Shown here: positions 1-64,000 of the stretch, in pieces
Position numbering within the stretch: position 1 is the stretch's first letter
Layout of the letters: the number at the start of each line of letters is the position of its first letter
Assembly: GCF_030851345.1 (NCBI RefSeq)
Contig: NZ_JALPNU010000001.1
Location: 124,001 to 188,000, forward strand
Reading direction: 5' to 3'
DNA from: Marinifilum sp. D714
GTDB lineage: Bacteria; Bacteroidota; Bacteroidia; Bacteroidales; Marinifilaceae
Length of the DNA stretch: 64,000 nt
Notes under the pieces: generated by a model
What the model saw: only the letters and a program-made list of their open reading frames with translations
Databases searched by the model: none
What the model was told of the DNA's origin: nothing
Made by a program: the position numbers and the translations under genes

Positions 1-1
1 T

Positions 2-328
2 TTTATTCTTGAGGATAACACATTACAACCTTTCACCAAAATAGGCAATAACGTAGTTCTATGGAGCGGTAACCACATTGGTCATCATGGTGAAATAAAA
101 GATCATGTGCTTTTTACATCACATGTTGTAATGTCGGGACACTGCACCATTGAATCGCATTGTTTTTTGGGTGTTAATGCTACCATCAGAGATTATTCGC
201 ATTTGGCAAAAGGAACTTTACTTGCTATGGGTGCAAGTTTAACAAAACAAAAAACGGAAGAATGGGGTGTTTATGTAGGAAATCCTGCTAAAAAACTCGA
301 AGGTAAAATTAGCCACGAACTATATTAG
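2..328 (+). CDS. Hexapeptide-repeat acyltransferase, C-terminal part
   Basis: The reading frame is open to the window edge, so the 5' end lies outside and only the last 108 residues are seen. The visible part is rich in short turns with regularly spaced small and aliphatic residues (for example IGNNVVLWSGNHIGHH and LGVNATIRDY). It ends in VYVGNPAKKLEGK, a typical close of left-handed beta-helix sugar or amino-sugar O/N-acyltransferases of the NeuD/WbbJ type. Such enzymes transfer an acetyl or similar group from a CoA or ACP donor, often in surface-polysaccharide synthesis. The acceptor cannot be told from this fragment. The fold assignment is solid; the substrate is unknown. A terminator follows at 354-385. 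Confidence 0.75.
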   Translation, partial: FILEDNTLQPFTKIGNNVVLWSGNHIGHHGEIKDHVLFTSHVVMSGHCTIESHCFLGVNATIRDYSHLAKGTLLAMGASLTKQKTEEWGVYVGNPAKKLEGKISHELY

Positions 329-353
329 CAGCTAAACAATTCTATATATTTGT

Positions 354-385
354 AAATCCATGAAATGTATTTCATGGATTTTTTG
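354..385 (+). terminator. Rho-independent terminator after acyltransferase
   Basis: A perfect 12-bp inverted repeat (AATCCATGAAAT / ATTTCATGGATT, 355-380) with a two-base spacer is followed directly by a T run. It closes the acyltransferase transcript and separates it from the metal operon. Confidence 0.75.
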
Positions 386-416
386 TTAAAGAAATCATAA
401 TCATATGATTTAGGTA

Positions 417-447
417 TTGGAATTCTATCTTTGAAAATTTATATTTG
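417..447 (+). promoter_or_regulatory. Bacteroidota-type promoter of the metal-efflux operon
   Basis: TATATTTG at 440-447 matches the TAnnTTTG -7 element. TTG at 417-419 sits 20 bases upstream, the usual place of the -33 element. The first ATG of the His-rich gene is at 466, giving a short leader. A second -7-like TATCTTTG lies at 426-433. Confidence 0.55.
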
Positions 448-465
448 TCGCAAACATTTTCGTAA

Positions 466-888
466 ATGAGGAATTTGAAAAATTATATGATGTGCTTAGC
501 AATGATAATACCAATGTTGGTATTGTTGGCTCATGATATCATTCCTCATAATCATCACCTACACCAGATTGATGATCACAATCATGTTTCGGTAATTCAG
601 GTTCATCAGCATCTATATGAACATTCACATGCCAATACACACCAACACAATGGTATTCATTGGAACCATTCTCATGAAGCAAATGCGGAAACATGTTGTA
701 TTCTAACTCACAATAGAGTTCAGAAGGATAATGCCTACAAAGTTTTTTTACAATCGGATAACATTCAGTTAGATTGTGAAGAAACTCAAAAGCTTCAAAG
801 CTTTAATTTACGCAATCAAAAATTAACTCCCGAGCCGATCAGGTTCATTCCTCACAGGAGAGGTCCGCCCAATTCATTCTTAGCCTAA
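466..888 (+). CDS. Small membrane-anchored histidine-rich protein
   Basis: 140 residues. The N-terminus (MRNLKNYMMCLAMIIPMLVL) is one hydrophobic segment, likely a signal anchor. Residues 23-70 are packed with His in HxH and HNHH patterns (18 His in total), followed by a CC pair in AETCCILTH and a basic Pro-rich tail. No enzyme domain is visible. It is the first gene after the promoter at 417-447 and lies upstream of a second His-rich protein and a complete RND metal pump. A role in periplasmic binding or buffering of a transition metal is inferred from composition and position. I do not recognise a named family with certainty. Confidence 0.75.
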   Translation: MRNLKNYMMCLAMIIPMLVLLAHDIIPHNHHLHQIDDHNHVSVIQVHQHLYEHSHANTHQHNGIHWNHSHEANAETCCILTHNRVQKDNAYKVFLQSDNIQLDCEETQKLQSFNLRNQKLTPEPIRFIPHRRGPPNSFLA

Positions 889-1074
889 GGCTGAAATTCA
901 ACAACTTATTAAAGTTGTCATGATATTATTGTATCATATATTATAGTACAATAAAATCATGTACAAATACGCAAAACATTCAAATTATTTATAACAAAAG
1001 TTGTAGAGCTTTCACCAGGTATTCTTAAGTGAATTATCAACTGGTATCTGCAACCTAACTCAAATTTCAATCCT

Positions 1075-1338
1075 ATGAAAAAATTATTATTTGTCCTATC
1101 CATTTGTGGACTAGTACTTACCTCCTGTGGTAATGCAGGTAAAAAATCAGAGAAAAAAGAAGAAATCCATTCTCATGAAGGACATGATCACGATCATGAC
1201 CACGGTGATGGAGCTCATTCACATTCTCATGATAATGATGCTCACCATCAAGAAGAATTTGATGTAGACAGTACCAAGCACGAAGAAGGTCACGATCATG
1301 GACATGACCACGATCACGACCACGGACACAAACATTAA
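1075..1338 (+). CDS. Histidine-rich lipoprotein, putative metal binder
   Basis: 87 residues with a lipoprotein signal peptide (LVLTSC lipobox, Cys18). A short Lys/Glu linker follows, then a low-complexity tail of GHDHDHDHGD and SHSHDND type; 20 of 87 residues are His. The codons in the tail (CAT/CAC, GAT/GAC) are mixed, so the repeat is kept at protein level. The mature protein would be a lipid-anchored periplasmic metal chelator. It lies 289 bases before the pump adaptor, whose own N-terminus has the same kind of His tail. An open frame on the opposite strand over the same bases is a by-product of the repeats. Confidence 0.8.
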   Translation: MKKLLFVLSICGLVLTSCGNAGKKSEKKEEIHSHEGHDHDHDHGDGAHSHSHDNDAHHQEEFDVDSTKHEEGHDHGHDHDHDHGHKH

Positions 1339-1627
1339 ACATGGTGCTGAATGATTTATAATGGGTAATTCTAAAGAAGTGCCTAAAGTACTTAGAATAC
1401 TTGTAGTACTTAAAGTGTGTACGAAAATGTTTTTTAAATCAGTTTATTCAATACAAGCTTAAATGAGTGATTGTAATGTTTACACTATACATTTTAATTT
1501 TAAGTACTATTTAGTAACTCACCCACTAAAAATCATGTAGACCTTAAACATTAAAGCTGAGTTGGAGAAAGTTAACTCCGACTCAGCTAATGAAATTTTG
1601 AGTTATAAATACAAGAAAGAGAAAAAA

Positions 1628-3166
1628 ATGAAACGATATATCTGGATAAGCTTAGCCTTATCATTTTTAATAGCATGTAAACCAAATAACAATTCGCATG
1701 GACACGATCATGGCGGACACGCACATGGCCCTGATACTCACGCAGCACATGATGAAGAGGATCATTCAACAATGAGTTTGACCTTGTACAACGAGAATAC
1801 GGAGTTATTCGTGGAGTTTCCTAAACTCATGCTGGATCATGTTTCGAAGTTTACTACACATTTAACCAATCTTAAAACCTATAAACCTTACACCGAAGGA
1901 AGCGTTAAAGTCATTTTAATGGTAGCAGGAAAAGGGTACTCGAACACGGTAAATTCGCCTGCAAGAGATGGTATTTTCACACCTGCACTAATGCCTAAAA
2001 AGGCTGGCTCAGCTACATTGGTATTTGAGGTAAATTCGAAGTATGGCAAAGAAAAGTTCGTAGCTAAAAACATCCCTGTTTATAAAGATCATGAAGATGC
2101 TGATAATGCAGATGATCATGAAACATCAAGTGATAATGAAATTGGCTTTTTAAAAGAACAAGCCTGGAAAATTGATTTTGCTACTTCTGAAGTTAAAAAT
2201 TCAAACTTCCAAAACATTATCAAAACAACTGGTACATTACAACCTGCGGTTAATATGGAAAAGCAAGTGGTTGCCAAAACCAGTGGTGTAGTTCATTTTA
2301 GTTCTACCGATATTGTTGCAGGTAAAACAGTTGACAAGAATACTTCATTATTTATCATTACCGGGAAAGGATTGGCTGGTAACAACCTGTCTACTCTATA
2401 TATCGAAGCAAAACTGGAACTTGAAAAAGCCAAAGCTGAGTTCGATAGAGCAAGCTCTTTGCGAGAAGATAAAATTGTAACGGAAAAAACATTTTTAGAA
2501 GCTAAAGCGGCTTACGAAAATGCCCAAGTTAAATTCAACAGCATCAACAAAAACTATAATGCCAGCGGACTTTCCATTCTTTCTCCGGTAAACGGATTTG
2601 TTTGCGACGTATTTGTGAACGAAGGTCAATATGTTGAAAAAGGTACTGTACTTGCCAAAGTAGATCAGGGTTCAAAATTGATGCTGAAAGCGGATGTTTA
2701 CCAAAAGCATTTAAAAGAACTTCCTAATATTAAATCGGCAAACTTTAAACTTCCTTATCGCAATAAGGTATTTAGCACCGAAGAGCTAAATGGCAGAATG
2801 ATAGCCTATGGAAAAGATATTCATGAGGATGATTATACTACGCCATTGTATTTTGAATTGGACTTAACGCCAGAACTATACTCAGGCTCATTTGTTGAGG
2901 TTTATCTAAAATCTGAACATACCAAAAATGTATTGCACATCGAAAAATCGGCAATTCTTGAAGATCAAGGTTTGAAATATGTATTTGTACAAACCGGAGG
3001 TGAAAGCTTTGAGAAAAGATTTATTACAATAGGTGCCGACAATGGTCGTGAGGTAGAAATCATAAAAGGTCTTCGTGCTGGCGAAAGAGTGGTTAGCGAA
3101 GGAGCATACTTTGTAAAACTTGCTTCCCTTGCAGGATCATTACCAGCTCATTCTCACGAACACTAG
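1628..3166 (+). CDS. RND efflux periplasmic adaptor (CusB/CzcB-like) with His-rich N-terminus
   Basis: 512 residues from the ATG at 1628, chosen because it begins a clean lipoprotein signal (MKRYIWISLALSFLIAC); the frame extends to an ATG at 1562 but those residues lack signal character. After the lipidated Cys comes a His/Asp stretch (HGHDHGGHAH), then a beta domain, the lipoyl half-motifs around an alpha-helical hairpin (LELEKAKAEFDRASSLRED to AAYENAQVKF), and the barrel and membrane-proximal domains at the C-terminus (FVEVYLKSEH, GLRAGERVVSEGAYFVK). It bridges the inner-membrane pump and the outer-membrane channel encoded next. The His tail may hand metal to the pump; that is inference. 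Confidence 0.93.
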   Translation: MKRYIWISLALSFLIACKPNNNSHGHDHGGHAHGPDTHAAHDEEDHSTMSLTLYNENTELFVEFPKLMLDHVSKFTTHLTNLKTYKPYTEGSVKVILMVAGKGYSNTVNSPARDGIFTPALMPKKAGSATLVFEVNSKYGKEKFVAKNIPVYKDHEDADNADDHETSSDNEIGFLKEQAWKIDFATSEVKNSNFQNIIKTTGTLQPAVNMEKQVVAKTSGVVHFSSTDIVAGKTVDKNTSLFIITGKGLAGNNLSTLYIEAKLELEKAKAEFDRASSLREDKIVTEKTFLEAKAAYENAQVKFNSINKNYNASGLSILSPVNGFVCDVFVNEGQYVEKGTVLAKVDQGSKLMLKADVYQKHLKELPNIKSANFKLPYRNKVFSTEELNGRMIAYGKDIHEDDYTTPLYFELDLTPELYSGSFVEVYLKSEHTKNVLHIEKSAILEDQGLKYVFVQTGGESFEKRFITIGADNGREVEIIKGLRAGERVVSEGAYFVKLASLAGSLPAHSHEH

Positions 3167-3211
3167 GAGCCTGGATCAATTAACCGAATTAAGAATTTAA
3201 AAAGATACATT

Positions 3212-6200
3212 GTGCTAAATAAAATCATACAATATGCGCTACACAACCGCATTCTTGTAATGTTTGTTTCTGCCTTACTCATTATTGGTGGCAGCTACAC
3301 TACATTAAATATGGATGTGGATGTGTTTCCGGATTTAACAGCTCCAACAGTAGTTGTTATGACCGAGGCTCACGGTATGGCACCGGAAGAAGTAGAAAAA
3401 CTTGTTACTTTTCCAATAGAAACAGCCGTAAATGGAGCCACTGATGTTAGAAGATTACGTTCATCCTCATCGGCAGGATTCTCGATTGTTTGGATTGAAT
3501 TTGAATGGGGAACTGACATTTACAAGGCCAGACAAATTGTTAGTGAGAAACTAATGCCTTTGTCTGAAATGTTACCCGAAGGTGCTGGTAACCCTACTCT
3601 TGCACCACAATCCTCAATTATGGGTGAAGTATTAATGATTGGACTTCAATCGGACAATGTTGACCCTATGGAGTTAAGAACCATTGCCGACTGGACTATC
3701 AGGCCACATTTACTTGCCATTAATGGTGTTGCCCAGGTTGTTGTTATTGGTGGAGAATACAAACAATATCAGATTCTTGCCAACCCACAAAAAATGAGAT
3801 ACTATAATGTAAGTATCGATGAGTTGATGAAAGCGGCTGAAGCTACGAATCAAAACTCAGCTGGTGGATTCATTAACGAATATGGAAATCAATACAACAT
3901 TAGAGGAATTGCGAGAACTTCTGATTTTGAAGAGCTAGGCAATTCGGTTGTAAAAATGTATAAGAATGTACCCATCCGAATTAGCGACATTGCTGAAGTT
4001 AAAGCTGCAGCAGCTCCTAAAATTGGATTGGGAACCATTAATGCCAAACAATCGGTTTTGCTGACCGTTAAAAAACAACCTGGCGTTAACACTCTAAAAT
4101 TGACAGAAAAGCTTGATGCTTCGATTGAAGAACTCGCAAAATCATTACCTGAGGGTGTGAATGTAAATACGCACATTTTCCGACAAGCGGATTTTATTAA
4201 TTCATCCATTGGCAATGTGCAAAAAGCCTTATTGGAAGGATCTGTTTTTGTAATTGTAATTCTGTTCCTGTTTTTAATGAATTACAGAACTACAATGATT
4301 TCACTGTTGGCGATTCCAATTTCTTTATTGGTAACTGTAATTACCCTTAAGTTTTTAGACATTACCATTAATACCATGACGCTTGGAGGAATGGCAATTG
4401 CCATTGGTGATTTGGTAGATGATGCCATTATTGATGTGGAAAATGTTTACAAGCGATTGCGACAAAATCATCTTCTGCCAAAAGAAGAACGTAAAAATCC
4501 TTTAATAGTAGTTTACGATGCTTCTTGCGAAATTCGATCATCCATTATTAATGCAACCTTTATCATCATTGCTGCATTTTTACCTCTTTTCTTCCTTAGC
4601 GGAATGGAAGGACGAATGCTACAACCCCTTGGCATCGCATTTATCGTTGCCTTATTTGCATCATTAATTGTAGCCATTACTCTGACTCCCGTTTTGTGTA
4701 GTTTCATGCTTACAAGCGATAAAATGCTTGATAAAAAGAGTAACGAGAGTTGGTTGGTGTCTCGTTTAAATAAAGGGTATAAGAGTTCGCTTCAAAAAGC
4801 TTTAAATCACAAAAAATTAATATTAGGTGGTGCTGGTGTTTTGTTTATTGCATCCATTATTACTTTAACAAGCCTTGGACGCAACTTCTTGCCTGATTTT
4901 AACGAAGGTTCTTTAACCATTACTGCCATTACCAAACCAGGAATTGCTCTTGAGGAATCAAATAAAGTTAAGGTCTTGGCTGAAGAAGCACTTCTTACTA
5001 TTCCCGAAGTTCGATTGACAGCCAGAAGAACAGGTCGTTCAGAATTGGATGAACACTCTTTTGGTGTAAACACTTCGGAAATAGAAGTTCCATTTACTTT
5101 GACCGATCGAAGTAAATCAGAATTTCTACAGGAGGTACGTGAGAAGTTGAATCAAATTCAAGGAGTAAACTTTGCTATTGGTCAGCCTTTAAGTCACAGA
5201 ATTGACCATATTCTGTCTGGTACAAAAGCCAATATTGCAATCAAAATGTTTGGTGACGATTTGAATCTCATGTTTCAGACTGCGAATCAAATTAAAACAT
5301 CTATTTCAACTATTGAAGGTGTAGTGGATGTAAACGTTGAACAGCAGGTAGAAATCCCCCAAGTAAGAATTAAACCAAGAAGAGATATGCTGGCAAAATA
5401 CGGCATCTCCATCACCCAGTTTTCGGAATTTATTCATGTAGCATTTGGTGGCGCCAAGGTTTCTGATGTATTTGAAGGGATCAGAGCTTTTGACCTGATC
5501 GTGAAATATAACGAAGAGAATCGAGGAAGTATTGAAGCCATAAGAAATGCACTAATTGACACATGGGATGGGAAAAAAATTCCATTTAGCTATGTGGCGG
5601 ATATCCAACCTTTATCAGGACCAAATACCATAAACAGGGAAAATGTACAACGCAAACTGGTTGTTTCGGCCAATGTTGCCGATAGAGATTTAAGTGGCAT
5701 TGTAGCTGACATACAAAACAGTGTTGATGAGAATATCAAATTACCAGAAGGATATCGTATTGAGTACGGAGGACAGTTCGAAAGTGAGGCAAAAGCATCA
5801 AAAGTTTTAATGATCACCTCGATTTTCAGTTTACTAATCATCTTTCTGTTGTTATTTCAGGAATTTAGAAGTTCTCAATTGGCTGGAATCATCATGCTTA
5901 ACCTTCCTTTGGCATTAATTGGTGGAGTATTTACCATTTTCTTCACTTCAGGCATGCTAAGTATTCCCGCAATTATTGGTTTCATTACCTTATTTGGAAT
6001 TGCTACCAGAAATGGAATTTTGCTAATATCCAACTATCAGAGCCTAAAAGAAAAAGGATTACAGTTAAAAGAGATCATTTTAAATGGATCGGTGAATCGA
6101 CTAAGTCCTATTTTGATGACGGCATTAACGGCAGCACTGGCATTAATTCCAATGGCTTTGGCAAGCGATCAGCCTGGTAATGAAATTCAGAGCCCAATGG

Positions 6201-6304
6201 CAGTTGTAATATTGGGTGGTTTACTTACTTCTACCCTGCTTAATATCTATGTTATTCCGATCGTTTATTTGGTGTTAAACAAGAAAAAACAAGAAGATGA
6301 ATAA
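3212..6304 (+). CDS. Heavy-metal efflux RND pump (CusA/CzcA family)
   Basis: 1030 residues, full length for the HME-RND family, starting at a GTG (MLNKIIQYALHNRILVMFVS). The start of TM1, the DVDVFPDLTAP porter segment, a second half beginning near LGRNFLPDFNEGSL and 12 predicted membrane segments are all present. The TM4 signature around residues 393-412 reads AIGDLVDDAIIDVEN. This has the AIG start seen in monovalent Cu/Ag-type pumps rather than the DFG of Zn/Co/Cd pumps, but with DDA in place of DAA. The protein uses the proton gradient to move metal ions from periplasm or cytosol out of the cell together with the flanking adaptor and channel. The metal is not settled: the His-rich neighbours fit Zn, Co or Ni equally well. 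Confidence 0.95.
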   Translation: MLNKIIQYALHNRILVMFVSALLIIGGSYTTLNMDVDVFPDLTAPTVVVMTEAHGMAPEEVEKLVTFPIETAVNGATDVRRLRSSSSAGFSIVWIEFEWGTDIYKARQIVSEKLMPLSEMLPEGAGNPTLAPQSSIMGEVLMIGLQSDNVDPMELRTIADWTIRPHLLAINGVAQVVVIGGEYKQYQILANPQKMRYYNVSIDELMKAAEATNQNSAGGFINEYGNQYNIRGIARTSDFEELGNSVVKMYKNVPIRISDIAEVKAAAAPKIGLGTINAKQSVLLTVKKQPGVNTLKLTEKLDASIEELAKSLPEGVNVNTHIFRQADFINSSIGNVQKALLEGSVFVIVILFLFLMNYRTTMISLLAIPISLLVTVITLKFLDITINTMTLGGMAIAIGDLVDDAIIDVENVYKRLRQNHLLPKEERKNPLIVVYDASCEIRSSIINATFIIIAAFLPLFFLSGMEGRMLQPLGIAFIVALFASLIVAITLTPVLCSFMLTSDKMLDKKSNESWLVSRLNKGYKSSLQKALNHKKLILGGAGVLFIASIITLTSLGRNFLPDFNEGSLTITAITKPGIALEESNKVKVLAEEALLTIPEVRLTARRTGRSELDEHSFGVNTSEIEVPFTLTDRSKSEFLQEVREKLNQIQGVNFAIGQPLSHRIDHILSGTKANIAIKMFGDDLNLMFQTANQIKTSISTIEGVVDVNVEQQVEIPQVRIKPRRDMLAKYGISITQFSEFIHVAFGGAKVSDVFEGIRAFDLIVKYNEENRGSIEAIRNALIDTWDGKKIPFSYVADIQPLSGPNTINRENVQRKLVVSANVADRDLSGIVADIQNSVDENIKLPEGYRIEYGGQFESEAKASKVLMITSIFSLLIIFLLLFQEFRSSQLAGIIMLNLPLALIGGVFTIFFTSGMLSIPAIIGFITLFGIATRNGILLISNYQSLKEKGLQLKEIILNGSVNRLSPILMTALTAALALIPMALASDQPGNEIQSPMAVVILGGLLTSTLLNIYVIPIVYLVLNKKKQEDE

Positions 6305-7472
6305 AATTGTATTCGTAATCATGATATCAATTCTGAGCCTTTCTGCAAAGGCTCAGAATACTGTTCAGGATGTGCTTTCTGCAATCGAGAAGAACAATCC
6401 TGTACTAAAAGCAAACGAACAGTTTTTTGAAGCACAGAATCTAGGATTCAAAGCGCAAACCAATTTGGACAATCCTGAACTGGAATGGGAAAAAAGCTTT
6501 TCGTCAGATGAAGGAAAACCATATGAAATATTGGTAAGTCAAAGTTTTGATTTTCCGACAAGTTACCTGTATAAGAATCAACTTAAAAAGGCGCAAATTG
6601 CCAATACGGAAAACTACAAAGCAAAATCGAGACAAGACATCCTGTTGGAAGCAAAACTGCTTTGTATTAAGCTGATTTACTACAACAAACAAAAAGCAGA
6701 ACTTCAATCCAGATTGACCAATGCGGAAAGATTAAATGATTTGTTCCAAAAAAGACTGGAGGAAGGAGATGCAACCATTCTTGAAGCCAATAAGATTAAA
6801 ATGCTTCGTTTGAATACGGCAAATCAATTAAAAATGATTGAGAGTAAAGTTTCTAACCTTACTGATGATCTTATTAAACTAAACGGAGGTAAGCAAATTG
6901 ATCTCAACTTGCTTGAATATCCTTTAATGAGTATCGATCAGGGTATGAAGGAATTATTAACTCAATCATTGAATGCTGATCCACAATTAAAGCTATTGAG
7001 TACTAAAGAGGAAATTTCTGCCAAAGAAACTTCTCTTGTAAAAACAAACTCGCTACCCAAGTTTAGCATTGGATATCGCTATTTAAATTCTGATATCATG
7101 AAACAAGCCAATGGAATTAAACTTGGACTTAGCATTCCTTTATGGGAAAATAAGAACAAAGTTAAAAGAGCAAGGTTGCTGGAACAATTTAATAGAGAAG
7201 AATATTTAATTGGCAAAATGGAACTTGAGAATAAATTTCTGAAACTTTTTCGAAACTTTTTGAACCTTGAGAAAAGTATGAAAGAGTATAAAGGGGTTTT
7301 TACAGAGAAGCATTACGACACACTTCTTCAAAAGGCCTTAACCCTTGGCGAAATATCAAGTATTGAATACCTTACAGAGAATATTTATTATTACGAAAGT
7401 GTTGATACTTATCTTGAAATTGAGCATGAATATTACAAAACCATGTCAGAATTATTGAAATTTCGCCTTTGA
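6297..7472 (+). CDS. TolC-family outer-membrane efflux channel
   Basis: 391 residues with a signal peptide (MNKIVFVIMISILSLSAKAQ). Two outer-membrane efflux repeats follow, visible as long amphipathic helices (LEAKLLCIKLIYYNKQKAEL; LGEISSIEYLTENIYYY) and the AxLDNPELEWE-like N-terminal strand. The start ATG overlaps the stop of the pump gene by 8 bases (ATGAATAA), so the two are translationally coupled. It completes the tripartite metal pump. It is somewhat shorter than E. coli TolC (about 470 mature residues) but normal for CzcC/CusC-like partners in Bacteroidota. Confidence 0.92.
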   Translation: MNKIVFVIMISILSLSAKAQNTVQDVLSAIEKNNPVLKANEQFFEAQNLGFKAQTNLDNPELEWEKSFSSDEGKPYEILVSQSFDFPTSYLYKNQLKKAQIANTENYKAKSRQDILLEAKLLCIKLIYYNKQKAELQSRLTNAERLNDLFQKRLEEGDATILEANKIKMLRLNTANQLKMIESKVSNLTDDLIKLNGGKQIDLNLLEYPLMSIDQGMKELLTQSLNADPQLKLLSTKEEISAKETSLVKTNSLPKFSIGYRYLNSDIMKQANGIKLGLSIPLWENKNKVKRARLLEQFNREEYLIGKMELENKFLKLFRNFLNLEKSMKEYKGVFTEKHYDTLLQKALTLGEISSIEYLTENIYYYESVDTYLEIEHEYYKTMSELLKFRL

Positions 7473-7581
7473 AATTATTTAGAATGAGTTAAAATACCAC
7501 TTTTTTTAGAACCTTTTAAAAACATACGGCGTAGAAGATTCAAAACGATTTCCGTTTTTAAGGTTTAAAGTGAATAGATAG

Positions 7582-7613
7582 AAGAGGATGGAGTGGTTAC
7601 CATCCTCTTTTGT
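7582..7613 (+). terminator. Terminator after the efflux operon (copy 1 of a duplicated element)
   Basis: The stem AAGAGGATGG / CCATCCTCTT (7582-7591 and 7600-7609) with loop AGTGGTTA is followed by TTTTG. The same element recurs at 7771-7820 with a changed but still paired stem. Apart from the two copies the 414-base gap 7473-7886 holds only AT-rich sequence. Confidence 0.75.
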
Positions 7614-7790
7614 ATTTTATATACTCTCCTATTTTTTCCTTTTCTAAAGCTATTATTCAAATGATATTTAATCTGTTCGACAACACCCTGTTTAATTATT
7701 TTTAATCTATTAAATTGTTCCATTTTAATTTTATTCATATATTGCTTATGAATTTTCCATGGAAAGTTCAGGTTTTAAAGTGAATATGAA

Positions 7791-7820
7791 AAAGGACGGA
7801 GTGGTTGCCGTCCTTTTTTA
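7791..7820. terminator. Terminator copy 2, between convergent genes
   Basis: The stem AAAGGACGG / CCGTCCTTT (7791-7799, 7808-7816) with loop AGTGGTTG has T runs usable on both strands. It can end both the efflux operon and, from the other side, the AsmA-like gene. The 20 bases before it (GGTTTTAAAGTGAATAT) match those before copy 1. Confidence 0.7.
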
Positions 7821-7886
7821 TTGCACTAAAGTCAAAAAAAGCGAATAACCCAATAGTCATCCGCTTTCAATATTATTTTCTAGTAA

Positions 7887-10367
7887 TTACTTAAATAGTT
7901 TCTTCAACAGATCTTTTCCTTTTTTCTCTAATTCCTTTTTGGCTTTTCTTTCTAACTCTTTGGCAATTGCTTTCTGAGCCTGCTTTATTGCCTTGCTTAA
8001 ATCTGGCTTTACCACGGGATTATCAACCGTTCCGGTAATTTTAACTGCTACATCAAATGCTGGTACATTATCAAGACCTGGTACCTGGGCAAAAAGTTTG
8101 TTGATATCACCTCCCAAATCTTCTTTTGGCAATTTCATATCCATGGTGAAATCAAGCTTGCCATCAACCGACTGTGTTCCATATATGGTTGCCGGATTAC
8201 CTGCAACTTTAGTCGTAAATGGTTTCACAAGCACATTTCCATTTGTGATTTCAAATTCCATATCGAATTGAGTAACAGAAATTCTCTTGTATTCATCATT
8301 TTTTAAGGCTGCAGCCAAAGCATCAAAAGCCTTGTTTTCCTTAATTAAGATTTTGCGAGAATGTAAAGCTCCTTTTCCATTTAAACTTGCAGGAATTGGA
8401 TTCATTTCAGAATCAAGCAAACCAGTAATGTTCATATCCGATGAAACCTTTCCTTCGCAGTTCATGGCTATTGGCATCATTTGCTTAATCATACTTAGTG
8501 AATGGTATGCATTGTTGATATCAAAATTATTGATGTCTAAACCAAAATCAATCTCAGGCTTAGTCACATCAATGGTTTTGTACATTCCATTCATGGTCAT
8601 ATTCCCTTTAAGCATATTCATAGAAAGGTTGGTAAGCTTGGCTGATGCATTCTTTACCACGATTAATCCTTTAACATCTTTAATGTCCATTTTATCAAAA
8701 CGAATGGTATTAAAATATGAACTTAATCGTAAATCTAGATTTGCAGGAACCTCGATAACCGACAATGGAACTGTATCTGCTGAATTTTCAACTTCCTCAG
8801 CTTCTGCGGTCATGAATTCGTTCAAATCCATCATCTTCGAACTCATATTAAAATTACCCTTAAGAACTTTCCCCTTCATTGCATAAGGAATGTAATTCTC
8901 AATCTTTCCTTTCAGCTGAATATCTGATTTTCCAATTCTAGAATCAAATGAGTTAAGGCTAATATAACGTGGAGTGAAATCAAGAACTGATTTTATGATT
9001 TTAACTCCTTGTGGAAAATCTGGTGTTGTGAATACAAAATTATTCAACACAACACTTCCTTTCGCCATAAATTTCTCAAACTCCTCTTTTTCAATTACCG
9101 AGTAGCGCCCTTTAAAAACCACATCAGAATTAACCATACCAGCAATATTTATACTGTCCATAGGAATGGCATGCTTAATCTTTTCAAAATCAACAATTCC
9201 TTTAAAGAATCCACTTAAAAGTGGATCTGTTATTGGATTTTTTATATGTAATTCTGCATCAAAAGGATTGTTGGCTACCTCAAAATGGAATTTATTGACG
9301 TCTGTTGTAAGCAAATCCAATTCACCTCCTGGATGATTCACTTGGGCATCAATCTGAATGTTCTGCACTGACTCTGGCAAGTCAGCATATTTTAAACTTG
9401 CTTTACCCACTTTTAATTTGGCTCCAAAAGCAGGATACAATTCTTCTTTGTATTCTCCTTTTGCAAAAGCATTTAATTCAAATTCACCTGAAGTTTCCAG
9501 ACCTTCCAAATCAGATTTGAATACCTCAGGCACCATAGCTAATAATGATTTGAAATCTGTCTTCTCAGCATTTAATTTAATATCCATGCTATATCCATTG
9601 TCAAGCATTCCTACCTGACCATCAATCCCAAAGTGCAGATCATTAATACCCAATTGATTTTCCATGAATTTAAAGATCATGTTTTCAAGATCAGCTGCAA
9701 GATTAGCAGTTAAATTCAGGCTTGCATTGTTCAAGTATTTGGCTCCTTCATAATCAACACTAATACCGGTTAAAGTGGTTGCAACATTTAGGTTGGTTTC
9801 CTTTGCCGAAAAATCACCACTTAAGTTCAAATCCAAATCTTCCACCGCAAAAACAGCCTTCATAGCGGCATCATCATATAGCAATCCAAAATTTTCTATT
9901 CTAACCTCATCAAAAATTACTTTAAAGTCAGAAGCTTCTCCCGATTCCTCTTCCACAACTTCTTCGCCTGTTGACTTTACTATGTCCCAATTGGCCTTGC
10001 CTGTTTCTAAAACTTTCGCATTTACTTTTGAATCAGCCAACACAATCGCACCTACTTTAATTTGCGATCCTGATAAAGCTGAAGATAAATCTACAGCTGT
10101 ATAAAGTTTGCCTACAAAAGCCAATGTATCCGATGCAAATTCATTTTTACCCACCACACTTACATTTTGCAATTCAATATAAAGGTTTGGGAAGTTTTTA
10201 AGCATTGATAGAGAAAGATCTCCGATTTCTACTTTTGCATCAACATTGTTATCAATTTCAGCTTTTACCCTTTCAAATATCTGATCTTTAAAAAAGTAAG
10301 GTAGAATAATCAGTAGTGCTAAAAGGAAAACTACAATTCCTCCGAAAATTTTAAGAAACTTCTTCAT
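7887..10367 (-). CDS. AsmA-family protein
   Basis: 826 residues. A single N-terminal membrane anchor (IVVFLLALLIILPYFF) is followed by the AsmA opening DQIFERVKAEIDNNVDAKVEIGDLSLSML (read in parts). A long beta-rich periplasmic body follows, with repeated LxGxF/IxNPxxxP strands, then an AsmA_2-like C-terminal region (VSSDMNITGLLDSEMNPIPA; KITGTVDNPVVKPDLS) and a Lys-rich tail. AsmA/YhdP/TamB-type proteins span the periplasm as beta-groove bridges for phospholipids or help outer-membrane assembly; that role is known for the superfamily and only inferred here. It is a single gene on the minus strand between the efflux operon and the tRNA genes. Confidence 0.9.
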   Translation of the reverse strand: MKKFLKIFGGIVVFLLALLIILPYFFKDQIFERVKAEIDNNVDAKVEIGDLSLSMLKNFPNLYIELQNVSVVGKNEFASDTLAFVGKLYTAVDLSSALSGSQIKVGAIVLADSKVNAKVLETGKANWDIVKSTGEEVVEEESGEASDFKVIFDEVRIENFGLLYDDAAMKAVFAVEDLDLNLSGDFSAKETNLNVATTLTGISVDYEGAKYLNNASLNLTANLAADLENMIFKFMENQLGINDLHFGIDGQVGMLDNGYSMDIKLNAEKTDFKSLLAMVPEVFKSDLEGLETSGEFELNAFAKGEYKEELYPAFGAKLKVGKASLKYADLPESVQNIQIDAQVNHPGGELDLLTTDVNKFHFEVANNPFDAELHIKNPITDPLLSGFFKGIVDFEKIKHAIPMDSINIAGMVNSDVVFKGRYSVIEKEEFEKFMAKGSVVLNNFVFTTPDFPQGVKIIKSVLDFTPRYISLNSFDSRIGKSDIQLKGKIENYIPYAMKGKVLKGNFNMSSKMMDLNEFMTAEAEEVENSADTVPLSVIEVPANLDLRLSSYFNTIRFDKMDIKDVKGLIVVKNASAKLTNLSMNMLKGNMTMNGMYKTIDVTKPEIDFGLDINNFDINNAYHSLSMIKQMMPIAMNCEGKVSSDMNITGLLDSEMNPIPASLNGKGALHSRKILIKENKAFDALAAALKNDEYKRISVTQFDMEFEITNGNVLVKPFTTKVAGNPATIYGTQSVDGKLDFTMDMKLPKEDLGGDINKLFAQVPGLDNVPAFDVAVKITGTVDNPVVKPDLSKAIKQAQKAIAKELERKAKKELEKKGKDLLKKLFK

Positions 10368-10569
10368 TGCTAAAAGTCAATTTGGTTTTACATAACAAAA
10401 ATAGAAAAATACTTAGAGAATTACATCAACTGATGATTTTAAATTCCAGTAAATGTAAAATTAATTTTTTTTCGATTGATCTTTTCCTTCTATCTGAAAG
10501 ATTTATAGTTTTTTAAGAATTGGAAAGGGTTCTGGAAGTTTCATCTTACAAAAAAAATATAAAAAACAC

Positions 10570-10601
10570 TTGCATTGCATTTCTATTTTTCCCTATATTT
10601 G
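10570..10601 (+). promoter_or_regulatory. Promoter of first tRNA-Arg
   Basis: TTG at 10570-10572 and TATATTTG at 10594-10601 are separated by 21 bases, exactly as in the second cassette (10869-10900). The mature tRNA begins 21 bases after the -7 element. Confidence 0.7.
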
Positions 10602-10621
10602 CAGCGCCTTTAAGGAAAAAC

Positions 10622-10698
10622 GGACGCGTAGCATAACTGGATAGTGCACCACATTACGGCTGTGGAGGTTGGGGGTTCGACTCCCTCCGTGTTCACCA
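10622..10698 (+). tRNA. tRNA-Arg (anticodon ACG), copy 1
   Basis: I folded the 77 bases by hand. Acceptor GGACGCG pairs with CGTGTTC. D-stem is GCAT/GTGC. The anticodon stem CCACA/TGTGG encloses loop TTACGGC, giving anticodon ACG. T-stem is GGGGG/CCCTC with loop TTCGACT. CCA is encoded. A34 would be read as inosine after TadA deamination, so it decodes CGN Arg codons. An identical gene lies at 10921. Confidence 0.95.
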
Positions 10699-10702
10699 AA
10701 AG

Positions 10703-10733
10703 AGACTCATCAAACTAAGATGAGTCTTTTTTT
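10703..10733 (+). terminator. Terminator of first tRNA-Arg
   Basis: AGACTCATC / GATGAGTCT (10703-10711, 10719-10727) with a 7-base loop and a T7 run. Confidence 0.85.
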
Positions 10734-10868
10734 ATGCAATAAACTTTGATAAAATCAAGCTCAAAAAAATAAAAATTGGATCTAATCTATCATCCAATAA
10801 ATATCAAAATTTAATTACTTGATTGTAAAACAAAAAAGATGATTTTTCGTATTTTCTACTGAAAAGAC

Positions 10869-10900
10869 TTGCAATTAATGGGTAATTTTTCCTATATTTG
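10869..10900 (+). promoter_or_regulatory. Promoter of second tRNA-Arg
   Basis: TTG at 10869-10871 and TATATTTG at 10893-10900 with a 21-base spacer. The sequence from the -7 element to the tRNA (CCTATATTTGCA...AAGGAAA) is nearly the same as in the first cassette. Confidence 0.7.
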
Positions 10901-10920
10901 CACCGCCTTTTTAAGGAAAC

Positions 10921-10997
10921 GGACGCGTAGCATAACTGGATAGTGCACCACATTACGGCTGTGGAGGTTGGGGGTTCGACTCCCTCCGTGTTCACCA
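10921..10997 (+). tRNA. tRNA-Arg (anticodon ACG), copy 2
   Basis: Identical over 77 bases to the copy at 10622-10698, with the same ACG anticodon and encoded CCA. The tRNA starts lie 299 bases apart. Each copy has its own promoter and terminator, so this is a tandem duplication of a whole transcription unit, not a polycistronic tRNA operon. Confidence 0.95.
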
Positions 10998-11001
10998 GAA
11001 G

Positions 11002-11033
11002 AGACTCATCAAACAAAGATGGGTCTTTTTTTA
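11002..11033 (+). terminator. Terminator of second tRNA-Arg
   Basis: AGACTCATC / GATGGGTCT (11002-11010, 11018-11026), one G:T pair compared with copy 1, followed by a T run. Confidence 0.85.
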
Positions 11034-11149
11034 TACCTTAAACTTGGAATGCAATATATCCCCCTACTTCCAAAACTTTCTTGGTAAAAGATCATATTGT
11101 TCCCTGACTAATCCATTTTTTTTAATTTCGCCTCTAAGAATTAAACATT

Positions 11150-11614
11150 ATGGCAAAGACGATTAAAACAAACGCATTACGACTACTTGATAAACATAGA
11201 GTTAACTATGAGGCGAAAGATTCCACCAATCTAAAAGCCAGAGACATGAGTGATCCTGATGCTTCTCTTATTCACAAAACTCTTGTTACACGTGGCATTA
11301 GCAATGAGCTCTACGTTTTTATCATTCCGCTGTCGAGTGAATTGGATTTGAAAAAAGCTGCTAAAGCTGCAGGTGAAAAGAAAATTTTGATGTTACCCGA
11401 AAAGGAATTGTTACAAAACACTGGCTATATAAAAGGAGGATGCTCGCCGGTTGGCATGAAAAAACAATACCAAACCTTTTTAGAGATTAGTTCTGTATCA
11501 ATGGAGCAAATTATTGTTAGCGGTGGAAAAGTAAATTTTAGAGTAAAACTAAATCCAATGGATTTAATGCAAATTACCAACGCCAAAGAGTTTAATCTGA
11601 TTCAAGAATTATAA
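11150..11614 (+). CDS. ybaK: YbaK/EbsC-type aminoacyl-tRNA deacylase
   Basis: 154 residues, the usual length of the YbaK family, which hydrolyses mischarged Cys-tRNA(Pro) in trans. Seen: the N-terminus KTNALRLLDKHRVNYEAKD; the lysine of IHKTLVTRG corresponding to the conserved catalytic or binding Lys; GEKKILMLPEKEL; and GYIKGGCSPVGMKK, the conserved GG-x-SPxG loop. It acts in the cytosol as a translation proofreading factor. It is a single gene 117 bases behind the tRNA-Arg cassettes; the proximity is probably chance. Confidence 0.92.
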   Translation: MAKTIKTNALRLLDKHRVNYEAKDSTNLKARDMSDPDASLIHKTLVTRGISNELYVFIIPLSSELDLKKAAKAAGEKKILMLPEKELLQNTGYIKGGCSPVGMKKQYQTFLEISSVSMEQIIVSGGKVNFRVKLNPMDLMQITNAKEFNLIQEL

Positions 11615-11794
11615 TACACGTACAACAAGCTAATCATTAATTTTAATAAAATGGTAGAGTAAAGACTTAATCGTTAAAAATCTCATTTTAACTGTAAAAA
11701 GAGTACAAGCTTCAGTAATTACTATACATTTTTGAAATTAGACTCCTCTAATTTTGTCATTAGCAACAAAATAAGATAATTTAAAAGAAAAAGT

Positions 11795-12694
11795 ATGACA
11801 AACATGAAATGGGATGAATCCAATATTCCAAATCAGAAAGGAAGAGTTATAATTGTAACGGGATCGACAAGTGGAATTGGAAAAGAAGCTGTGAGAATTC
11901 TGACTGATAAGCAGGCCACTCTGGTTATGGCAGTACGAAACACAGAGAAAGGAGATCTGGTTGCTGCTGAAATTCAAAATACAAATCCGAAAGCCATTAT
12001 TAAAGTTATGCCACTTGATTTAACCTGTTTGGAATCGGTTAAAGATTTTGCGGAAAACTTCAACAAGTATTTCAACCGGTTGGATGTTCTCATCAATAAT
12101 GCTGGTATCATGATGTGTCCTTTTGGCAAAACAGAAGATGGCTTTGAAGTGCAAATGGGAACCAATCATTTGGGACATTTTGCTCTTACAGGACTTTTAA
12201 TGCCTCTGCTTAAAAAGACCAAGAATTCAAGAATTGTAGTTACTTCAAGTGTTGCACACAAATTCGGAAATATTAATTTATCTGACCTGAATTGGGAAAA
12301 CAGAAAATACAATACCAACAAGGCATATGGCGACAGCAAATTAGCAAACCTGTATTTTGCCTACGAATTGGTAAGAAAGTTCAAAAATGATGCTGATGCA
12401 CCCATGGTAACTGCAGCTCATCCTGGTTGGACAAGAACCGAACTACAAAGACATAAAGGAGGAATTCGATTTCTGAACAATTTCTTCTCACAAGTTCCTG
12501 CCATGGGGATTTTACCATCGCTTCGTGCGGGATTCGACCCCAATGCAAAAGCAGGCGATTACTATGGTCCGGCTAAATTCTTCGAAATGCAAGGATATCC
12601 GGTAAAAGTAAAATCAAATAAACTTTCTCATGATGAAGGAATTGCTAAGAAATTATGGGACTTGTCGGAAATAATAACAGGAGTGAAATATTAA
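11795..12694 (+). CDS. Short-chain dehydrogenase/reductase (retinol-dehydrogenase-like)
   Basis: 299 residues with a Rossmann fold. TGSTSGIG near residue 21 is the cofactor glycine motif; Arg in AVRNTEK after beta-2 suggests NADP(H); LINNAG is near 100; the catalytic Ser is in VTSSVAHKFG and the YGDSK Tyr/Lys pair is near 178. HPGWTRTELQRH is the usual post-catalytic segment of the WW-oxidoreductase/RDH-like subgroup. The reaction is oxidoreduction of an unknown alcohol or carbonyl. It is a single gene; no operon partner identifies the substrate. Confidence 0.9.
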   Translation: MTNMKWDESNIPNQKGRVIIVTGSTSGIGKEAVRILTDKQATLVMAVRNTEKGDLVAAEIQNTNPKAIIKVMPLDLTCLESVKDFAENFNKYFNRLDVLINNAGIMMCPFGKTEDGFEVQMGTNHLGHFALTGLLMPLLKKTKNSRIVVTSSVAHKFGNINLSDLNWENRKYNTNKAYGDSKLANLYFAYELVRKFKNDADAPMVTAAHPGWTRTELQRHKGGIRFLNNFFSQVPAMGILPSLRAGFDPNAKAGDYYGPAKFFEMQGYPVKVKSNKLSHDEGIAKKLWDLSEIITGVKY

Positions 12695-12898
12695 CAGTGA
12701 ACAATAATAAAGATTGTTTATCGTAATCGAACATATACTGTTGGATAATCCAACAATTATCCTCCTTCCCATTTCTCAACTTACTGTTAATCTTACACAT
12801 GATCATTTGGCACAATACTTGGCTGGCAATTAATAAATTGTTAAAAGTTTGTATAACTTTCAAAACCTAAATCAATTGTTAAGCTAAGTATCATTGCT

Positions 12899-14689
12899 AT
12901 GAAATTAAAACACCTGAGCATTTTAACAGCTCTTCTTCTATCCTCTTTGCTGATTTACGCAAAAGATTACCAATACAATGAAAAAAACGGAATCAGAACC
13001 TTTCACCAGGGAAGTCTGTTTGTAAAGGAAGGAGTTCCTTTCCTAACTGTTAAAGGTGACTCTTACGAAATGGGTTTACAGTACGGCGTTCTAATGAATG
13101 ATCAAATCGTGGAAATGCAGGTTAAAGTTGACAGTGTTGTGGAAAAATATGTTGGCAAGTTTTTTCTAAAAAAATGGATTGCCAATATGGTATTGCAATC
13201 CAAAATCAGGAAAATAGAAAAGCGGATGCCTAAAGAATTTATACAAGAATTGGAAGGAATGGCTGAAGGTTGCGACCTAAACTTGCGAGATGTAAAAACC
13301 ATTGCTTACTTTCCTCAAATCTTTTTTGAGATTAGTTGTACTTCCTTTGTTTTAAAAAATGAGAATGGCATAGTGCATGGCAGAAACCTCGACTGGCCTG
13401 GAATTGAAGTTTTCACCAAGTTCCCTTTAATTGTGAATTATCATCGAAAGGATAAAATTCCAACTACCATTCTGAGTTTCGTATGCTATCCCGGTGCTTA
13501 TACGGGTATGAATCACAATGGGCTAAGTATGTCGATTAATATGAATGGCTGCCCAATACCCGAAGACAAAATGGAAAGTGATTATGTGACTGGCATGCCC
13601 ATGCCTTTTGAGTTGCGCTATGTAATGGAAAATGCAGATGAATTGAACGAGGTTGATGAAATCTTTAACAATTACAGCACACATGGCTGGTTTATCACCG
13701 TTGGTAGCAATAAGGATCATTCGGGTGCGATGTATGAATTGACCAGAGGACAATGCATCAAAAATAAAATGCAGGATAATTATGTTGGTGTTACCAACCT
13801 TGCTGTATCTGAAAAAGGAAGATTTGAATACAGTCCGATTAACATGCATGGAGAAAGCAATATCACACGAGAAGACAAGCTTAAAGAGCTTTACCAAAAC
13901 ATCTCTAACAAAAACTTGGTAGAAAAGGCATACCAAATGGTTTCGTCTACCGCCTACTACGAATTGCCACATGATACTTCATGGGGATGTTCCATAAACA
14001 ATGATATCACTGTAAAGTCCTGCATCATGGACAACACCAATCAAAAAATCTATTTTGCCTATGGCGAAATGCTTGCCGGATGCAATCAATTTTTAGAATA
14101 TGATATTGCGACACAAGATGTTTCTATCTATAAAGAGAAACAAACTATACCTGATGAAGATTACCTGAAAAACAGATTGGTCTTTAAAAAATGGTATAGG
14201 GAAAATTATTCCAAAAAAAAGAAATTGGAAAAGGAAGATTATCTTCAGATGATTGAAAAAGTGAATCAATTGGAATTACAGCCAGCTTACAAATACAATC
14301 TGCTTTCGAGATGCTATCTAAACCTTGAGAATAAAGAAAAGGCTAATGAATATGCTAGTAAATATATAGCTGAAATGCCAACATTTGGCTCAGCCTACAT
14401 GACACAATTTACCATCAGTCGACTATCTAAAGATTATGAAAAGGCAATACAATCTATTCAGGAAATGCTTGAAAAAGCACACAACACTCCTTCAGATTAT
14501 TTTTGGGCAAAACGACAGATGATTCTAATGTATGACAAACTTCAGACACAATCACCCAAAGAAGAATATGTGAGTAAGATAAAAGTGCTGAATGAAGAAT
14601 TAAAAGAACTTTGCAAACCCTTCTTTCCTTCGAAATGGGTAAAATCGGAATTGGAGAAGATGGATGAGATTGTAAAAAAGTATTTGTAG
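12899..14689 (+). CDS. Secreted C45-type Ntn hydrolase with TPR-like tail
   Basis: 596 residues with a signal peptide (MKLKHLSILTALLLSSLLIYAK). Residues about 45-415 match the acyl-CoA:6-aminopenicillanate acyltransferase/choloylglycine-hydrolase superfamily: DSYEMGLQYGVLM, then ISCTSFVLKN with the likely nucleophile Cys147, GIVHGRNLDWPG, TGMNHNGLSMSINMNG, and TSWGCSINND near the domain end. In this superfamily autocatalytic cleavage before Cys makes the active amidase; here the long N-terminal stretch would be removed. Residues about 450-560 form helical repeats resembling TPRs (AYKYNLLSRCYLNLENKEKA; YMTQFTISRLSKDYEKAIQS). It is likely exported and cuts an amide bond in an unknown acyl-amino compound. 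Confidence 0.85.
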   Translation: MKLKHLSILTALLLSSLLIYAKDYQYNEKNGIRTFHQGSLFVKEGVPFLTVKGDSYEMGLQYGVLMNDQIVEMQVKVDSVVEKYVGKFFLKKWIANMVLQSKIRKIEKRMPKEFIQELEGMAEGCDLNLRDVKTIAYFPQIFFEISCTSFVLKNENGIVHGRNLDWPGIEVFTKFPLIVNYHRKDKIPTTILSFVCYPGAYTGMNHNGLSMSINMNGCPIPEDKMESDYVTGMPMPFELRYVMENADELNEVDEIFNNYSTHGWFITVGSNKDHSGAMYELTRGQCIKNKMQDNYVGVTNLAVSEKGRFEYSPINMHGESNITREDKLKELYQNISNKNLVEKAYQMVSSTAYYELPHDTSWGCSINNDITVKSCIMDNTNQKIYFAYGEMLAGCNQFLEYDIATQDVSIYKEKQTIPDEDYLKNRLVFKKWYRENYSKKKKLEKEDYLQMIEKVNQLELQPAYKYNLLSRCYLNLENKEKANEYASKYIAEMPTFGSAYMTQFTISRLSKDYEKAIQSIQEMLEKAHNTPSDYFWAKRQMILMYDKLQTQSPKEEYVSKIKVLNEELKELCKPFFPSKWVKSELEKMDEIVKKYL

Positions 14690-14713
14690 GAATCTAAAAT
14701 CCTTTCAAAATAA

Positions 14714-14861
14714 AAAAGAGGGTGTCCAAAAAGTAAGTTCAATCGAATACAATGTCATGTAGAATGAAGTGAAACATCTGTTAATCAAAGGGACAGATTC
14801 TTCTCCTGAGTCCTCGGGATCAGAATGACAATAATATTGAACTTTTTGGACACCCTCTTTT
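14714..14861. repeat. Long inverted repeat enclosing a GTCAT-type palindromic element
   Basis: Left arm 14714-14742 and right arm 14836-14861 pair over about 25 bases (AAAAGAGGGTGTCCAAAAAG / CTTTTTGGACACCCTCTTTT); the left arm has four extra bases. The interior (14754-14829) begins GTCAT and ends ATGAC, and carries AGAATGAAGTGAA and AGATTCTTC, the hallmark of a dispersed Bacteroidota intergenic repeat. It lies between convergent genes and can act as a two-way terminator. Confidence 0.75.
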
Positions 14862-14870
14862 GTTAGGCAT

Positions 14871-16058
14871 TTATTTTTTTCGATACTTCGGCTTCATCTT
14901 TAACTCAGTGGGACGACTTGAGTATTCCTTTTTGCCAAGCTCAGGTGCTGTTTGTAGATTTTTAGGAATCTCTACTCCAGTTTTGGCGCTTCTCTCAAGC
15001 ATCATTTCCAGGGCCAAGGCATAATCGTAATGTATTCTCGCATCATCCCTTGTGGTATCATTGTATGCGATATAACGCAAATACTCTACACATTTGTAAA
15101 ACCATTCATCGGGATAATCTGGTCCGTAACGTTTGTTTAGCCTTACCAAGAACTTTAATCGATCAATCACCTTTTGTTTGTTAAGCGTGGAATCAGCTAA
15201 CAATGCATCGATCGATTTTGTAGCCTGCTTATAATCCTTTTTGGAATAAATATTATCAGAAATCTTCTTCAATCGAATATTAAACTCTTTTCCTTCAAAA
15301 TCACACAATGTAGTCATTACTTCTGCACTGCAGTACTGTGTTTCATTTGCCAACTTCTTATCAACCTCTTCCTTCCCAAATAGTTCAACAAACTTGTTGT
15401 AATTATCGGAGACCTCTTTCAAATATGTATTATCATATCCTAAAATGCAATCATTATACAGTTTCCATATTACAGGTTCGGTTAATTTTCCTCCATTCTT
15501 AATGATTTCATCGAAGCCTGCCTTTACAGCATCTCGTTTGTAAATTGATGACATATACCTTACGTAATTGATCATAAAATACTGGTCACGATTCCCCTCA
15601 TCATATTGTGAAAGGATGTATTCCGATGTGGTTTGAGGCTGCAATGCTGCTTTCCCAACGGCAATAAATTTTTCTGATGATTTTCTCCCTCCACTTCTGT
15701 GTACAATCTTTTCGTTTTCAGGTTTTATGAATGCATAAGTTGGGTAAGATTTCACTGCATATTTCTTAGCCAGCAATTTACCTTCTTCTGTTTCAGCATC
15801 TATCTTTAGGCAAACAAATTTACTATTGTAGAATTCCCCAACCTCTGGCAAAACAAACACTGTTTTAGCCATATTTAGGCATGGTCCACACCATTGCGTG
15901 TAAAAATCTATAAATAGCAACTTGTCTTCCTTTTGAGCTTTTACCTTGGCCTCTTTCCAATTGCCATGAAAAAACTGAATTCCCTCTGTTTTTTCCGCAA
16001 AAACACTGCTACTAAGAAAAAGCAACAATAAAATTTGCAATATTTTTAGCTTCATCAT
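14871..16058 (-). CDS. Exported thioredoxin-fold protein of Sus locus 1
   Basis: 395 residues with a signal peptide (LKILQILLLLFLSSSVFAEK). The thioredoxin domain lies at about 25-140, with active site WCGPC (Cys56/Cys59), the cis-Pro in SYPTYAFI and the typical FHGNWKEAKVKAQKEDKLLF opening of Thioredoxin_7-like proteins. Residues 150-380 are helical and unassigned (YILSQYDEGNRDQYFMINYV), perhaps a substrate-binding extension. The CxxC predicts thiol-disulfide exchange in the periplasm. It is the last gene of locus 1, separated from susD by 151 bases containing a terminator hairpin, so it may be only partly co-transcribed. It differs from the TlpA/DUF4369 architecture of the other loci. Confidence 0.85.
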   Translation of the reverse strand: MMKLKILQILLLLFLSSSVFAEKTEGIQFFHGNWKEAKVKAQKEDKLLFIDFYTQWCGPCLNMAKTVFVLPEVGEFYNSKFVCLKIDAETEEGKLLAKKYAVKSYPTYAFIKPENEKIVHRSGGRKSSEKFIAVGKAALQPQTTSEYILSQYDEGNRDQYFMINYVRYMSSIYKRDAVKAGFDEIIKNGGKLTEPVIWKLYNDCILGYDNTYLKEVSDNYNKFVELFGKEEVDKKLANETQYCSAEVMTTLCDFEGKEFNIRLKKISDNIYSKKDYKQATKSIDALLADSTLNKQKVIDRLKFLVRLNKRYGPDYPDEWFYKCVEYLRYIAYNDTTRDDARIHYDYALALEMMLERSAKTGVEIPKNLQTAPELGKKEYSSRPTELKMKPKYRKK

Positions 16059-16160
16059 TCTATCTCTTTTATTGTGATGATTCTCCCCATTTTTTTTAGC
16101 AATATCTCCACTAAAAATGAACTAATAAAGAAAGTCATCTTCAATCTAAAATAAGGATTA

Positions 16161-16191
16161 GGTATGCAGTACTGTACGGAAACTGCATACC
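16161..16191 (-). terminator. Hairpin after susD of locus 1
   Basis: GGTATGCAGT / ACTGCATACC (16161-16170, 16182-16191) is a perfect 10-bp stem with an 11-base loop. On the minus strand it is followed by TAATCCTTATTTTAG, a modest U stretch. It probably reduces transcription into the thioredoxin gene. Confidence 0.6.
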
Positions 16192-16209
16192 TTATAACTA
16201 TTTGAATTT

Positions 16210-17655
16210 TTAATAACCAGGATTTTGCTCTACTGGATTTCCATTCGTCTCACTAGATGGGATTGAGGATATTCTGAAATCTTCAATACGCTGACGGTAT
16301 TGAGCTTCAGCATCGCTCCCCTTCTCAATGGCTTTATCTAACGATTCTCTAAGAATATCATTTCTTTCCAATAATTTTTCTGCTCCAAAACGGCGTAATG
16401 CAAAATATTCATGCCAGTTTTCAAATGACATTTCGATTAACCACTCGTTACAAATTGCAGTTTCAATTTCCTCTTGTGTTGCATGAGGAACAGGATTGGC
16501 TCCTGCCCGCGCTCTAATTGCAGCAATTGGTGCGTAAGCATCGTCATAAGAACCTCCATTGCGATAGATAGCCTCGGCTTTCAACAAATAAATTTCTGCT
16601 GTACGCAAATACATTAATGGTAAATTGTTTGATGAATTCACCAGCTTTTTAACGGTTGGGTTTTCATAAACAGTTCCTGCTGTTCCATAGCGATAATCAA
16701 CCTCTACAGTATCTCCAATAATTGTATTGTACCTTGGATCATCACCCAACAAACTGATATAATTTGATGATGGTCCCCATTTACCAGAACTGAAAGAGGT
16801 AATTCGCGTTTCAAGACTAGGTGCTTCGGAATCTCCAAATACTCTTCCGAACAAAATTTCGTTGGTGCTTCCCCAATCAGTGAAAATTGTTGAATAATCA
16901 GGGGCCAAGGCATTTTCAGTATGAGCCAATACTTCATCTGCCATGTTTATACAATCTGAATATCTTTCCATCTGAAAAAGTACTCTTGTTTTTAAAGCTT
17001 TGGCAGCTACTTTTGAAGCTTGCGAACATTCTGAATAGTCAGGACATTTATCTATTGCAATCTCCAACTCTTCCAGAATCATTTCATAACTATCAGCAAC
17101 TGTAGATCGATCTTTCTTCACATTTTCAATTGAAGGCAAATCGTTACGAATAATTAAACCCAACTTACTATCCATATCCCAATGCTGGGTGAATCGTAGC
17201 ATTAATCTTTCATAGGCCAAAGCTTTTAAGAAGTGTAATTCCCCAACAATTTCTTCTTTTCTGTTTCCTTCAAAATCATCAATTCCTTCAATAGCAGACA
17301 ACAAAAAATTGGCATTCTTTATCAATCCATAATCATAGGACCATTCATTACTTCCATTACCATACAATACTGGCCAGTAGCGTTCGTAATACCAAACAGC
17401 ATTTCCTCTTGTCCACCATTCAGGTTTTCTCATGGTACCAGCTTTAAAACTACCTTCAACCATAATATCCCTTGAATCGTAAGCATCAGCAGATAAGTTT
17501 GCATACACCCCGATTAAAGCCAATTCAACCTTTTTAGCATTGGTGATGGCCCCATCTAAATCAGCCTCGTACGGAGGCAATTTTTCTAAAAAATCATCTG
17601 TTGAACAACCAAACAGCAAAACACTGATTAGTAATATATTTATATATCTTTTCAT
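16210..17655 (-). CDS. SusD/RagB-family nutrient-binding lipoprotein (locus 1)
   Basis: 481 residues with a lipoprotein signal (LLISVLLFGC, lipidated Cys17). The N-terminal SusD-like domain (DDFLEKLPPYEADLDGAITN) leads into TPR helices (HFLKALAYERLMLRF) and the RagB/SusD C-terminal region (LPLMYLRTAEIYLLKAEAIY; IAAIRARAGANPVP; FENWHEYFALRRFGAE). It sits on the cell surface as the lid of the SusC channel and captures the nutrient. It starts 11 bases after the susC stop, a tight operon. The ligand cannot be deduced from sequence alone. Confidence 0.95.
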   Translation of the reverse strand: MKRYINILLISVLLFGCSTDDFLEKLPPYEADLDGAITNAKKVELALIGVYANLSADAYDSRDIMVEGSFKAGTMRKPEWWTRGNAVWYYERYWPVLYGNGSNEWSYDYGLIKNANFLLSAIEGIDDFEGNRKEEIVGELHFLKALAYERLMLRFTQHWDMDSKLGLIIRNDLPSIENVKKDRSTVADSYEMILEELEIAIDKCPDYSECSQASKVAAKALKTRVLFQMERYSDCINMADEVLAHTENALAPDYSTIFTDWGSTNEILFGRVFGDSEAPSLETRITSFSSGKWGPSSNYISLLGDDPRYNTIIGDTVEVDYRYGTAGTVYENPTVKKLVNSSNNLPLMYLRTAEIYLLKAEAIYRNGGSYDDAYAPIAAIRARAGANPVPHATQEEIETAICNEWLIEMSFENWHEYFALRRFGAEKLLERNDILRESLDKAIEKGSDAEAQYRQRIEDFRISSIPSSETNGNPVEQNPGY

Positions 17656-17666
17656 AGAATTTGCTT

Positions 17667-20600
17667 TTATAAGTTTAACTTCAATCCAACTGAATAAGTT
17701 CTAATTCCAGGATAACTGGTTTCATAGTTACCTCCAAAATTACCATTAGCGTTCACTGTCGCAGGATCGGTTCCCGGATAGGAAGTAATTGTGAATACAT
17801 TCGTTCCTGACACATAGACTTGTCCACTTATAGGTAAACCTTTAATCTCTGGAATATCATACGAAATCCTCAAGTCCTGTAATCTAAAATAAGAAGCATC
17901 GTGTAAACTCATTTTAGTCAATGCAGGAACTCCCTGTCCCAGATAAATTGCCGGAATCTCAGCATCGGTATTCTCTGGTGACCAACGATTGTACAAATTG
18001 TAATCAACAAGACCGACCAATTGACTTGGTACATTTTGTAATGTTTTACCATAGTACTTCAAACCACCAATCTGGAATCCAAAATTGGCAGTTAAGGAGA
18101 AGCGCTTGTATTTCATATTGGTATACATTCCTCCAAACAAATCCGGATCAGGATTTCCGATGATTGTCTTGTCTTTACTGTCTACTTTCCCATCACCATT
18201 TAAGTCTGTAAATTCAAGGTTTCCAGGATACAATGTTCCGTAATAAGAAGAGTGTCCATTGTCTACAGCATTTGCATTCAACTCATCAATTCTTTCCTGA
18301 TTTTGAATGATACCATTGTACTCATATCCAAAGAATGATCCCATGGCATGTCCAACTGCCAATACCTGTGATCCTGTTCCCTGAACAATGGTTCCACTAG
18401 AATTCTCCACAGCACCCTCTTCTTCCAGTTTTCGAACCTCATTCTTATTGGTAGCAAGGTTTAATCCCAAATCAAACACAAAGTCTTTTCTATCAATAAT
18501 CTTTGCTTTAATATTGAACTCAAATCCCTGGTTTCTTACACTCCCAATATTGTAATACATATCCTCTACAGCCATACTTGAAGGAAAAGAGAATAGTCTT
18601 ATTAGGTCTTCTGTATCTTTTCGGTAATAACCTAATGATCCTGTCAATCGATAATTGAACAATGCAAAATCCAATCCTGCATCGTACTGTGTTGAAAGCT
18701 CCCATTGAATGTCTTTGTTACCTATCTGAGAATGCTCAATACCTGGCTGATCATTATATTTGGTAGCCCTGTACAAATCTCTGTTCGAATAACTATTTAA
18801 GTTCTGAATACCAGTCTTACCCGCTGAAACTTTTAATTTTAGGTCATTTATAAAGTCAGCATCACTCAAAAAGTCCTCTTTGTTGATTCTCCATGCAATT
18901 GCTCCCGATGGGAAGAATCCGTAGCGATTGTTCTTACCAAACATAGAAGAACCATCGTAACGAGCAGTAACAGTAAAAAGATACTTATCCTTATACTTGT
19001 AATTCAAACGAGCAAATGAAGAAAACAGGGATCTCCCTCTCTTACTATCCGATGAGCGATCAAAATCAGTTCCTGCAGAAACATTCGTGTAGATCTCATC
19101 CATTGCAAAACCACTCTTTGAAAGATATCCCGACTGGTTTTCAGAATCCTCGTAAGAAACACCTCCTACAAAGTCAATATTATGAACTTCATTAAATGTT
19201 TTTGCATAGCTCAAGGTATTATCAAGCACCGTATTGTAACCTCTGCTTTCAGCCTTACTTGCCGATGCTTCATTGTACCAGCTCAAATAACTTGGTGAAA
19301 ATTGATAATTGTAATTCATGTATTGATTTACCGAAAAGCTAGTTTTGAATTTCAGGTCTTTCAATACTGTTAGTTCTCCGTAAAGGTTACCGGATAGCCT
19401 GTATTCATCTGAGTTATTGATCTTGGTTGAATTTGCTACTGGATTATCTTCATAAAAAGTAACACCATCCTCTTTGTAAACTGGTAAATCAGGACGTTCT
19501 CCCTGAGCTAAAAACATGGAAGTACCTGACTGGCTCTGATCCGTGTAAGACAAATTGATTCTTGTCCCGATTTTAAATTTAGGATTGATATTGATATCCA
19601 AATTCACACGACCTGAATATCTTGTCAGATCATCATGAACAACCATCCCCTTGTGATCCATTACGGAACCGGAAATAAAATAAGAGATATCCTTACTTCC
19701 ACCACGTACTGACAGGTCTACATTCTGTCTGTTTGCTGTTTGTTTTACCAAATCAAACCAATCGGTGTCTGCGTCACCAACATATCCACCATCCGGATCA
19801 AGAATGTTCTCTGCCGTTCTATTTCCCGGATCTACTACCAATGTTTGGTTGGCCAAATCAGTTAAAAAAGAACGGAACTCATCTCCATTAAGCATTGAGA
19901 AATTTTTAATCTGAGAATCCGTAGAGTAATTGTAGGTAACAGAAAATTTAGCTTTCTCATTCAATCTACCTCTTTTGGTAGTGATCATCAACACACCATT
20001 TGCCGCCCTTGATCCGTAAATGGCCGAAGCAGAAGCATCTTTCAACACATCAACCGAAGCAATATCAGAAGGTGGAATGGAATTTAAAATCTCCGAATCA
20101 TCGGTTGGCACACCATCAATCACATACAATGGTTCATTACTACCTGTAAGCGATGTGGCACCACGAACTCTTACTCTTACCGTTTCACCCGGACGACCTG
20201 TGTTTCCGCTTACCATTACCCCTGCAGCCATATTCTGCAACAGTGAAATAGAAGACGGAACGTTTTTCATTTCCAACTCCTTCTCAGAAACACGGGCTAC
20301 CGAACCTGTAAAATCTCTAACAGCAGTTGTTCCATATCCAACAACAACAACCTCTGCCATCTGCTCTGTATCCGAAGTTAATGTAATGTTTTCTACCTCC
20401 TGTCCATTGTAAACAACTTCCTGAGGCAACATTCCAACAAAAGAGAAAATCAATACTGCATTTGGATTTTCCAATTCCAAAGTATAGTTCCCGTTGATGT
20501 CGGTAGCAACACCTGTAGTGCTACCCTTAATTACAACAGATACACCCGGTAAAGGCTCCCCATATTTATCGGTTACTTTTCCTTTCAATTTTTTCTTTTC

Positions 20601-20981
20601 CTGCACTTCCTTGATAACAGGAACAGGATCTTTTTTGGTAATGATCACAAAATCCTCAACAATTTCGTACTTTACCGGTGCTTGCTGACAAATTTCATTC
20701 ATCACCTCTTCCAAACTGGCATCTTTCATGTCCAACTGAACTTCAATCTTATCGTTTATTTCATGCACATTGTACATGAAATAAGTTCCTGTTTGATGGT
20801 TTAAATCTTCCAACACATCAACCAATGATGATTTGACCTGAACACTAACTTGTTGTCCAAGAAGAACAGATGCAGAAAGCTGCAAACTTCCAACAAGAAT
20901 TAAAATAAAACTTAGCTTCATAACAAGCAGGGTTTTTCGAATGGAAGGTGACATACACCTCCACATAAGGTTTTTTTTCAT
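17667..20981 (-). CDS. SusC/RagA TonB-dependent transporter with STN signalling domain (locus 1)
   Basis: 1104 residues from ATG 20981, chosen because MKKNLMWRCMSPSIRKTLL matches the paralog at 37465; the frame opens 14 codons earlier. Order: signal segment, STN domain at about 45-115 (VLEDLNHQTGTYFMYNVHEI), carboxypeptidase-regulatory-like domain at 128-215, TonB-box region AEVVVVGYGT, plug at 225-345 (VRVRGATSLTG; LYVIDGVPT; LKDASASAIYGSRAANGV), and a 22-strand barrel to the end. It imports a ligand delivered by SusD. The STN domain contacts FecR to report substrate. The N-terminal 200 residues are almost identical to those of locus 2; the rest is not. Confidence 0.96.
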   Translation of the reverse strand: MKKNLMWRCMSPSIRKTLLVMKLSFILILVGSLQLSASVLLGQQVSVQVKSSLVDVLEDLNHQTGTYFMYNVHEINDKIEVQLDMKDASLEEVMNEICQQAPVKYEIVEDFVIITKKDPVPVIKEVQEKKKLKGKVTDKYGEPLPGVSVVIKGSTTGVATDINGNYTLELENPNAVLIFSFVGMLPQEVVYNGQEVENITLTSDTEQMAEVVVVGYGTTAVRDFTGSVARVSEKELEMKNVPSSISLLQNMAAGVMVSGNTGRPGETVRVRVRGATSLTGSNEPLYVIDGVPTDDSEILNSIPPSDIASVDVLKDASASAIYGSRAANGVLMITTKRGRLNEKAKFSVTYNYSTDSQIKNFSMLNGDEFRSFLTDLANQTLVVDPGNRTAENILDPDGGYVGDADTDWFDLVKQTANRQNVDLSVRGGSKDISYFISGSVMDHKGMVVHDDLTRYSGRVNLDININPKFKIGTRINLSYTDQSQSGTSMFLAQGERPDLPVYKEDGVTFYEDNPVANSTKINNSDEYRLSGNLYGELTVLKDLKFKTSFSVNQYMNYNYQFSPSYLSWYNEASASKAESRGYNTVLDNTLSYAKTFNEVHNIDFVGGVSYEDSENQSGYLSKSGFAMDEIYTNVSAGTDFDRSSDSKRGRSLFSSFARLNYKYKDKYLFTVTARYDGSSMFGKNNRYGFFPSGAIAWRINKEDFLSDADFINDLKLKVSAGKTGIQNLNSYSNRDLYRATKYNDQPGIEHSQIGNKDIQWELSTQYDAGLDFALFNYRLTGSLGYYRKDTEDLIRLFSFPSSMAVEDMYYNIGSVRNQGFEFNIKAKIIDRKDFVFDLGLNLATNKNEVRKLEEEGAVENSSGTIVQGTGSQVLAVGHAMGSFFGYEYNGIIQNQERIDELNANAVDNGHSSYYGTLYPGNLEFTDLNGDGKVDSKDKTIIGNPDPDLFGGMYTNMKYKRFSLTANFGFQIGGLKYYGKTLQNVPSQLVGLVDYNLYNRWSPENTDAEIPAIYLGQGVPALTKMSLHDASYFRLQDLRISYDIPEIKGLPISGQVYVSGTNVFTITSYPGTDPATVNANGNFGGNYETSYPGIRTYSVGLKLNL

Positions 20982-21040
20982 AACTTTATGGTCTAGATTA
21001 ATACTGCCATTGACAATTCTCAATGGTTGTTATTTGTTAA

Positions 21041-21072
21041 AACAGGGAATGTGGCCGCATTTCCTGTTTTTT
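21041..21072. other. Hairpin in the fecR-susC gap, locus 1
   Basis: AACAGGGAATG / CATTTCCTGTT, an 11-bp stem with one mismatch enclosing TGGCCG, lies in the leader of susC. A run of T follows it on the plus strand, and A6 before and T4 after on the minus strand. A copy with the same stem is at 37527-37554. It may be an attenuator or processing site on the fecR-susC message. Confidence 0.5.
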
Positions 21073-21110
21073 ATGTGCTCTTGGGTGGCCGCCACAAAAG
21101 CGCAATATCT

Positions 21111-22307
21111 TTATTCAGGTTTCCCTACAATTATTTTATCATCTTTAATAGCAAATTTTACATCGGCTATCTTTTCAATCATTTCAAGTGTAAAGTCCAA
21201 GGATTTGTCTTTCTTGGCTGCACCTGTAAATCTGTATTCACGATACTTGTAATCGGTAAAGAAGAATTCAACATTGTACCATCGGCTTAACTGATGGCAA
21301 ATTTCTTCCAATGACTGATCTTTATAACGAAACACTCCATCTTTCCATGAGGTATACAATGCTGTATTTACCTTTTCTACCTTAAATCGATTGTCTCCTT
21401 TTTTTACTGTAGCCTGAAATCCGGGCTTCAACAACTCCTTATTGCCCAAACAACTTAGCTCTACGCTACCCTCAACCAAAGTCGTTGAAATGTGCTCCTC
21501 ATCATCGTATGCTGATATATTAAAGCTTGTTCCCAGCACCTTTACTTCGGTATCGTGAGACGCTATCACAAATGGTTTGCTCGGATTGTGCGTAACTTCG
21601 AAATAGGCTTCTCCAGTTAATTCCACTTTCCTTTTGTTTCCAACAAACTGCACAGGATATCTTAAGCTCGATTCCGAATTCAACCAAACTTTTGTTCCAT
21701 CAGCTAATACCAGCGAGTACTCTCCTCCTCTTGGAATTTCAATTTGATTGTAAATCACCCTGTCTTTAGCAGAAGAAGCATTATCATATATCAATTCGCT
21801 ATCGGCATTTTTTTGAATCAAAGTCCCATCCGCTTCAGTTATCAACTCCTTGTCACTCTCTTCAAGATTCACTTTTTGTCCATTTTCAAGCGTAAGTACT
21901 GCCTTTTTAGTGCCAATGCTTGATATTTCCGCAAAATTGTAGTCCTTTTCAAAATCATAATCATTTCTTACCTGCTCAATCATGAAATAGCCAACTGTAA
22001 ATAAAACTACAACCGCTGCGGCATAAGGCAACCAGGTATGTAATTTTCTTACTTTAGATCTCTTTTCAGGCTTCGATAATGATTTGCTAATATTCAACCA
22101 TGCATTTTCTTTTCGAATTTGATCCAGCTTGCTCAAAGCATCACTCTCTTTAAAAAGAGCCAAATATTTGGCAAACTCCTCCGCATTGGCCTCATCTTCT
22201 TTCAGCCATTCCTGTAGCTTTTGAGCCCCCGAATCAGAAATCCTTCCTTGCTGATATTCTTGAATTAGCTCTATAATATGTTCTTGCGAAATGTGCATTT
22301 TCTTCAT
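21111..22307 (-). CDS. FecR-family anti-sigma factor (locus 1)
   Basis: 398 residues. The cytoplasmic N-terminal sigma-binding part (HIIELIQEYQQGRISDSGAQ) precedes one membrane span near 93-114 (YAAAVVVLFTVGYFMI), the periplasmic FecR domain (IPRGGEYSLVLADGTKVWLN; GEAYFEVTHNPSKPF; VLGTSFNISAY) and a C-terminal DUF4974 domain (DQSLEEICHQLSRWYNVEFF) that contacts the STN domain of SusC. It holds the neighbouring ECF sigma factor at the membrane until the transporter is loaded. It lies between sigma (210 bases upstream) and susC (129 bases downstream). It is roughly nine-tenths identical to the locus 2 protein. Confidence 0.95.
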   Translation of the reverse strand: MKKMHISQEHIIELIQEYQQGRISDSGAQKLQEWLKEDEANAEEFAKYLALFKESDALSKLDQIRKENAWLNISKSLSKPEKRSKVRKLHTWLPYAAAVVVLFTVGYFMIEQVRNDYDFEKDYNFAEISSIGTKKAVLTLENGQKVNLEESDKELITEADGTLIQKNADSELIYDNASSAKDRVIYNQIEIPRGGEYSLVLADGTKVWLNSESSLRYPVQFVGNKRKVELTGEAYFEVTHNPSKPFVIASHDTEVKVLGTSFNISAYDDEEHISTTLVEGSVELSCLGNKELLKPGFQATVKKGDNRFKVEKVNTALYTSWKDGVFRYKDQSLEEICHQLSRWYNVEFFFTDYKYREYRFTGAAKKDKSLDFTLEMIEKIADVKFAIKDDKIIVGKPE

Positions 22308-22517
22308 TGTTTAAACCTATAAGTGTGTTTTTGGGAAACGGGTGACAAGTTTTTTCAACTTTTTTCCAAAATATCTTTCAAAGTAGTGAATAATGGGAAA
22401 GTTGAATGAGTAATGAGTATGCAAAGTTCGGAACTCATAGCTACTTCCTCAACTTTATACTTTATACTTTATATCCCGATTCTCGGGACCAGAAGAGCTG
22501 ACTTTACACTTGTAGCT

Positions 22518-23069
22518 TTACGGTATCAAAATCATCACCAATACATCCAAATTACTGCGCAACTGCTTTAAAGCTCTGGAATAATGTGTTTTTACTGTAT
22601 TGATGGAAATATCCATTTCTTCAGCAACTTCGGCATATTTCATTTTCTCAAAAGCGATGGCTTCGAAAACGGCTTTGCATTGGGCAGGTAAAAGAGCAAT
22701 CTCTTTATAGAGTTTTTCTTTTCTTTCTTCCAATTGCTGACTTTCGTATTTGTCTTCGATGATATCGTAGGCCTTATTCTCTATTTCTTCGAATCGAAAT
22801 TTTTGATCTTTTTTTATCTGATTGATGGAATTGTTGCGAACAATAGTAAACAGGTATGACTTTATGGAACCAGTGAATTCTATCATTCTCTCCTTTTCCC
22901 ACAAATTGATGAAAGCTTCCTGTACAATGTCCTCTGCTTTCTCGTAGGAATCGAAGTACTTATAGGCAAATACGCAAAGCGGAGTGTAATACAAATCGAA
23001 CAACATACGAAGACCTGTTTGATCTCCATTTTTAAACTTTTGAATGATATCTTGTTCGTGTTGCTCCAT
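22518..23069 (-). CDS. ECF RNA polymerase sigma factor (locus 1)
   Basis: 183 residues. Region 2 (FDLYYTPLCVFAYKYFDS; AEDIVQEAFINLWEK) binds the core and the -10 element. Region 4 (LPAQCKAVFEAIAFEKMKY; EEMDISINTVKTHYSRALKQ) is the helix-turn-helix. It matches the FecI-like Bacteroidota family 1 ECF factors that pair with FecR and STN-bearing SusC. It is expected to transcribe susC/susD of its locus; cross-talk with the near-identical factor at 39059-39610 is likely. A 33-base sequence upstream is shared with that gene. Confidence 0.95.
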   Translation of the reverse strand: MEQHEQDIIQKFKNGDQTGLRMLFDLYYTPLCVFAYKYFDSYEKAEDIVQEAFINLWEKERMIEFTGSIKSYLFTIVRNNSINQIKKDQKFRFEEIENKAYDIIEDKYESQQLEERKEKLYKEIALLPAQCKAVFEAIAFEKMKYAEVAEEMDISINTVKTHYSRALKQLRSNLDVLVMILIP

Positions 23070-23080
23070 ATTTATTGCGA

Positions 23081-23113
23081 TAAAAGTAAAAAAGCTTACG
23101 GAAAATGCAAAAG
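23081..23113 (-). promoter_or_regulatory. Conserved upstream box of sigma gene, locus 1
   Basis: A 33-base stretch containing GCTTACGGAAAAT, starting 11 bases before the start codon, differs at only one position from 39622-39654 in locus 2, whereas flanking bases diverge. The conservation and place suggest the sigma-gene promoter or leader. Confidence 0.45.
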
Positions 23114-23244
23114 CCTACGGAGTGGAGGGAATTCCAAAACACCAATTCAATCTTTATATATGATATAATTTAAATTACTACATTTTGAGGGAAATCTAAG
23201 TCAGGATAACATCTCATTGGATATGTTGTGAAGTAAAAATGAAA

Positions 23245-23276
23245 GGCCAACTCAAGCAAATGAGTTAGCCCTTTTT
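23245..23276. terminator. Bidirectional terminator-like hairpin
   Basis: GGCCAACTCA / TGAGTTAGCC (23245-23254, 23261-23270) with a six-base loop and CTTTTT on the plus side. On the minus strand it stands just after the stop of the unknown gene at 23301-23924, whose transcript it would end. Confidence 0.65.
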
Positions 23277-23300
23277 AATTCGTATATATCAAAATTACCG

Positions 23301-23924
23301 CTAAAAGCTGATCTTATAAACATTCGATTCCTTCCCAACTTTGGTATCCTTAACAATGTAAAAGAAGGTATATTCTCTTAACTCATAAGACTGCTCATCT
23401 CTCTTCTCGCGAACATCGATGTATTGGGTTCCATTGCAGGTATCCAAATACTTAAAATGGCCTTCCCCATTAATTCGACTGTAAATTCGAACTCCATCAG
23501 TTCCTTGTTTTGAAATCCTAATGGTTGGATATCCACCTTGCATTTCCACTTTTACTTCCGGCTTCATATCTGCAGTATCCTGATTGGTATAGGTAATTTC
23601 AATTCCCAAATCGACACCAATTGCCTTGGTATAATTAGGCTTAGCCATCAGTTCAACTCTTCTGTTACGCATGTAAGGAGTCAATATACCTCTAGACTCA
23701 TTGAGTTCCTCAATTTTTGCACTGGCATTGGCTACTGCAATGTCTTTGGCCTCTTTTTTTGCAATAACATCATCCATAATTTCAATATCAGCAGCAATTT
23801 CCTCATCTGTTAAACCTAAAATGTCTTTGTAGAGTGGAAGTTTCTTTTTGTAGACAGCGGCTTTATCAACATAGATATTCTCAGGTCCTGCGATAAAGTC
23901 ATGTCGTTTTTTAAGTATAGTCAT
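23301..23924 (-). CDS. Conserved-looking hypothetical protein
   Basis: 207 residues, not recognised. There is no signal peptide or membrane segment. Residues 1-75 are charged and helical (YKDILGLTDEEIAADIEIMD); residues 95-207 look like a beta-rich domain (GVDLGIEITYTNQD, YPTIRISKQGTDGVRIYSR, YELREYTFFYIVKDTKVG), reminiscent of a fibronectin-III-like or tail-associated fold, which is only an impression. Base composition and codon use resemble the neighbours, and it has its own terminator at 23245-23276. It stands alone between locus 1 and a 1.7-kb gene-free stretch, so context gives no function. Confidence 0.7.
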   Translation of the reverse strand: MTILKKRHDFIAGPENIYVDKAAVYKKKLPLYKDILGLTDEEIAADIEIMDDVIAKKEAKDIAVANASAKIEELNESRGILTPYMRNRRVELMAKPNYTKAIGVDLGIEITYTNQDTADMKPEVKVEMQGGYPTIRISKQGTDGVRIYSRINGEGHFKYLDTCNGTQYIDVREKRDEQSYELREYTFFYIVKDTKVGKESNVYKISF

Positions 23925-24653
23925 AACTATAAGATATTAATTCAACATTGAGGCAAGATCATAAACCATTTAGATTAGTCATTTCTTTTTTGAGCTTACC
24001 CCATTAAAATCTATCGTATAAAATAAATCTTTAAAAATTTATATCGATTTACACATTCAGAACAGAAAAAACTTCCATCCCAATGGTTGAACCAAATTGT
24101 AATGAGTTACAATTCTTATTGTTAGCGTAACTTATTAGGAAGAAAATTGGTTTAACGAAAAGCCAGAACGATTCAACAATATAACAACCAATCCAAGTCC
24201 ATCAATTCAACGAGAATAAACTTTTCATTATTAAAATTAGAAGAGAAACACAAAAACAAATCACAAATCAATAAAAAATTTCATTCAATTATTATGATTT
24301 ATTTCTCTTCCTTTTATCAAGTAGCTTATACAATTGATAATACATTTTTATGACTACTATAAGAGATGAGAAAATTTGAAAATCTCATTTTTCAAATTCG
24401 AAAACATTCATTTTCTCAAACAAGAACATAAATAGCAAGATGTTTTCAAAAAGAGAAAAGCTCAACAATTCCTTATAAACAGTACCATACAGCCTCAAAA
24501 CTTTTCATTGATATAACAAATTATCACAAAATCATTTCAATAATTCAGTCCATCAAAAAAAAATTTTTCATCCAAAAAAACGATCCAATTTATGTTAATC
24601 CATTTTAAGAATATCCGGCTTTATTATATCCCTATGAGGTCATTTCTTGAACT

Positions 24654-24960
24654 GTGAGAGTGATTTTTTGGAGTGTTTTGTGGCTATTTTCGTGTGAAAA
24701 TGTCCACAAAAAACATGTGAGAGCAATTCTCACACTATATTCTGACGATTTTCAAATGTGAGAATCATCAAAAAACATATAAATATCCAGCTTGAACATG
24801 AAAATCGCAATTTTCAAATGTGAGAATCGTCAAAAAATAGCTAAACTGACGATTTTCACGTGAGAGATTCACTCTCACACATGTGAGAATGATTCTCACA
24901 CTCTAATCTGAGCATTTTTAAGTGTGAGAACTCACCAAAATAATGAGAGAATCACTCTCA
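24654..24960. repeat. Cluster of GTGAGA palindromes and nested inverted repeats
   Basis: At least eight GTGAGA or TGAGAG half-sites occur in about 310 bases. Full palindromes include GTGAGAGCAATTCTCAC (from 24718), GTGAGAGATTCACTCTCAC (24860-24878), GTGAGAATGATTCTCAC (24883-24899) and TGAGAGAATCACTCTCA (24944-24960). Between them, TGACGATTTTCA...TGAGAATCATCA units (24742, 24806, 24847) form larger imperfect palindromes of their own. No coding sense, no transposase and no regular period. Confidence 0.75.
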
Positions 24961-25365
24961 AGCCCTTTAATTTCGGGATTTCTTGTAATTCTTACTCTCA
25001 AAATTGTTTATGCTCATCCCCAAAACTTACCCGCTATACATATATAAGGTATATAAATTCGCTTGTCCGTATTTCATCGCAGGTTCATTTGAACTATTTT
25101 ATTGTTAATCATTTTTCAGTCAACTTCTATTTTTACGAGCTTAAAAATTGACTTCATTTTAGAGCTAAACGTCATATTTTCGACTTTAGTCACTAAAAAA
25201 GATGATTTCATAAGCAAAATGAGTAGTTTAAAATTGGAAATACTTGATTGAAAATCAAATTTAATGGCATTAGGTTGGAGACCTGAGATAAATATGAACT
25301 TTAGACTTTCTAAAAGTTATAAACACGCCTTTCGGCAGATGGAATTAAAAAGGCCAGAAAGAAAA

Positions 25366-25388
25366 GAGCAAGCCATTACAGCTTGCTC
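25366..25388. other. GAGCAAGC hairpin resembling the end of the HU-like gene
   Basis: GAGCAAGC / GCTTGCTC (25366-25373, 25381-25388). The surrounding bases (AAAGAGCAAGCC before, CTAATCAAATGAA after) match those at the 3' end of the HU-like gene at 41011-41056, so this may be a stray copy of that gene end or a shared terminator. Confidence 0.45.
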
Positions 25389-25469
25389 CTACAACTAATC
25401 AAATGAATACCTTTGGGAGACAAATCGTAAAGGTAAACCTGAAAAGATTTCATTTTTATGTCTTTATTA

Positions 25470-25499
25470 GGAGTAGGCACAATTGGTTGTGCCTACTCC
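25470..25499. other. Perfect 13-bp hairpin
   Basis: GGAGTAGGCACAA / TTGTGCCTACTCC with a TTGG loop. No U run follows on either strand. It lies 118 bases from the truncated tlpA end. Function unknown. Confidence 0.5.
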
Positions 25500-25617
25500 A
25501 TAATTAACCTGCTTCATTTACTTTCACCTAAAAACTCCCGGAATTATGAGGATAAAATTGTACGATACTTAAATTGTAGAGGTTAATTTTACTTTATATG
25601 GAGCCCATAAGAAAAAC

Positions 25618-25815
25618 TCATTTCTCCAATAGGGCTTCAATCTCCAATGGGTGTAGGTCAAAACCAATAATGATTCCATTCGCATCGATTAATAAGTTCT
25701 TCCCAACAGAGCCAAACTGTCCTCCCATGATTTGATCTCCGGTATCAAAAACATTCATCCAATTGAATTCATGTTTCTTCATCACCTTTAACCAATCTGC
25801 TTTTGCTTCCTTCAT
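25618..25815 (-). pseudogene. tlpA fragment, C-terminal third only
   Basis: The 65 residues read as the end of a TlpA-like thioredoxin: [19 protein letters not shown], then VGKNLLIDANGIIIGFDLHP. The core with the CxxC motif and everything before it is missing. The frame stops being TlpA-like at 25813-25815, exactly where enolase sequence begins on the opposite strand. The apparent start Met is therefore likely chance. It cannot be redox active. It is related to the intact TlpA proteins at 28995 and 44571. Confidence 0.8.
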
Positions 25816-26611
25816 GGAATTTATGATAGCACCTCATAATGCACCTAATTTTGAAACTGCCATCCGAATGGGTATTGAAACTTTCCACTCATTAAAAAAA
25901 GTATTGTATTCAAAAGGATACAATACAGCTGTTGGAGATGAAGGTGGTTTTGCTCCAAACCTAAAATCTAACGAAGAGGCTGTTGAAGTAATTTTGGAGG
26001 CAATTAAATCAGCTGGTTACGTAGCTGGCCAGGATATTTCCATTTGTCTGGACCCTGCCTCAAGTGAAATGTGGAAGGATGGACAATATCATTTCTTCAA
26101 ATCCGATAAGAGTTTTAAAACTTCGGAAGAAATGGTGACCATTTGGGTAGAATGGGTTGAAAAGTATCCAATCGTTCTACTTGAAGATGGGATGGCTGAA
26201 AACGACTGGCATCGCTGGCAATTGCTAACCGAAAAACTTGGAGAAAAAGTTGAGTTGGTTGGAGATGACATTTATTGTACCAATCCTAAGATCCTTCAAG
26301 AAGGTATAGATAAAAGTGTGGCCAACTCCATTCTTATCAAGCTCAATCAAACTGGAACATTAAGCGAAACACTGGACACCATGCAGCTAGCTAGTGAAAA
26401 TAATTACAATTGTTTTGTTTCTCATCGTTCTGCTGAAACCGAAGATACCACCATTGCAGATCTTACTGTTGCATTAGGCGCAGGACATTTAAAAACGGGA
26501 TCTGGTTGCAGAAGTGAAAGAATTTCTAAGTTCAACCAATTGCTTAGAATTGAAAGAATGTTAGGTGATAAAGCTGTTTTTGCAGGAATTAAAACCTTTA
26601 AAAATCAATAA
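25814..26611 (+). pseudogene. eno: Truncated enolase, C-terminal barrel only
   Basis: 265 residues from ATG 25814 align to about residue 165 onward of bacterial enolase (normally 430). Seen: [91 protein letters not shown] and [20 protein letters not shown]. The metal and catalytic residues of the barrel are kept, but the N-terminal domain and first barrel strands are absent, so glycolytic activity is not expected. SGCRSER replaces the usual S(L/M)SRSD(R), pointing to drift or to a divergent paralog. No stop or frameshift interrupts the remainder, so truncation is fairly recent or the fragment is still used. Confidence 0.85.
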
Positions 26612-26620
26612 TTGATCACA

Positions 26621-26695
26621 GTAGATGGAAGAATGTTTCATTCTTAATTATTTCGATTCGGTGTCCTTAATAGAAGAATCATTCCTTCCATCTGC
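26621..26695. repeat. Imperfect inverted repeat after the enolase fragment
   Basis: GTAGATGGAAGAATG (from 26621) pairs with CATTCCTTCCATCTGC (26680-26695) over about 15 bases with one bulge and a 44-base loop, followed by TTTTA. It is possibly the original enolase terminator. The remaining bases to 26913 show nothing. Confidence 0.45.
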
Positions 26696-26913
26696 TTTTA
26701 TAGATCTTAAATATGACACACATTACCAATATACACAATATTGGAGGGCTAGAAAGTGTAGACCCCAAGACCTCGTTTTAATTCCATTTAATCAGATCCG
26801 ACCAAAGATGATATAAATGAAAACTTGTGACACACCTCACACAAAACAAGGCCTAAACCAGGTTCTACTCCTACCAACTAACTAAACGTTTCTCAACAGT
26901 TATAAGGGGTATT

Positions 26914-27606
26914 TTAATTTTTTAACTGCCAATTAATTCCACAATCAGAATAATACTTTTGAGCCAACTTAAGGCATTCTTTCTTTTGCCAAGAAGTTAA
27001 CGTCTCAAACTCATCAAAAAATAAAGCCATAGATATAGGATTTTGAGGTGCTTTCCTTATCGTTTTTAGAATAGATTTTTTGCGCAAACGATAGGCCTTT
27101 TTTACCTGATCTTTGTATCTTTTCAATTTAGCCTTATCCGCTTCATTAATTGCCTCGTGCTCCGTTGCCTCATAATTGGCTACCCAATCCATTTGCTCTT
27201 TCAATGGCCTTAGGTACATCTTATTATATGTCTCATTCACCCTGGCAAGTTCTGAATTCTCAAATGAATCATTGATTTTTAAATCAGATAAATTCTTTGA
27301 ATTAAGATTAAAACTAAACTTCCCATATTTAAACACCCAATAATTTACTTCTCTCTTATCTTCTAAAACCAATGTTAACTTATATGGAGGTTTTATTTCA
27401 TTAATCTCAAAACTAAAGTTTTCTTCCTTTACTTTTATATCAGTAGAAATGACTTTTTCATTATCATTCATGGTTTTCAACTTTAATTCTACTGATGAAT
27501 TCTCATATCCTATTAATTTACCATCAATAGTTACAACCTCTTTGTTACAAGAAGACATAATAAAACCAATTATTAATATTGCAATATATCTTTTTTTCAT
27601 ATTCAA
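26914..27606 (-). CDS. DUF4369-like lipoprotein without thioredoxin domain
   Basis: 230 residues with a lipobox (IIGFIMSSC). Residues 24-115 look like the DUF4369 N-terminal beta domain found before TlpA thioredoxins (VVTIDGKLIGYENSSVELKL; FSFEINEIKPPYKLTLVL). Residues 120-230 are the helical linker (EADKAKLKRYKDQVKKAY; APQNPISMALFFDEF). The protein ends where a TlpA protein would begin its thioredoxin domain. It may be a truncated TlpA or a genuine substrate-sensing partner. A decayed TlpA copy lies just upstream (27655-27990), and it is the last gene of locus 2. The start could also be the Met two codons later. Confidence 0.75.
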   Translation of the reverse strand: MNMKKRYIAILIIGFIMSSCNKEVVTIDGKLIGYENSSVELKLKTMNDNEKVISTDIKVKEENFSFEINEIKPPYKLTLVLEDKREVNYWVFKYGKFSFNLNSKNLSDLKINDSFENSELARVNETYNKMYLRPLKEQMDWVANYEATEHEAINEADKAKLKRYKDQVKKAYRLRKKSILKTIRKAPQNPISMALFFDEFETLTSWQKKECLKLAQKYYSDCGINWQLKN

Positions 27607-27654
27607 ATTTGTTCATGTAATTACTACATGAATTTAAGTTCTTAATGATTTAAA

Positions 27655-27990
27655 TTCTTTTCTAAAAAATCTTCAACATGATGTCCTCGAAAATTTTTAA
27701 CACAATTGTACCTTTATTACCAAACAAGAAATTAGCAGGAATACACTTTACACTACATTTTTCTATAAGACTCTTCATACCTCTTACCTTGTGCCATGGT
27801 AAATTTCTTTTTCTACAGCGTTAAGCCATTGTACTTATTTTTATCACATAATTTTGAAATGGGCCAAGAGGTTGCACCATGTATCAACTTTACAAATATT
27901 GAAGCATTTGTACATTTAAGCTTGCTACAAGCTATTTTTTTGTTCTTATTACAAGAAAACAAGGCAATACATAGTATTAACATATTTCAC
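27655..27990 (-). pseudogene. Decayed, internally deleted tlpA copy
   Basis: Base-level similarity to the intact tlpA at 28995-30083 is clear. 27667-27850 follows its 3' end (CTTCAACATGATG at 27669, AGCAGGAATAC, CCATTG) and 27858-27975 follows its 5' end (GGGCCAAG, ACTTTACAAATATTGAAGC, ACAAGAAAA). The middle of the gene, roughly 29220-29925 in the intact copy including CxxC, is missing. Translation of the remainder meets many stops (after QWLNAVEKEIYHGTR, for example). It is a dead duplicate flanking the M64 peptidase gene. Confidence 0.8.
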
Positions 27991-28007
27991 ATATAAATAA
28001 CAATTGA

Positions 28008-28955
28008 TTATTTATTGTTTTTATCATTTTTTAAAAAATCTTCAAAGCTACATGCTTTCCCCATTAAACTATGAATACGATTATAAATTTGATACCTAGA
28101 AGGAGCATTAAATGTTGTTTTCTTAAAACCTCTCATTATACTTTGCTTTGTTGGTCTATACAAACCTTTTTCATATGTGTGCCCGCCTTCAAACACACCA
28201 ATATCTTCGTAACCAGGTAAGCCAATAAACTTACTCCATTTTACTTTTTTAGGATCAGAATGATATGAAATATTATACGCACTTTCAGTATTTTTGTATA
28301 GATAAAACTCTTCAGGCAATGAATAATATCTTTTTGCAAAACTGTATTCATCGGCCAAGAGACCAAAAGCATGACCAAATTCATGCAGTGCATTCACATC
28401 TCTATTTTCTGTTTTAGCCGCAGCACTGTAATAAGCAACATTACTTTCCCAAGGAGCAAATCCACCGTATTTTTTATCATTTACTCCAACTATAATAAAA
28501 TCTTTTGGAGATTTCTCTCTACCTAATACTTTTTCAGCATAAAATATAATTTTATCATCTGAAGATGAACCAATATTTCTTTGCTTACCAAAATTACCAA
28601 ACCCACAATTAAGCACAGTAGTTTTTATGATTCCATCATCGCCATAATCGATACCTTCATCTTTACTTTCAAGATAAATAACCTGAAAATTGAAATAGTT
28701 CCTATATGTTTTAAAAGGCTCAGTTGAGAATATTCGATTATAACAAGCTATAGCTGCTAAATCATACATATGACCTTTTACAAGATCTTTTTTGGTGAAT
28801 CCATCACCCATATAAATGATATTTATTCTATCCTCTCCAAAATCACCAATATTCCAAACTTCACCGTGTTGATGAATTTCAGGTTGACAAAAAGACAGCT
28901 TTGAGATTGTTATTAAAAACCCTATAAACAGAATAGCTATAATTGATTTTCTCAT
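28008..28955 (-). CDS. M64-family (IgA-peptidase-like) secreted metallopeptidase
   Basis: 315 residues from the Met at 28955 (MRKSIIAILFIGFLITISKL signal peptide); the frame opens 11 codons earlier. The Peptidase_M64 domain fills the protein: INIIYMGDGFTKKDL near the start, and the zinc site HEFGHAFGLLADEY near residue 191 with the two His, catalytic Glu and downstream Asp-Glu-Tyr typical of the family. It is expected to be exported and to cleave proteins or peptides. It lies 39 bases after a tlpA in the SusC/D locus 2, suggesting that the imported nutrient is peptide-derived; that is inference. Confidence 0.92.
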   Translation of the reverse strand: MRKSIIAILFIGFLITISKLSFCQPEIHQHGEVWNIGDFGEDRINIIYMGDGFTKKDLVKGHMYDLAAIACYNRIFSTEPFKTYRNYFNFQVIYLESKDEGIDYGDDGIIKTTVLNCGFGNFGKQRNIGSSSDDKIIFYAEKVLGREKSPKDFIIVGVNDKKYGGFAPWESNVAYYSAAAKTENRDVNALHEFGHAFGLLADEYSFAKRYYSLPEEFYLYKNTESAYNISYHSDPKKVKWSKFIGLPGYEDIGVFEGGHTYEKGLYRPTKQSIMRGFKKTTFNAPSRYQIYNRIHSLMGKACSFEDFLKNDKNNK

Positions 28956-28994
28956 TATATTTTTTTTACATATACCATTAATAACCAAAATCTA

Positions 28995-30083
28995 TTATTT
29001 TAAGTATCCCTGCAAGAATTCTTCAACATGATGCCCTCGAAGATCTTTAGCTACAATAACACCTGTATTATCAAGTAACCAATTGGCAGGAATACCTTTT
29101 ACACCACATTTATCGGCAAACCTATCAATATCTCTTACATTATACCATTGTAAATTTTCCTTCTTTAGAGCCTTTAACCATTGGCTTTCATCTTTGTCGC
29201 ACGATATTGAGATAATCTCAAAGCCCTTATTATGATACTCTTCGTAGTCCTTTTTTAGATATGGAATTTCTTTACGACAAGGACCACACCAACTTGCCCA
29301 AAACTCAATCAAGACATATTTGTTTTCCTTCAGTATATCTTTTAAAGCAACTCGTTTTCCTTCAACATCCTTAAAGTTGAAATCATAGAATTTTTTACCT
29401 ACAGAAACTTTTTTCTGAATGGCTATCAAGCTATTGGTTTCTTTATATATCTTGTTCCAATATTTTATCTCAGTTTCGTAAACCTTGCGATCCAATTGAT
29501 TAATTAGTTTTATCGTTTGAGCAGGTTTAGATCCCAAATTACGAGAAACCCCACAGGCTAAAACGGCATGTATAGGATTCATATATCTCAAACTGTCGTA
29601 AAGTTCTGCAATTCGTTGATTAGCCTTACCGGAAATGGCATAGACTCTTTCTTTCTCTTTGCTATTTGCTGTTTGCCAATCTAATTTTTCGGCTTCTTTA
29701 CGGTAGTGCAAATTGTGTTTCTGATATTTCTCATCCTGATAAAGTTGACGAAATTTCTGATCGTATTTTCCCCCAGTATAATTGAATGCTCCACCCTTTA
29801 GCATTTTCAAATCAAACTCTCCTGTTTCCTGCATAATACCAAGAGGATACCTTTGATTCTCAACACTAACATAAATATATCGTGGTGAAACCACTTCTGT
29901 TTCATACTCAAAATAGGCAACAAAATTATTAAACTGGGCCAAGGTGTCGTATCCTTTTACAGACTTTACAAGTATTGAGGCTTCAGCACTTTCAAGGTCA
30001 CTACAGTCAACCTTTAGTTTCATCTTACTGTTTCCACAAGAAAAAAGGGTAAGGCATGCCAATAACGTATATAATCTATACAT
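28995..30083 (-). CDS. TlpA-like thiol-disulfide lipoprotein (locus 2)
   Basis: 363 residues from the Met at 30083, giving the lipoprotein signal MYRLYTLLACLTLFSC; 18 more codons upstream are open but lack signal character. The DUF4369-like N-terminal domain at 20-110 and a helical linker precede a thioredoxin domain at about 240-363 with WASWCGPC (near residue 264) and cis-Pro in VKGIPANWLLD. It is anchored in a membrane facing the periplasm and probably reduces disulfides of a partner or imported substrate. It follows the PKD-like gene after 142 bases and precedes the M64 peptidase. It is the template of the decayed copy at 27655-27990. Confidence 0.92.
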   Translation of the reverse strand: MYRLYTLLACLTLFSCGNSKMKLKVDCSDLESAEASILVKSVKGYDTLAQFNNFVAYFEYETEVVSPRYIYVSVENQRYPLGIMQETGEFDLKMLKGGAFNYTGGKYDQKFRQLYQDEKYQKHNLHYRKEAEKLDWQTANSKEKERVYAISGKANQRIAELYDSLRYMNPIHAVLACGVSRNLGSKPAQTIKLINQLDRKVYETEIKYWNKIYKETNSLIAIQKKVSVGKKFYDFNFKDVEGKRVALKDILKENKYVLIEFWASWCGPCRKEIPYLKKDYEEYHNKGFEIISISCDKDESQWLKALKKENLQWYNVRDIDRFADKCGVKGIPANWLLDNTGVIVAKDLRGHHVEEFLQGYLK

Positions 30084-30225
30084 AACAATTGTATTAAAAA
30101 AGTGAATTGATTTGCTATTTCCACTTTGCTCAAACAATAATAATTTCTTTGACTATATCGTCTGAACAAAGTAGAAATAGATTTGTCCTAAAAGTTTCTA
30201 TTAGGACTATAAAAGAAATGTATGT

Positions 30226-31731
30226 TTACCACCAAGGATTTCCATCAGCAGTAAGCATTTGAGCTGGTTTTCCACAAACGTTTTTAAACGTATTATCTAT
30301 AGTTTTATTTGCAGGGTCAACAACTATAACAGATCCTTTTAACTCTTCAGTGCTACTTTCATCGTATGTAGCTACCCAAAGCTTTGAACCTTTAATACTC
30401 ATCTCAAATTTAAGAGGCTTACCAAATTCAGCAGGAATATCAACGATCTTAGTTAACTTAGGGTTAAGTGAAGGTGATGTGTATATACTATTACCAATAA
30501 TAAAATAAAAATTGGTTCCAACCAACTGGCATACACTTTCATCATTTAATCCTGATACTGGTAAAGCCGTACTTGAATTAGTAATTACCGGATCTCCCTT
30601 AGGTTGATACCATTCTAATTCCTGAACTGTCTTTTTATTATGAATTGTAATTCCAGAATTGTTATAAACAACTACATCAAGATTCTCTGTCTTTGAAGTA
30701 TAGTCCGCATTATATGACGAATTCCTCAACATATTCATAACACTATAACCATCTAATGATGGAAGTCCCTCAATTTCTTGTACATTATCATACAAGTAAG
30801 GATTCCCAACAATCCCATTTATTGGATCACTTTTAGTATAGGTTATAGTATATAGTTTATTAGATATTTTATCATACCCCCAAAGAACATCACTCGATTG
30901 TCCCATTTGCCAAAGGCCCGACAACGTCCATTCATAATCCTGCCCAAAAGAAGCAGGAGGATTTAAAAGACCTGAAGCATATGGAGCATATCCATCACCT
31001 GTCTGAAAGTAAATCACTGAATTTCCAGTAACCAGTGCCTTAGGTGCAAACTCTTTTCCATTTGCTCCTCCTACATAGGAGTCCTTATTGGCTAAAGAAG
31101 TAGGCAAAAAACTAAATGAATTGGTTTCAATTAATGGATATTCACCCTCTTTAGTTAGAATATTAAAAGTCCATCCATAATCTCTAAAACTTGATTGATA
31201 AGAAAACTTTTTACTCATTTGACTGGCTTTATTTCCTATTTCAATATTTCCAATCATGTTTGTTTTTGTCCATTCAGGATATTCTTCATAATCAGTTCGA
31301 AGATATGATATTAAAGAAGATTGGTCTTGCTTTTCGGACAGCACATAGTAACCAAAACCAAAAGCTGATGTCACATTTAATTTAAAATCAAAATAATATC
31401 TAACACCTGTATTCTTATCTAATACCGTAAAAAAACAGTCATTTGTTCCAAACTGAGTGCTCGTTGGAATGATGTAATCCAAGTTCCTCTCTGTAGAAAT
31501 CGTATCATTTCCTAATCTCCAAACAAATTCAAGTGCCTTTTCATCTTCCACCAAATCTCTTTCTATAATGGGTTCCAAAACCAAACGACTCAGCACCTGA
31601 ATAGATGTGTCTGCAGGAATATCTGATACACTGATGTTATTCAGATCTTTATAATCGTAGTTTCCAAGATCTTCGGAACAACTATAAACTAATATAGCCA
31701 TTACGAATATTATATATTTAGAAAATTTCAT
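30226..31731 (-). CDS. PKD-like-family lipoprotein (locus 2)
   Basis: 501 residues with a lipobox (MAILVYSC). The N-terminal part (GNYDYKDLNNISVSDIPADT; LEFVWRLGNDT; LDKNTGVRYYFDFKLNV) matches the PKD-like family that sits in SusC/SusD/DUF4843 loci of Bacteroidota. The C-terminal half (GYYVLSEKQDQSSLISYL; LWGYDKISNKLYTI; GSVIVVDPANKTI) reads like a beta-propeller. It is probably surface exposed and an accessory binding protein of the SusC/D complex. It lies 15 bases after the DUF4843 gene in the same operon. The substrate is unknown. Confidence 0.88.
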   Translation of the reverse strand: MKFSKYIIFVMAILVYSCSEDLGNYDYKDLNNISVSDIPADTSIQVLSRLVLEPIIERDLVEDEKALEFVWRLGNDTISTERNLDYIIPTSTQFGTNDCFFTVLDKNTGVRYYFDFKLNVTSAFGFGYYVLSEKQDQSSLISYLRTDYEEYPEWTKTNMIGNIEIGNKASQMSKKFSYQSSFRDYGWTFNILTKEGEYPLIETNSFSFLPTSLANKDSYVGGANGKEFAPKALVTGNSVIYFQTGDGYAPYASGLLNPPASFGQDYEWTLSGLWQMGQSSDVLWGYDKISNKLYTITYTKSDPINGIVGNPYLYDNVQEIEGLPSLDGYSVMNMLRNSSYNADYTSKTENLDVVVYNNSGITIHNKKTVQELEWYQPKGDPVITNSSTALPVSGLNDESVCQLVGTNFYFIIGNSIYTSPSLNPKLTKIVDIPAEFGKPLKFEMSIKGSKLWVATYDESSTEELKGSVIVVDPANKTIDNTFKNVCGKPAQMLTADGNPWW

Positions 31732-31746
31732 AATTTAAATTTTAGA

Positions 31747-32568
31747 TTAATAGATTTTGATCCTTGTTTTACTTCCATCAGGGTTTGTTCCGTACACTTC
31801 ATTGTTTTCAAAGTAATCACGCAATTGTGCGATAAACATGAATACAGATGGAGTATGGCTTTGGCTTCCCGCAGATCTTCCTACCGGCATATTATCCCAA
31901 TAATATGGTAAATTCGAGTCTTTACTTACTTTAATATAGGAAGGTGGTATATTAGGATCCGCTCCTTCAAAATAGATTTCCTGCCATTTCAGATAAGTCT
32001 CCAGATAGAAGTTGCCAAATATATCTTTCCAATCTTCCCACCAAATTGGAGGATTCAAGATATCTGAAAAAATTAACTTCGTCGTTAACAAATCTTCTCG
32101 CCCCTTTTCGAAATTTTCATTGGCTTCAATCTGTAAAATCAAACTTTTTTTCTGAGACTTTAACTCCTCTGTACGATTCACCTTTACAAGCAATGTATCG
32201 AACATGACTCCTTTTCTAAAAATCGGATTAATAAGCGCTGTTTTATCCCAATCTGAATCAACAACATTACTTTCCTCTTTAATTAACTCAACTTTGTAAG
32301 ATCGATCGATATCCGAAGGAAGCCCAGAAATAGCTATAGGTACTTTAAATATATAAGAGTCAACATCATTTAAATCCAATGCAAATGAATATTCCAAACT
32401 ATCTTGTCTTTCAATTAATTCATCGCCTCTGGAATTATAATTTTTTGGCATATCAAAATAGATATAAGCCTTATCATTATTAAAACTTAGAAACTCATTC
32501 TCACTTTCACATGAACTTAATAGAAAGATCATTAAAAGCCATCCTGTATATAAAATTTCTTTTCTCAT
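31747..32568 (-). CDS. DUF4843-family lipoprotein (locus 2)
   Basis: 273 residues with a lipobox (MIFLLSSC). The order SENEFLSFNNDKAYIYFDMP, YSFALDLNDVDSYIFKVPIA, SYKVELIKE and SLILQIEANENFEKG followed by PPIWWEDW is characteristic of DUF4843 proteins, which accompany SusD and PKD-like genes. It is likely an extracellular beta-sandwich accessory protein. Gaps of 12 bases to susD and 15 bases to the next gene show a tight operon. No catalytic motif. Confidence 0.88.
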   Translation of the reverse strand: MRKEILYTGWLLMIFLLSSCESENEFLSFNNDKAYIYFDMPKNYNSRGDELIERQDSLEYSFALDLNDVDSYIFKVPIAISGLPSDIDRSYKVELIKEESNVVDSDWDKTALINPIFRKGVMFDTLLVKVNRTEELKSQKKSLILQIEANENFEKGREDLLTTKLIFSDILNPPIWWEDWKDIFGNFYLETYLKWQEIYFEGADPNIPPSYIKVSKDSNLPYYWDNMPVGRSAGSQSHTPSVFMFIAQLRDYFENNEVYGTNPDGSKTRIKIY

Positions 32569-32580
32569 TAGTCCAATTGT

Positions 32581-34110
32581 TTAATTATTACTGCTCTTTT
32601 CTTCCGGGCCATAAGTAAACTCATCCTCTGGTATTGGTAACTCAAATATGGCTTTTGAAGCTTCAATATTTAAAGAAGAAGATGCTTCTATATTTGTAAA
32701 CAATCTTTTATTGATTAAAAACGTTCTGCCATCTCCCATAAACTCTTTTCTTCTTTCTCTCATCAGGTAAATCGCTACATTATCTGCTTCTGAATTATCC
32801 AATTCTGGAAGTCCACGCTTAGTTCGAACCTCATTTAAGTATTCTAATGCTTTCACATTATCAACATTTATTTTCGACTCACACATTGCATAATAAATTT
32901 CTGACAATCTTAGCACCGCTACTTCAGGATAGGAGATTTTATAAATCTTATTTTGATCTTCTGGTTCTCTATATTTTTGGAAAGGAAAGTTGGAACTACC
33001 AGAGTTTTGATTAAACCAATAATTCAATCGGTAATCTGTACCAGCCCCATCTGGCTCACGACCATATACATAGTTAACAAAGTTGTCAAAACTTGCGCTA
33101 TTAACAGTTAGCATTAAGCCTTGTTTTCCATTATAACCTGGTAATGAAAATTTTTTCCCTGCAACTTTATATAAATTATTAATATGCAATGAAAAAATAA
33201 TCTCCGATGAGTATAATAAATCTCTTGCACCAGGGCCTGATCCTTCTACTTCCTCTTTGGTAGTAAAAGCAATATTTTGATCACCACTTTCAGTTTCTTT
33301 TACAATACGGTTAGCCCAATAGAATGCTCCATCAGTCTCACTTTGATTAAGTAACAATTGTTCAACACGAACAAGCATTCCCATAACAGCAAAGTAATTT
33401 AATCGTCCAACACGATTAGCCAGGATATTATTATATGCCAGCATTGATTCATTATTATCCAAACGCTTATGCCCTTTCCTTATTGGATCATTTTCCAACA
33501 ACTCCAATGCTTTTAACAAATCATTTTTAGCGTTAGTTAATACTTGCTCGCATGTTAAAAACTCGGTAGGCAATTCATTGAATTCGTATCGATATGGAAT
33601 CGCCTTTTGCTCCAGGTCCGCTTGGTTTTGAACAACAGGACCAAACAACTGATATACTTGCAAATGTATAAATGCTCTTAAAGCCAACAATTCTCCTTCG
33701 AACAATTCTGGAGTATCAATGTTGCCACTATTATTGTCTAGTTCAGACAAAATTTGGTTGGCTTGAGCAACGCTCAGATAATAATTTTTCCACCAAGAAT
33801 TTATTCTCGATTTTACTCTTATATTATTATAATCATATTGTGCAAAATAATAATCTTGATGATTAACATCAGATACTTCATAATATTGAGCAAGAACATC
33901 TAAGGTGCCAAAACTCAAATCCCCTGCATGTGAATTAGTTTGTATTAAATTATAATAGAGTCCAGCAACAGCTGAATTAACACCAGCTGTGGTAGACAAT
34001 AGTTCTTCGGCTTCAGCATCTCCCTGAGGCGTAACATCTAGCCAATCATTACACGACGTTAGTAACAAAAAGCACGAAAATATGGTTATGAATGTTAATA
34101 TTTGTTTCAT
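32581..34110 (-). CDS. SusD/RagB-family lipoprotein (locus 2)
   Basis: 509 residues with a lipobox (CFLLLTSC), SusD start DWLDVTPQGDAEAEELL, TPR helices (LLALRAFIHLQVYQLFGP) and C-terminal RagB/SusD signature (YPEVAVLRLSEIYYAMCES; LEYLNEVRTKRGLPEL; MRERRKEFMGDGRT). It is the surface lid for the SusC of this locus. It starts 28 bases after the susC stop. It is intact even though its SusC partner carries a stop codon, which argues that the stop is recent, suppressed or a sequencing error. Confidence 0.95.
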   Translation of the reverse strand: MKQILTFITIFSCFLLLTSCNDWLDVTPQGDAEAEELLSTTAGVNSAVAGLYYNLIQTNSHAGDLSFGTLDVLAQYYEVSDVNHQDYYFAQYDYNNIRVKSRINSWWKNYYLSVAQANQILSELDNNSGNIDTPELFEGELLALRAFIHLQVYQLFGPVVQNQADLEQKAIPYRYEFNELPTEFLTCEQVLTNAKNDLLKALELLENDPIRKGHKRLDNNESMLAYNNILANRVGRLNYFAVMGMLVRVEQLLLNQSETDGAFYWANRIVKETESGDQNIAFTTKEEVEGSGPGARDLLYSSEIIFSLHINNLYKVAGKKFSLPGYNGKQGLMLTVNSASFDNFVNYVYGREPDGAGTDYRLNYWFNQNSGSSNFPFQKYREPEDQNKIYKISYPEVAVLRLSEIYYAMCESKINVDNVKALEYLNEVRTKRGLPELDNSEADNVAIYLMRERRKEFMGDGRTFLINKRLFTNIEASSSLNIEASKAIFELPIPEDEFTYGPEEKSSNN

Positions 34111-34138
34111 CTTTTACAGAATTTTTAATCGTTTCACA

Positions 34139-37100
34139 TTAGAATCTTACATTTAATCCAAAACCAAAGCTACGGGCAAATGGATAATCCGTACCTCTCT
34201 CAACTTCCACATTGGATAATCTAAACAGATCGTTCGCATAAAAACTTAATCGTAGAGCATCAATTCTATACTTAGATAATTTTTTACTGTCGAACTGATA
34301 TGAAAGTGATAAATTACTTAACTGCAATATGTTTTGATTTTGAATAAAGCGTGTTGAGATGAAAGTTTTATCACTTGTATTAATTGCCTTATAAGATGTT
34401 TCGTCACCTGGCTTTTTCCATCTATTAGTCAATGCACGTTTGTCTCCATTGAAATTTGGATTCAAATTTTCAATCTTATCAACCACGGTTTGGTTGTAAA
34501 TATCGCCACCTAACGAATAGGTAAAAACCATATTTAAATTCCAACTTTTGTAGTAAAGATTATTACTAATATTTCCAAACAGTACAGGCTCTGAATTCCC
34601 TCCAATTATCTTATCCTCAGCATCCCAAATCCTTGTAATAGTTTGACCATCTTTTTTGAGAAATAGTTCTTCACCAGTCGCAGGGTCAATACCTAAAGAT
34701 TTAACGGCTTTAATCGTTGTTAATGATTCTCCTTCTTCATACACCAAGCCAGGAACTTTTTTTGCTGCATTATTAGCATCATTAATGGTTTTTAAGGCAT
34801 CTGATATTTTTAATATCTTACTTTCATTATGCGCTAATTGTAAGCCAATACCCCACTCCAAATCCTTTTCCTGATTACGGATTAGCACAGCATTGATATT
34901 GGCTTCGTAACCTATATTCTCAATCTCCCCTAAATTTGCTTTGTATGTTCCACTTGGAAAACCTAGAGATGGAGCCACTGTAATATCGGCCAACATTCCT
35001 GTTGTTCTCTTCTGATAATAATTAAGACTTGTTCTTATTCTTCCTTCTTTTAGAACAAAATCTAATCCTAAGTTGTGAGATTTTTGTTCTTGCCATTTCA
35101 AATTCGGATTTCCATAAGCTTTTAATGTAGCTGAAATAGTGTTATCATATAAAAGGTCTGTTCTGTATGCATAAGTGGTTATTGCCTGGTGAGCTGAAAA
35201 CTCTTGATTTCCTGTTACACCATAGTTATATCTCAGCTTCAACTCCTCCAAAAATCCATTACTAAAAAAGTTTTCTTTATGAATATTCCATCCACCACCT
35301 ACAGACCAGAAAGCTGCAAACTTATTATCTGCTCCAAACTTAGATGACCCATCGTAACGAATAGATAAATCCGCAAAATATTTATCATTATAAATATAAT
35401 TCCCATTAAGAAATACACCTACCGATTTTGATTTTGATGATGAACTATAAGGTTTAGATCCTTCTTTATATTGCATAGCAAATGCAACATCCTGAAATTT
35501 ATCATTCGGAAAGCCTTGAACTGAAAACCCATAACCATCATACTTTCTGTATTCTAATTCACCTCCAAGACCAAAAAACAAGGTATGATTTCCTATTTGC
35601 TTATTGTAATTTAAAACAACATTACTTGAAACATCTAGTGACTTACTATCATTTTTAGACATTTCCCCCCTTTTATCAACAGGCAAGTAACCATAGCCTT
35701 CATCCAAGATTTGCTTCAATGTATAGGATGAACTAAATGGAGATCTATAACTTGATGAATTCGAATCACCATAGTTAATATAAAAACTAGCCTTTAAGCG
35801 TAACGCTTTATTAATATTCCAATCAAAGTTAAATCGTTCAATCACATTATTCGAAATAGTTTCATCTTTGAATGGGAGGTTAGCATCAAAAAGTGGGTTG
35901 GTATCACCATTAGATAATAATGGTAGCATTTCCCCATTTTCATCCTTAAATCTCTCGTAAGGATTTAGAGAGGCATAAGTACTAAAACTTCCATAGGGTG
36001 AATCATAACGTTTCTTTTATGAAAACGATGCATAATTTTGAATGGTGATCTTATCAGCAATACGATAGATCAATTTAAAACCCAAATCAAACTTATCGTT
36101 ACCTGAGTCTTTAATGACTCCTCTGTTATTTCGATAAGATGCATCAATACCATATCTTACCTTATCCACACCTCCTTCTACGTAAAGGGAATGTGATTGT
36201 GACACGGAATTTTGAACAGGTTGAGATAACCAATAAGTATCAACGCCTTCCTGAATAATTTTATACTTATCGTTGTATAATCTATTCTTTTCAATTTGAT
36301 CTTCAGCATCACTCCCTTCATAAAGTCCAGCTAATTTTTCAAATTCCAGCTTCTCTCTCGCATCCATAAGATTATAATCACTTAGATCAGGAAAAGAAAA
36401 ATTTGGTCTAAAATCATAAGTTACTCTCAACTCTCCCGCCTTTGGAGCAACTGTTTCGATAACAACAACACCATTACCAGCTCTTGATCCATACAAAATT
36501 GTAGCGGCAGCATCTTTTAAAATACTCATTGACTTTATACGGTTAGGGTCCAGATCCATCACATATTCAGCAGTATTTTGAAATCCATCAACAATAAATA
36601 TTGGTTGAGTCGATTCATTTTGGAAACTTCCTCTACCCCTGATCGTAAAATCAGGCACGGCATTAGGATTTGATCCTTGAGTGTTACTTTCTTGAATTCT
36701 AAATCCTGCATCCAATACAGAAAGTGTCGTCAACATATTACCAGTTGATATTTTCTGAATATCCTCTTGCTTAAAAGTTGAAACAGCACCTGCAAAACCA
36801 GTCTTCCCTTTATTAAAATAACCAGTTACAACAACTTCATCCAATCCTTCGGTGCTTGATAACAATGTTACATTTAGAACCATCTGGCCAGTATAGTTTC
36901 TTTCTTGTGGCAACATTCCAACAAAAGAGAAAATCAATACTGCATTTTTATCTTCCAATTCCAAAGTATAGTTCCCATTAATGTCGGTAGCAACACCCGT
37001 TGTGCTCCCCTTAATTACAACAGATACACCCGGTAAAGGCTCCCCATATTTATCGGTTACTCTTCCTTTTAGTTCTTTCTTTTCCTGCACTTCCTCTATA

Positions 37101-37465
37101 ACAGGAACAGGATCTTGTTTGGTAATGATTACAAAATCCTCAACAATTTCGTACTTTACCGGTGCTTGCTGACAAATTTCATTCAACACTTCTTCCAGAC
37201 TGGCATCTTCCATATCCAGCTGAACTTCAATCTCATCATCTATTTCATTTACATTGTACATGAAATAAGTACCAGTTTGATTATTCAGATCTTCCAACAC
37301 ATCAACCAATGATGTTTTGGCCTGAACACTAACTTGTTGTCCGAGAAGAACAGATGCAGAAAGCTGCAAGCTGCCAACAAGAATTAAAATAAAACTTAGC
37401 TTCATAACAAGCAGGGTTTTTCGAATGGTAGGTGACATACACCTCCACATAAGGTTTTTTTTCAT
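34139..37465 (-). pseudogene. SusC/RagA transporter with STN domain, interrupted by one in-frame TAA (locus 2)
   Basis: Two open stretches, 36017-37465 (482 residues) and 34139-35929, lie in the same frame and join through the codons between them (KKRYDSPYGSFSTYASLNPY), the well-known start of the SusC barrel. Only TAA at 36017-36019 breaks the gene. Ignoring it gives about 1107 residues, the size of the locus 1 protein. The first part has the signal, STN, regulatory beta domain, plug (LILYGSRAGNGV-like AATILYGSRAGNG) and first strands; the second has the barrel ending SFGFGLNVRF. One base change (for example GAA to TAA) explains it. A plug-only product could not transport. Confidence 0.85.
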
Positions 37466-37526
37466 AACTTTATGGTCTAGATTAATACTACCATTGACAC
37501 AATTCTCAATGGTTTGTTATTTGTAA

Positions 37527-37560
37527 AACAGGGAATGTGGCCGCATTTCCTGTTTTTTTT
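37527..37560. other. Hairpin in the fecR-susC gap, locus 2
   Basis: AACAGGGAATG / CATTTCCTGTT (37527-37537, 37544-37554) followed by T8 on the plus strand. It has the same stem as 21041-21072 in locus 1 and lies in the leader of the interrupted susC. Confidence 0.5.
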
Positions 37561-37598
37561 ATGTGCTTTGGGGTGGCCGCCACAAAAGCACAATATCT

Positions 37599-38795
37599 TT
37601 ATTCAGGTTTCCCTACAATAATTTTATCATCTTTAATGGCAAACTGTACATCTGCCATCTTTTCTATCATTTCGAGTGTAAAGTTCAAGCTTTTGTTTTT
37701 CTTGGCTGCACCCGTAAATCGGTACTCACGATATCTGTGATCGGTAAAGAAGAATTCAACATTGTACCATCGGCTTAACTGATGGCAAATTTCTTCCAAT
37801 GACTGATCTTTATAACGGAACACTCCATCTTTCCAGGAGGTATACAAATTAGTATTTACCCTTTCTACCTTAAATCGATTGTCTCCTTTTTTTACAGTTG
37901 CCTGAAATCCTGGCTTCAACAACTCCTTATTCCCCAAACAGCTTAGCTCTACACTACCCTCAACCAAAGTAGTTGAAATGTGCTCCTCATCATGGTAAGC
38001 TGATACATTAAAACTTGTTCCCAGCACCTTTATTTCGGTATCGTGCGATGCTATAATAAATGGCATATCTGGATTATGACTTACTTCGAAATAAGCTTCT
38101 CCAGTTAATTCCACTTTCCTTTTGTTTCCCACAAACTGCACAGGATATCTAAGGCTCGATTCCGAATTCAACCACACTTTTGTTCCATCGGCTAATACCA
38201 GCGAATACTCTCCTCCTCTTGGAATTTCAATTTGATTGTAAATCACTCTGTCTTTAGCCGAAGAAGCATTATCATATATCAATTCGCTGTCAGCATTCTT
38301 TTGAATCAAAGTTCCATCTGCCTCAGTAATCAACTCCTTGTCATTTTCCTCAAGGTTCACTTTTTGTCCATTTTCAAGTGTAAGTACAGCCTTTTTTGAA
38401 CCAATGCTTGATATTTCCGCAAAATTGTAATCCTTTCCAAAATCATAATCCGTTCTTACCTGCTCAATCATGAAATAGCCAACTGTAAATAAAACCACAA
38501 CTGCTGCAGCATAAGGCAACCAAGTATGTAATCTTCTTACTTTCGATTTCTTTTCAGGCTTCGACAGAGATTTGCTAATGTTCAACCATGCATCTTCTTT
38601 TTGAATTTGATCCAGATTACTCAAAGCCCCACTTTCTTTAAAAAGAGCCAGGTATTTGGCAAATTCATCAGCATTGGCCTCATCTTCATTCAGCCACTCC
38701 TGAAGTTTCTGAAATCCCTCTTCAGAAATTCTTCCTTGTTGATATTCTTGAATTAACTCTATAATATGTTCTTGCGAAATGTTCATTTTCCCCAT
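37599..38795 (-). CDS. FecR-family anti-sigma factor (locus 2)
   Basis: 398 residues, same layout and length as the locus 1 FecR: N-terminal helices (HIIELIQEYQQGRISEEGFQ), membrane span (YAAAVVVLFTVGYFMI), FecR core (GEAYFEVSHNPDMPF; VLGTSFNVSAYHD) and DUF4974 end (FFTDHRYREYRFTGAAKKNK). Differences are scattered conservative changes, mostly in the N-terminus and near the end. It controls the adjacent sigma factor. Because its cognate SusC is broken beyond the STN and plug region, the circuit may be locked off, or may be driven by the locus 1 SusC. Confidence 0.95.
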   Translation of the reverse strand: MGKMNISQEHIIELIQEYQQGRISEEGFQKLQEWLNEDEANADEFAKYLALFKESGALSNLDQIQKEDAWLNISKSLSKPEKKSKVRRLHTWLPYAAAVVVLFTVGYFMIEQVRTDYDFGKDYNFAEISSIGSKKAVLTLENGQKVNLEENDKELITEADGTLIQKNADSELIYDNASSAKDRVIYNQIEIPRGGEYSLVLADGTKVWLNSESSLRYPVQFVGNKRKVELTGEAYFEVSHNPDMPFIIASHDTEIKVLGTSFNVSAYHDEEHISTTLVEGSVELSCLGNKELLKPGFQATVKKGDNRFKVERVNTNLYTSWKDGVFRYKDQSLEEICHQLSRWYNVEFFFTDHRYREYRFTGAAKKNKSLNFTLEMIEKMADVQFAIKDDKIIVGKPE

Positions 38796-38875
38796 TGTTT
38801 ATAGCTATAAGTGTGTTTTTTGAAAACGGGTGACAAGTTTTTTCAACTTTTTTAAAAATATCTTTTAAGGTACAG

Positions 38876-38950
38876 AACAATTGACAATGAACAATGAACA
38901 ATGAACAATGAGTATGCAAAACGTAATTCGTAATTGACAATTCGTAATTT
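38876..38950. repeat. Short tandem repeats upstream of fecR 2
   Basis: Repeated ACAATGA units (about four, 38883-38912) are followed by two CGTAATTCGTAATT-type units around GACAATT (38922-38950). Such low-complexity runs occur between genes in Bacteroidota; here they fill the sigma-fecR gap and are absent from the matching gap of locus 1. Confidence 0.6.
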
Positions 38951-39026
38951 TATTTCTATTGAATGTAGAAGCTGACAGGTTCACAAATGCTTTCAAGTAA
39001 AACAACTTGAATCATTCAGCTATCCG

Positions 39027-39061
39027 CTGATAACTGATAACTGATAACTGATAACTGATTA
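39027..39061. repeat. CTGATAA heptamer array abutting the sigma stop codon
   Basis: Four perfect CTGATAA units and a fifth CTGATTA run directly into the TAA stop of the sigma gene (minus strand, 39059-39061). Confidence 0.75.
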
Positions 39062-39610
39062 CGGTAGTAGAATCATCACCAATACATCCAAATTGCTTCG
39101 CAACTGCTTTAAAGCTCTGGAATAATGTGTTTTTACTGTATTGATGGATATATCCATATCTTCAGCAACTTCGGCATATTTCATTTTCTCGAAAGCTATG
39201 GCTTCGAAAACGGCTTTGCATTGGGCGGGCAAAAGAGCAATCTCTTTATATAGACTTTCTTTTCTTTCTTCCAATTGCTGACTTTCGTATTTGTCTTCGA
39301 TGATATCGTAGGCTTTACTCTCCATTTCTTCGAATCGAAATTTTAGATCTTTCTTTATTTGATTGATGGAATTGTTGCGAACAATACTAAAAAGGTAAGA
39401 TTTAATAGAACCAGTAAAATTAATCATTCTATTTTTCTCCCATAGGGTAATGAAAGCTTCCTGCACAATGTCTTCTGCTTTCTCGTAGGAATCGAAATAT
39501 TTATAGGCAAATACACAAAGGGGTGTATAATACAAATCGAACAACATACGAAGACCTGTTTGATCTCCATTCTTGAATTTTTGAATGATATCTTGTTCGT
39601 GTTGCTCCAT
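39059..39610 (-). CDS. ECF RNA polymerase sigma factor (locus 2)
   Basis: 183 residues, well above nine-tenths identical by eye to the locus 1 factor, with the same region 2 (AEDIVQEAFITLWEK) and region 4 (EDMDISINTVKTHYSRALKQ). The recognition helix residues are the same, so both factors should read the same promoters. The 33 bases at 39622-39654 upstream are conserved with locus 1. The stop codon lies within a CTGATAA repeat array. It is expected to drive the SusC/D, DUF4843, PKD, TlpA, M64 operon. Confidence 0.95.
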   Translation of the reverse strand: MEQHEQDIIQKFKNGDQTGLRMLFDLYYTPLCVFAYKYFDSYEKAEDIVQEAFITLWEKNRMINFTGSIKSYLFSIVRNNSINQIKKDLKFRFEEMESKAYDIIEDKYESQQLEERKESLYKEIALLPAQCKAVFEAIAFEKMKYAEVAEDMDISINTVKTHYSRALKQLRSNLDVLVMILLP

Positions 39611-39621
39611 ATTAACCGTGG

Positions 39622-39654
39622 TAAAAGTAAAAAAGCTTACGGAAAATCCAAAAG
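39622..39654 (-). promoter_or_regulatory. Conserved upstream box of sigma gene, locus 2
   Basis: 33 bases with one difference from 23081-23113; the same distance (11 bases) to the sigma start. Likely the promoter or leader shared by the duplicated regulatory module. Confidence 0.45.
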
Positions 39655-39812
39655 TCTGTTAGATACAAGCCATACCTAAAAATGATTCCGATCAATTAAT
39701 CTATACACCAATAAAACCGAATCTGTTAAATAAAGTTAATTTAGTTGAGTTTGAAAAACTTGACACATTTGGCAGGTGGAATTGTCATAACATTTATTTA
39801 ACTTGGGTGTAA

Positions 39813-39904
39813 CTTTTGAAAAGACAACCCATTGGCTGGTCATCAAACAGGTAAAACTTGCCGGTCACACTTGTAAGAGGAGGCCAATGGGCTCTTTTCA
39901 AAAA
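39813..39904. repeat. Long inverted repeat upstream of HU-like gene
   Basis: CTTTTGAAAAGACAACCCATTGGC (in parts, 39813-39836) pairs with GGCCAATGGGCTCTTTTCAAAA (39882-39904): CCCATTGGC and TTTTGAAAAG arms with a small internal bulge. The 45-base loop contains GGTAAAACTTGCC, itself a small hairpin. It lies 133 bases before the HU-like start, so it could be a leader RNA structure or a small mobile remnant. Confidence 0.6.
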
Positions 39905-40036
39905 TACATTAATTCAGCAATAAACTGTGTTCTTACATCTGCTTTTATACCAATACTCAGTTACTCTGGACAGATGGCTATTTATATTGACTAAAAGTGA
40001 AGAATAAAGGGATTGCTGATAAAAATCTTTATTCCT

Positions 40037-40420
40037 ATGGCAATAAACATTAAAGCCACAGAAAAAGGCCAACCAGGTGTAGCTGGTGGTGGAGAAAAAA
40101 AATTCTATGCTACAAACATGATTAGCGGTAATATCGATATCGAAGAGTTATCGGAAAAAATCGCTCTAATTAGTACGGTAAGTGGTGCTGATACCAGAGC
40201 CGTATTGTATGCACTAATCGATGTGATCCCAAGTGAGCTATCCGATGGTAAATCGGTAAAACTAGGAGACATTGGTAGTTTCCGAATTAGCGTGAGCAGC
40301 GAAGGAGTTGAGACTGCTGACGAAGTAAATGCCAATTGTGTGAGAAAATCGAAAATTCTTTTCACGCCTGGCAAGAAATTAAAGGAAATGCTTACAAAAC
40401 TAAAGTATCACAAAATGTAG
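40037..40420 (+). CDS. HU-like DNA-binding protein (HU-HIG type), 1
   Basis: 127 residues from ATG 40037 (MAINIKATEKGQPGVAGGGE); a TTG eight codons earlier is open. It follows the Bacteroidota HU-like pattern: short N-terminal strand, helices with SGADTRAVLYALIDVIPSEL, then VKLGDIGSFRISVSSEGVE, the Gly-rich turn before the DNA-binding arm, and VRKSKILFTPGKKLKEML. It is longer than classical HU (90) because of the N-terminal extension. Expected to bend or bind DNA, perhaps surface-polysaccharide or chromosomal control as for related genes. A second paralog follows 207 bases downstream. Confidence 0.9.
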   Translation: MAINIKATEKGQPGVAGGGEKKFYATNMISGNIDIEELSEKIALISTVSGADTRAVLYALIDVIPSELSDGKSVKLGDIGSFRISVSSEGVETADEVNANCVRKSKILFTPGKKLKEMLTKLKYHKM

Positions 40421-40436
40421 CATTTCATTTTAAGCT

Positions 40437-40503
40437 TTGCGCAATAAATTGCGCAACGTTCCGCAACATTTTGCGAAAGCTTCCGCAATTTTTTGCGGAA
40501 CGT
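40437..40503. repeat. Cluster of TTGCGNAA palindromes after HU-like gene 1
   Basis: TTGCGCAA at 40437-40444 and 40449-40456, then ACGTTCCGCAA (40456-40466) pairing with TTGCGGAACGT (40493-40503), with GCGAAAGCTTCCGC between. It can fold as a long nested stem just after the stop codon at 40420. Confidence 0.65.
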
Positions 40504-40511
40504 ACAACCGA

Positions 40512-40538
40512 AACGCTGCCAAAGTAGGCAGCGTTTTT
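40512..40538 (+). terminator. Terminator of HU-like gene 1
   Basis: AACGCTGCC / GGCAGCGTT (40512-40520, 40527-40535) with loop AAAGTA and TTTTT. Confidence 0.85.
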
Positions 40539-40627
40539 GCATAAATTAAAACTCAATCTTGCGAAGCTTACCAACAGTTTTAATTGTCCTTTTTAAGGAA
40601 ATTTGCTAAAACCAAAACAAAAAACAA

Positions 40628-41026
40628 ATGAGCATAGAATTCAAAGCATTACCAATTCGGAATCCAAACTTGAGAAAGAATGCAAAAGCTAAATATTACC
40701 CTCAAATTTGTAGAACAAGGAAAATCGATATAGAAAAAATGTGCAATGATATTAGTCGTAACACAAGTTTAAATGAACACGCCATAAGACATGTTTTATT
40801 TGCTCTTGAATCTCAAATTGCAAATTATATGGAAGAAGGATACAGTGTTGATATACCAGGAATTGGTATCATTTATCCTTCTATAAGTGGTGAACCATCC
40901 GATACTCCTGAAGGAGTTAAAGCGGATAAAATTAAGAAGGTTAACATCAAATTCAGACCCGCCAAAAGACTAAAACAGGCCATAAAGCATGTTGAATTTA
41001 AGAAAGTAAAAAAGAGCAAGCCTTAA
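40628..41026 (+). CDS. HU-like DNA-binding protein, 2
   Basis: 132 residues. The same fold as the preceding gene but divergent: basic N-terminal extension (NLRKNAKAKYYPQICRTRKI), helices LNEHAIRHVLFALESQIANY, core VDIPGIGIIYPSISGEPSD and basic end VNIKFRPAKRLKQAIKHVEF. A GAGCAAG hairpin (41014-41037) overlaps the stop codon and probably ends transcription. It has no close partner other than the HU-like paralog upstream, from which it is separated by a strong terminator, so the two are likely expressed separately. Confidence 0.85.
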   Translation: MSIEFKALPIRNPNLRKNAKAKYYPQICRTRKIDIEKMCNDISRNTSLNEHAIRHVLFALESQIANYMEEGYSVDIPGIGIIYPSISGEPSDTPEGVKADKIKKVNIKFRPAKRLKQAIKHVEFKKVKKSKP

Positions 41027-41037
41027 ACGACTTGCTC
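41014..41037 (+). terminator. Hairpin overlapping the stop of HU-like gene 2
   Basis: GAGCAAG / CTTGCTC (41014-41020, 41031-41037) with the TAA stop inside the loop. There is no U run, so termination efficiency is uncertain. Confidence 0.45.
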
Positions 41038-41167
41038 CATAACTAATCTAATGAAATACACCCTGTACCCATTTCAGGATATATTTCTACTCTAAATCAA
41101 ATGAATATATATTTATGACTAACACAAAAAACATAGCCTATTCCTTATCTGTTTAAACAAATAAACC

Positions 41168-42742
41168 TTAAGATTTTACCGATACACATTTCACCAAACC
41201 CTTATCTGGAGAAGCTAAATACAGATTATCCTTATTATCAATGGCCATTGGGATGTATGCACACCCTTGAACCAATTCTTCTACTCCATCAATCAAACGT
41301 GCTCCGTCTTGAGAGTAAATTTTAATTCGCGTAGGACTTTTCTCAACAGTTACAATGGCTCCGCTGGACAAACAACCAATATTAACAGGATTACAACAGC
41401 CGTGAAACTGTTCCAACTCTTTTCCTCTTTGTCCGAAAGCCAATATTTTTTCACCATTTAATTTGTAGCCTTGAACACGAAATGCTCCCAAGTCAGCTAC
41501 CAACAATTGATTATCTGACCCGATACAGAAATCAAGGATACCACAACATGTTCGCATATCAGCAATCTCTGATTTTTTCTCTCCTGTCTTTGCGTCGTAG
41601 ATATATAATCTTGAAGTTTTACAGTCTGAAACAATCAGCTTGTCATTCATAAATTTAGCGCCTGAAGCGGCTCCCAATCCCTCAAATTTAAATCGCTTCT
41701 TCTCTGTTCCTTTTGCGTCAAAAACAACACAGGCAACACCATCAACCACCTGCTTTTTAATCTCTCTACCTCTGTGCTTCTTTACAATGATTTTGTAGTT
41801 GGGAGTTAAAGCATAAATCTCACTCTCCCCGCTTACTGCAAAACTTGTTGCCGGACTTTTAGAATTAGGTTGAAAAGAACTCTCAACCTTCCCATTGGCA
41901 TCTACAATCTTAAACTCTCCTGCTTTACTTAGCATACACAGCTTGTTACCTTCAATGGCTGACATATAAGTTACATTCTTGAAATCTGAACCTTTGTAAG
42001 TTTGATCAACCTTATAGTGTACGTTTTTAGCTTGAATCAGATCTTCCAACTTTACATCAGTATTCTTCATCTCTTTTATCTTTGCCTTCATGCTTCTCAC
42101 CTGCTTGTTATCCATCTTAGGATCCAAATAGGACAATAATAGTTCATGCATAGCAACATCACTTCCTCCTGATATAACAGTATTCACCTGATAAGCTGAA
42201 AACCAACTATTGGGATGGCTTTTTACCCAATTAAGCTTCCATTCTTCTAGCTCAGCTCTCAACTTATCAGAATAAGCTGTTGCTTCTTCTCTGTTATACT
42301 CCTTGAAATACTTATTCGAGCGTTTGAAAACATCCATCTGTTTCTTATTCCATTCTTCGTCAATTTTATTAACAGTAGAGGCTATTAGCTTTGTTTTTTT
42401 TATAAACTTATGTTTAGGATACTGTTCGTTTGGAACCAATTTCCCCTCAAAGCTACTCTCTCCTTTTTCAATAAAGAATCTTATACCATAATGAGTCCCT
42501 TCTTCCATAGATGACAGAAGTATATATTCAGGTTCGGTTACATTGGGAATCTCCAATAACAACTCTCCATTTTCCATATTTACTTTGAAAGGATTTTTAT
42601 CACCAAAACCTCTTCTAACATCGAATTCACAAATATCCAGCCCTTCTACCTTTATTTTTACATTGGCAGTGTTTTCACTTTTCTTTTCCTGACATGAGAT
42701 CAGCACAAGTACAACTAATAGTATACTTAGTAAATGTTTCAT
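41168..42742 (-). CDS. Cysteine-rich beta-propeller lipoprotein with DUF4369-like start (end of locus 3)
   Basis: 524 residues with a lipobox (VVLVLISC). Residues 25-230 resemble the N-terminal and helical parts of TlpA/DUF4369 proteins (IPNVTEPEYILLSSMEEG). Residues 245-524 form NHL/6-bladed-propeller-like repeats (SFAVSGESEIYALTP; LIVSDCKTSRLYIYDAKTG; LLVADLGAFRVQGYKLNGE). Cysteines cluster in MRTCCGILDFC, FHGCCNPVNIGCL and VQGCAYIPMAI, next to TVEKSPTRIKIY. The FxGCCNP...VT.EK..xRxKxY pattern recurs in uncharacterised propellers, so the Cys are likely functional (metal or disulfide). Here the thioredoxin domain of a TlpA has been replaced by a propeller. It is the last gene behind the TlpA genes of locus 3. 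Confidence 0.8.
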   Translation of the reverse strand: MKHLLSILLVVLVLISCQEKKSENTANVKIKVEGLDICEFDVRRGFGDKNPFKVNMENGELLLEIPNVTEPEYILLSSMEEGTHYGIRFFIEKGESSFEGKLVPNEQYPKHKFIKKTKLIASTVNKIDEEWNKKQMDVFKRSNKYFKEYNREEATAYSDKLRAELEEWKLNWVKSHPNSWFSAYQVNTVISGGSDVAMHELLLSYLDPKMDNKQVRSMKAKIKEMKNTDVKLEDLIQAKNVHYKVDQTYKGSDFKNVTYMSAIEGNKLCMLSKAGEFKIVDANGKVESSFQPNSKSPATSFAVSGESEIYALTPNYKIIVKKHRGREIKKQVVDGVACVVFDAKGTEKKRFKFEGLGAASGAKFMNDKLIVSDCKTSRLYIYDAKTGEKKSEIADMRTCCGILDFCIGSDNQLLVADLGAFRVQGYKLNGEKILAFGQRGKELEQFHGCCNPVNIGCLSSGAIVTVEKSPTRIKIYSQDGARLIDGVEELVQGCAYIPMAIDNKDNLYLASPDKGLVKCVSVKS

Positions 42743-42861
42743 TGTTTAATTTTATTAGTTTAATTATCTTTTTAAATGTGTTTGTTTAGACCATAATGAC
42801 CAAGTTCAACTAGAGCAATCTCCTTTCAGAAATTGCTCTATGTTCTTCTATAGTATATTGG

Positions 42862-43075
42862 CTATTTTAAAAGTTCCTCAAGCTTATGGTCCAATGCTTT
42901 TCCTCTTACATGCTTAGCAATAATTTCACCAGTGCTTGCTTCTACCAGCCAATTAGCTGGAACAGCTGGCTGTGAAAACATTTTTGCGATCGGGCTTTTA
43001 TAAACTTTCAAATCACTTTTATTGATCCAAGGGCTGTTTTTCCCTTTAAGAGGTTTTCTCCCTTGCTATTCGTTG
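42862..43075 (-). pseudogene. tlpA remnant, C-terminal 60-70 codons
   Basis: Translation of the minus strand from about 43027 to the TAG at 42862-42864 reads SPWINKSDLKVYKSPIAKMF, then VPANWLVEASTGEIIAKHVR and ALDHKLEELLK. This matches the end of the intact TlpA at 44571 nearly residue for residue. Further upstream the likeness continues (DDKRKAWEKAS becomes DQRIAREKTS) but with a stop and a frameshift near 43040. Nothing of the CxxC core remains. It is a dead duplicate between the propeller gene and the TlpA at 43137. Confidence 0.85.
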
Positions 43076-43136
43076 ATCACCTTACGAAATGGATACGACG
43101 TTTACCTTTTATTAAAATCTCTTTTAGCCATAATAC

Positions 43137-44510
43137 CTAAAGCCCCAACTCTGTAAATAGCGTAATCAGTTTAGGATCTGATGGGCGAGGAGCGTTATTA
43201 TCCACAATATTGCCTTCTGGGTCAATCAAGATAAAACGCGGAATACCTGACACGGAATACTCCTTCGCAAACTGCTCATCGGAAGCGATAAGTTGTACAC
43301 CGCCCATTTCTTTGTTGGCCACCATCTTTCTCCAGGCTTGTTTTCCCTTTTCTTTTTTATCGGTTGAAATACTTACAAACACAATGTTCTTACCGTGGTA
43401 CATTTCCTCGATCTTTTCAAGGTGAGGAATTTGTTGTTTACATGGTCCGCACCAAGTTGCCCATAAATCGATGTAAACATATTTGCCTTTGAAATCGTCG
43501 AGCGATGATGTTCCACCCGCGTGATTTTCGTAATTATGAAATTTTGGCGATGGTTTTCCTTTACCAAGCTTGCTTACCGATTTGTATTCCTCAGTTACTG
43601 CCGCCCTCTTGTCTTCATCTTTGGCCAAGGCCATGTATTTCTCATATATCGTTTCTATATTTTCGAAATAGGAAAATTTATTGGCAACTGTTGCATATAA
43701 CATATCTTCGCGAATGCTTTCGTTTTGCACTGTTTCGGCTACCATTAAACTTGCAATGGCATGCGTAGGTGCCTCTCCTGATTCTACCAATTTTCTAGCT
43801 TTATTGCTGCTAGCACTCGTTATTAAATACCGATACTCCACCGAGTAATTGTATAAATCACCATCGTTATAATCAATTACTGATACCGCTTGCTGTAATT
43901 CTTTCGAAGCTTCGTAGGCCACATTTTCAGCATACTTTCTGTGCGCATTAGGATATGTAATCAATGAGGTTAAATACTCTGCTTTCAAGCGACGTTCTTC
44001 CAGGCTTCTTAATTCATCTGTTATATCATCCACCTTTTCGAGCTCAGCTTCCAGTTGGGCTAAATTTTTATCGGCATTATCCAAAAACGCCTTTTCTTCA
44101 AGCGAAAATATAGCTTTTCTATTACTCCTTACAACAGTTTGAGATTTTTCTTTGCTTATTAAATACTTACTCATACCCGATTTTTCACCACTTACTGTTA
44201 CCGAGGTTGAAAAATCATTAGCATCTGCTGAAATTTTTAAGTCGGCACCATTTACAGCATAAATTTTGGTTAATGCTCTTCCCAGATACAGGTACAATTC
44301 ACCCTCTCGTTTAATGGTATCAGCAAAAGTTCCATCTTCTGAAACTTTAATGATTTGCTCTGAGCGATCAAGCCAGAATAAGGCTAACTCAGTGTTGTTA
44401 TAATTCTCAAGTTTACCCGAAATTAAACTGTATTCGATTGGTTTTTGTTGTGCGCAGGCAAAATTACAAACTGTAATTGCAGCAATTAATAATAATTTTA
44501 GTGTTTTCAT
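43137..44510 (-). CDS. TlpA-like thiol-disulfide protein (locus 3, second)
   Basis: 457 residues with a signal peptide ending AITVCNFACAQQ, possibly a lipoprotein (Cys19 or processing at AxA). The DUF4369-like domain at 28-115 (YSLISGKLENYNNTELALFW) and a long helical linker precede a thioredoxin domain at about 325-457 with WATWCGPC (near 352), VFVSISTDKKEKGKQAW and cis-Pro in VSGIPRFILID. It acts in the periplasm on disulfides. It lies 60 bases behind the other TlpA gene of the locus but is clearly a different branch: longer linker and IPRF instead of VPANW. Confidence 0.92.
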   Translation of the reverse strand: MKTLKLLLIAAITVCNFACAQQKPIEYSLISGKLENYNNTELALFWLDRSEQIIKVSEDGTFADTIKREGELYLYLGRALTKIYAVNGADLKISADANDFSTSVTVSGEKSGMSKYLISKEKSQTVVRSNRKAIFSLEEKAFLDNADKNLAQLEAELEKVDDITDELRSLEERRLKAEYLTSLITYPNAHRKYAENVAYEASKELQQAVSVIDYNDGDLYNYSVEYRYLITSASSNKARKLVESGEAPTHAIASLMVAETVQNESIREDMLYATVANKFSYFENIETIYEKYMALAKDEDKRAAVTEEYKSVSKLGKGKPSPKFHNYENHAGGTSSLDDFKGKYVYIDLWATWCGPCKQQIPHLEKIEEMYHGKNIVFVSISTDKKEKGKQAWRKMVANKEMGGVQLIASDEQFAKEYSVSGIPRFILIDPEGNIVDNNAPRPSDPKLITLFTELGL

Positions 44511-44570
44511 TTTATTTCAATTTTTGTTTCATTAAATTTTACGATAATAGATTGTACCTCAATAAAAAGG

Positions 44571-45734
44571 CTACTTCAAAAGCTTCTCCAATTTATGATC
44601 CAAGGCCTCACCTCTAACTTGCTTGGCAATAATTTTACCAGTGCTCGTATCCACTAACCAATTTGCTGGCACACCTGGCTTACCAAACATGGCAGCTATA
44701 GGGCTATTATAACCTAGCAAATCACTTGTGTTTATCCAAGGGATTCCGTCTTTTATCGATGCTTTTTCCCAGGCTTTACGTTTATCATCTAATGAAAATG
44801 AGATAATCTCAAAGCCTTTATCATGATATTCCTCATAAGCTCTTTTCATGTGTGGAATCTCTGCACGGCAAGGTCCACACCAAGATGCCCATAGCTCAAC
44901 CAACACATACTTATTCTTTTTTAATACTTCAGATAATTGAATCTCCTGGCCTTCAAGATTACTGGCTTTAAAATCTTTCATGGTTTTTCCCACATCTAAA
45001 GTAGCTTGAATAATTCGTGCCTTTTTTGTAAGTTCAATCTCAACTTTTGCTATAACAGCCTCTCGGTTATCACCCAACTGGTTAGCCAGTTCTTCTTTAG
45101 TTTTCATATCGGCTTTATAATCCCCAGAAACGTAACCTGCCCTGTGTAACAAAAACTTCGCCAATGGATCATTCTGTTGTTGATACACTTGGCGTAGAAT
45201 TTTACGTCGTGCTTTTGTTGAAACATCTACAAGCCTGTAATATTCCTTAAAAGCTTTCTCATCCTCATATGAAAAACCTTTAATCATATAATCGACTACA
45301 GCCTTTTGCGCTTTTTGGCATGCCAAGTCACTACTTACCGGATTAACAAGCATCTCACTATATTTACCCCCTTTTACTGTAAAATCTGTACCCGATGAAA
45401 AGTTAATCTCAGTCTTACCTGGCTCAAGCGCCATTATAATAATAGGTGACACAGGTTTTCCATCTGCTGATCGCAAGTTAAGACTTATTAAATGAACACT
45501 TTCCACATTGCCTTTACAAGCGATAATACCATTTTTGAAGGTATCATCTACCAGCACTTCTTTTAATCTAATACTATCTACACGTCTTCTGGTAATAGTA
45601 GCTTTGGCTCCTTCGGGTAAGTTTTCGCCACCACTAATTTTTAGCTCATAACTTGTTTTATCTGTATTACAGGCAAAGATCAATGGCAGAACAATAACTA
45701 CCAATAACCACTTTAAATTTCTTTGAAAATTCAT
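44571..45734 (-). CDS. TlpA-like thiol-disulfide lipoprotein (locus 3, first)
   Basis: 387 residues with a lipobox (VLPLIFAC). DUF4369-like start (YELKISGGENLPEGAKATIT), helical linker, and thioredoxin domain at about 265-387 with WASWCGPC (near 284), FEIISFSLDDKRKAWEKASI and cis-Pro in KPGVPANWLVD. It is closest to the locus 2 TlpA and to the remnant at 42862. It starts 192 bases after the susD stop, with a terminator hairpin between them (45879-45901), so expression from susD is probably reduced. It likely keeps a periplasmic or imported thiol substrate reduced. Confidence 0.92.
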   Translation of the reverse strand: MNFQRNLKWLLVVIVLPLIFACNTDKTSYELKISGGENLPEGAKATITRRRVDSIRLKEVLVDDTFKNGIIACKGNVESVHLISLNLRSADGKPVSPIIIMALEPGKTEINFSSGTDFTVKGGKYSEMLVNPVSSDLACQKAQKAVVDYMIKGFSYEDEKAFKEYYRLVDVSTKARRKILRQVYQQQNDPLAKFLLHRAGYVSGDYKADMKTKEELANQLGDNREAVIAKVEIELTKKARIIQATLDVGKTMKDFKASNLEGQEIQLSEVLKKNKYVLVELWASWCGPCRAEIPHMKRAYEEYHDKGFEIISFSLDDKRKAWEKASIKDGIPWINTSDLLGYNSPIAAMFGKPGVPANWLVDTSTGKIIAKQVRGEALDHKLEKLLK

Positions 45735-45878
45735 ATCTCTTATGTTGAATTATTAGTGTTCCAAATACTTAAAACTCCTAGCCAATAGCAACTTCACACA
45801 ATTACCTCAGACAGTTACCCCAAAAGTACTAACTGCTTCTTTTAGGTTAATTAAGGTTAATTATGCCATTAGCTGAAA

Positions 45879-45901
45879 ATAGGAGGCTAATTGCCTCCTA
45901 T
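45879..45901 (-). terminator. Terminator after susD of locus 3
   Basis: ATAGGAGGC / GCCTCCTAT, a perfect 9-bp stem with a five-base loop and TTTTC after it on the minus strand. Confidence 0.7.
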
Positions 45902-45926
45902 CTCAGAATTTTGGTTTATCAATGAA

Positions 45927-47363
45927 TTAGTAGGTATTTTGCTTAACAGACCCTTCTGTTAAAATAATTACCTCTTTAGGTATAGGGCGTGCATATTTTC
46001 TTGAATTTGGCTCAAGCGTGTATACTTTCGGTGTATCAAAGTCCACAGCAGTCTCTCCCACTTCGTAATAATTCTTCGACAGAATTATCGGATCTATTAA
46101 ACCTTCTGCATTTAAACGTTTCACATCATACCATCTTAATGATGTAAATGCGAACTCTCTTCTTCTTTCATCAACAATCAATTCTATAGCTTCCTTTACA
46201 GTTCCTGGAATTGGTAAAGCCGTATAATCCGCACCATCAAATCGATTCTCTCTAACTATTTCTACATTTTGCATGCAAGTCGTCAAGTCATTATTTCTGG
46301 CAGCACACTCCGCTAGTATCAAATAGATCTCTGCAACATCCGTTCCAGTCATCATATTAAGTGTTCTGTTGTATAAAACATTATTCTCTGTTAGACCAAA
46401 AAATGTACTTAATAACCCATCTGAATAAAAATATTGTAGTCTCAGATCTTCTGGCTGATATATAGCTAGCAATTCATTGCTAGCCATCTTGAAAGGGCTT
46501 GTTATTTCATAGTATATTTTATATTGACTATCCCAAGTTGTCGTATAAAATTCTGGTGCACGGGCTCCTACAAAAGCATTACTCCCCGTTAATTTACCTC
46601 CAAAACCTGGTATAAAAAACACATCTGTTTCTAGATTAACCATTGTTGAGTGAAGCGACAAAGCCATTTCTGCGTATTTTTTGGCATTGACAAAATCGTG
46701 AACATATAGATAATACCTAGCCGCTAAAGCGGCGGCTGAAGCATCACTTTCTCTCCAGCTGTCAGTTCTTGATTTATCAATTTTAAGACCTTCAATAAGG
46801 TCTGATTCAATTTGAGCAAATGTTTCCTCTATTGTAGCCCTCACAGTAGTTTGTCCAAACGCAGTTTCATTTTTTATAATGATTCCTAGTTCATCCTTAT
46901 TCTCCACCGAAGGGTATAAACTATGTTTTAATGCCAAATTAAATTGTTTAAATGCCTTAAGCAAATATGCTTCTGCTTTTAGATTCTTCTTATCAGAGGC
47001 ATTTCCCTCTAAATCATCTATTGAGCCGATAACGTAATTGGCAAACCATATGGCCTCATATGCCTGACTCCATGAATTATCCGTAACAGTTGACAATTCG
47101 TCTTTCCAAACACTTTCTTGAACAGATGTTAATGGTATTTGAGCACTTAACCTAGTGTAAGCATTCTCATAAAATATCAGATCACCAGTAATATTTGGGA
47201 AGTCTATATCGGTCAGATACCCCGTGAAGGTACGGTCGAACATTAAATCTATATCAGAAACTAATTCTATTTCCTGTCTGTTTTTATCCGGTTTAACATC
47301 CAAATAAGTCTCACAGGATGTCAAGATAAATACGGTTAATAGTATATATAGTAATTTTTTCAT
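45927..47363 (-). CDS. SusD/RagB-family lipoprotein (locus 3)
   Basis: 478 residues with a lipobox (LLTVFILTSC). ETYLDVKPDKNRQEIELVSD start, helices (LKAEAYLLKAFKQFNLAL), and the RagB C-terminal region (VAEIYLILAECAARNNDLTT; MQNVEIVRENRFDGADY; VDERRREFAFTSLRWYDVKR). It is the surface lid of the SusC encoded 15 bases upstream. The SusD is of the SusD-like_3/RagB branch often seen with TlpA proteins. Confidence 0.95.
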   Translation of the reverse strand: MKKLLYILLTVFILTSCETYLDVKPDKNRQEIELVSDIDLMFDRTFTGYLTDIDFPNITGDLIFYENAYTRLSAQIPLTSVQESVWKDELSTVTDNSWSQAYEAIWFANYVIGSIDDLEGNASDKKNLKAEAYLLKAFKQFNLALKHSLYPSVENKDELGIIIKNETAFGQTTVRATIEETFAQIESDLIEGLKIDKSRTDSWRESDASAAALAARYYLYVHDFVNAKKYAEMALSLHSTMVNLETDVFFIPGFGGKLTGSNAFVGARAPEFYTTTWDSQYKIYYEITSPFKMASNELLAIYQPEDLRLQYFYSDGLLSTFFGLTENNVLYNRTLNMMTGTDVAEIYLILAECAARNNDLTTCMQNVEIVRENRFDGADYTALPIPGTVKEAIELIVDERRREFAFTSLRWYDVKRLNAEGLIDPIILSKNYYEVGETAVDFDTPKVYTLEPNSRKYARPIPKEVIILTEGSVKQNTY

Positions 47364-47378
47364 TGTAATCCTCCTTAA

Positions 47379-50300
47379 TTAAAATTTAAGATTTAAGCCT
47401 AGCGTATACGTTCTTTCAGGTCTAAAGAATGACCCTCCCTTGGGATATTCTGGATCAATCCCAAGATCATTGGCCTTCCACAACAAACCAACATTACTCA
47501 CTTGAGCATAAAATCGAACTCCAGAACAACCAATTTTTGAAATTATTGACTTAGGGAGCTGATAAGAAAGCATAATATCCTTTAACTTAATATATGATGC
47601 ATCCTCAAGTCTTGATTTTAAGAGGCTAGCACTTTGAGTATAATTACCATAACCTGGAACTACTTTATCAGATAAAGGAAACTCACCAACTTCTTCAGCA
47701 TTTCCACTTATCATTTGATTAAGATTTTCATGATAATTTTGCGTAAAATGAGAAGTTCCATATCCAAAACCACTTACAGGCATATAATGTCCAAATTTAC
47801 CAGTAATGGTTGCCAATAAGCTAAAACCTTTATAAGAAAACTCGTTTGTTAATGAAGATACTACCGGTGCAATGTAGCTACCTTTATTCCACAATATATC
47901 TGTTGCAGAGACGCCAGTACCTGAAATAGACATATCTGCACCATAAACAGTACCATTCTTACCTAATACCGTTGGTATACCATTATCATCTAAACCATTA
48001 TATTTGTAATACCATGCTGGTCGATATGAATAGTTTTCTACAAATCTTTTACGTCCTATAGAGCCAAGTAGTATTTCAACCTCTTTCACATCAGTTACCA
48101 TATTATCATTATAGGCGAAGTTTAGAGTAGAATTCCACTTTACCGGACCTAAATTAATATTTCCATTCACGTTTAATTCAAATCCTTTATTTGTCATAGA
48201 AGCAGCATTGAAAACCTGAGATGTGGTTCCATCTGTTGATGGTAAAGAAATGGATGCCAATTGCTCAACGGAGTTTTTGTTATAATACTCTAAGCTTCCG
48301 TATAGTTTATTGCCTAATACAGCAAAATCTATTGCAACATTAAACTGTTTTACTTTTTCCCAGCCAAGAGTAGGATTACCTAACTCAACCAAATACGCAT
48401 TATCTGCACCTGCTCCACTCCATGGTATATTTCCTGATTCAAATTGAATAACAGGCACACTCGCTGTCGAGGTAGGGGCATTACCATTTACACCATAAGT
48501 GGTTCTTAAGGTCAGTCGATTTAACCAATCTATATTTTGAGCAAAGGCTTCTTTCGACAATTGCCAGCTACTACCAACTGACCAGAATGGTGAATACCTT
48601 TTACTATTGTCGTCGACTATGCTATTTGATGCATCTGTTCTAACACTTCCACTGAAAGTATATTTATCCTTAAACGTATAAGCTAAATTTGAATATAATG
48701 AGAAAAGCTTATATGTAGTCATTGTGCTATTTCCTCCTCTCGGCAAGGAAGTAGTCACCCAAGGCAAAGAAAAAGCATTTGTTAATCCAGAGTATGCGTC
48801 TGGTACAATATTCTTATAATTTCTTTCGTTAAACCCATACAACCAATCATCTTGCGATTCATATTCATTCCAATTGAGTTCTGTACCCCCAATAAAATTA
48901 ATACTATGATCGCCATAAGACTTAACCAAACTTAATTGATTTCTTAAAAGGGTTGAATTTCTTTGTCCATTGTTTACATATACTATTTCCCCAGTTGGCA
49001 CTTGGTGATTAGTGATGGTAGATGTTTGACCTGGAGTACTTATTGCTGTATAGTCAGTAACTGCAAATGAATTTATCGTTTTTCTGGTATACCAAGAGTC
49101 TTCACCATAGACATTTCTAGTTTTGCTTGTACTCCGTTCATATTGAAACTTCGAATCAAAACTAATTCCATCTGCTATTTTAATTTTTAATCCTCCATTA
49201 ATTCGGGTACTAAGGGTTTCTGTATTGAAATCCTGAGACCTCATATTTTGCAAAGGATTGTTATTAAAATTATCATAAGCCCATCCGTCTGTACGGGCTA
49301 ATATATCATTCAAGACAGGCATATTGTATGTCCCTGGTGCAATCGTAGAAAGTGGACCTGAATTTATATGATTATAATTACCGTTCTCATCCAATAAGGT
49401 TTCGTAGGCAGACATTGACTTAATATCAGCAAGCCCTACTCCTGTGCTATTTCTATTCTGCACTTGGGTCATTACTCCAACATTAAAATCCAGCCATTTG
49501 TTCACTTTCATGTTATTCTTGAAATTGATCAAAATATTATCATCATTATCTTCTACCATTACGTCATTATTCCTGTTATACATGACAGATAGTGAATACT
49601 TATTTTTTTCGCCCTGGCCTCTCAATGAAATGTTATAATTCTGCGACGAAGCCTTACGTAGCATATAATCTTTCACTTGTTTCTTATAAGATTTACTCAA
49701 CAAACTTTGTAAACCAGGTGTATTTAAGGTGAAATCTGCCAGTCCAGGATTTGCCATTTGTTGAGCCTCAAACTCTTCATGGCCATAAGTCTTAACACCA
49801 TTTATGTTAGTAACACCAAGAGAAGGGTTAACGTACCCATTTTGCCACAAAAACATTTCATATTCTAATTGAGATCTTGAGTTTGCAATTGGATTGGCAT
49901 AATCTAAATCCACAGCATCACTAAACTTTGTAAAAGCTTCAACCTCTACCTGAATTCCTTTATTCTCATGCCCGTCTTTAGTAGTAATCACAATCACCCC
50001 ATTCGCAGCTCTTGCTCCCCAAATAGAAGAAGCGGCAGCATCTTTCAGTACGGTTATTTTCTCAACATCATTTCTGTTTATGCTTTCAAAACCACCTTCA
50101 ATAGCAAAACCATCAACTACAATTAATGGTTGCGTATTACCATTTAATGAAGACACACCACGAATTGTAATTTGAGGTGTACCACTACCATTATCAGTTG
50201 TGCTTATTCCTGCAACTAATGACTCAAGGTTTCCTCCAATTGTTTCACTTGGACTATTAGCCACATCATCGCTATCTAGCATTGTAAATGAACCCGTTAC

Positions 50301-51008
50301 TCTCTCCTTAGAAATAGTTTGGTAACCAGTTACTACAACCTCGTCCATTACTTCAGCATCCAAAGCCAAAGTCACATTTAAAACTGTTTGTCCAGCATAA
50401 GTAATCTCCTGAGAAACCATTCCAACAAATGAAAAAACTAAAACTGCATTTTCATTATCGAATGTTAGAACATAATTACCATCAATATCAGTTGCAGTAC
50501 CATTAGTTGTTCCTTTAACAACAACAGATACACCAGGAAGAGGTACTCCCTGATCGTCGGTTACTGTTCCTTTTAGAGTTTTCTTTTCTTGTTGTTCTAT
50601 AACTTGTTCTGACTGATTTACGACTTTTTGTTTCACCACTTCGCGAGGATACAACACAATCATTTTGTCCTCTACTCGATAATCGAGGTTTGTATTTTTC
50701 AATACTTCGAACAATACTTCGTCTAAGGATGCTTTATTAAATTCAACGGTAACACCCTCTAATTCTTTTACATACTCATAGTCATAGATGAAATCATAAT
50801 CGCATTGTTGCTTGATTTCTTCCAACACTTCTTCTACACTGGCCGATTTCATATGCATACTCAATGAGGTTTGCGAGAACAACTCATTGGCTTGCACACT
50901 AATGATTCCGAGTAAAAATAGAAATACACTTAGTTTCATGGTTAAGAGTATTTTTCGCAGCGGAGTAAATGCACGCTCCCTACTGCCGGTAACACAATTT
51001 TTTTTCAT
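47379..51008 (-). CDS. SusC/RagA TonB-dependent transporter with STN domain (locus 3)
   Basis: 1209 residues, about 100 longer than the locus 1 protein. Signal segment (MKLSVFLFLLGIISVQANEL), STN domain at about 50-125 (VEEVLEEIKQQCDYDFIYDY; LDEVLFEVLKNTNLDYRVED), regulatory-like beta domain (LKGTVTDDQGVPLPGVSVVV), plug (TIRGVSSLNGNTQPLIVVDG; LKDAAASSIWGARAANG) and barrel ending RTYTLGLNLKF. It imports substrate from SusD using TonB energy and signals through FecR at 51186. It is a distant paralog of the other two, not part of their recent duplication. Confidence 0.96.
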   Translation of the reverse strand: MKKNCVTGSRERAFTPLRKILLTMKLSVFLFLLGIISVQANELFSQTSLSMHMKSASVEEVLEEIKQQCDYDFIYDYEYVKELEGVTVEFNKASLDEVLFEVLKNTNLDYRVEDKMIVLYPREVVKQKVVNQSEQVIEQQEKKTLKGTVTDDQGVPLPGVSVVVKGTTNGTATDIDGNYVLTFDNENAVLVFSFVGMVSQEITYAGQTVLNVTLALDAEVMDEVVVTGYQTISKERVTGSFTMLDSDDVANSPSETIGGNLESLVAGISTTDNGSGTPQITIRGVSSLNGNTQPLIVVDGFAIEGGFESINRNDVEKITVLKDAAASSIWGARAANGVIVITTKDGHENKGIQVEVEAFTKFSDAVDLDYANPIANSRSQLEYEMFLWQNGYVNPSLGVTNINGVKTYGHEEFEAQQMANPGLADFTLNTPGLQSLLSKSYKKQVKDYMLRKASSQNYNISLRGQGEKNKYSLSVMYNRNNDVMVEDNDDNILINFKNNMKVNKWLDFNVGVMTQVQNRNSTGVGLADIKSMSAYETLLDENGNYNHINSGPLSTIAPGTYNMPVLNDILARTDGWAYDNFNNNPLQNMRSQDFNTETLSTRINGGLKIKIADGISFDSKFQYERSTSKTRNVYGEDSWYTRKTINSFAVTDYTAISTPGQTSTITNHQVPTGEIVYVNNGQRNSTLLRNQLSLVKSYGDHSINFIGGTELNWNEYESQDDWLYGFNERNYKNIVPDAYSGLTNAFSLPWVTTSLPRGGNSTMTTYKLFSLYSNLAYTFKDKYTFSGSVRTDASNSIVDDNSKRYSPFWSVGSSWQLSKEAFAQNIDWLNRLTLRTTYGVNGNAPTSTASVPVIQFESGNIPWSGAGADNAYLVELGNPTLGWEKVKQFNVAIDFAVLGNKLYGSLEYYNKNSVEQLASISLPSTDGTTSQVFNAASMTNKGFELNVNGNINLGPVKWNSTLNFAYNDNMVTDVKEVEILLGSIGRKRFVENYSYRPAWYYKYNGLDDNGIPTVLGKNGTVYGADMSISGTGVSATDILWNKGSYIAPVVSSLTNEFSYKGFSLLATITGKFGHYMPVSGFGYGTSHFTQNYHENLNQMISGNAEEVGEFPLSDKVVPGYGNYTQSASLLKSRLEDASYIKLKDIMLSYQLPKSIISKIGCSGVRFYAQVSNVGLLWKANDLGIDPEYPKGGSFFRPERTYTLGLNLKF

Positions 51009-51073
51009 ACATTTGAAATTGGGTTAGACATTTAGTTTAACTTGTCACATTTGAGTCGTGAGACTCTGGTTTG

Positions 51074-51166
51074 CGGGGAACGGTCCAGGTTCCCCGTTTT
51101 TTTATCCACCTGCTAAAGTAGGTGGTAATTGATGTTTTTATCTATTAGCCGCAAGGCCTTGCGGCT
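51074..51166. other. Three hairpins in the fecR-susC gap, locus 3
   Basis: CGGGGAAC / GTTCCCCG (51074-51081, 51089-51096) is followed by T7 on the plus strand. CCACCT / AGGTGG lies at 51107-51124. The perfect 20-base palindrome AGCCGCAAGGCCTTGCGGCT is at 51147-51166. Their position equals that of the hairpins in loci 1 and 2, but the sequence is unrelated. Confidence 0.6.
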
Positions 51167-51185
51167 CTACTTTTCTACTTTTCTA

Positions 51186-52340
51186 CTATTTTACTTTTCG
51201 ACTTACTAATAAGTGATCATCCTCCAGTTCTAATTCGATTGGCGATATTTCTTCAATCAAATTAATCAGCTTGTCAATATCTTCATACCTGTCGGTTACT
51301 CCTGATATTCTTCTTTTCAGCACTGCTTCATCATCACAAATCACCTTTACGCCGTACCAACGAGACATTTTTCTCAATACACTCTCCATGGGTTCACGGT
51401 TAAATACAAACTTTCCATCTTTCCATGCAGTGTAAATACTTGTTTTTACCACTTTTACTTCCATGTCATTTGATGCCAGATTCAATCCCAACTGTTCACC
51501 TGGTTTAAGAATCACTTCTTCTGCTTCTTTTGAGAACTGCACACTACCTTCAACCAAAGTAGTTTGTATTTCAGCTTCATCCTGATAAGCCATTACATTA
51601 AACTCTGTCCCCAAAACTTCCACTTTCGATCCATCATTCAAATACACATCAAATGGTCTATCGTTGTCTTTGGCTACTGCAAAATAGGCTTCTCCACTTA
51701 TCAACTTCACCTCTCGTTTGCCTTTGCCAAACTTTTCTGGAAACTGAATTTCCGTTTGGGCATTCAACCATATCCTGGTTCCATCAGACAATTGCATATA
51801 ATACTCTCCTTGTATTGGAGTTTTTATGGTATTATACTTCAACACCTCATCAATTACCTCACCTTGCTGATACACCAATTCGTTATTCGCATTGCTTGCC
51901 AATTTTTCCTTACCTGATGTTATATCTCTTCCCTGGAAGTCTTCCAGGTAAATGGTTTTTCCATTGGATAATTCAAGTGTAGCTTTTGGACTACCTGCCT
52001 CCACAATTAATTGATCTTTATCCCAATACACTTCATTCAGCATATAGGTAGTGGCCAATAGTGGTAGTATGATTACTGCAGCCCATTTTAATACAGTTCT
52101 CAATCTGATTACTTTGGTTTTCAATTCTGGTACTTGATTGGTAATCTTCACCCAAGATTTCTCCTGATCAATTTTAGCGTACAGGTCATGCTTCTTCTGA
52201 ATTTGCTTCGAATCAGAAGCCAGCATGTAACTCCTTTCGTTTTTTGATTTCCATTCGGCTAGTTCTTGCCGTTCGTCAACAGTCAAGTCCCCCACTTTTT
52301 CTTTCGAAATCAATTTTGCAATGTCGTATATCTCTTTCAT
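51186..52340 (-). CDS. FecR-family anti-sigma factor (locus 3)
   Basis: 384 residues from the Met at 52340 (MKEIYDIAKLISKEKVGDLT); nine further codons to a Met at 52367 are also open. N-terminal sigma-binding helices, a membrane span near 90-108 (TVLKWAAVIILPLLATTYML region), FecR core (IKTPIQGEYYMQLSDGTRIW; GEAYFAVAKDNDRPFDVYL; VLGTEFNVMAY) and DUF4974 end (EPMESVLRKMSRWYGVKVI). It controls the sigma factor at 52709. It is clearly distinct in sequence from the other two FecR proteins. Confidence 0.94.
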   Translation of the reverse strand: MKEIYDIAKLISKEKVGDLTVDERQELAEWKSKNERSYMLASDSKQIQKKHDLYAKIDQEKSWVKITNQVPELKTKVIRLRTVLKWAAVIILPLLATTYMLNEVYWDKDQLIVEAGSPKATLELSNGKTIYLEDFQGRDITSGKEKLASNANNELVYQQGEVIDEVLKYNTIKTPIQGEYYMQLSDGTRIWLNAQTEIQFPEKFGKGKREVKLISGEAYFAVAKDNDRPFDVYLNDGSKVEVLGTEFNVMAYQDEAEIQTTLVEGSVQFSKEAEEVILKPGEQLGLNLASNDMEVKVVKTSIYTAWKDGKFVFNREPMESVLRKMSRWYGVKVICDDEAVLKRRISGVTDRYEDIDKLINLIEEISPIELELEDDHLLVSRKVK

Positions 52341-52576
52341 AGCTATGGTGTGATTCTCTTTTCTCAAGATAGAGTGATCAATTCCATCTCTCTTAAATCA
52401 TTTTCTTAATCAGGCAATTAACCAATGTTTAAGATACAGTATTTTTACCTGATTTTATTAAGAGACCACCAAGTTGAAAAAGGGTGTTAGCGGATTTTGC
52501 ATTTTTTTTGAAAAAAGATGTGAATAGCCACCTGCTGAATACTTAAGGCTTGAAGCTTGTGGCTGATAGCTAATTA

Positions 52577-52694
52577 TTGAGATCCCTCTATACCTCGGGA
52601 TGACTACTGAATCTTCTGGTCATCCTGAACGGAAGAATGTAGAGAAGGATCTGTTCAATTGGATTGAGATCCCTCCTCTTACGGATTGGGATGA
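52577..52694. repeat. GTCATCC-type dispersed repeat between sigma 3 and fecR 3
   Basis: Three alternating units: ATTGAGATCCCTC...GGGATGAC (52577-52604), GGTCATCCTGAACGG...AGAAGGATCTG (52618-52652), and ATTGAGATCCCTC...GGGATGAC (52664-52694). The GTCATCCTGA / GGATCT motif is a widespread intergenic element of Bacteroidota and matches the style of the interior of 14754-14829. The rest of the gap 52341-52708 shows nothing else. Confidence 0.7.
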
Positions 52695-52708
52695 CGCAAA
52701 ATAGGATC

Positions 52709-53326
52709 TTATAAATTTATTTCCAGTAAAATCGCCACCAAGTAGGCATGTTTGCCTAGCTTTTCTCGCAATTCTCGGTAGGCATTTAATTTATGTGATT
52801 TCACTGTATTAATGGTCAAACCCATGATATCAGCAATTTCCTGATTTTTTAATCCCAATAAACTGTATCGGATAATTTGTTGGCGTTGTTTGGGCAATTC
52901 ACCAATGAATTTGTATAGCAATCGAGATACTTCTTCAGAAAGAACTTGATCCAAAAAAAATTCTTCGGTTTCCAATTTAGGTAGAGACTCTGCAATGTAT
53001 TTGTTTTTTACCTGTTCATGCTTGATGTTATTCAAACATTTGTTGCGAACAGCTCTATACAAATACACCTTTAAAGTAATTTCGTTCTGGTATTCATCCT
53101 GCTTTTCCCACAAGCTTACAAAAACCTCTTGCACCAAATCCTCACTCAAATTAATATCAGATACAAAAGTATTTGCAAATCCTACAAGACTTGCAAAATA
53201 CTGATCAAATACTTCTCTGAATTTGTCCCTGTTGAGTACTATTTTATTAGATTTGGTCAATGGGTTTGTGGGTTTAGATTTGGCTACAAAATAAATGCTT
53301 TTATTTGAATCAGAAAAACTTTGCAT
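52709..53326 (-). CDS. ECF RNA polymerase sigma factor (locus 3)
   Basis: 205 residues from the Met at 53326 (MQSFSDSNKSIYFVAKSKPT), chosen because sigma region 2 (FDQYFASLVGFANTFVSD; SEDLVQEVFVSLWEKQ) starts about 37 residues later; the frame is open to 53452 but those 42 residues look unlike a sigma factor. Region 4 is LPKQRQQIIRYSLLGLKNQ and ADIMGLTINTVKSHKLNAYR. It pairs with the FecR at 51186 and presumably transcribes susC/susD of locus 3. The true start could be anywhere between the two Met codons. Confidence 0.92.
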   Translation of the reverse strand: MQSFSDSNKSIYFVAKSKPTNPLTKSNKIVLNRDKFREVFDQYFASLVGFANTFVSDINLSEDLVQEVFVSLWEKQDEYQNEITLKVYLYRAVRNKCLNNIKHEQVKNKYIAESLPKLETEEFFLDQVLSEEVSRLLYKFIGELPKQRQQIIRYSLLGLKNQEIADIMGLTINTVKSHKLNAYRELREKLGKHAYLVAILLEINL

Positions 53327-53594
53327 GATTTCCTTCCAACCGCACCAATTCATTTCTGCACAAATATTGTGTAACATATCCATATTAATTTCACAATTAT
53401 TTTCAATATCAACAATTATACTTATGTTTGTGAAGTGCATACACCAGCACAACTTTTACACCAAAGGAAACCTCTAATATTTCTGTTAAGATCAAATCTT
53501 AGGTATAATTTTTTACCTATTTTTACCACCCCTAAGAGAATTTAACAATACCGATGCTTTTGCATCATTTTTTAAACAACAAGTACATTAACTA

Positions 53595-56500
53595 ATGAAG
53601 AGATTATTTATTTTCTTAATGGCTGTGTTATGTAATGCCTATGCATTTGCCAATGGCAACTCAGAATGGATTCGTTACGCAGCAATTTCGCCAGATGGTA
53701 AACAAATTGTTTTCACAAACAGAGGAGATTTGTATCTGGTATCGAGCAAAGGTGGCGAAGCTCGCCCACTAACCTTCCATAAGGCTCACGATTATATGCC
53801 TGTTTGGAGCCACGATGGAAGCAAAATTGCATTCGCTTCAAACCGTTTTGGAAACTTTGATGTGTACATTATGGATGCCAATGGTGGTGCAGCAACTCGT
53901 TTGACTTATCATTCGAACAATGAAGTTCCTTACACTTTTACCCGCGACAATAAAAACATCTTATTTGGAGGTATTCGTTTGGATGATGTAAATCACAGAC
54001 AGTATCCACATCGTTCGCAAACCGAATTGTACCAGGTTCCTGCAAATGGTGGTCGTGTTGATCAAGTTTTCACAATTCCTGCTGAGGATGTAAAAATCAG
54101 CAAAGATGGAAAACAGATGATTTATCATGATGTAAAAGGTGGCGAAGATGAATTTCGTAAGCACCATGTTTCATCGGTTACCAGAGATATCTGGACTTAT
54201 GATGTTGCAACTGACAAACACAAAATGATCAGTACATTTAATGGTGAAGACAGAAATCCTGTTTACAGTACTGATGAAAAAAGCATTTACTACCTAAGCG
54301 AAGAAAGTGGATGTTTTAATGTGCACAAAATGGATCTTGCAACACCTGATAAAAACACGCAGATTACAACATTCAAAATGCATCCTGTTCGTTACCTAAG
54401 CATGGCAAACAACGGAACCCTTTGCTATACCCACAATGGTGAATTGTTCACCATGACCGATAACAAACAAGAAAAAGTAAAGGTTAATGTTCGTACTGAA
54501 GACAAAGCCAATAACGAGCAAATTATTTCGGTTCGTGGAAATGTAAAAGAAATGGCCATTTCGCCTGACGGAAAAGAAGTTGCCTATATTGTTAGAGGTG
54601 AAGTTTTTGTTTCTTCGGTTGAAGGTAAAATGACCAAAAGAATTACAACTACTCCTGCTCAGGAAAGATTTGTAAGCTTCTCGCCTGACGGAAAAAGCAT
54701 TCTTTATGCAAGTGAACGTAATGCGAAATGGGGAATCTACGCAAGTAAAAAAGTAAGCGATACTGAACCTTATTTCTATGCTTCAACTTTAATAAAAGAG
54801 GAGCCTGTAATTGTTAATGACAACAATAATTATGAGCCTGAATACTCTCCTGACGGAAAAGAAATTGCTTTTATTGAAAACAGAAGTTCTTTGAAGGTTT
54901 TCAATATCAAAAGCAAAAAGATCCGCACCATAATGAATGGCGATCAATTGTTTTATATGGGTGAAGGAGATCAGTATTTTACCTGGAGTCCTGATAGCAA
55001 ATGGTTATTGGTTGATTACTCTCCTGTATTGGCAAATGGCGAAGTTGTAATCATTTCGGCTGATGGCAAACAGAAAATGATTAACCTTACCGAAAGTGGT
55101 TATGGCGATAGCTATGCCAAATGGGTGAACAAAGGAAAGCAAATGTTGTGGTTTAGCGATCGTCACGGGTTACGTTCGTATGCAAACAGCGGTTCTCGTC
55201 AGATGGATGTATATACCATGTTCTTCACAAAAGATGCATGGGATCGTTTCAACATGAGTAAAGATGACTATGCTCTTCTTAAAGAAATTGAAAAGAAGGA
55301 AAAAGAAGAGAAAGAAAAAGCTAAAAAAGAAGAAGAAAAGAAAGACAAGAAAAAGTCGAAAAAGGACAAAGACAAAAAGGAAGAAACTAAAAAAGATAGT
55401 CTGTTAACTTTCGACTGGGATGGTATGAAAGATCGCAAGAAAAGATTGACCATTCACTCTTCTAAATTAAGCGATGCTATTCTTTCTAAAGATGGTGAGA
55501 CTTTATATTACATTGCAAAATTCGATAAAGAATATAGCATTTGGAGTACCAAACTACGTACAAAAGAAACCAAGAAATTAATTCCTATCGGATCCAGAGG
55601 TGGAAGTTTGCTTTGGGATAAAGAGATGAAAAAGTTGTTCTTATTATCAGGAGGAACAATGTCGAAAGTTGACTTGGCAGGAAAATCTACAAAAGCAATT
55701 TCTGTGAATAGCGAAATGATTTTGGATGTTGCTGCAGAACGTCAGCAGATGTTTGATCATGTTTATGCTCGAAACAAAGGCATGTTCTACATTTCGGATT
55801 ATCACGGAGCTCCTTGGGATGAGTTGAGAGACAATTACGAGCCAAAACTGAAATCAATCAGTAATGATTTCGAATTTGCGCAATTGCTTTCAGAAATGTT
55901 AGGTGAATTAAATGTTTCCCATTCTGGTGCTCGTTACTATGGTGGCATACGTAATGGTGACAAAACCGCTTCTTTGGGAATCTTTATCGATTACAAACAC
56001 AAAGGAGATGGTATCAAGATTACTGAAATCATGAAAGATGGTCCATTGGATAAGAAAAAATTCAATGTAAAACCGGGTATGATTATCGAGCAGATTGATG
56101 GAATCAAAATTGATAAAGGTGTTGATTTTGCAAAATTCTTAAATCGCAAAGCTGGTAGATTTACTGCACTTCACATTTTTGATCCTTCTACCAAAAAATA
56201 CCAGGACATTACTGTAAAACCTGTTTCATTAAGTACTGAGTCTGACTTGATTTACAAGCGTTGGGTGAAAAAGAATGAAGAGGAAGTTGACCGTTTGAGT
56301 AATGGTAAACTAGCCTATGTTCACATACCAGGAATGAACGATGGTGCTTACCGTAACACTTACGAAAAAGTAATGGGTAAATACTATGATCGTGATGGTA
56401 TCATTATCGATACGCGTTTTAACGGTGGTGGTGACTTGGTTGGTGACATTACCATGTTCCTAACGGGTGAAACTTTTATGGAATATGCTATTGAAGATCG

Positions 56501-56861
56501 TACAGTTGGTTACGAGCCTGGTTACCGTTGGACCAAGCCTTCTGTAGCGATGATCAATGAATCAAACTATAGTGATGGTCACTGTTTCTCATGTGCTTAC
56601 CAAGACCTTGGCATTGGTAAACTTATTGGTATGCCAGTTCCGGGAACTTGTAGTTTTGCTGGTTGGGAAATGCTTCAAAATGATCGCGTACTTTGGGGAT
56701 CGATTCCTGTAAGTGCAAAAAACAAAGCAGGCGAATGGTTGGAAAACAATCAAACTGTTCCTGAAATTCAGGTTAAAAACATGCCTGAAACCATTACCAA
56801 AGGTGAAGACGAACAGCTGGAAGCTGCCGTTAAAGCTTTAATGGAAGAATGTGCAGAATAA
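53595..56861 (+). CDS. Tricorn-like S41 protease with propeller and PDZ domains
   Basis: 1088 residues with a signal peptide (MKRLFIFLMAVLCNAYAFAN). Two beta-propeller parts of TolB/PD40 repeats (RYAAISPDGKQIVFTNRGDL; WSHDGSKIAFASNRFGNFDV; FSPDGKSILYASERN) span to about residue 550. A strongly charged Lys/Glu linker follows at about 560-600, then the core-1 helices with the catalytic-His region (GELNVSHSGARYYGG), a PDZ domain (LGIFIDYKHKGDGIKITEIM) and the S41 fold (GIIIDTRFNGGGDLVGDITM; NESNYSDG with the probable Ser nucleophile near residue 990). It is expected to degrade peptides in the periplasm. A strong terminator follows at 56886. Confidence 0.93.
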   Translation: MKRLFIFLMAVLCNAYAFANGNSEWIRYAAISPDGKQIVFTNRGDLYLVSSKGGEARPLTFHKAHDYMPVWSHDGSKIAFASNRFGNFDVYIMDANGGAATRLTYHSNNEVPYTFTRDNKNILFGGIRLDDVNHRQYPHRSQTELYQVPANGGRVDQVFTIPAEDVKISKDGKQMIYHDVKGGEDEFRKHHVSSVTRDIWTYDVATDKHKMISTFNGEDRNPVYSTDEKSIYYLSEESGCFNVHKMDLATPDKNTQITTFKMHPVRYLSMANNGTLCYTHNGELFTMTDNKQEKVKVNVRTEDKANNEQIISVRGNVKEMAISPDGKEVAYIVRGEVFVSSVEGKMTKRITTTPAQERFVSFSPDGKSILYASERNAKWGIYASKKVSDTEPYFYASTLIKEEPVIVNDNNNYEPEYSPDGKEIAFIENRSSLKVFNIKSKKIRTIMNGDQLFYMGEGDQYFTWSPDSKWLLVDYSPVLANGEVVIISADGKQKMINLTESGYGDSYAKWVNKGKQMLWFSDRHGLRSYANSGSRQMDVYTMFFTKDAWDRFNMSKDDYALLKEIEKKEKEEKEKAKKEEEKKDKKKSKKDKDKKEETKKDSLLTFDWDGMKDRKKRLTIHSSKLSDAILSKDGETLYYIAKFDKEYSIWSTKLRTKETKKLIPIGSRGGSLLWDKEMKKLFLLSGGTMSKVDLAGKSTKAISVNSEMILDVAAERQQMFDHVYARNKGMFYISDYHGAPWDELRDNYEPKLKSISNDFEFAQLLSEMLGELNVSHSGARYYGGIRNGDKTASLGIFIDYKHKGDGIKITEIMKDGPLDKKKFNVKPGMIIEQIDGIKIDKGVDFAKFLNRKAGRFTALHIFDPSTKKYQDITVKPVSLSTESDLIYKRWVKKNEEEVDRLSNGKLAYVHIPGMNDGAYRNTYEKVMGKYYDRDGIIIDTRFNGGGDLVGDITMFLTGETFMEYAIEDRTVGYEPGYRWTKPSVAMINESNYSDGHCFSCAYQDLGIGKLIGMPVPGTCSFAGWEMLQNDRVLWGSIPVSAKNKAGEWLENNQTVPEIQVKNMPETITKGEDEQLEAAVKALMEECAE

Positions 56862-56885
56862 ACTATAGCTATAAAGATAAAAGTA

Positions 56886-56913
56886 AAGCCGCTGAATATT
56901 CAGCGGCTTTTTT
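56886..56913 (+). terminator. Terminator of the tricorn-like gene
   Basis: AAGCCGCTGAATATTCAGCG pairs with itself (AAGCCGCTGAA / TTCAGCGGCTT) and is followed by a T run. Confidence 0.88.
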
Positions 56914-57055
56914 GTGTGATAATATCTCTCATACTGTTAATAAATCACATTCTAAATAAGGAATAAAACACAAATAAAGACTCATTTGTCTTATTTAAAA
57001 GCTATTTTTATCACGTCTAAATTAAATTAGACCCATAAAAAGAAGATTGAATAAG

Positions 57056-58546
57056 ATGATTAAGAATTTTTCTGAGTACCTGAAAGAGTTTGAACAAACG
57101 CTTAAATCAGTATTTTACGAACGAGATGACATTAATAAATTCAGCTTGAATAGAGGTTTTCCACCATTGGTAATGCGTGAGATAATGGCCAGTGCTCCTT
57201 TATCGGTTGCCATTCCAGAAAACTATGGAGGAAGAGGTGCTAAAGTGAAGGAATGCTTGGGCATACTCTCTTCTGCAGCCTATGAATCATTACCATTGGC
57301 ATTAACATTAGGTATTAATATCGCACTATTTCTTGAGCCTGTAGCCAAATATGCCAACAACACGGTAAAGGGAGGTATCTTTAAGCGCTTTTTGGAAAAA
57401 CAGCAAATGGGTGGCTTAATGATTACCGAACCTGATTTTGGTAGCGATGCATTAAACATGCAAACTCATTATACCCAAAAAGATGACCTATATCACATTA
57501 AAGGGACTAAGCATTGGCAAGGTTTAACCGGATTAGCAGATTTTTGGCTGATCACATCAAGGCAGAAACATGAGCAGGGTAAATTGGATCGTGATATCGA
57601 TTTTTTTATTTGCGATGTAACTCAAAAAAACCAACAGGTTGTGGTCGAAGAATATTTCGACAACCTGGGATTATACATGATTCCTTACGGAACCAACAAA
57701 CTTGATATTCAAATTCCAAAGGAATATAAATTAACGCCCGAGAGTACTGGGGTTAAAATGATGCTTGACATTTTGCATCGAAGTAGAATGCAATTCCCAG
57801 GCATGGGATTGGGCTTTATCAAAAGACTAATGGATGAAGCAATTGATCAATGTAAAACCAGAATTGTTGGTGGAAAAAGTTTATTTTCTTTTGATCAGGT
57901 ACAACATCAAATTTCGAAAATACAAAGTGCTTACACCATATGCTCTGCTCTTTGCGTAAGAAGTAGCGATAAAAGTGGATTGGAAAACAATTTGGCTAGC
58001 GATGGTGTTGAGGCCAATAGCATAAAAACCGTGGTTACAGATTTAATGCAAGAATCAGCTCAAACATTGGTGCAATTATCTGGAGCGAAAGGTTACCGAT
58101 TAAGTCATATTGGAGGAAGAGGAATTGTTGATAGTCGTCCATTCCAAATATTCGAAGGGGCAAATGAAATGCTTTACACTCAAATTTCGGATATGATTCT
58201 GAAGATGATGAAGAAGAAAAAAGAGAGCAATCTGTTCCAATTTCTGAAAGATTTTAATCTAACAGAAAAAGCATCCGAATATTTCAAGAAGGAAATTAAC
58301 TTTTCAATTGATTTTAACCTTCCACAGCGCAAACAAGTTGATTTGGGAAAAGCTTTAAGCAGAATTGTATCCGCTGGTTTTGTTCTAAATCTGGAAGAAA
58401 AAGGTTTTAGAAAAGATTTGATAAGCAACTGCATCAACTCTTTACAGCATGATATCAGCAATTTGATTAACTCCTTTCAAATCAACAAAGGAGTATCAAG
58501 TATTGAGGATTATCAGGACGGAAGTTCCTGGCTTGAAATGGCATAA
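57056..58546 (+). CDS. Acyl-CoA dehydrogenase family protein
   Basis: 496 residues from ATG 57056; a TTG three codons upstream is an alternative. N-terminal helices (SVAIPENYGGRGAKVKECLG), FAD-contacting middle domain (GGLMITEPDFGSDALNMQTH; IKGTKHWQGLTGLADFWLIT), and C-terminal helices ending in the family motif GRGIVDSRPFQIFEGANEML. Such enzymes make trans-2-enoyl-CoA and pass electrons to ETF. The C-terminal extension after about 385 is longer than in classical short-chain enzymes. No beta-oxidation partner is adjacent, so the acyl chain is unknown. Confidence 0.9.
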   Translation: MIKNFSEYLKEFEQTLKSVFYERDDINKFSLNRGFPPLVMREIMASAPLSVAIPENYGGRGAKVKECLGILSSAAYESLPLALTLGINIALFLEPVAKYANNTVKGGIFKRFLEKQQMGGLMITEPDFGSDALNMQTHYTQKDDLYHIKGTKHWQGLTGLADFWLITSRQKHEQGKLDRDIDFFICDVTQKNQQVVVEEYFDNLGLYMIPYGTNKLDIQIPKEYKLTPESTGVKMMLDILHRSRMQFPGMGLGFIKRLMDEAIDQCKTRIVGGKSLFSFDQVQHQISKIQSAYTICSALCVRSSDKSGLENNLASDGVEANSIKTVVTDLMQESAQTLVQLSGAKGYRLSHIGGRGIVDSRPFQIFEGANEMLYTQISDMILKMMKKKKESNLFQFLKDFNLTEKASEYFKKEINFSIDFNLPQRKQVDLGKALSRIVSAGFVLNLEEKGFRKDLISNCINSLQHDISNLINSFQINKGVSSIEDYQDGSSWLEMA

Positions 58547-59080
58547 AACCAAATATTAACTCAGAGAGGATGTTCAATATTATCTAGCATCCTCTCCATA
58601 GTTCACCCTTCTATTTTTTCTTAATAATAACTTGCTATCCAGCAATTAAACTCCTTTCCTAAAAGTAACTAAGTTTAGATTTTCTGATGATATAGAAATC
58701 CGGATGTGATATCCGGAATTTGCTTCATGCGCCAACAACTTACATTAAATTCTATCCTAATGTCTATTTTAACAAAAAGACAAACACTCCTCAATTATTT
58801 TTGTTTACAATTTATTAAACTACACCGATACTGCTATCTCATCAATGTTTATATAACTTAAACTTGAAGCAATTACAAAACTATTTTCCATTTAATCTCT
58901 GGACATTCACATGATATAATCGTAAATTGGTTTTTCTATTCTAGCAAAACTGCCCCATAATTTATGCTCACTTTCTGTGCATAAATTAACCTTAATATCA
59001 GTAATTCTTAAATCCACTTACAAGTGACTTTTCATTTGTATTTAGTAATGTGTATTTATTCACCAAACAATAGTTAAGCC
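58547..59080. other. 534-base gap with two hairpins
   Basis: GAGAGGATG / CATCCTCTC (58564-58572, 58588-58596) probably ends the dehydrogenase transcript, though the U tract is poor. AATCCGGAT...ATATCCGGAATT (58698-58720) is a second palindrome. The remaining bases to 59080 are AT-rich with no gene seen. Confidence 0.55.
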
Positions 59081-60472
59081 ATGAAAATTAGTGAGAGTCA
59101 AAAAACGGAATTACAAAATGCCATAAAGGGAGAAGTTTTAATTCCTGGCAATGACAAATACGAAGAATCCAGGCAATTATGGAACGCAATGTTCGATAAA
59201 AAGCCAGCAATAATTATCAGGTGTCGCAATAAAAAAGACATCGCTCATGCAGTAAATTTTGGTCGTGACAACAATTTATTGATAGCCGTTAAAAGTGGTG
59301 GGCACAATTCTGCAGGAACAGGTTCATGTGATGATGGTCTGATGATAGATCTCTCGCTTATGCAAAAAGTAGATGTTGATGCAGAAAATGCAATTGTTAA
59401 AGCTGAAGCTGGCTGTTTGCTTTCAACTATAGATGCCGCAACTCAGAAGTATGGTCTGGCTGTTTCCTCAGGTATGATCTCTCATACTGGTGTAGGTGGT
59501 CTTACTCTTGGGGGTGGCTTTGGATGGATTAGCAGAAAACATGGCTTTTCCATTGATAATTTAATTTCTGCTGAGGTAATAACTGCCAAAGGCAAAATTG
59601 TGACTGCCAGTGCATCCGAAAATCCTGACTTATTTTGGGCCATTCGAGGTGGAGGTGGAAACTTTGGTGTGATAAGTTCTTTTGTATTTAAGGCAGCTAA
59701 AATAGGCACAGAAGTCCTTTCAGGACCCATTGTAAAAAGTTTTGATAACATGAAGGAGTACATGCAATTCCATCGCGAATTTGTGCGAACATTACCCGAC
59801 GAAATGACCATTAATATGGTTGTGAGACACGCTCCTCCTCTTCCATTCATTCCTGAAAAATATCATGGCAAACTGGTTTTACTACTACCTTTTGTTTGGT
59901 TGGGAGATCCTGATGAAGGACAAAAAATCATTCAAAACGTACGTGATTGTACCGAAACCATTGGTGATGGCTCGGGAATGCACCCGTGGGCTGGCTGGCA
60001 AACGGCATTCGATGAGCTAAACGCTCATGGCGCCCGCAACTATTGGAAATCGCACCACATTACCGACCTTTCTGATGGTTTTATCGATGCCATAATAGAA
60101 TATGCATTAAAATTCCCTACAACGGAATGTGAAATGTTTATTCCACATATGGAAGGTGCGCCAAGTAGAATAGATCCTGCTGCTACAGCATTCCCTCATC
60201 GAAAAACTCCTTTCCTTCTTAATATTCATACCCGCTGGAGAGATAGCAGTGATGATGAAAAGTGCTTACAATGGGTTAATGATTTTCACAAAGCAACCGA
60301 AGCTTTTGCCAAAGGAGTTTACGTTAATTTTATAAGTACCGAAGGGGCCGACAGGGTTAAAGATGCCTATACCGCCCCTATTTGGTATCGATTAACGGAG
60401 TGTAAAAACAAATGGGATCCTGATAATCTTTTTAGGATGAATCAAAATATAACTCCTTCGAATCATAAATAG
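59081..60472 (+). CDS. FAD-linked oxidoreductase (PCMH-type with berberine-bridge end)
   Basis: 463 residues. FAD-binding PCMH domain with AVKSGGHNSAGTGSCDDG, in which His75 would carry the covalent 8-alpha flavin. GVGGLTLGGGFGWISRKHG lacks the Cys of bicovalent enzymes, so a single link is expected. The substrate domain is in the middle, and the C-terminal BBE motif is YVNFISTEGADRVKDAY with KWDPDNLFRMNQNI. There is no signal peptide, so it is cytosolic. It oxidises an unknown alcohol, sugar or lactone with oxygen. A terminator follows directly. Confidence 0.92.
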   Translation: MKISESQKTELQNAIKGEVLIPGNDKYEESRQLWNAMFDKKPAIIIRCRNKKDIAHAVNFGRDNNLLIAVKSGGHNSAGTGSCDDGLMIDLSLMQKVDVDAENAIVKAEAGCLLSTIDAATQKYGLAVSSGMISHTGVGGLTLGGGFGWISRKHGFSIDNLISAEVITAKGKIVTASASENPDLFWAIRGGGGNFGVISSFVFKAAKIGTEVLSGPIVKSFDNMKEYMQFHREFVRTLPDEMTINMVVRHAPPLPFIPEKYHGKLVLLLPFVWLGDPDEGQKIIQNVRDCTETIGDGSGMHPWAGWQTAFDELNAHGARNYWKSHHITDLSDGFIDAIIEYALKFPTTECEMFIPHMEGAPSRIDPAATAFPHRKTPFLLNIHTRWRDSSDDEKCLQWVNDFHKATEAFAKGVYVNFISTEGADRVKDAYTAPIWYRLTECKNKWDPDNLFRMNQNITPSNHK

Positions 60473-60490
60473 TCAAATAATAATCTTTAC

Positions 60491-60523
60491 AAGAACCATC
60501 CAAATTTGGATGGTTCTTTTTTT
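60491..60523 (+). terminator. Terminator of the FAD oxidoreductase gene
   Basis: AAGAACCATCC / GGATGGTTCTT (60491-60501, 60508-60518) with an AAATTT loop and a T run. Confidence 0.9.
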
Positions 60524-60578
60524 ATGTAACAAATGAGAAACTCTTAGCTGTTTTAATTTAATTAACAGTAAAAATTTC

Positions 60579-60586
60579 TATATTTG
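60579..60586 (+). promoter_or_regulatory. -7 element before the small TlpA gene
   Basis: TATATTTG, 70 bases before the start codon at 60657. No clear TTG at the -33 place, so weak support. Confidence 0.35.
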
Positions 60587-60656
60587 ATAGGCTTCTATTT
60601 TTTTTATAGAACCAGAAGACATAACACCCCAATAATGAACCTTTAAAAATCCAAAA

Positions 60657-61472
60657 ATGAAATTTAAAATTACAGTCCTACTAATCCTTTCTTTTCTAAC
60701 TGTGTTTGGAACTTTTGCCCAACAGAAAAAAGTAATCAAGCCTGAAACCATTTATATCGTAGATAATGAGATCGTAAGCCCGGACTTTTTGAAAAAACTA
60801 AATCCTAATCACATTAAGGAAATGAAAATGAGCATATCGGGTGAAGAAAAAGAAGCTCTCGTAAAAAAGTTTGGTAAAACATTAGAAGATAACCAGATTG
60901 TTGTTTTGGTTATGAAAACCGAGGAGGAAATCAAAAACACCAAAGCCACCAAAACAATAACGCCTGAAGAGGCTGCAGAAATGATGCGCAAAAATGCCGA
61001 AGAGCGTGCCAAAAAAATAAAAGAATCTACCTTGGTAAATAGCGGCGATATGGCCAAAGATTTCACCCTCGAAATGCTTGATGGATCAAAGCTTAAGTTA
61101 TCAGATCTTAAAGGAAAGGTAGTATTGATCAACTTTTGGGCAACCTGGTGTGCTCCGTGCATGAAAGAACTTTATGAATTTCCAGAAAGAATTATCGAAC
61201 CATTTGCTGACAAGGATTTTGTATTGCTTGCTATTTCTCGTGGAGAAGAACCTGATGTAGTTCGTAAAAAAATGGATAAACTAAAAAGCAGAGGTGTGGA
61301 GTTCAATGCCGGATTAGATCCAAAAGAAGAAATATTTAAGCTTTATGCCACCAACTTGATTCCTCGTAACTTTTTGGTCGATCAAAACGGGAAAGTAGTG
61401 TACTCCTCGGTTGGTTACAGCAATGAAAAATTGAACGAATTGGTGAAGAAGATTGAGGAATTATTGAAATAG
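60657..61472 (+). CDS. TlpA-like thioredoxin-domain protein, solitary
   Basis: 271 residues with a signal peptide (LLILSFLTVFGTFAQQ). Residues 25-120 are a charged helical domain of unknown fold with a conserved-looking ETIYIVDNEIVSPDF start. Then GDMAKDFTLEMLDGSKLKLS opens a thioredoxin domain with WATWCAPC (165-168), ISRGEEPDVVRKKM and cis-Pro in NLIPRNFLVD. It is a periplasmic reductase or redox relay. Unlike the locus TlpA proteins it has no DUF4369 part and stands alone, with a terminator at 61523 and convergent with the barrel gene. Confidence 0.9.
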   Translation: MKFKITVLLILSFLTVFGTFAQQKKVIKPETIYIVDNEIVSPDFLKKLNPNHIKEMKMSISGEEKEALVKKFGKTLEDNQIVVLVMKTEEEIKNTKATKTITPEEAAEMMRKNAEERAKKIKESTLVNSGDMAKDFTLEMLDGSKLKLSDLKGKVVLINFWATWCAPCMKELYEFPERIIEPFADKDFVLLAISRGEEPDVVRKKMDKLKSRGVEFNAGLDPKEEIFKLYATNLIPRNFLVDQNGKVVYSSVGYSNEKLNELVKKIEELLK

Positions 61473-61522
61473 AAATACAATCAAACGTACATGCGACAAT
61501 TGAAAGAAAATTTAAATTAATG

Positions 61523-61554
61523 AAAACAGGACTTCATAGAGGTCCTGTTTTTAT
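61523..61554 (+). terminator. Terminator of the solitary TlpA gene
   Basis: AAAACAGGAC / GTCCTGTTTT with a short loop (CTTCATAGAG region), followed by a T run. Confidence 0.85.
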
Positions 61555-61628
61555 TTTAACACCGCATTATTCGAAAATCCCACATATTTACTGACATTCA
61601 GGATTTTAACTTAACAGTATCTACCTGG

Positions 61629-61960
61629 TTACCCAACCAGGTAAAATAGGTAGGTAGACCTCCTCAAGGCACTTATCCAACCTCCTAAAATAGGTTGGTA
61701 GACCTACTCAAGGCACTTACCCAACCTCCTAAACTAGGTTAGTGAACCTACTCAAGACACTTACCCAACCTCCTAAACTAGGTTGGTGAACCTACTCAAG
61801 ACACTTACCCAACCATCTAAACTAGGTTGGTGAACCTACTCAAGACACTTACCCAACCATCTAAACTAGGTTGGTGAACCTACTCAAGACACTTACCCAA
61901 CCTCCTAAAGTACATTTATGATCCTATTCGATATACTTACCTAAGCTTCTACCTGAGACA
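61629..61960. repeat. 44-bp tandem repeat array, about 7.5 copies
   Basis: Units begin at 61629, 61673, 61717, 61761, 61805, 61849 and 61893, each exactly 44 bases apart; a decayed partial copy starts near 61935. The central copies at 61761-61892 differ by only a few bases; the outer ones are more worn. Every unit contains CCAACCT...AGGTTGG, a 7-bp inverted repeat, overlapping TAGGTT...AACCTA. The array begins next to a perfect ACCTGGTT/AACCAGGT hairpin (61625-61644). It lies between convergent genes. The period is not a multiple of three, so it is not coding; there are no spacers, so it is not CRISPR. Confidence 0.93.
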
Positions 61961-62066
61961 CTAAATCGAGATAATGGCAATTCAACCCTAAATAATAATA
62001 TGGAGTTTTTAAGGCATGATTGTTTTGTAAGAAGCACTACAAGATGAAAGATTCCATTAAATGTAC

Positions 62067-63395
62067 CTAAAAATTATAGCGAATCCCTGTTTGTACACCA
62101 ATTGAGTATGGTTTGTAATCAAATTGACTACTCCTATTAATTGAGTTCAGATAATATTTAAAGCTAGGTTCAAGACCAATTCTAACTTTAGGACTTAGCT
62201 GATACTCGAATCCCAAACCAAATAAGGAGCTGAAATTGGTAGTTCTTAAATTCTCAATTTCACCAATTTTTTGTTTGGATCCTGAAGTGCGATAAACACC
62301 ATTCTCAATAATCCAATTGGCACCGAAACCTCCACTTAAATAAACGCCCAACCTCTTTTGTGTTAAATTGTATCGTAACAAAATTGGCACCTCTATGGTT
62401 TCGAAGCTTTGCATCAAATCATCCGATGAGCTATAAGTAGAAGCTGCCAAATATTCAGCATTGGTTCTATCCTCCACACTTCCGCCTGTATAATTAATTT
62501 TCCCGGCAGATGTTTGCGATGGCAGAAAGCTTCTCTCCTGTCTGCTAATTTCATTCGCTTCTCCTTCTGCAATTGGATCTGCAAATGCCATGTCCATTCT
62601 GGAATCTCCCATATCCTGACCAACACGATTGTACATGAAACCAGTTTGTAAAGCCAGCTTCTCACCTAAAGCATAGTTCACTTTAACTCCTCCACCAAAA
62701 CTAACAATCCCGCTATTTGCACTTGTAGCTGATTCTTCGTTAGAGTAAGCCGAAGAAATTTGTCCAATAATGGCCCAGCGATTCTTTCTTAATTCATCCT
62801 TCTTGGATTGCTCCATTGCCAAAAGGTTATTCATAACAATCAAGTCTTCTGCACTTAATTGTATGGCTTCCGTTTTTTTAGCATTCTGATATTGCAAACT
62901 CTCAGGAATTTGGTTAGAAGCATTGAGCAATTGTTTAATTCCTAAAGGAATGCTATTTAATAAGGATTCTTTCTCAAACTGGTTCTCTTTACTTGATAAT
63001 TCTGGTTGAACGATATGCTTTGCAAAATTCGATGCGTTTTCAGCAATAAATACACCATTTCCTTTCTCTTCACCCTTTGCCTCATTCTTTTCACTGATTT
63101 CACCTGATACTTCTGGTTGATTTAATGAATTTGATGATGAAGTATTATCACTCAATTGCTCTATAGGAAAACCCCCAGGTTCAGAAATAAACAAGTCACG
63201 ATTTGCAATTCCGAAAAACAACAGAACAGAAGCTGCCAAAGCAGCAGAAATAAAAAGGATTACTCCTCTCCTTTTTCTTCGAGCAGCTGCCATCTTCTCA
63301 CCAATTGCATTCCAGACTTCAGGATTTGGTTCAACGCTCATTCCTTTTAATCCATCGGCAAATAAACTATCGATATGTTTGTTCTCGTCTAGCAT
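62067..63395 (-). CDS. Membrane-anchored outer-membrane-barrel protein, probable anti-sigma partner
   Basis: 442 residues. The N-terminal cytoplasmic part (NKHIDSLFADGLKGMSVEPN) and basic stretch RRKRRG precede a membrane span at about 42-62 (VILFISAALAASVLLFFGIA), then a disordered Ser/Glu-rich periplasmic linker to about 200. The C-terminal OMP_b-brl-like barrel (KVNYALGEKLALQTGFMYN; LLRYNLTQKRLGVYLSGGFG) ends RIGLEPSFKYYL...GIRYNF. The start overlaps the sigma stop by 7 bases (ATGCTAG), the usual coupling of sigma and anti-sigma genes. An anti-sigma role of the N-terminus is inferred from this coupling and from the topology. Confidence 0.85.
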   Translation of the reverse strand: MLDENKHIDSLFADGLKGMSVEPNPEVWNAIGEKMAAARRKRRGVILFISAALAASVLLFFGIANRDLFISEPGGFPIEQLSDNTSSSNSLNQPEVSGEISEKNEAKGEEKGNGVFIAENASNFAKHIVQPELSSKENQFEKESLLNSIPLGIKQLLNASNQIPESLQYQNAKKTEAIQLSAEDLIVMNNLLAMEQSKKDELRKNRWAIIGQISSAYSNEESATSANSGIVSFGGGVKVNYALGEKLALQTGFMYNRVGQDMGDSRMDMAFADPIAEGEANEISRQERSFLPSQTSAGKINYTGGSVEDRTNAEYLAASTYSSSDDLMQSFETIEVPILLRYNLTQKRLGVYLSGGFGANWIIENGVYRTSGSKQKIGEIENLRTTNFSSLFGLGFEYQLSPKVRIGLEPSFKYYLNSINRSSQFDYKPYSIGVQTGIRYNF

Positions 63396-63958
63396 ATTTT
63401 CAGCTTGTTCTCTTTTTCACTTAAATAATCATTCACTTTTTGCTTTAAAATTGCTCTTCCCCGAGCCAGGTTCGATTTCGAAGTCCCTACGGTAATATTC
63501 ATTACCTCGGAAATTTCGTTGTGGGTGTATCCATCTAAAACATATAAACTAAACACCATTTGATACCTATCGGGCAAGCCCTGAACCATCTGCAAAAGAA
63601 CTTCCAGTGGAATGTTCGAGTTTTGAATTGATTCTTCAGCTTCCGAATCGGGATCGGATTCCCAAACCTCATCAACCACTTGCATATTTTTCGATTTGCG
63701 GAACTTTTCCAAAGCAGTATTAACCATTATTCTGCGAATCCAACCTTCAAAAGATCCTTTAAACTGATAAGATTTAATATTTTGAAAAACTTTAATAAAT
63801 CCATCTTGCAAAGTATCCTCAGCTTCACTTAAATCATTGGAATACCTCAAACACACACCCAACATTTTGGGTGCAAACGCCCGATAAAGCAATTCTTGCG
63901 CTTTAGATTTACCTTTCGAGCATTCTTTTACTATTTGTTCTAATTCTCGGTTTTCCAA
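63389..63958 (-). CDS. ECF RNA polymerase sigma factor
   Basis: 189 residues. Region 2: YRAFAPKMLGVCLRYSND and AEDTLQDGFIKVFQNIKSY; GWIRRIMVNTALEKFRKSK; region 4: LPDRYQMVFSLYVLDGYTHN and SEVMNITVGTSKSNLARGRA. It belongs to a branch that is not paired with FecR and SusC; it is coupled to the barrel-bearing membrane protein at 62067. It probably responds to an envelope signal. The promoter would lie beyond 63958; only 42 bases remain in the window and nothing certain is seen there. Confidence 0.93.
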   Translation of the reverse strand: MENRELEQIVKECSKGKSKAQELLYRAFAPKMLGVCLRYSNDLSEAEDTLQDGFIKVFQNIKSYQFKGSFEGWIRRIMVNTALEKFRKSKNMQVVDEVWESDPDSEAEESIQNSNIPLEVLLQMVQGLPDRYQMVFSLYVLDGYTHNEISEVMNITVGTSKSNLARGRAILKQKVNDYLSEKENKLKIC

Positions 63959-64000
63959 AGTGGTTAACGTCTTTTGCGATCCTGATTCATTAAATAGTTG

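Follow-up and report, generated by a model that had tools for sequence, protein, structure and literature searches.

A SusC transporter gene probably lost through a recent nonsense mutation in an accessory operon of Marinifilum sp. D714 with signs of recent recombination

Does the SusC gene of the second SusCD locus in this stretch of Marinifilum sp. D714 DNA (the window, 64,000 nucleotides) still specify a transporter, and if it has been lost, how recently and in what genomic setting? On the minus strand, positions 34139-37465 form a single SusC frame made of 482 residues, a TAA at 36017-36019, 625 further residues and a terminal TAA. The first-pass annotation had claimed that two gene parts share one frame and that this TAA alone splits them, and both claims hold: the 482 and 625 residues are read in-frame, the frame contains no second lesion, and the barrel start quoted at the time, SPYGSFSTYASLNPY, sits in frame past the stop. 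By profile matches, the N-terminal part (36020-37465, minus strand) comprises a weak STN-like region (PF07660, 16.1 bits against a cut-off of 28.4), a carboxypeptidase-D-like domain (residues 132-213) and a plug (residues 225-333; PF07715, 48.2 bits), while the C-terminal part (34139-36016, minus strand) is an open beta-barrel frame (PF00593, 80.5 bits). The two halves match complementary portions of the SusC family model TIGR04056, positions 2-347 with 302.5 bits and positions 359-981 with 334 bits, each falling under the cut-off of 368.25 bits when taken singly; read through its stop in the genome search, the gene (SusC2 hereafter) reaches 648.2 bits, flagged with one TAA. The SusC signature TIGR04057 is also present (49.9 bits, cut-off 46.2), and RagA and other SusC chains were matched among solved structures. 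The DUF4843 and PKD proteins of the operon have no meaningful PDB match, and an assignment as peptide importer from solved structures was set aside. What the gene does not encode is an unbroken chain able to form a barrel, the chain ending at the TAA.

SusC2 is the sole gene with an internal stop among the 29 over-cutoff SusC matches (of 56) in its own genome. Two further candidates were discarded: on contig C11 a TAG flagged in a SusC match falls upstream of an intact 1209-residue gene, and a match with one TAA on contig C31 is a short protein that is not a SusC. The genome holds no high-identity second copy of the transporter half, the next best match being 41% identical; for the N-terminal half the best other match is the SusC of locus 1 (56%).

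Behind SusC2, all on the minus strand, lie its SusD partner directly downstream (32581-34110, 509 residues, PF14322 and PF07980), a DUF4843 protein (31747-32568, 273 residues), a PKD-like protein (30226-31731, 501 residues; PF16407, PKD_2), a TlpA/AhpC-TSA thioredoxin-like protein (28995-30137, 380 residues) and an M64 peptidase-like protein (28008-28988, 326 residues). The statement that all downstream partners are undamaged stands for these five, which are open frames, but fails past M64, where the sequence turns to debris: a TlpA C-terminus remnant broken across two frames (27660-27814, minus strand), a detached TlpA C-terminal fragment (25618-25818, minus strand; 29-32% identical to two TlpA proteins) and a 5'-truncated enolase reduced to Enolase_C (25763-26611, plus strand; 53% identical to the full enolase of contig C28 over its residues 158-426). 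An ORF of 230 residues (26914-27606, minus strand), weakly DUF4369-like (16.4 bits, under the cut-off), resembles the N-terminal half of TlpA without its thioredoxin domain. The truncated enolase is a second enolase of this genome, placed between TlpA-like pieces; the housekeeping enolase on C28 had also been flagged with a stop, and it is an intact 427-residue gene whose TAA is its own end.

In comparisons of fetched pieces, positions 1-25294 and 52708-64000 of the window are collinear with congeners and the middle stretch differs: its place is taken in G001 by 388384-401113, while G002 and G003 carry other content. As judged from these alignments, locus 2 is part of an accessory region that is being rearranged, a hotspot where the SusCD operons vary among congeners. 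At the same hotspot in G003, the SusC of another operon (L112 1169-4842, on G003:C5) is split by a frameshift in which stop and start overlap by 4 bases. Elsewhere in the window, two tRNA genes with identical Rfam scores lie about 300 bases apart (10622-10695 and 10921-10994).

The upstream end of locus 2 tells a different story from its transporter. A FecR-type anti-sigma factor (37599-38795, 398 residues) and an ECF sigma factor (39059-39610, 183 residues, TIGR02985), both on the minus strand, adjoin SusC2, as in a sigma/anti-sigma-controlled transducer. Together with the SusC signal region they make up a sensor cassette (36901-39653, minus strand) near-identical to locus 1 of G001: 98.2% over 36885-38914 (2030 bp) and 96.2% over 39042-39653 (612 bp), with only 4 differences in the 1359 positions of the core from 38259 to 36901. 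Outside the cassette, collinear segments longer than 250 nt are 86.9-93.0% identical between the window and G001 (a background of about 90%), and locus 1 of the window compares with locus 1 of G001 at 84-97% per 200 nt, without any near-identical block. A near-identical core against such a background suggests that the cassette of locus 2 was recently exchanged with a G001-like lineage, which as donor would be the simplest direction. The intergenic stretch between sigma factor and FecR, which separates the two matching segments, differs from G001. This stretch (38875-39055) holds short direct repeats, and other genomes contain pieces of it about 36 nt long; a mobile element was considered here and rejected, since the window shows no repeats other than the short direct ones, and G001 a single inverted pair of 23 nt.

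Locus 1 of the window (17667-23069, minus strand) is intact, with its SusC at 17667-21023, FecR at 21111-22307 and sigma factor at 22518-23069, and it bears another barrel. Between the two loci, identity is about 90% over a block that starts just upstream of the sigma gene and runs to about SusC codon 190, past which their alignment is noise; in protein terms, identities are 173/183 for sigma, 366/398 for FecR and 179/200 for the first 200 residues of SusC. In G001 the cassette bears the barrel of locus 1, the G001 SusC being identical to SusC1 at 1044 of 1104 residues. Nucleotide matches of the locus 2 transporter half to L021 (67.8%) and G052 (65.0%), for their part, end at 36845. The alignments place an approximate recombination junction within SusC at 36896-36904 (minus strand), near the end of the carboxypeptidase-D-like domain, the last identical base being 36901. 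The locus 2 transporter was not found in G001-G004 (E 1e-100; 13 of 34-43 candidates scored per genome, G004 being 80% complete). Locus 2 is thus a patchwork, with sensor cassette and transporter from different lineages. Close-copy cassettes on different barrels are seen at 36901-39653 and 20380-23113 of the window and at 3260-6198 of L106.

How old is the loss? A comparison with relatives, proposed earlier as a check, gave a sense codon at the position of the stop in all six relatives aligned there without gaps (L021, L010, L011, L012, L013 and L014), five of which have intact genes, the broken one being L021. Past the stop, SusC2 diverges no faster than its relatives: dN is 0.344 between the window and L010 and 0.361 between L021 and L010, 0.406 and 0.411 for the same comparisons with L011, and 0.433 between L010 and L011, where L021 serves as comparator although it carries a stop itself. 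There is hence no acceleration. On the N-terminal side of the stop, SusC2 has a slightly larger dN than L021 (0.227 versus 0.207 against L010, 0.293 versus 0.270 against L011). In most pairs synonymous sites are saturated and no dN/dS ratio was formed, so that the evidence for recency is dN together with the lack of other lesions. A neutral frame of SusC2 composition is expected to gather 3.2-4.9 lesions for every 1% of divergence if indel ratios of 0.05-0.1 are assumed; the frame is otherwise clean, which places the loss within about 0.6-0.9% divergence. SusC2 thus combines a disabling lesion with an otherwise conserved frame, as expected of a recent pseudogene, and the suggestion in the first-pass annotation that the mutation is very recent is supported both by dN past the stop and by the lack of a second lesion.

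Stop-bearing SusC genes are uncommon but not exceptional. A full-length search of 14 genomes (47-56 candidates scored per genome) found in-frame stops in 6 of 496 SusC matches, a set that includes some partial or under-cutoff rows and leaves out frameshift-split genes, and to which the Marinifilum sp. D714 genome contributed its 29 over-cutoff matches, G001, G003, G009 and G015 118, G033 and G037 85, G032, G038 and G048 147, and G012, G020, G023 and G030 117. Besides SusC2, the cases are one each in G015, G037 and G030 and two in G012. Those in G015 and G037, both one-contig genomes, have one in-frame TAA each and are followed by an open SusD. One G012 gene has a TAG where the G023 copy is open, the copies being identical at 3645 of 3666 bases, and its SusD is itself in two pieces; this 99.4% identical pair (L145 1186-4851 in G012, L148 in G023) is a natural one for studying fresh SusC loss. 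More than one lesion is found in the G030 gene, and also in the other G012 gene, G012:C40:59741, which has two stops and a broken frame. Outside this set, 69 loci similar to the transporter half include four with frames under 850 residues, namely L021 (in-frame TAA), L044 (in-frame TAG), L083 (frame-split) and L026 (contig end); a SusC of G006 has an in-frame TGA, and the congener G003 has three SusC genes split between frames, one of them within the hotspot. An apparent bias toward early truncation, all first cases (window, L021, G015, G037, G006 and L044) being stopped before the barrel, disappeared with the lesions of G012 and G030 at about 58% and 68% of the frame. In the literature searched we found no paper on SusC pseudogenes in polysaccharide loci, which is not proof that none exists.

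The case that bears most on the cause of the loss is L021, from a Carboxylicivirga MAG. It is the closest relative found (69% in the transporter half), collinear with locus 2 over the genes from SusC through PKD and matching TlpA further on, and its SusC is cut by a single in-frame TAA of its own (9764-9766) at a different codon, 78 columns upstream of the window stop. That neighbouring lineages each lost the gene independently is suggestive, and would fit a knock-out favoured by selection, such as one that evades a phage or bacteriocin using SusC2 or that sheds a costly surface protein; a neighbouring SusC in the G003 version of this hotspot, split by a frameshift, points the same way. In Elizabethkingia, parallel nonsense and missense changes in susD were read as selection for loss (PMC5458099), and docking suggests that the tail spikes of crAss-like phages make contact with TonB-dependent receptors (PMC10569736). 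With stops in 6 of 496 SusC matches, however, two near relatives could be hit by chance, and because the background is near 1% the losses in L021 and the window do not prove selection; we regard a selected knock-out as unlikely, if worth keeping in mind.

The lesion could also be an error of sequencing, assembly or strain mixture, in which case the gene would be intact or the cassette wrongly joined on from a sister species. In favour of this, the assembly is a draft in 105 contigs, contamination stands at 1.74%, and the cassette core almost matches a different species. Yet the stop is a codon inside a continuing frame, without a long homopolymer, the contig (C17) spans 438 kb, and since neither flank of the cassette is G001-like, two breakpoints would have to be assumed for a false join; moreover, G015 and G037, each assembled as one contig, also have single in-frame stops. 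We consider an error of this kind rather improbable.

A functional role of the truncated product, which would act as an STN-plug signal or decoy on the FecR of locus 1, locus 2 or both, is very improbable. STN domains of SusCs do take part in anti-sigma signalling, as stated in PMC7782687, and binding across loci is plausible given that the sensor region and FecR are nearly of locus 1 type. But the cell is expected to degrade a fragment with a partial barrel, the match to STN is weak, and other SusC lesions, at about 25%, 28%, 44%, 58% and 68% of the frame, follow no common domain boundary. Programmed readthrough or phase variation restoring full-length SusC in some cells, which the conserved frame past the stop might recall and which the earlier label "phase-like" had implied, is scarcely credible, since recency alone explains that conservation, the stops of the window and L021 lie at different codons, the longest base run at the stop is 4, leaving no slippage tract, and 14000-52500 contains no inverted repeat of at least 60 nt.

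The reading that we favour, and hold to be likely, is that of a recent nonsense, loss-of-function allele of the SusC transporter in a recently recombined accessory operon: the loss would be real, recent and fairly ordinary, and an assembly error is less likely. A SusC barrel has 22 strands. The cell would make at most an exported fragment of 482 residues, with the sensor, the plug and the barrel start, which would be degraded or at most be present without a barrel; unable to form one, it would leave locus 2 importing nothing via its own SusC. SusD and the other lipoproteins of locus 2 may still be made, and signalling by locus 1 may activate the operon, because its sigma factor, FecR and SusC sensor region copy parts of locus 1 type. 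Indeed, the region running from FecR into SusC, including the sequence upstream of SusC, is close to G001 locus 1 and about 90% identical to locus 1 of the window, which makes shared control plausible, and cross-talk between the two loci is conceivable. The loss itself might be due to drift, or selection might have acted against a surface protein that is useless or mis-wired. A published SusC study (PMC7782687) reports that some SusC mutants fare worse than SusD loss and speculates on stalled barrel assembly; since stalling is seen there as possible, a truncated SusC need not be harmless.

The system to which locus 2 is best compared is that of the SusC/RagA TonB-linked transporters with SusD (TIGR04056; solved relatives RagA 6sm3 and the SusC homolog 8aa4), with which it shares the carboxypeptidase-D-like domain, plug, barrel, SusD behind and ECF sigma and FecR in front; unlike them, its frame is cut by a stop, and its cassette and transporter are of different lineages. 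Like the susD of Elizabethkingia anophelis, SusC2 is a Sus outer-membrane component lost by nonsense mutation; the Elizabethkingia case (PMC5458099), however, rests on population data, with repeated hits in one strain and a mutY defect, whereas here we have one genome and one more distant relative. The invertible outer-membrane protein loci of Bacteroides fragilis resemble locus 2 in that recombination alters surface transporters, but there by reversible inversions (PMC4747536, PMC5729914), in contrast to a one-way junction within SusC without a long inverted repeat.

The chimeric junction, more than the stop itself, is the part worth following. A broader hypothesis, which we put forward as a long shot, holds that sigma factor, FecR and SusC sensor form one cassette that is recombined onto unrelated barrels across species; here a G001-like locus 1 cassette would have put a foreign transporter under the circuit of locus 1, and the stop would be an early escape from this mis-wiring. 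No paper on sensor-cassette exchange between SusC genes was found in the literature searched, which does not prove that there is none. If sensor cassettes do move as units, then the imported substrate and the inducing signal would be separable in evolution, and this, if true, would bear on how SusCD loci are annotated and on what is predicted from them.
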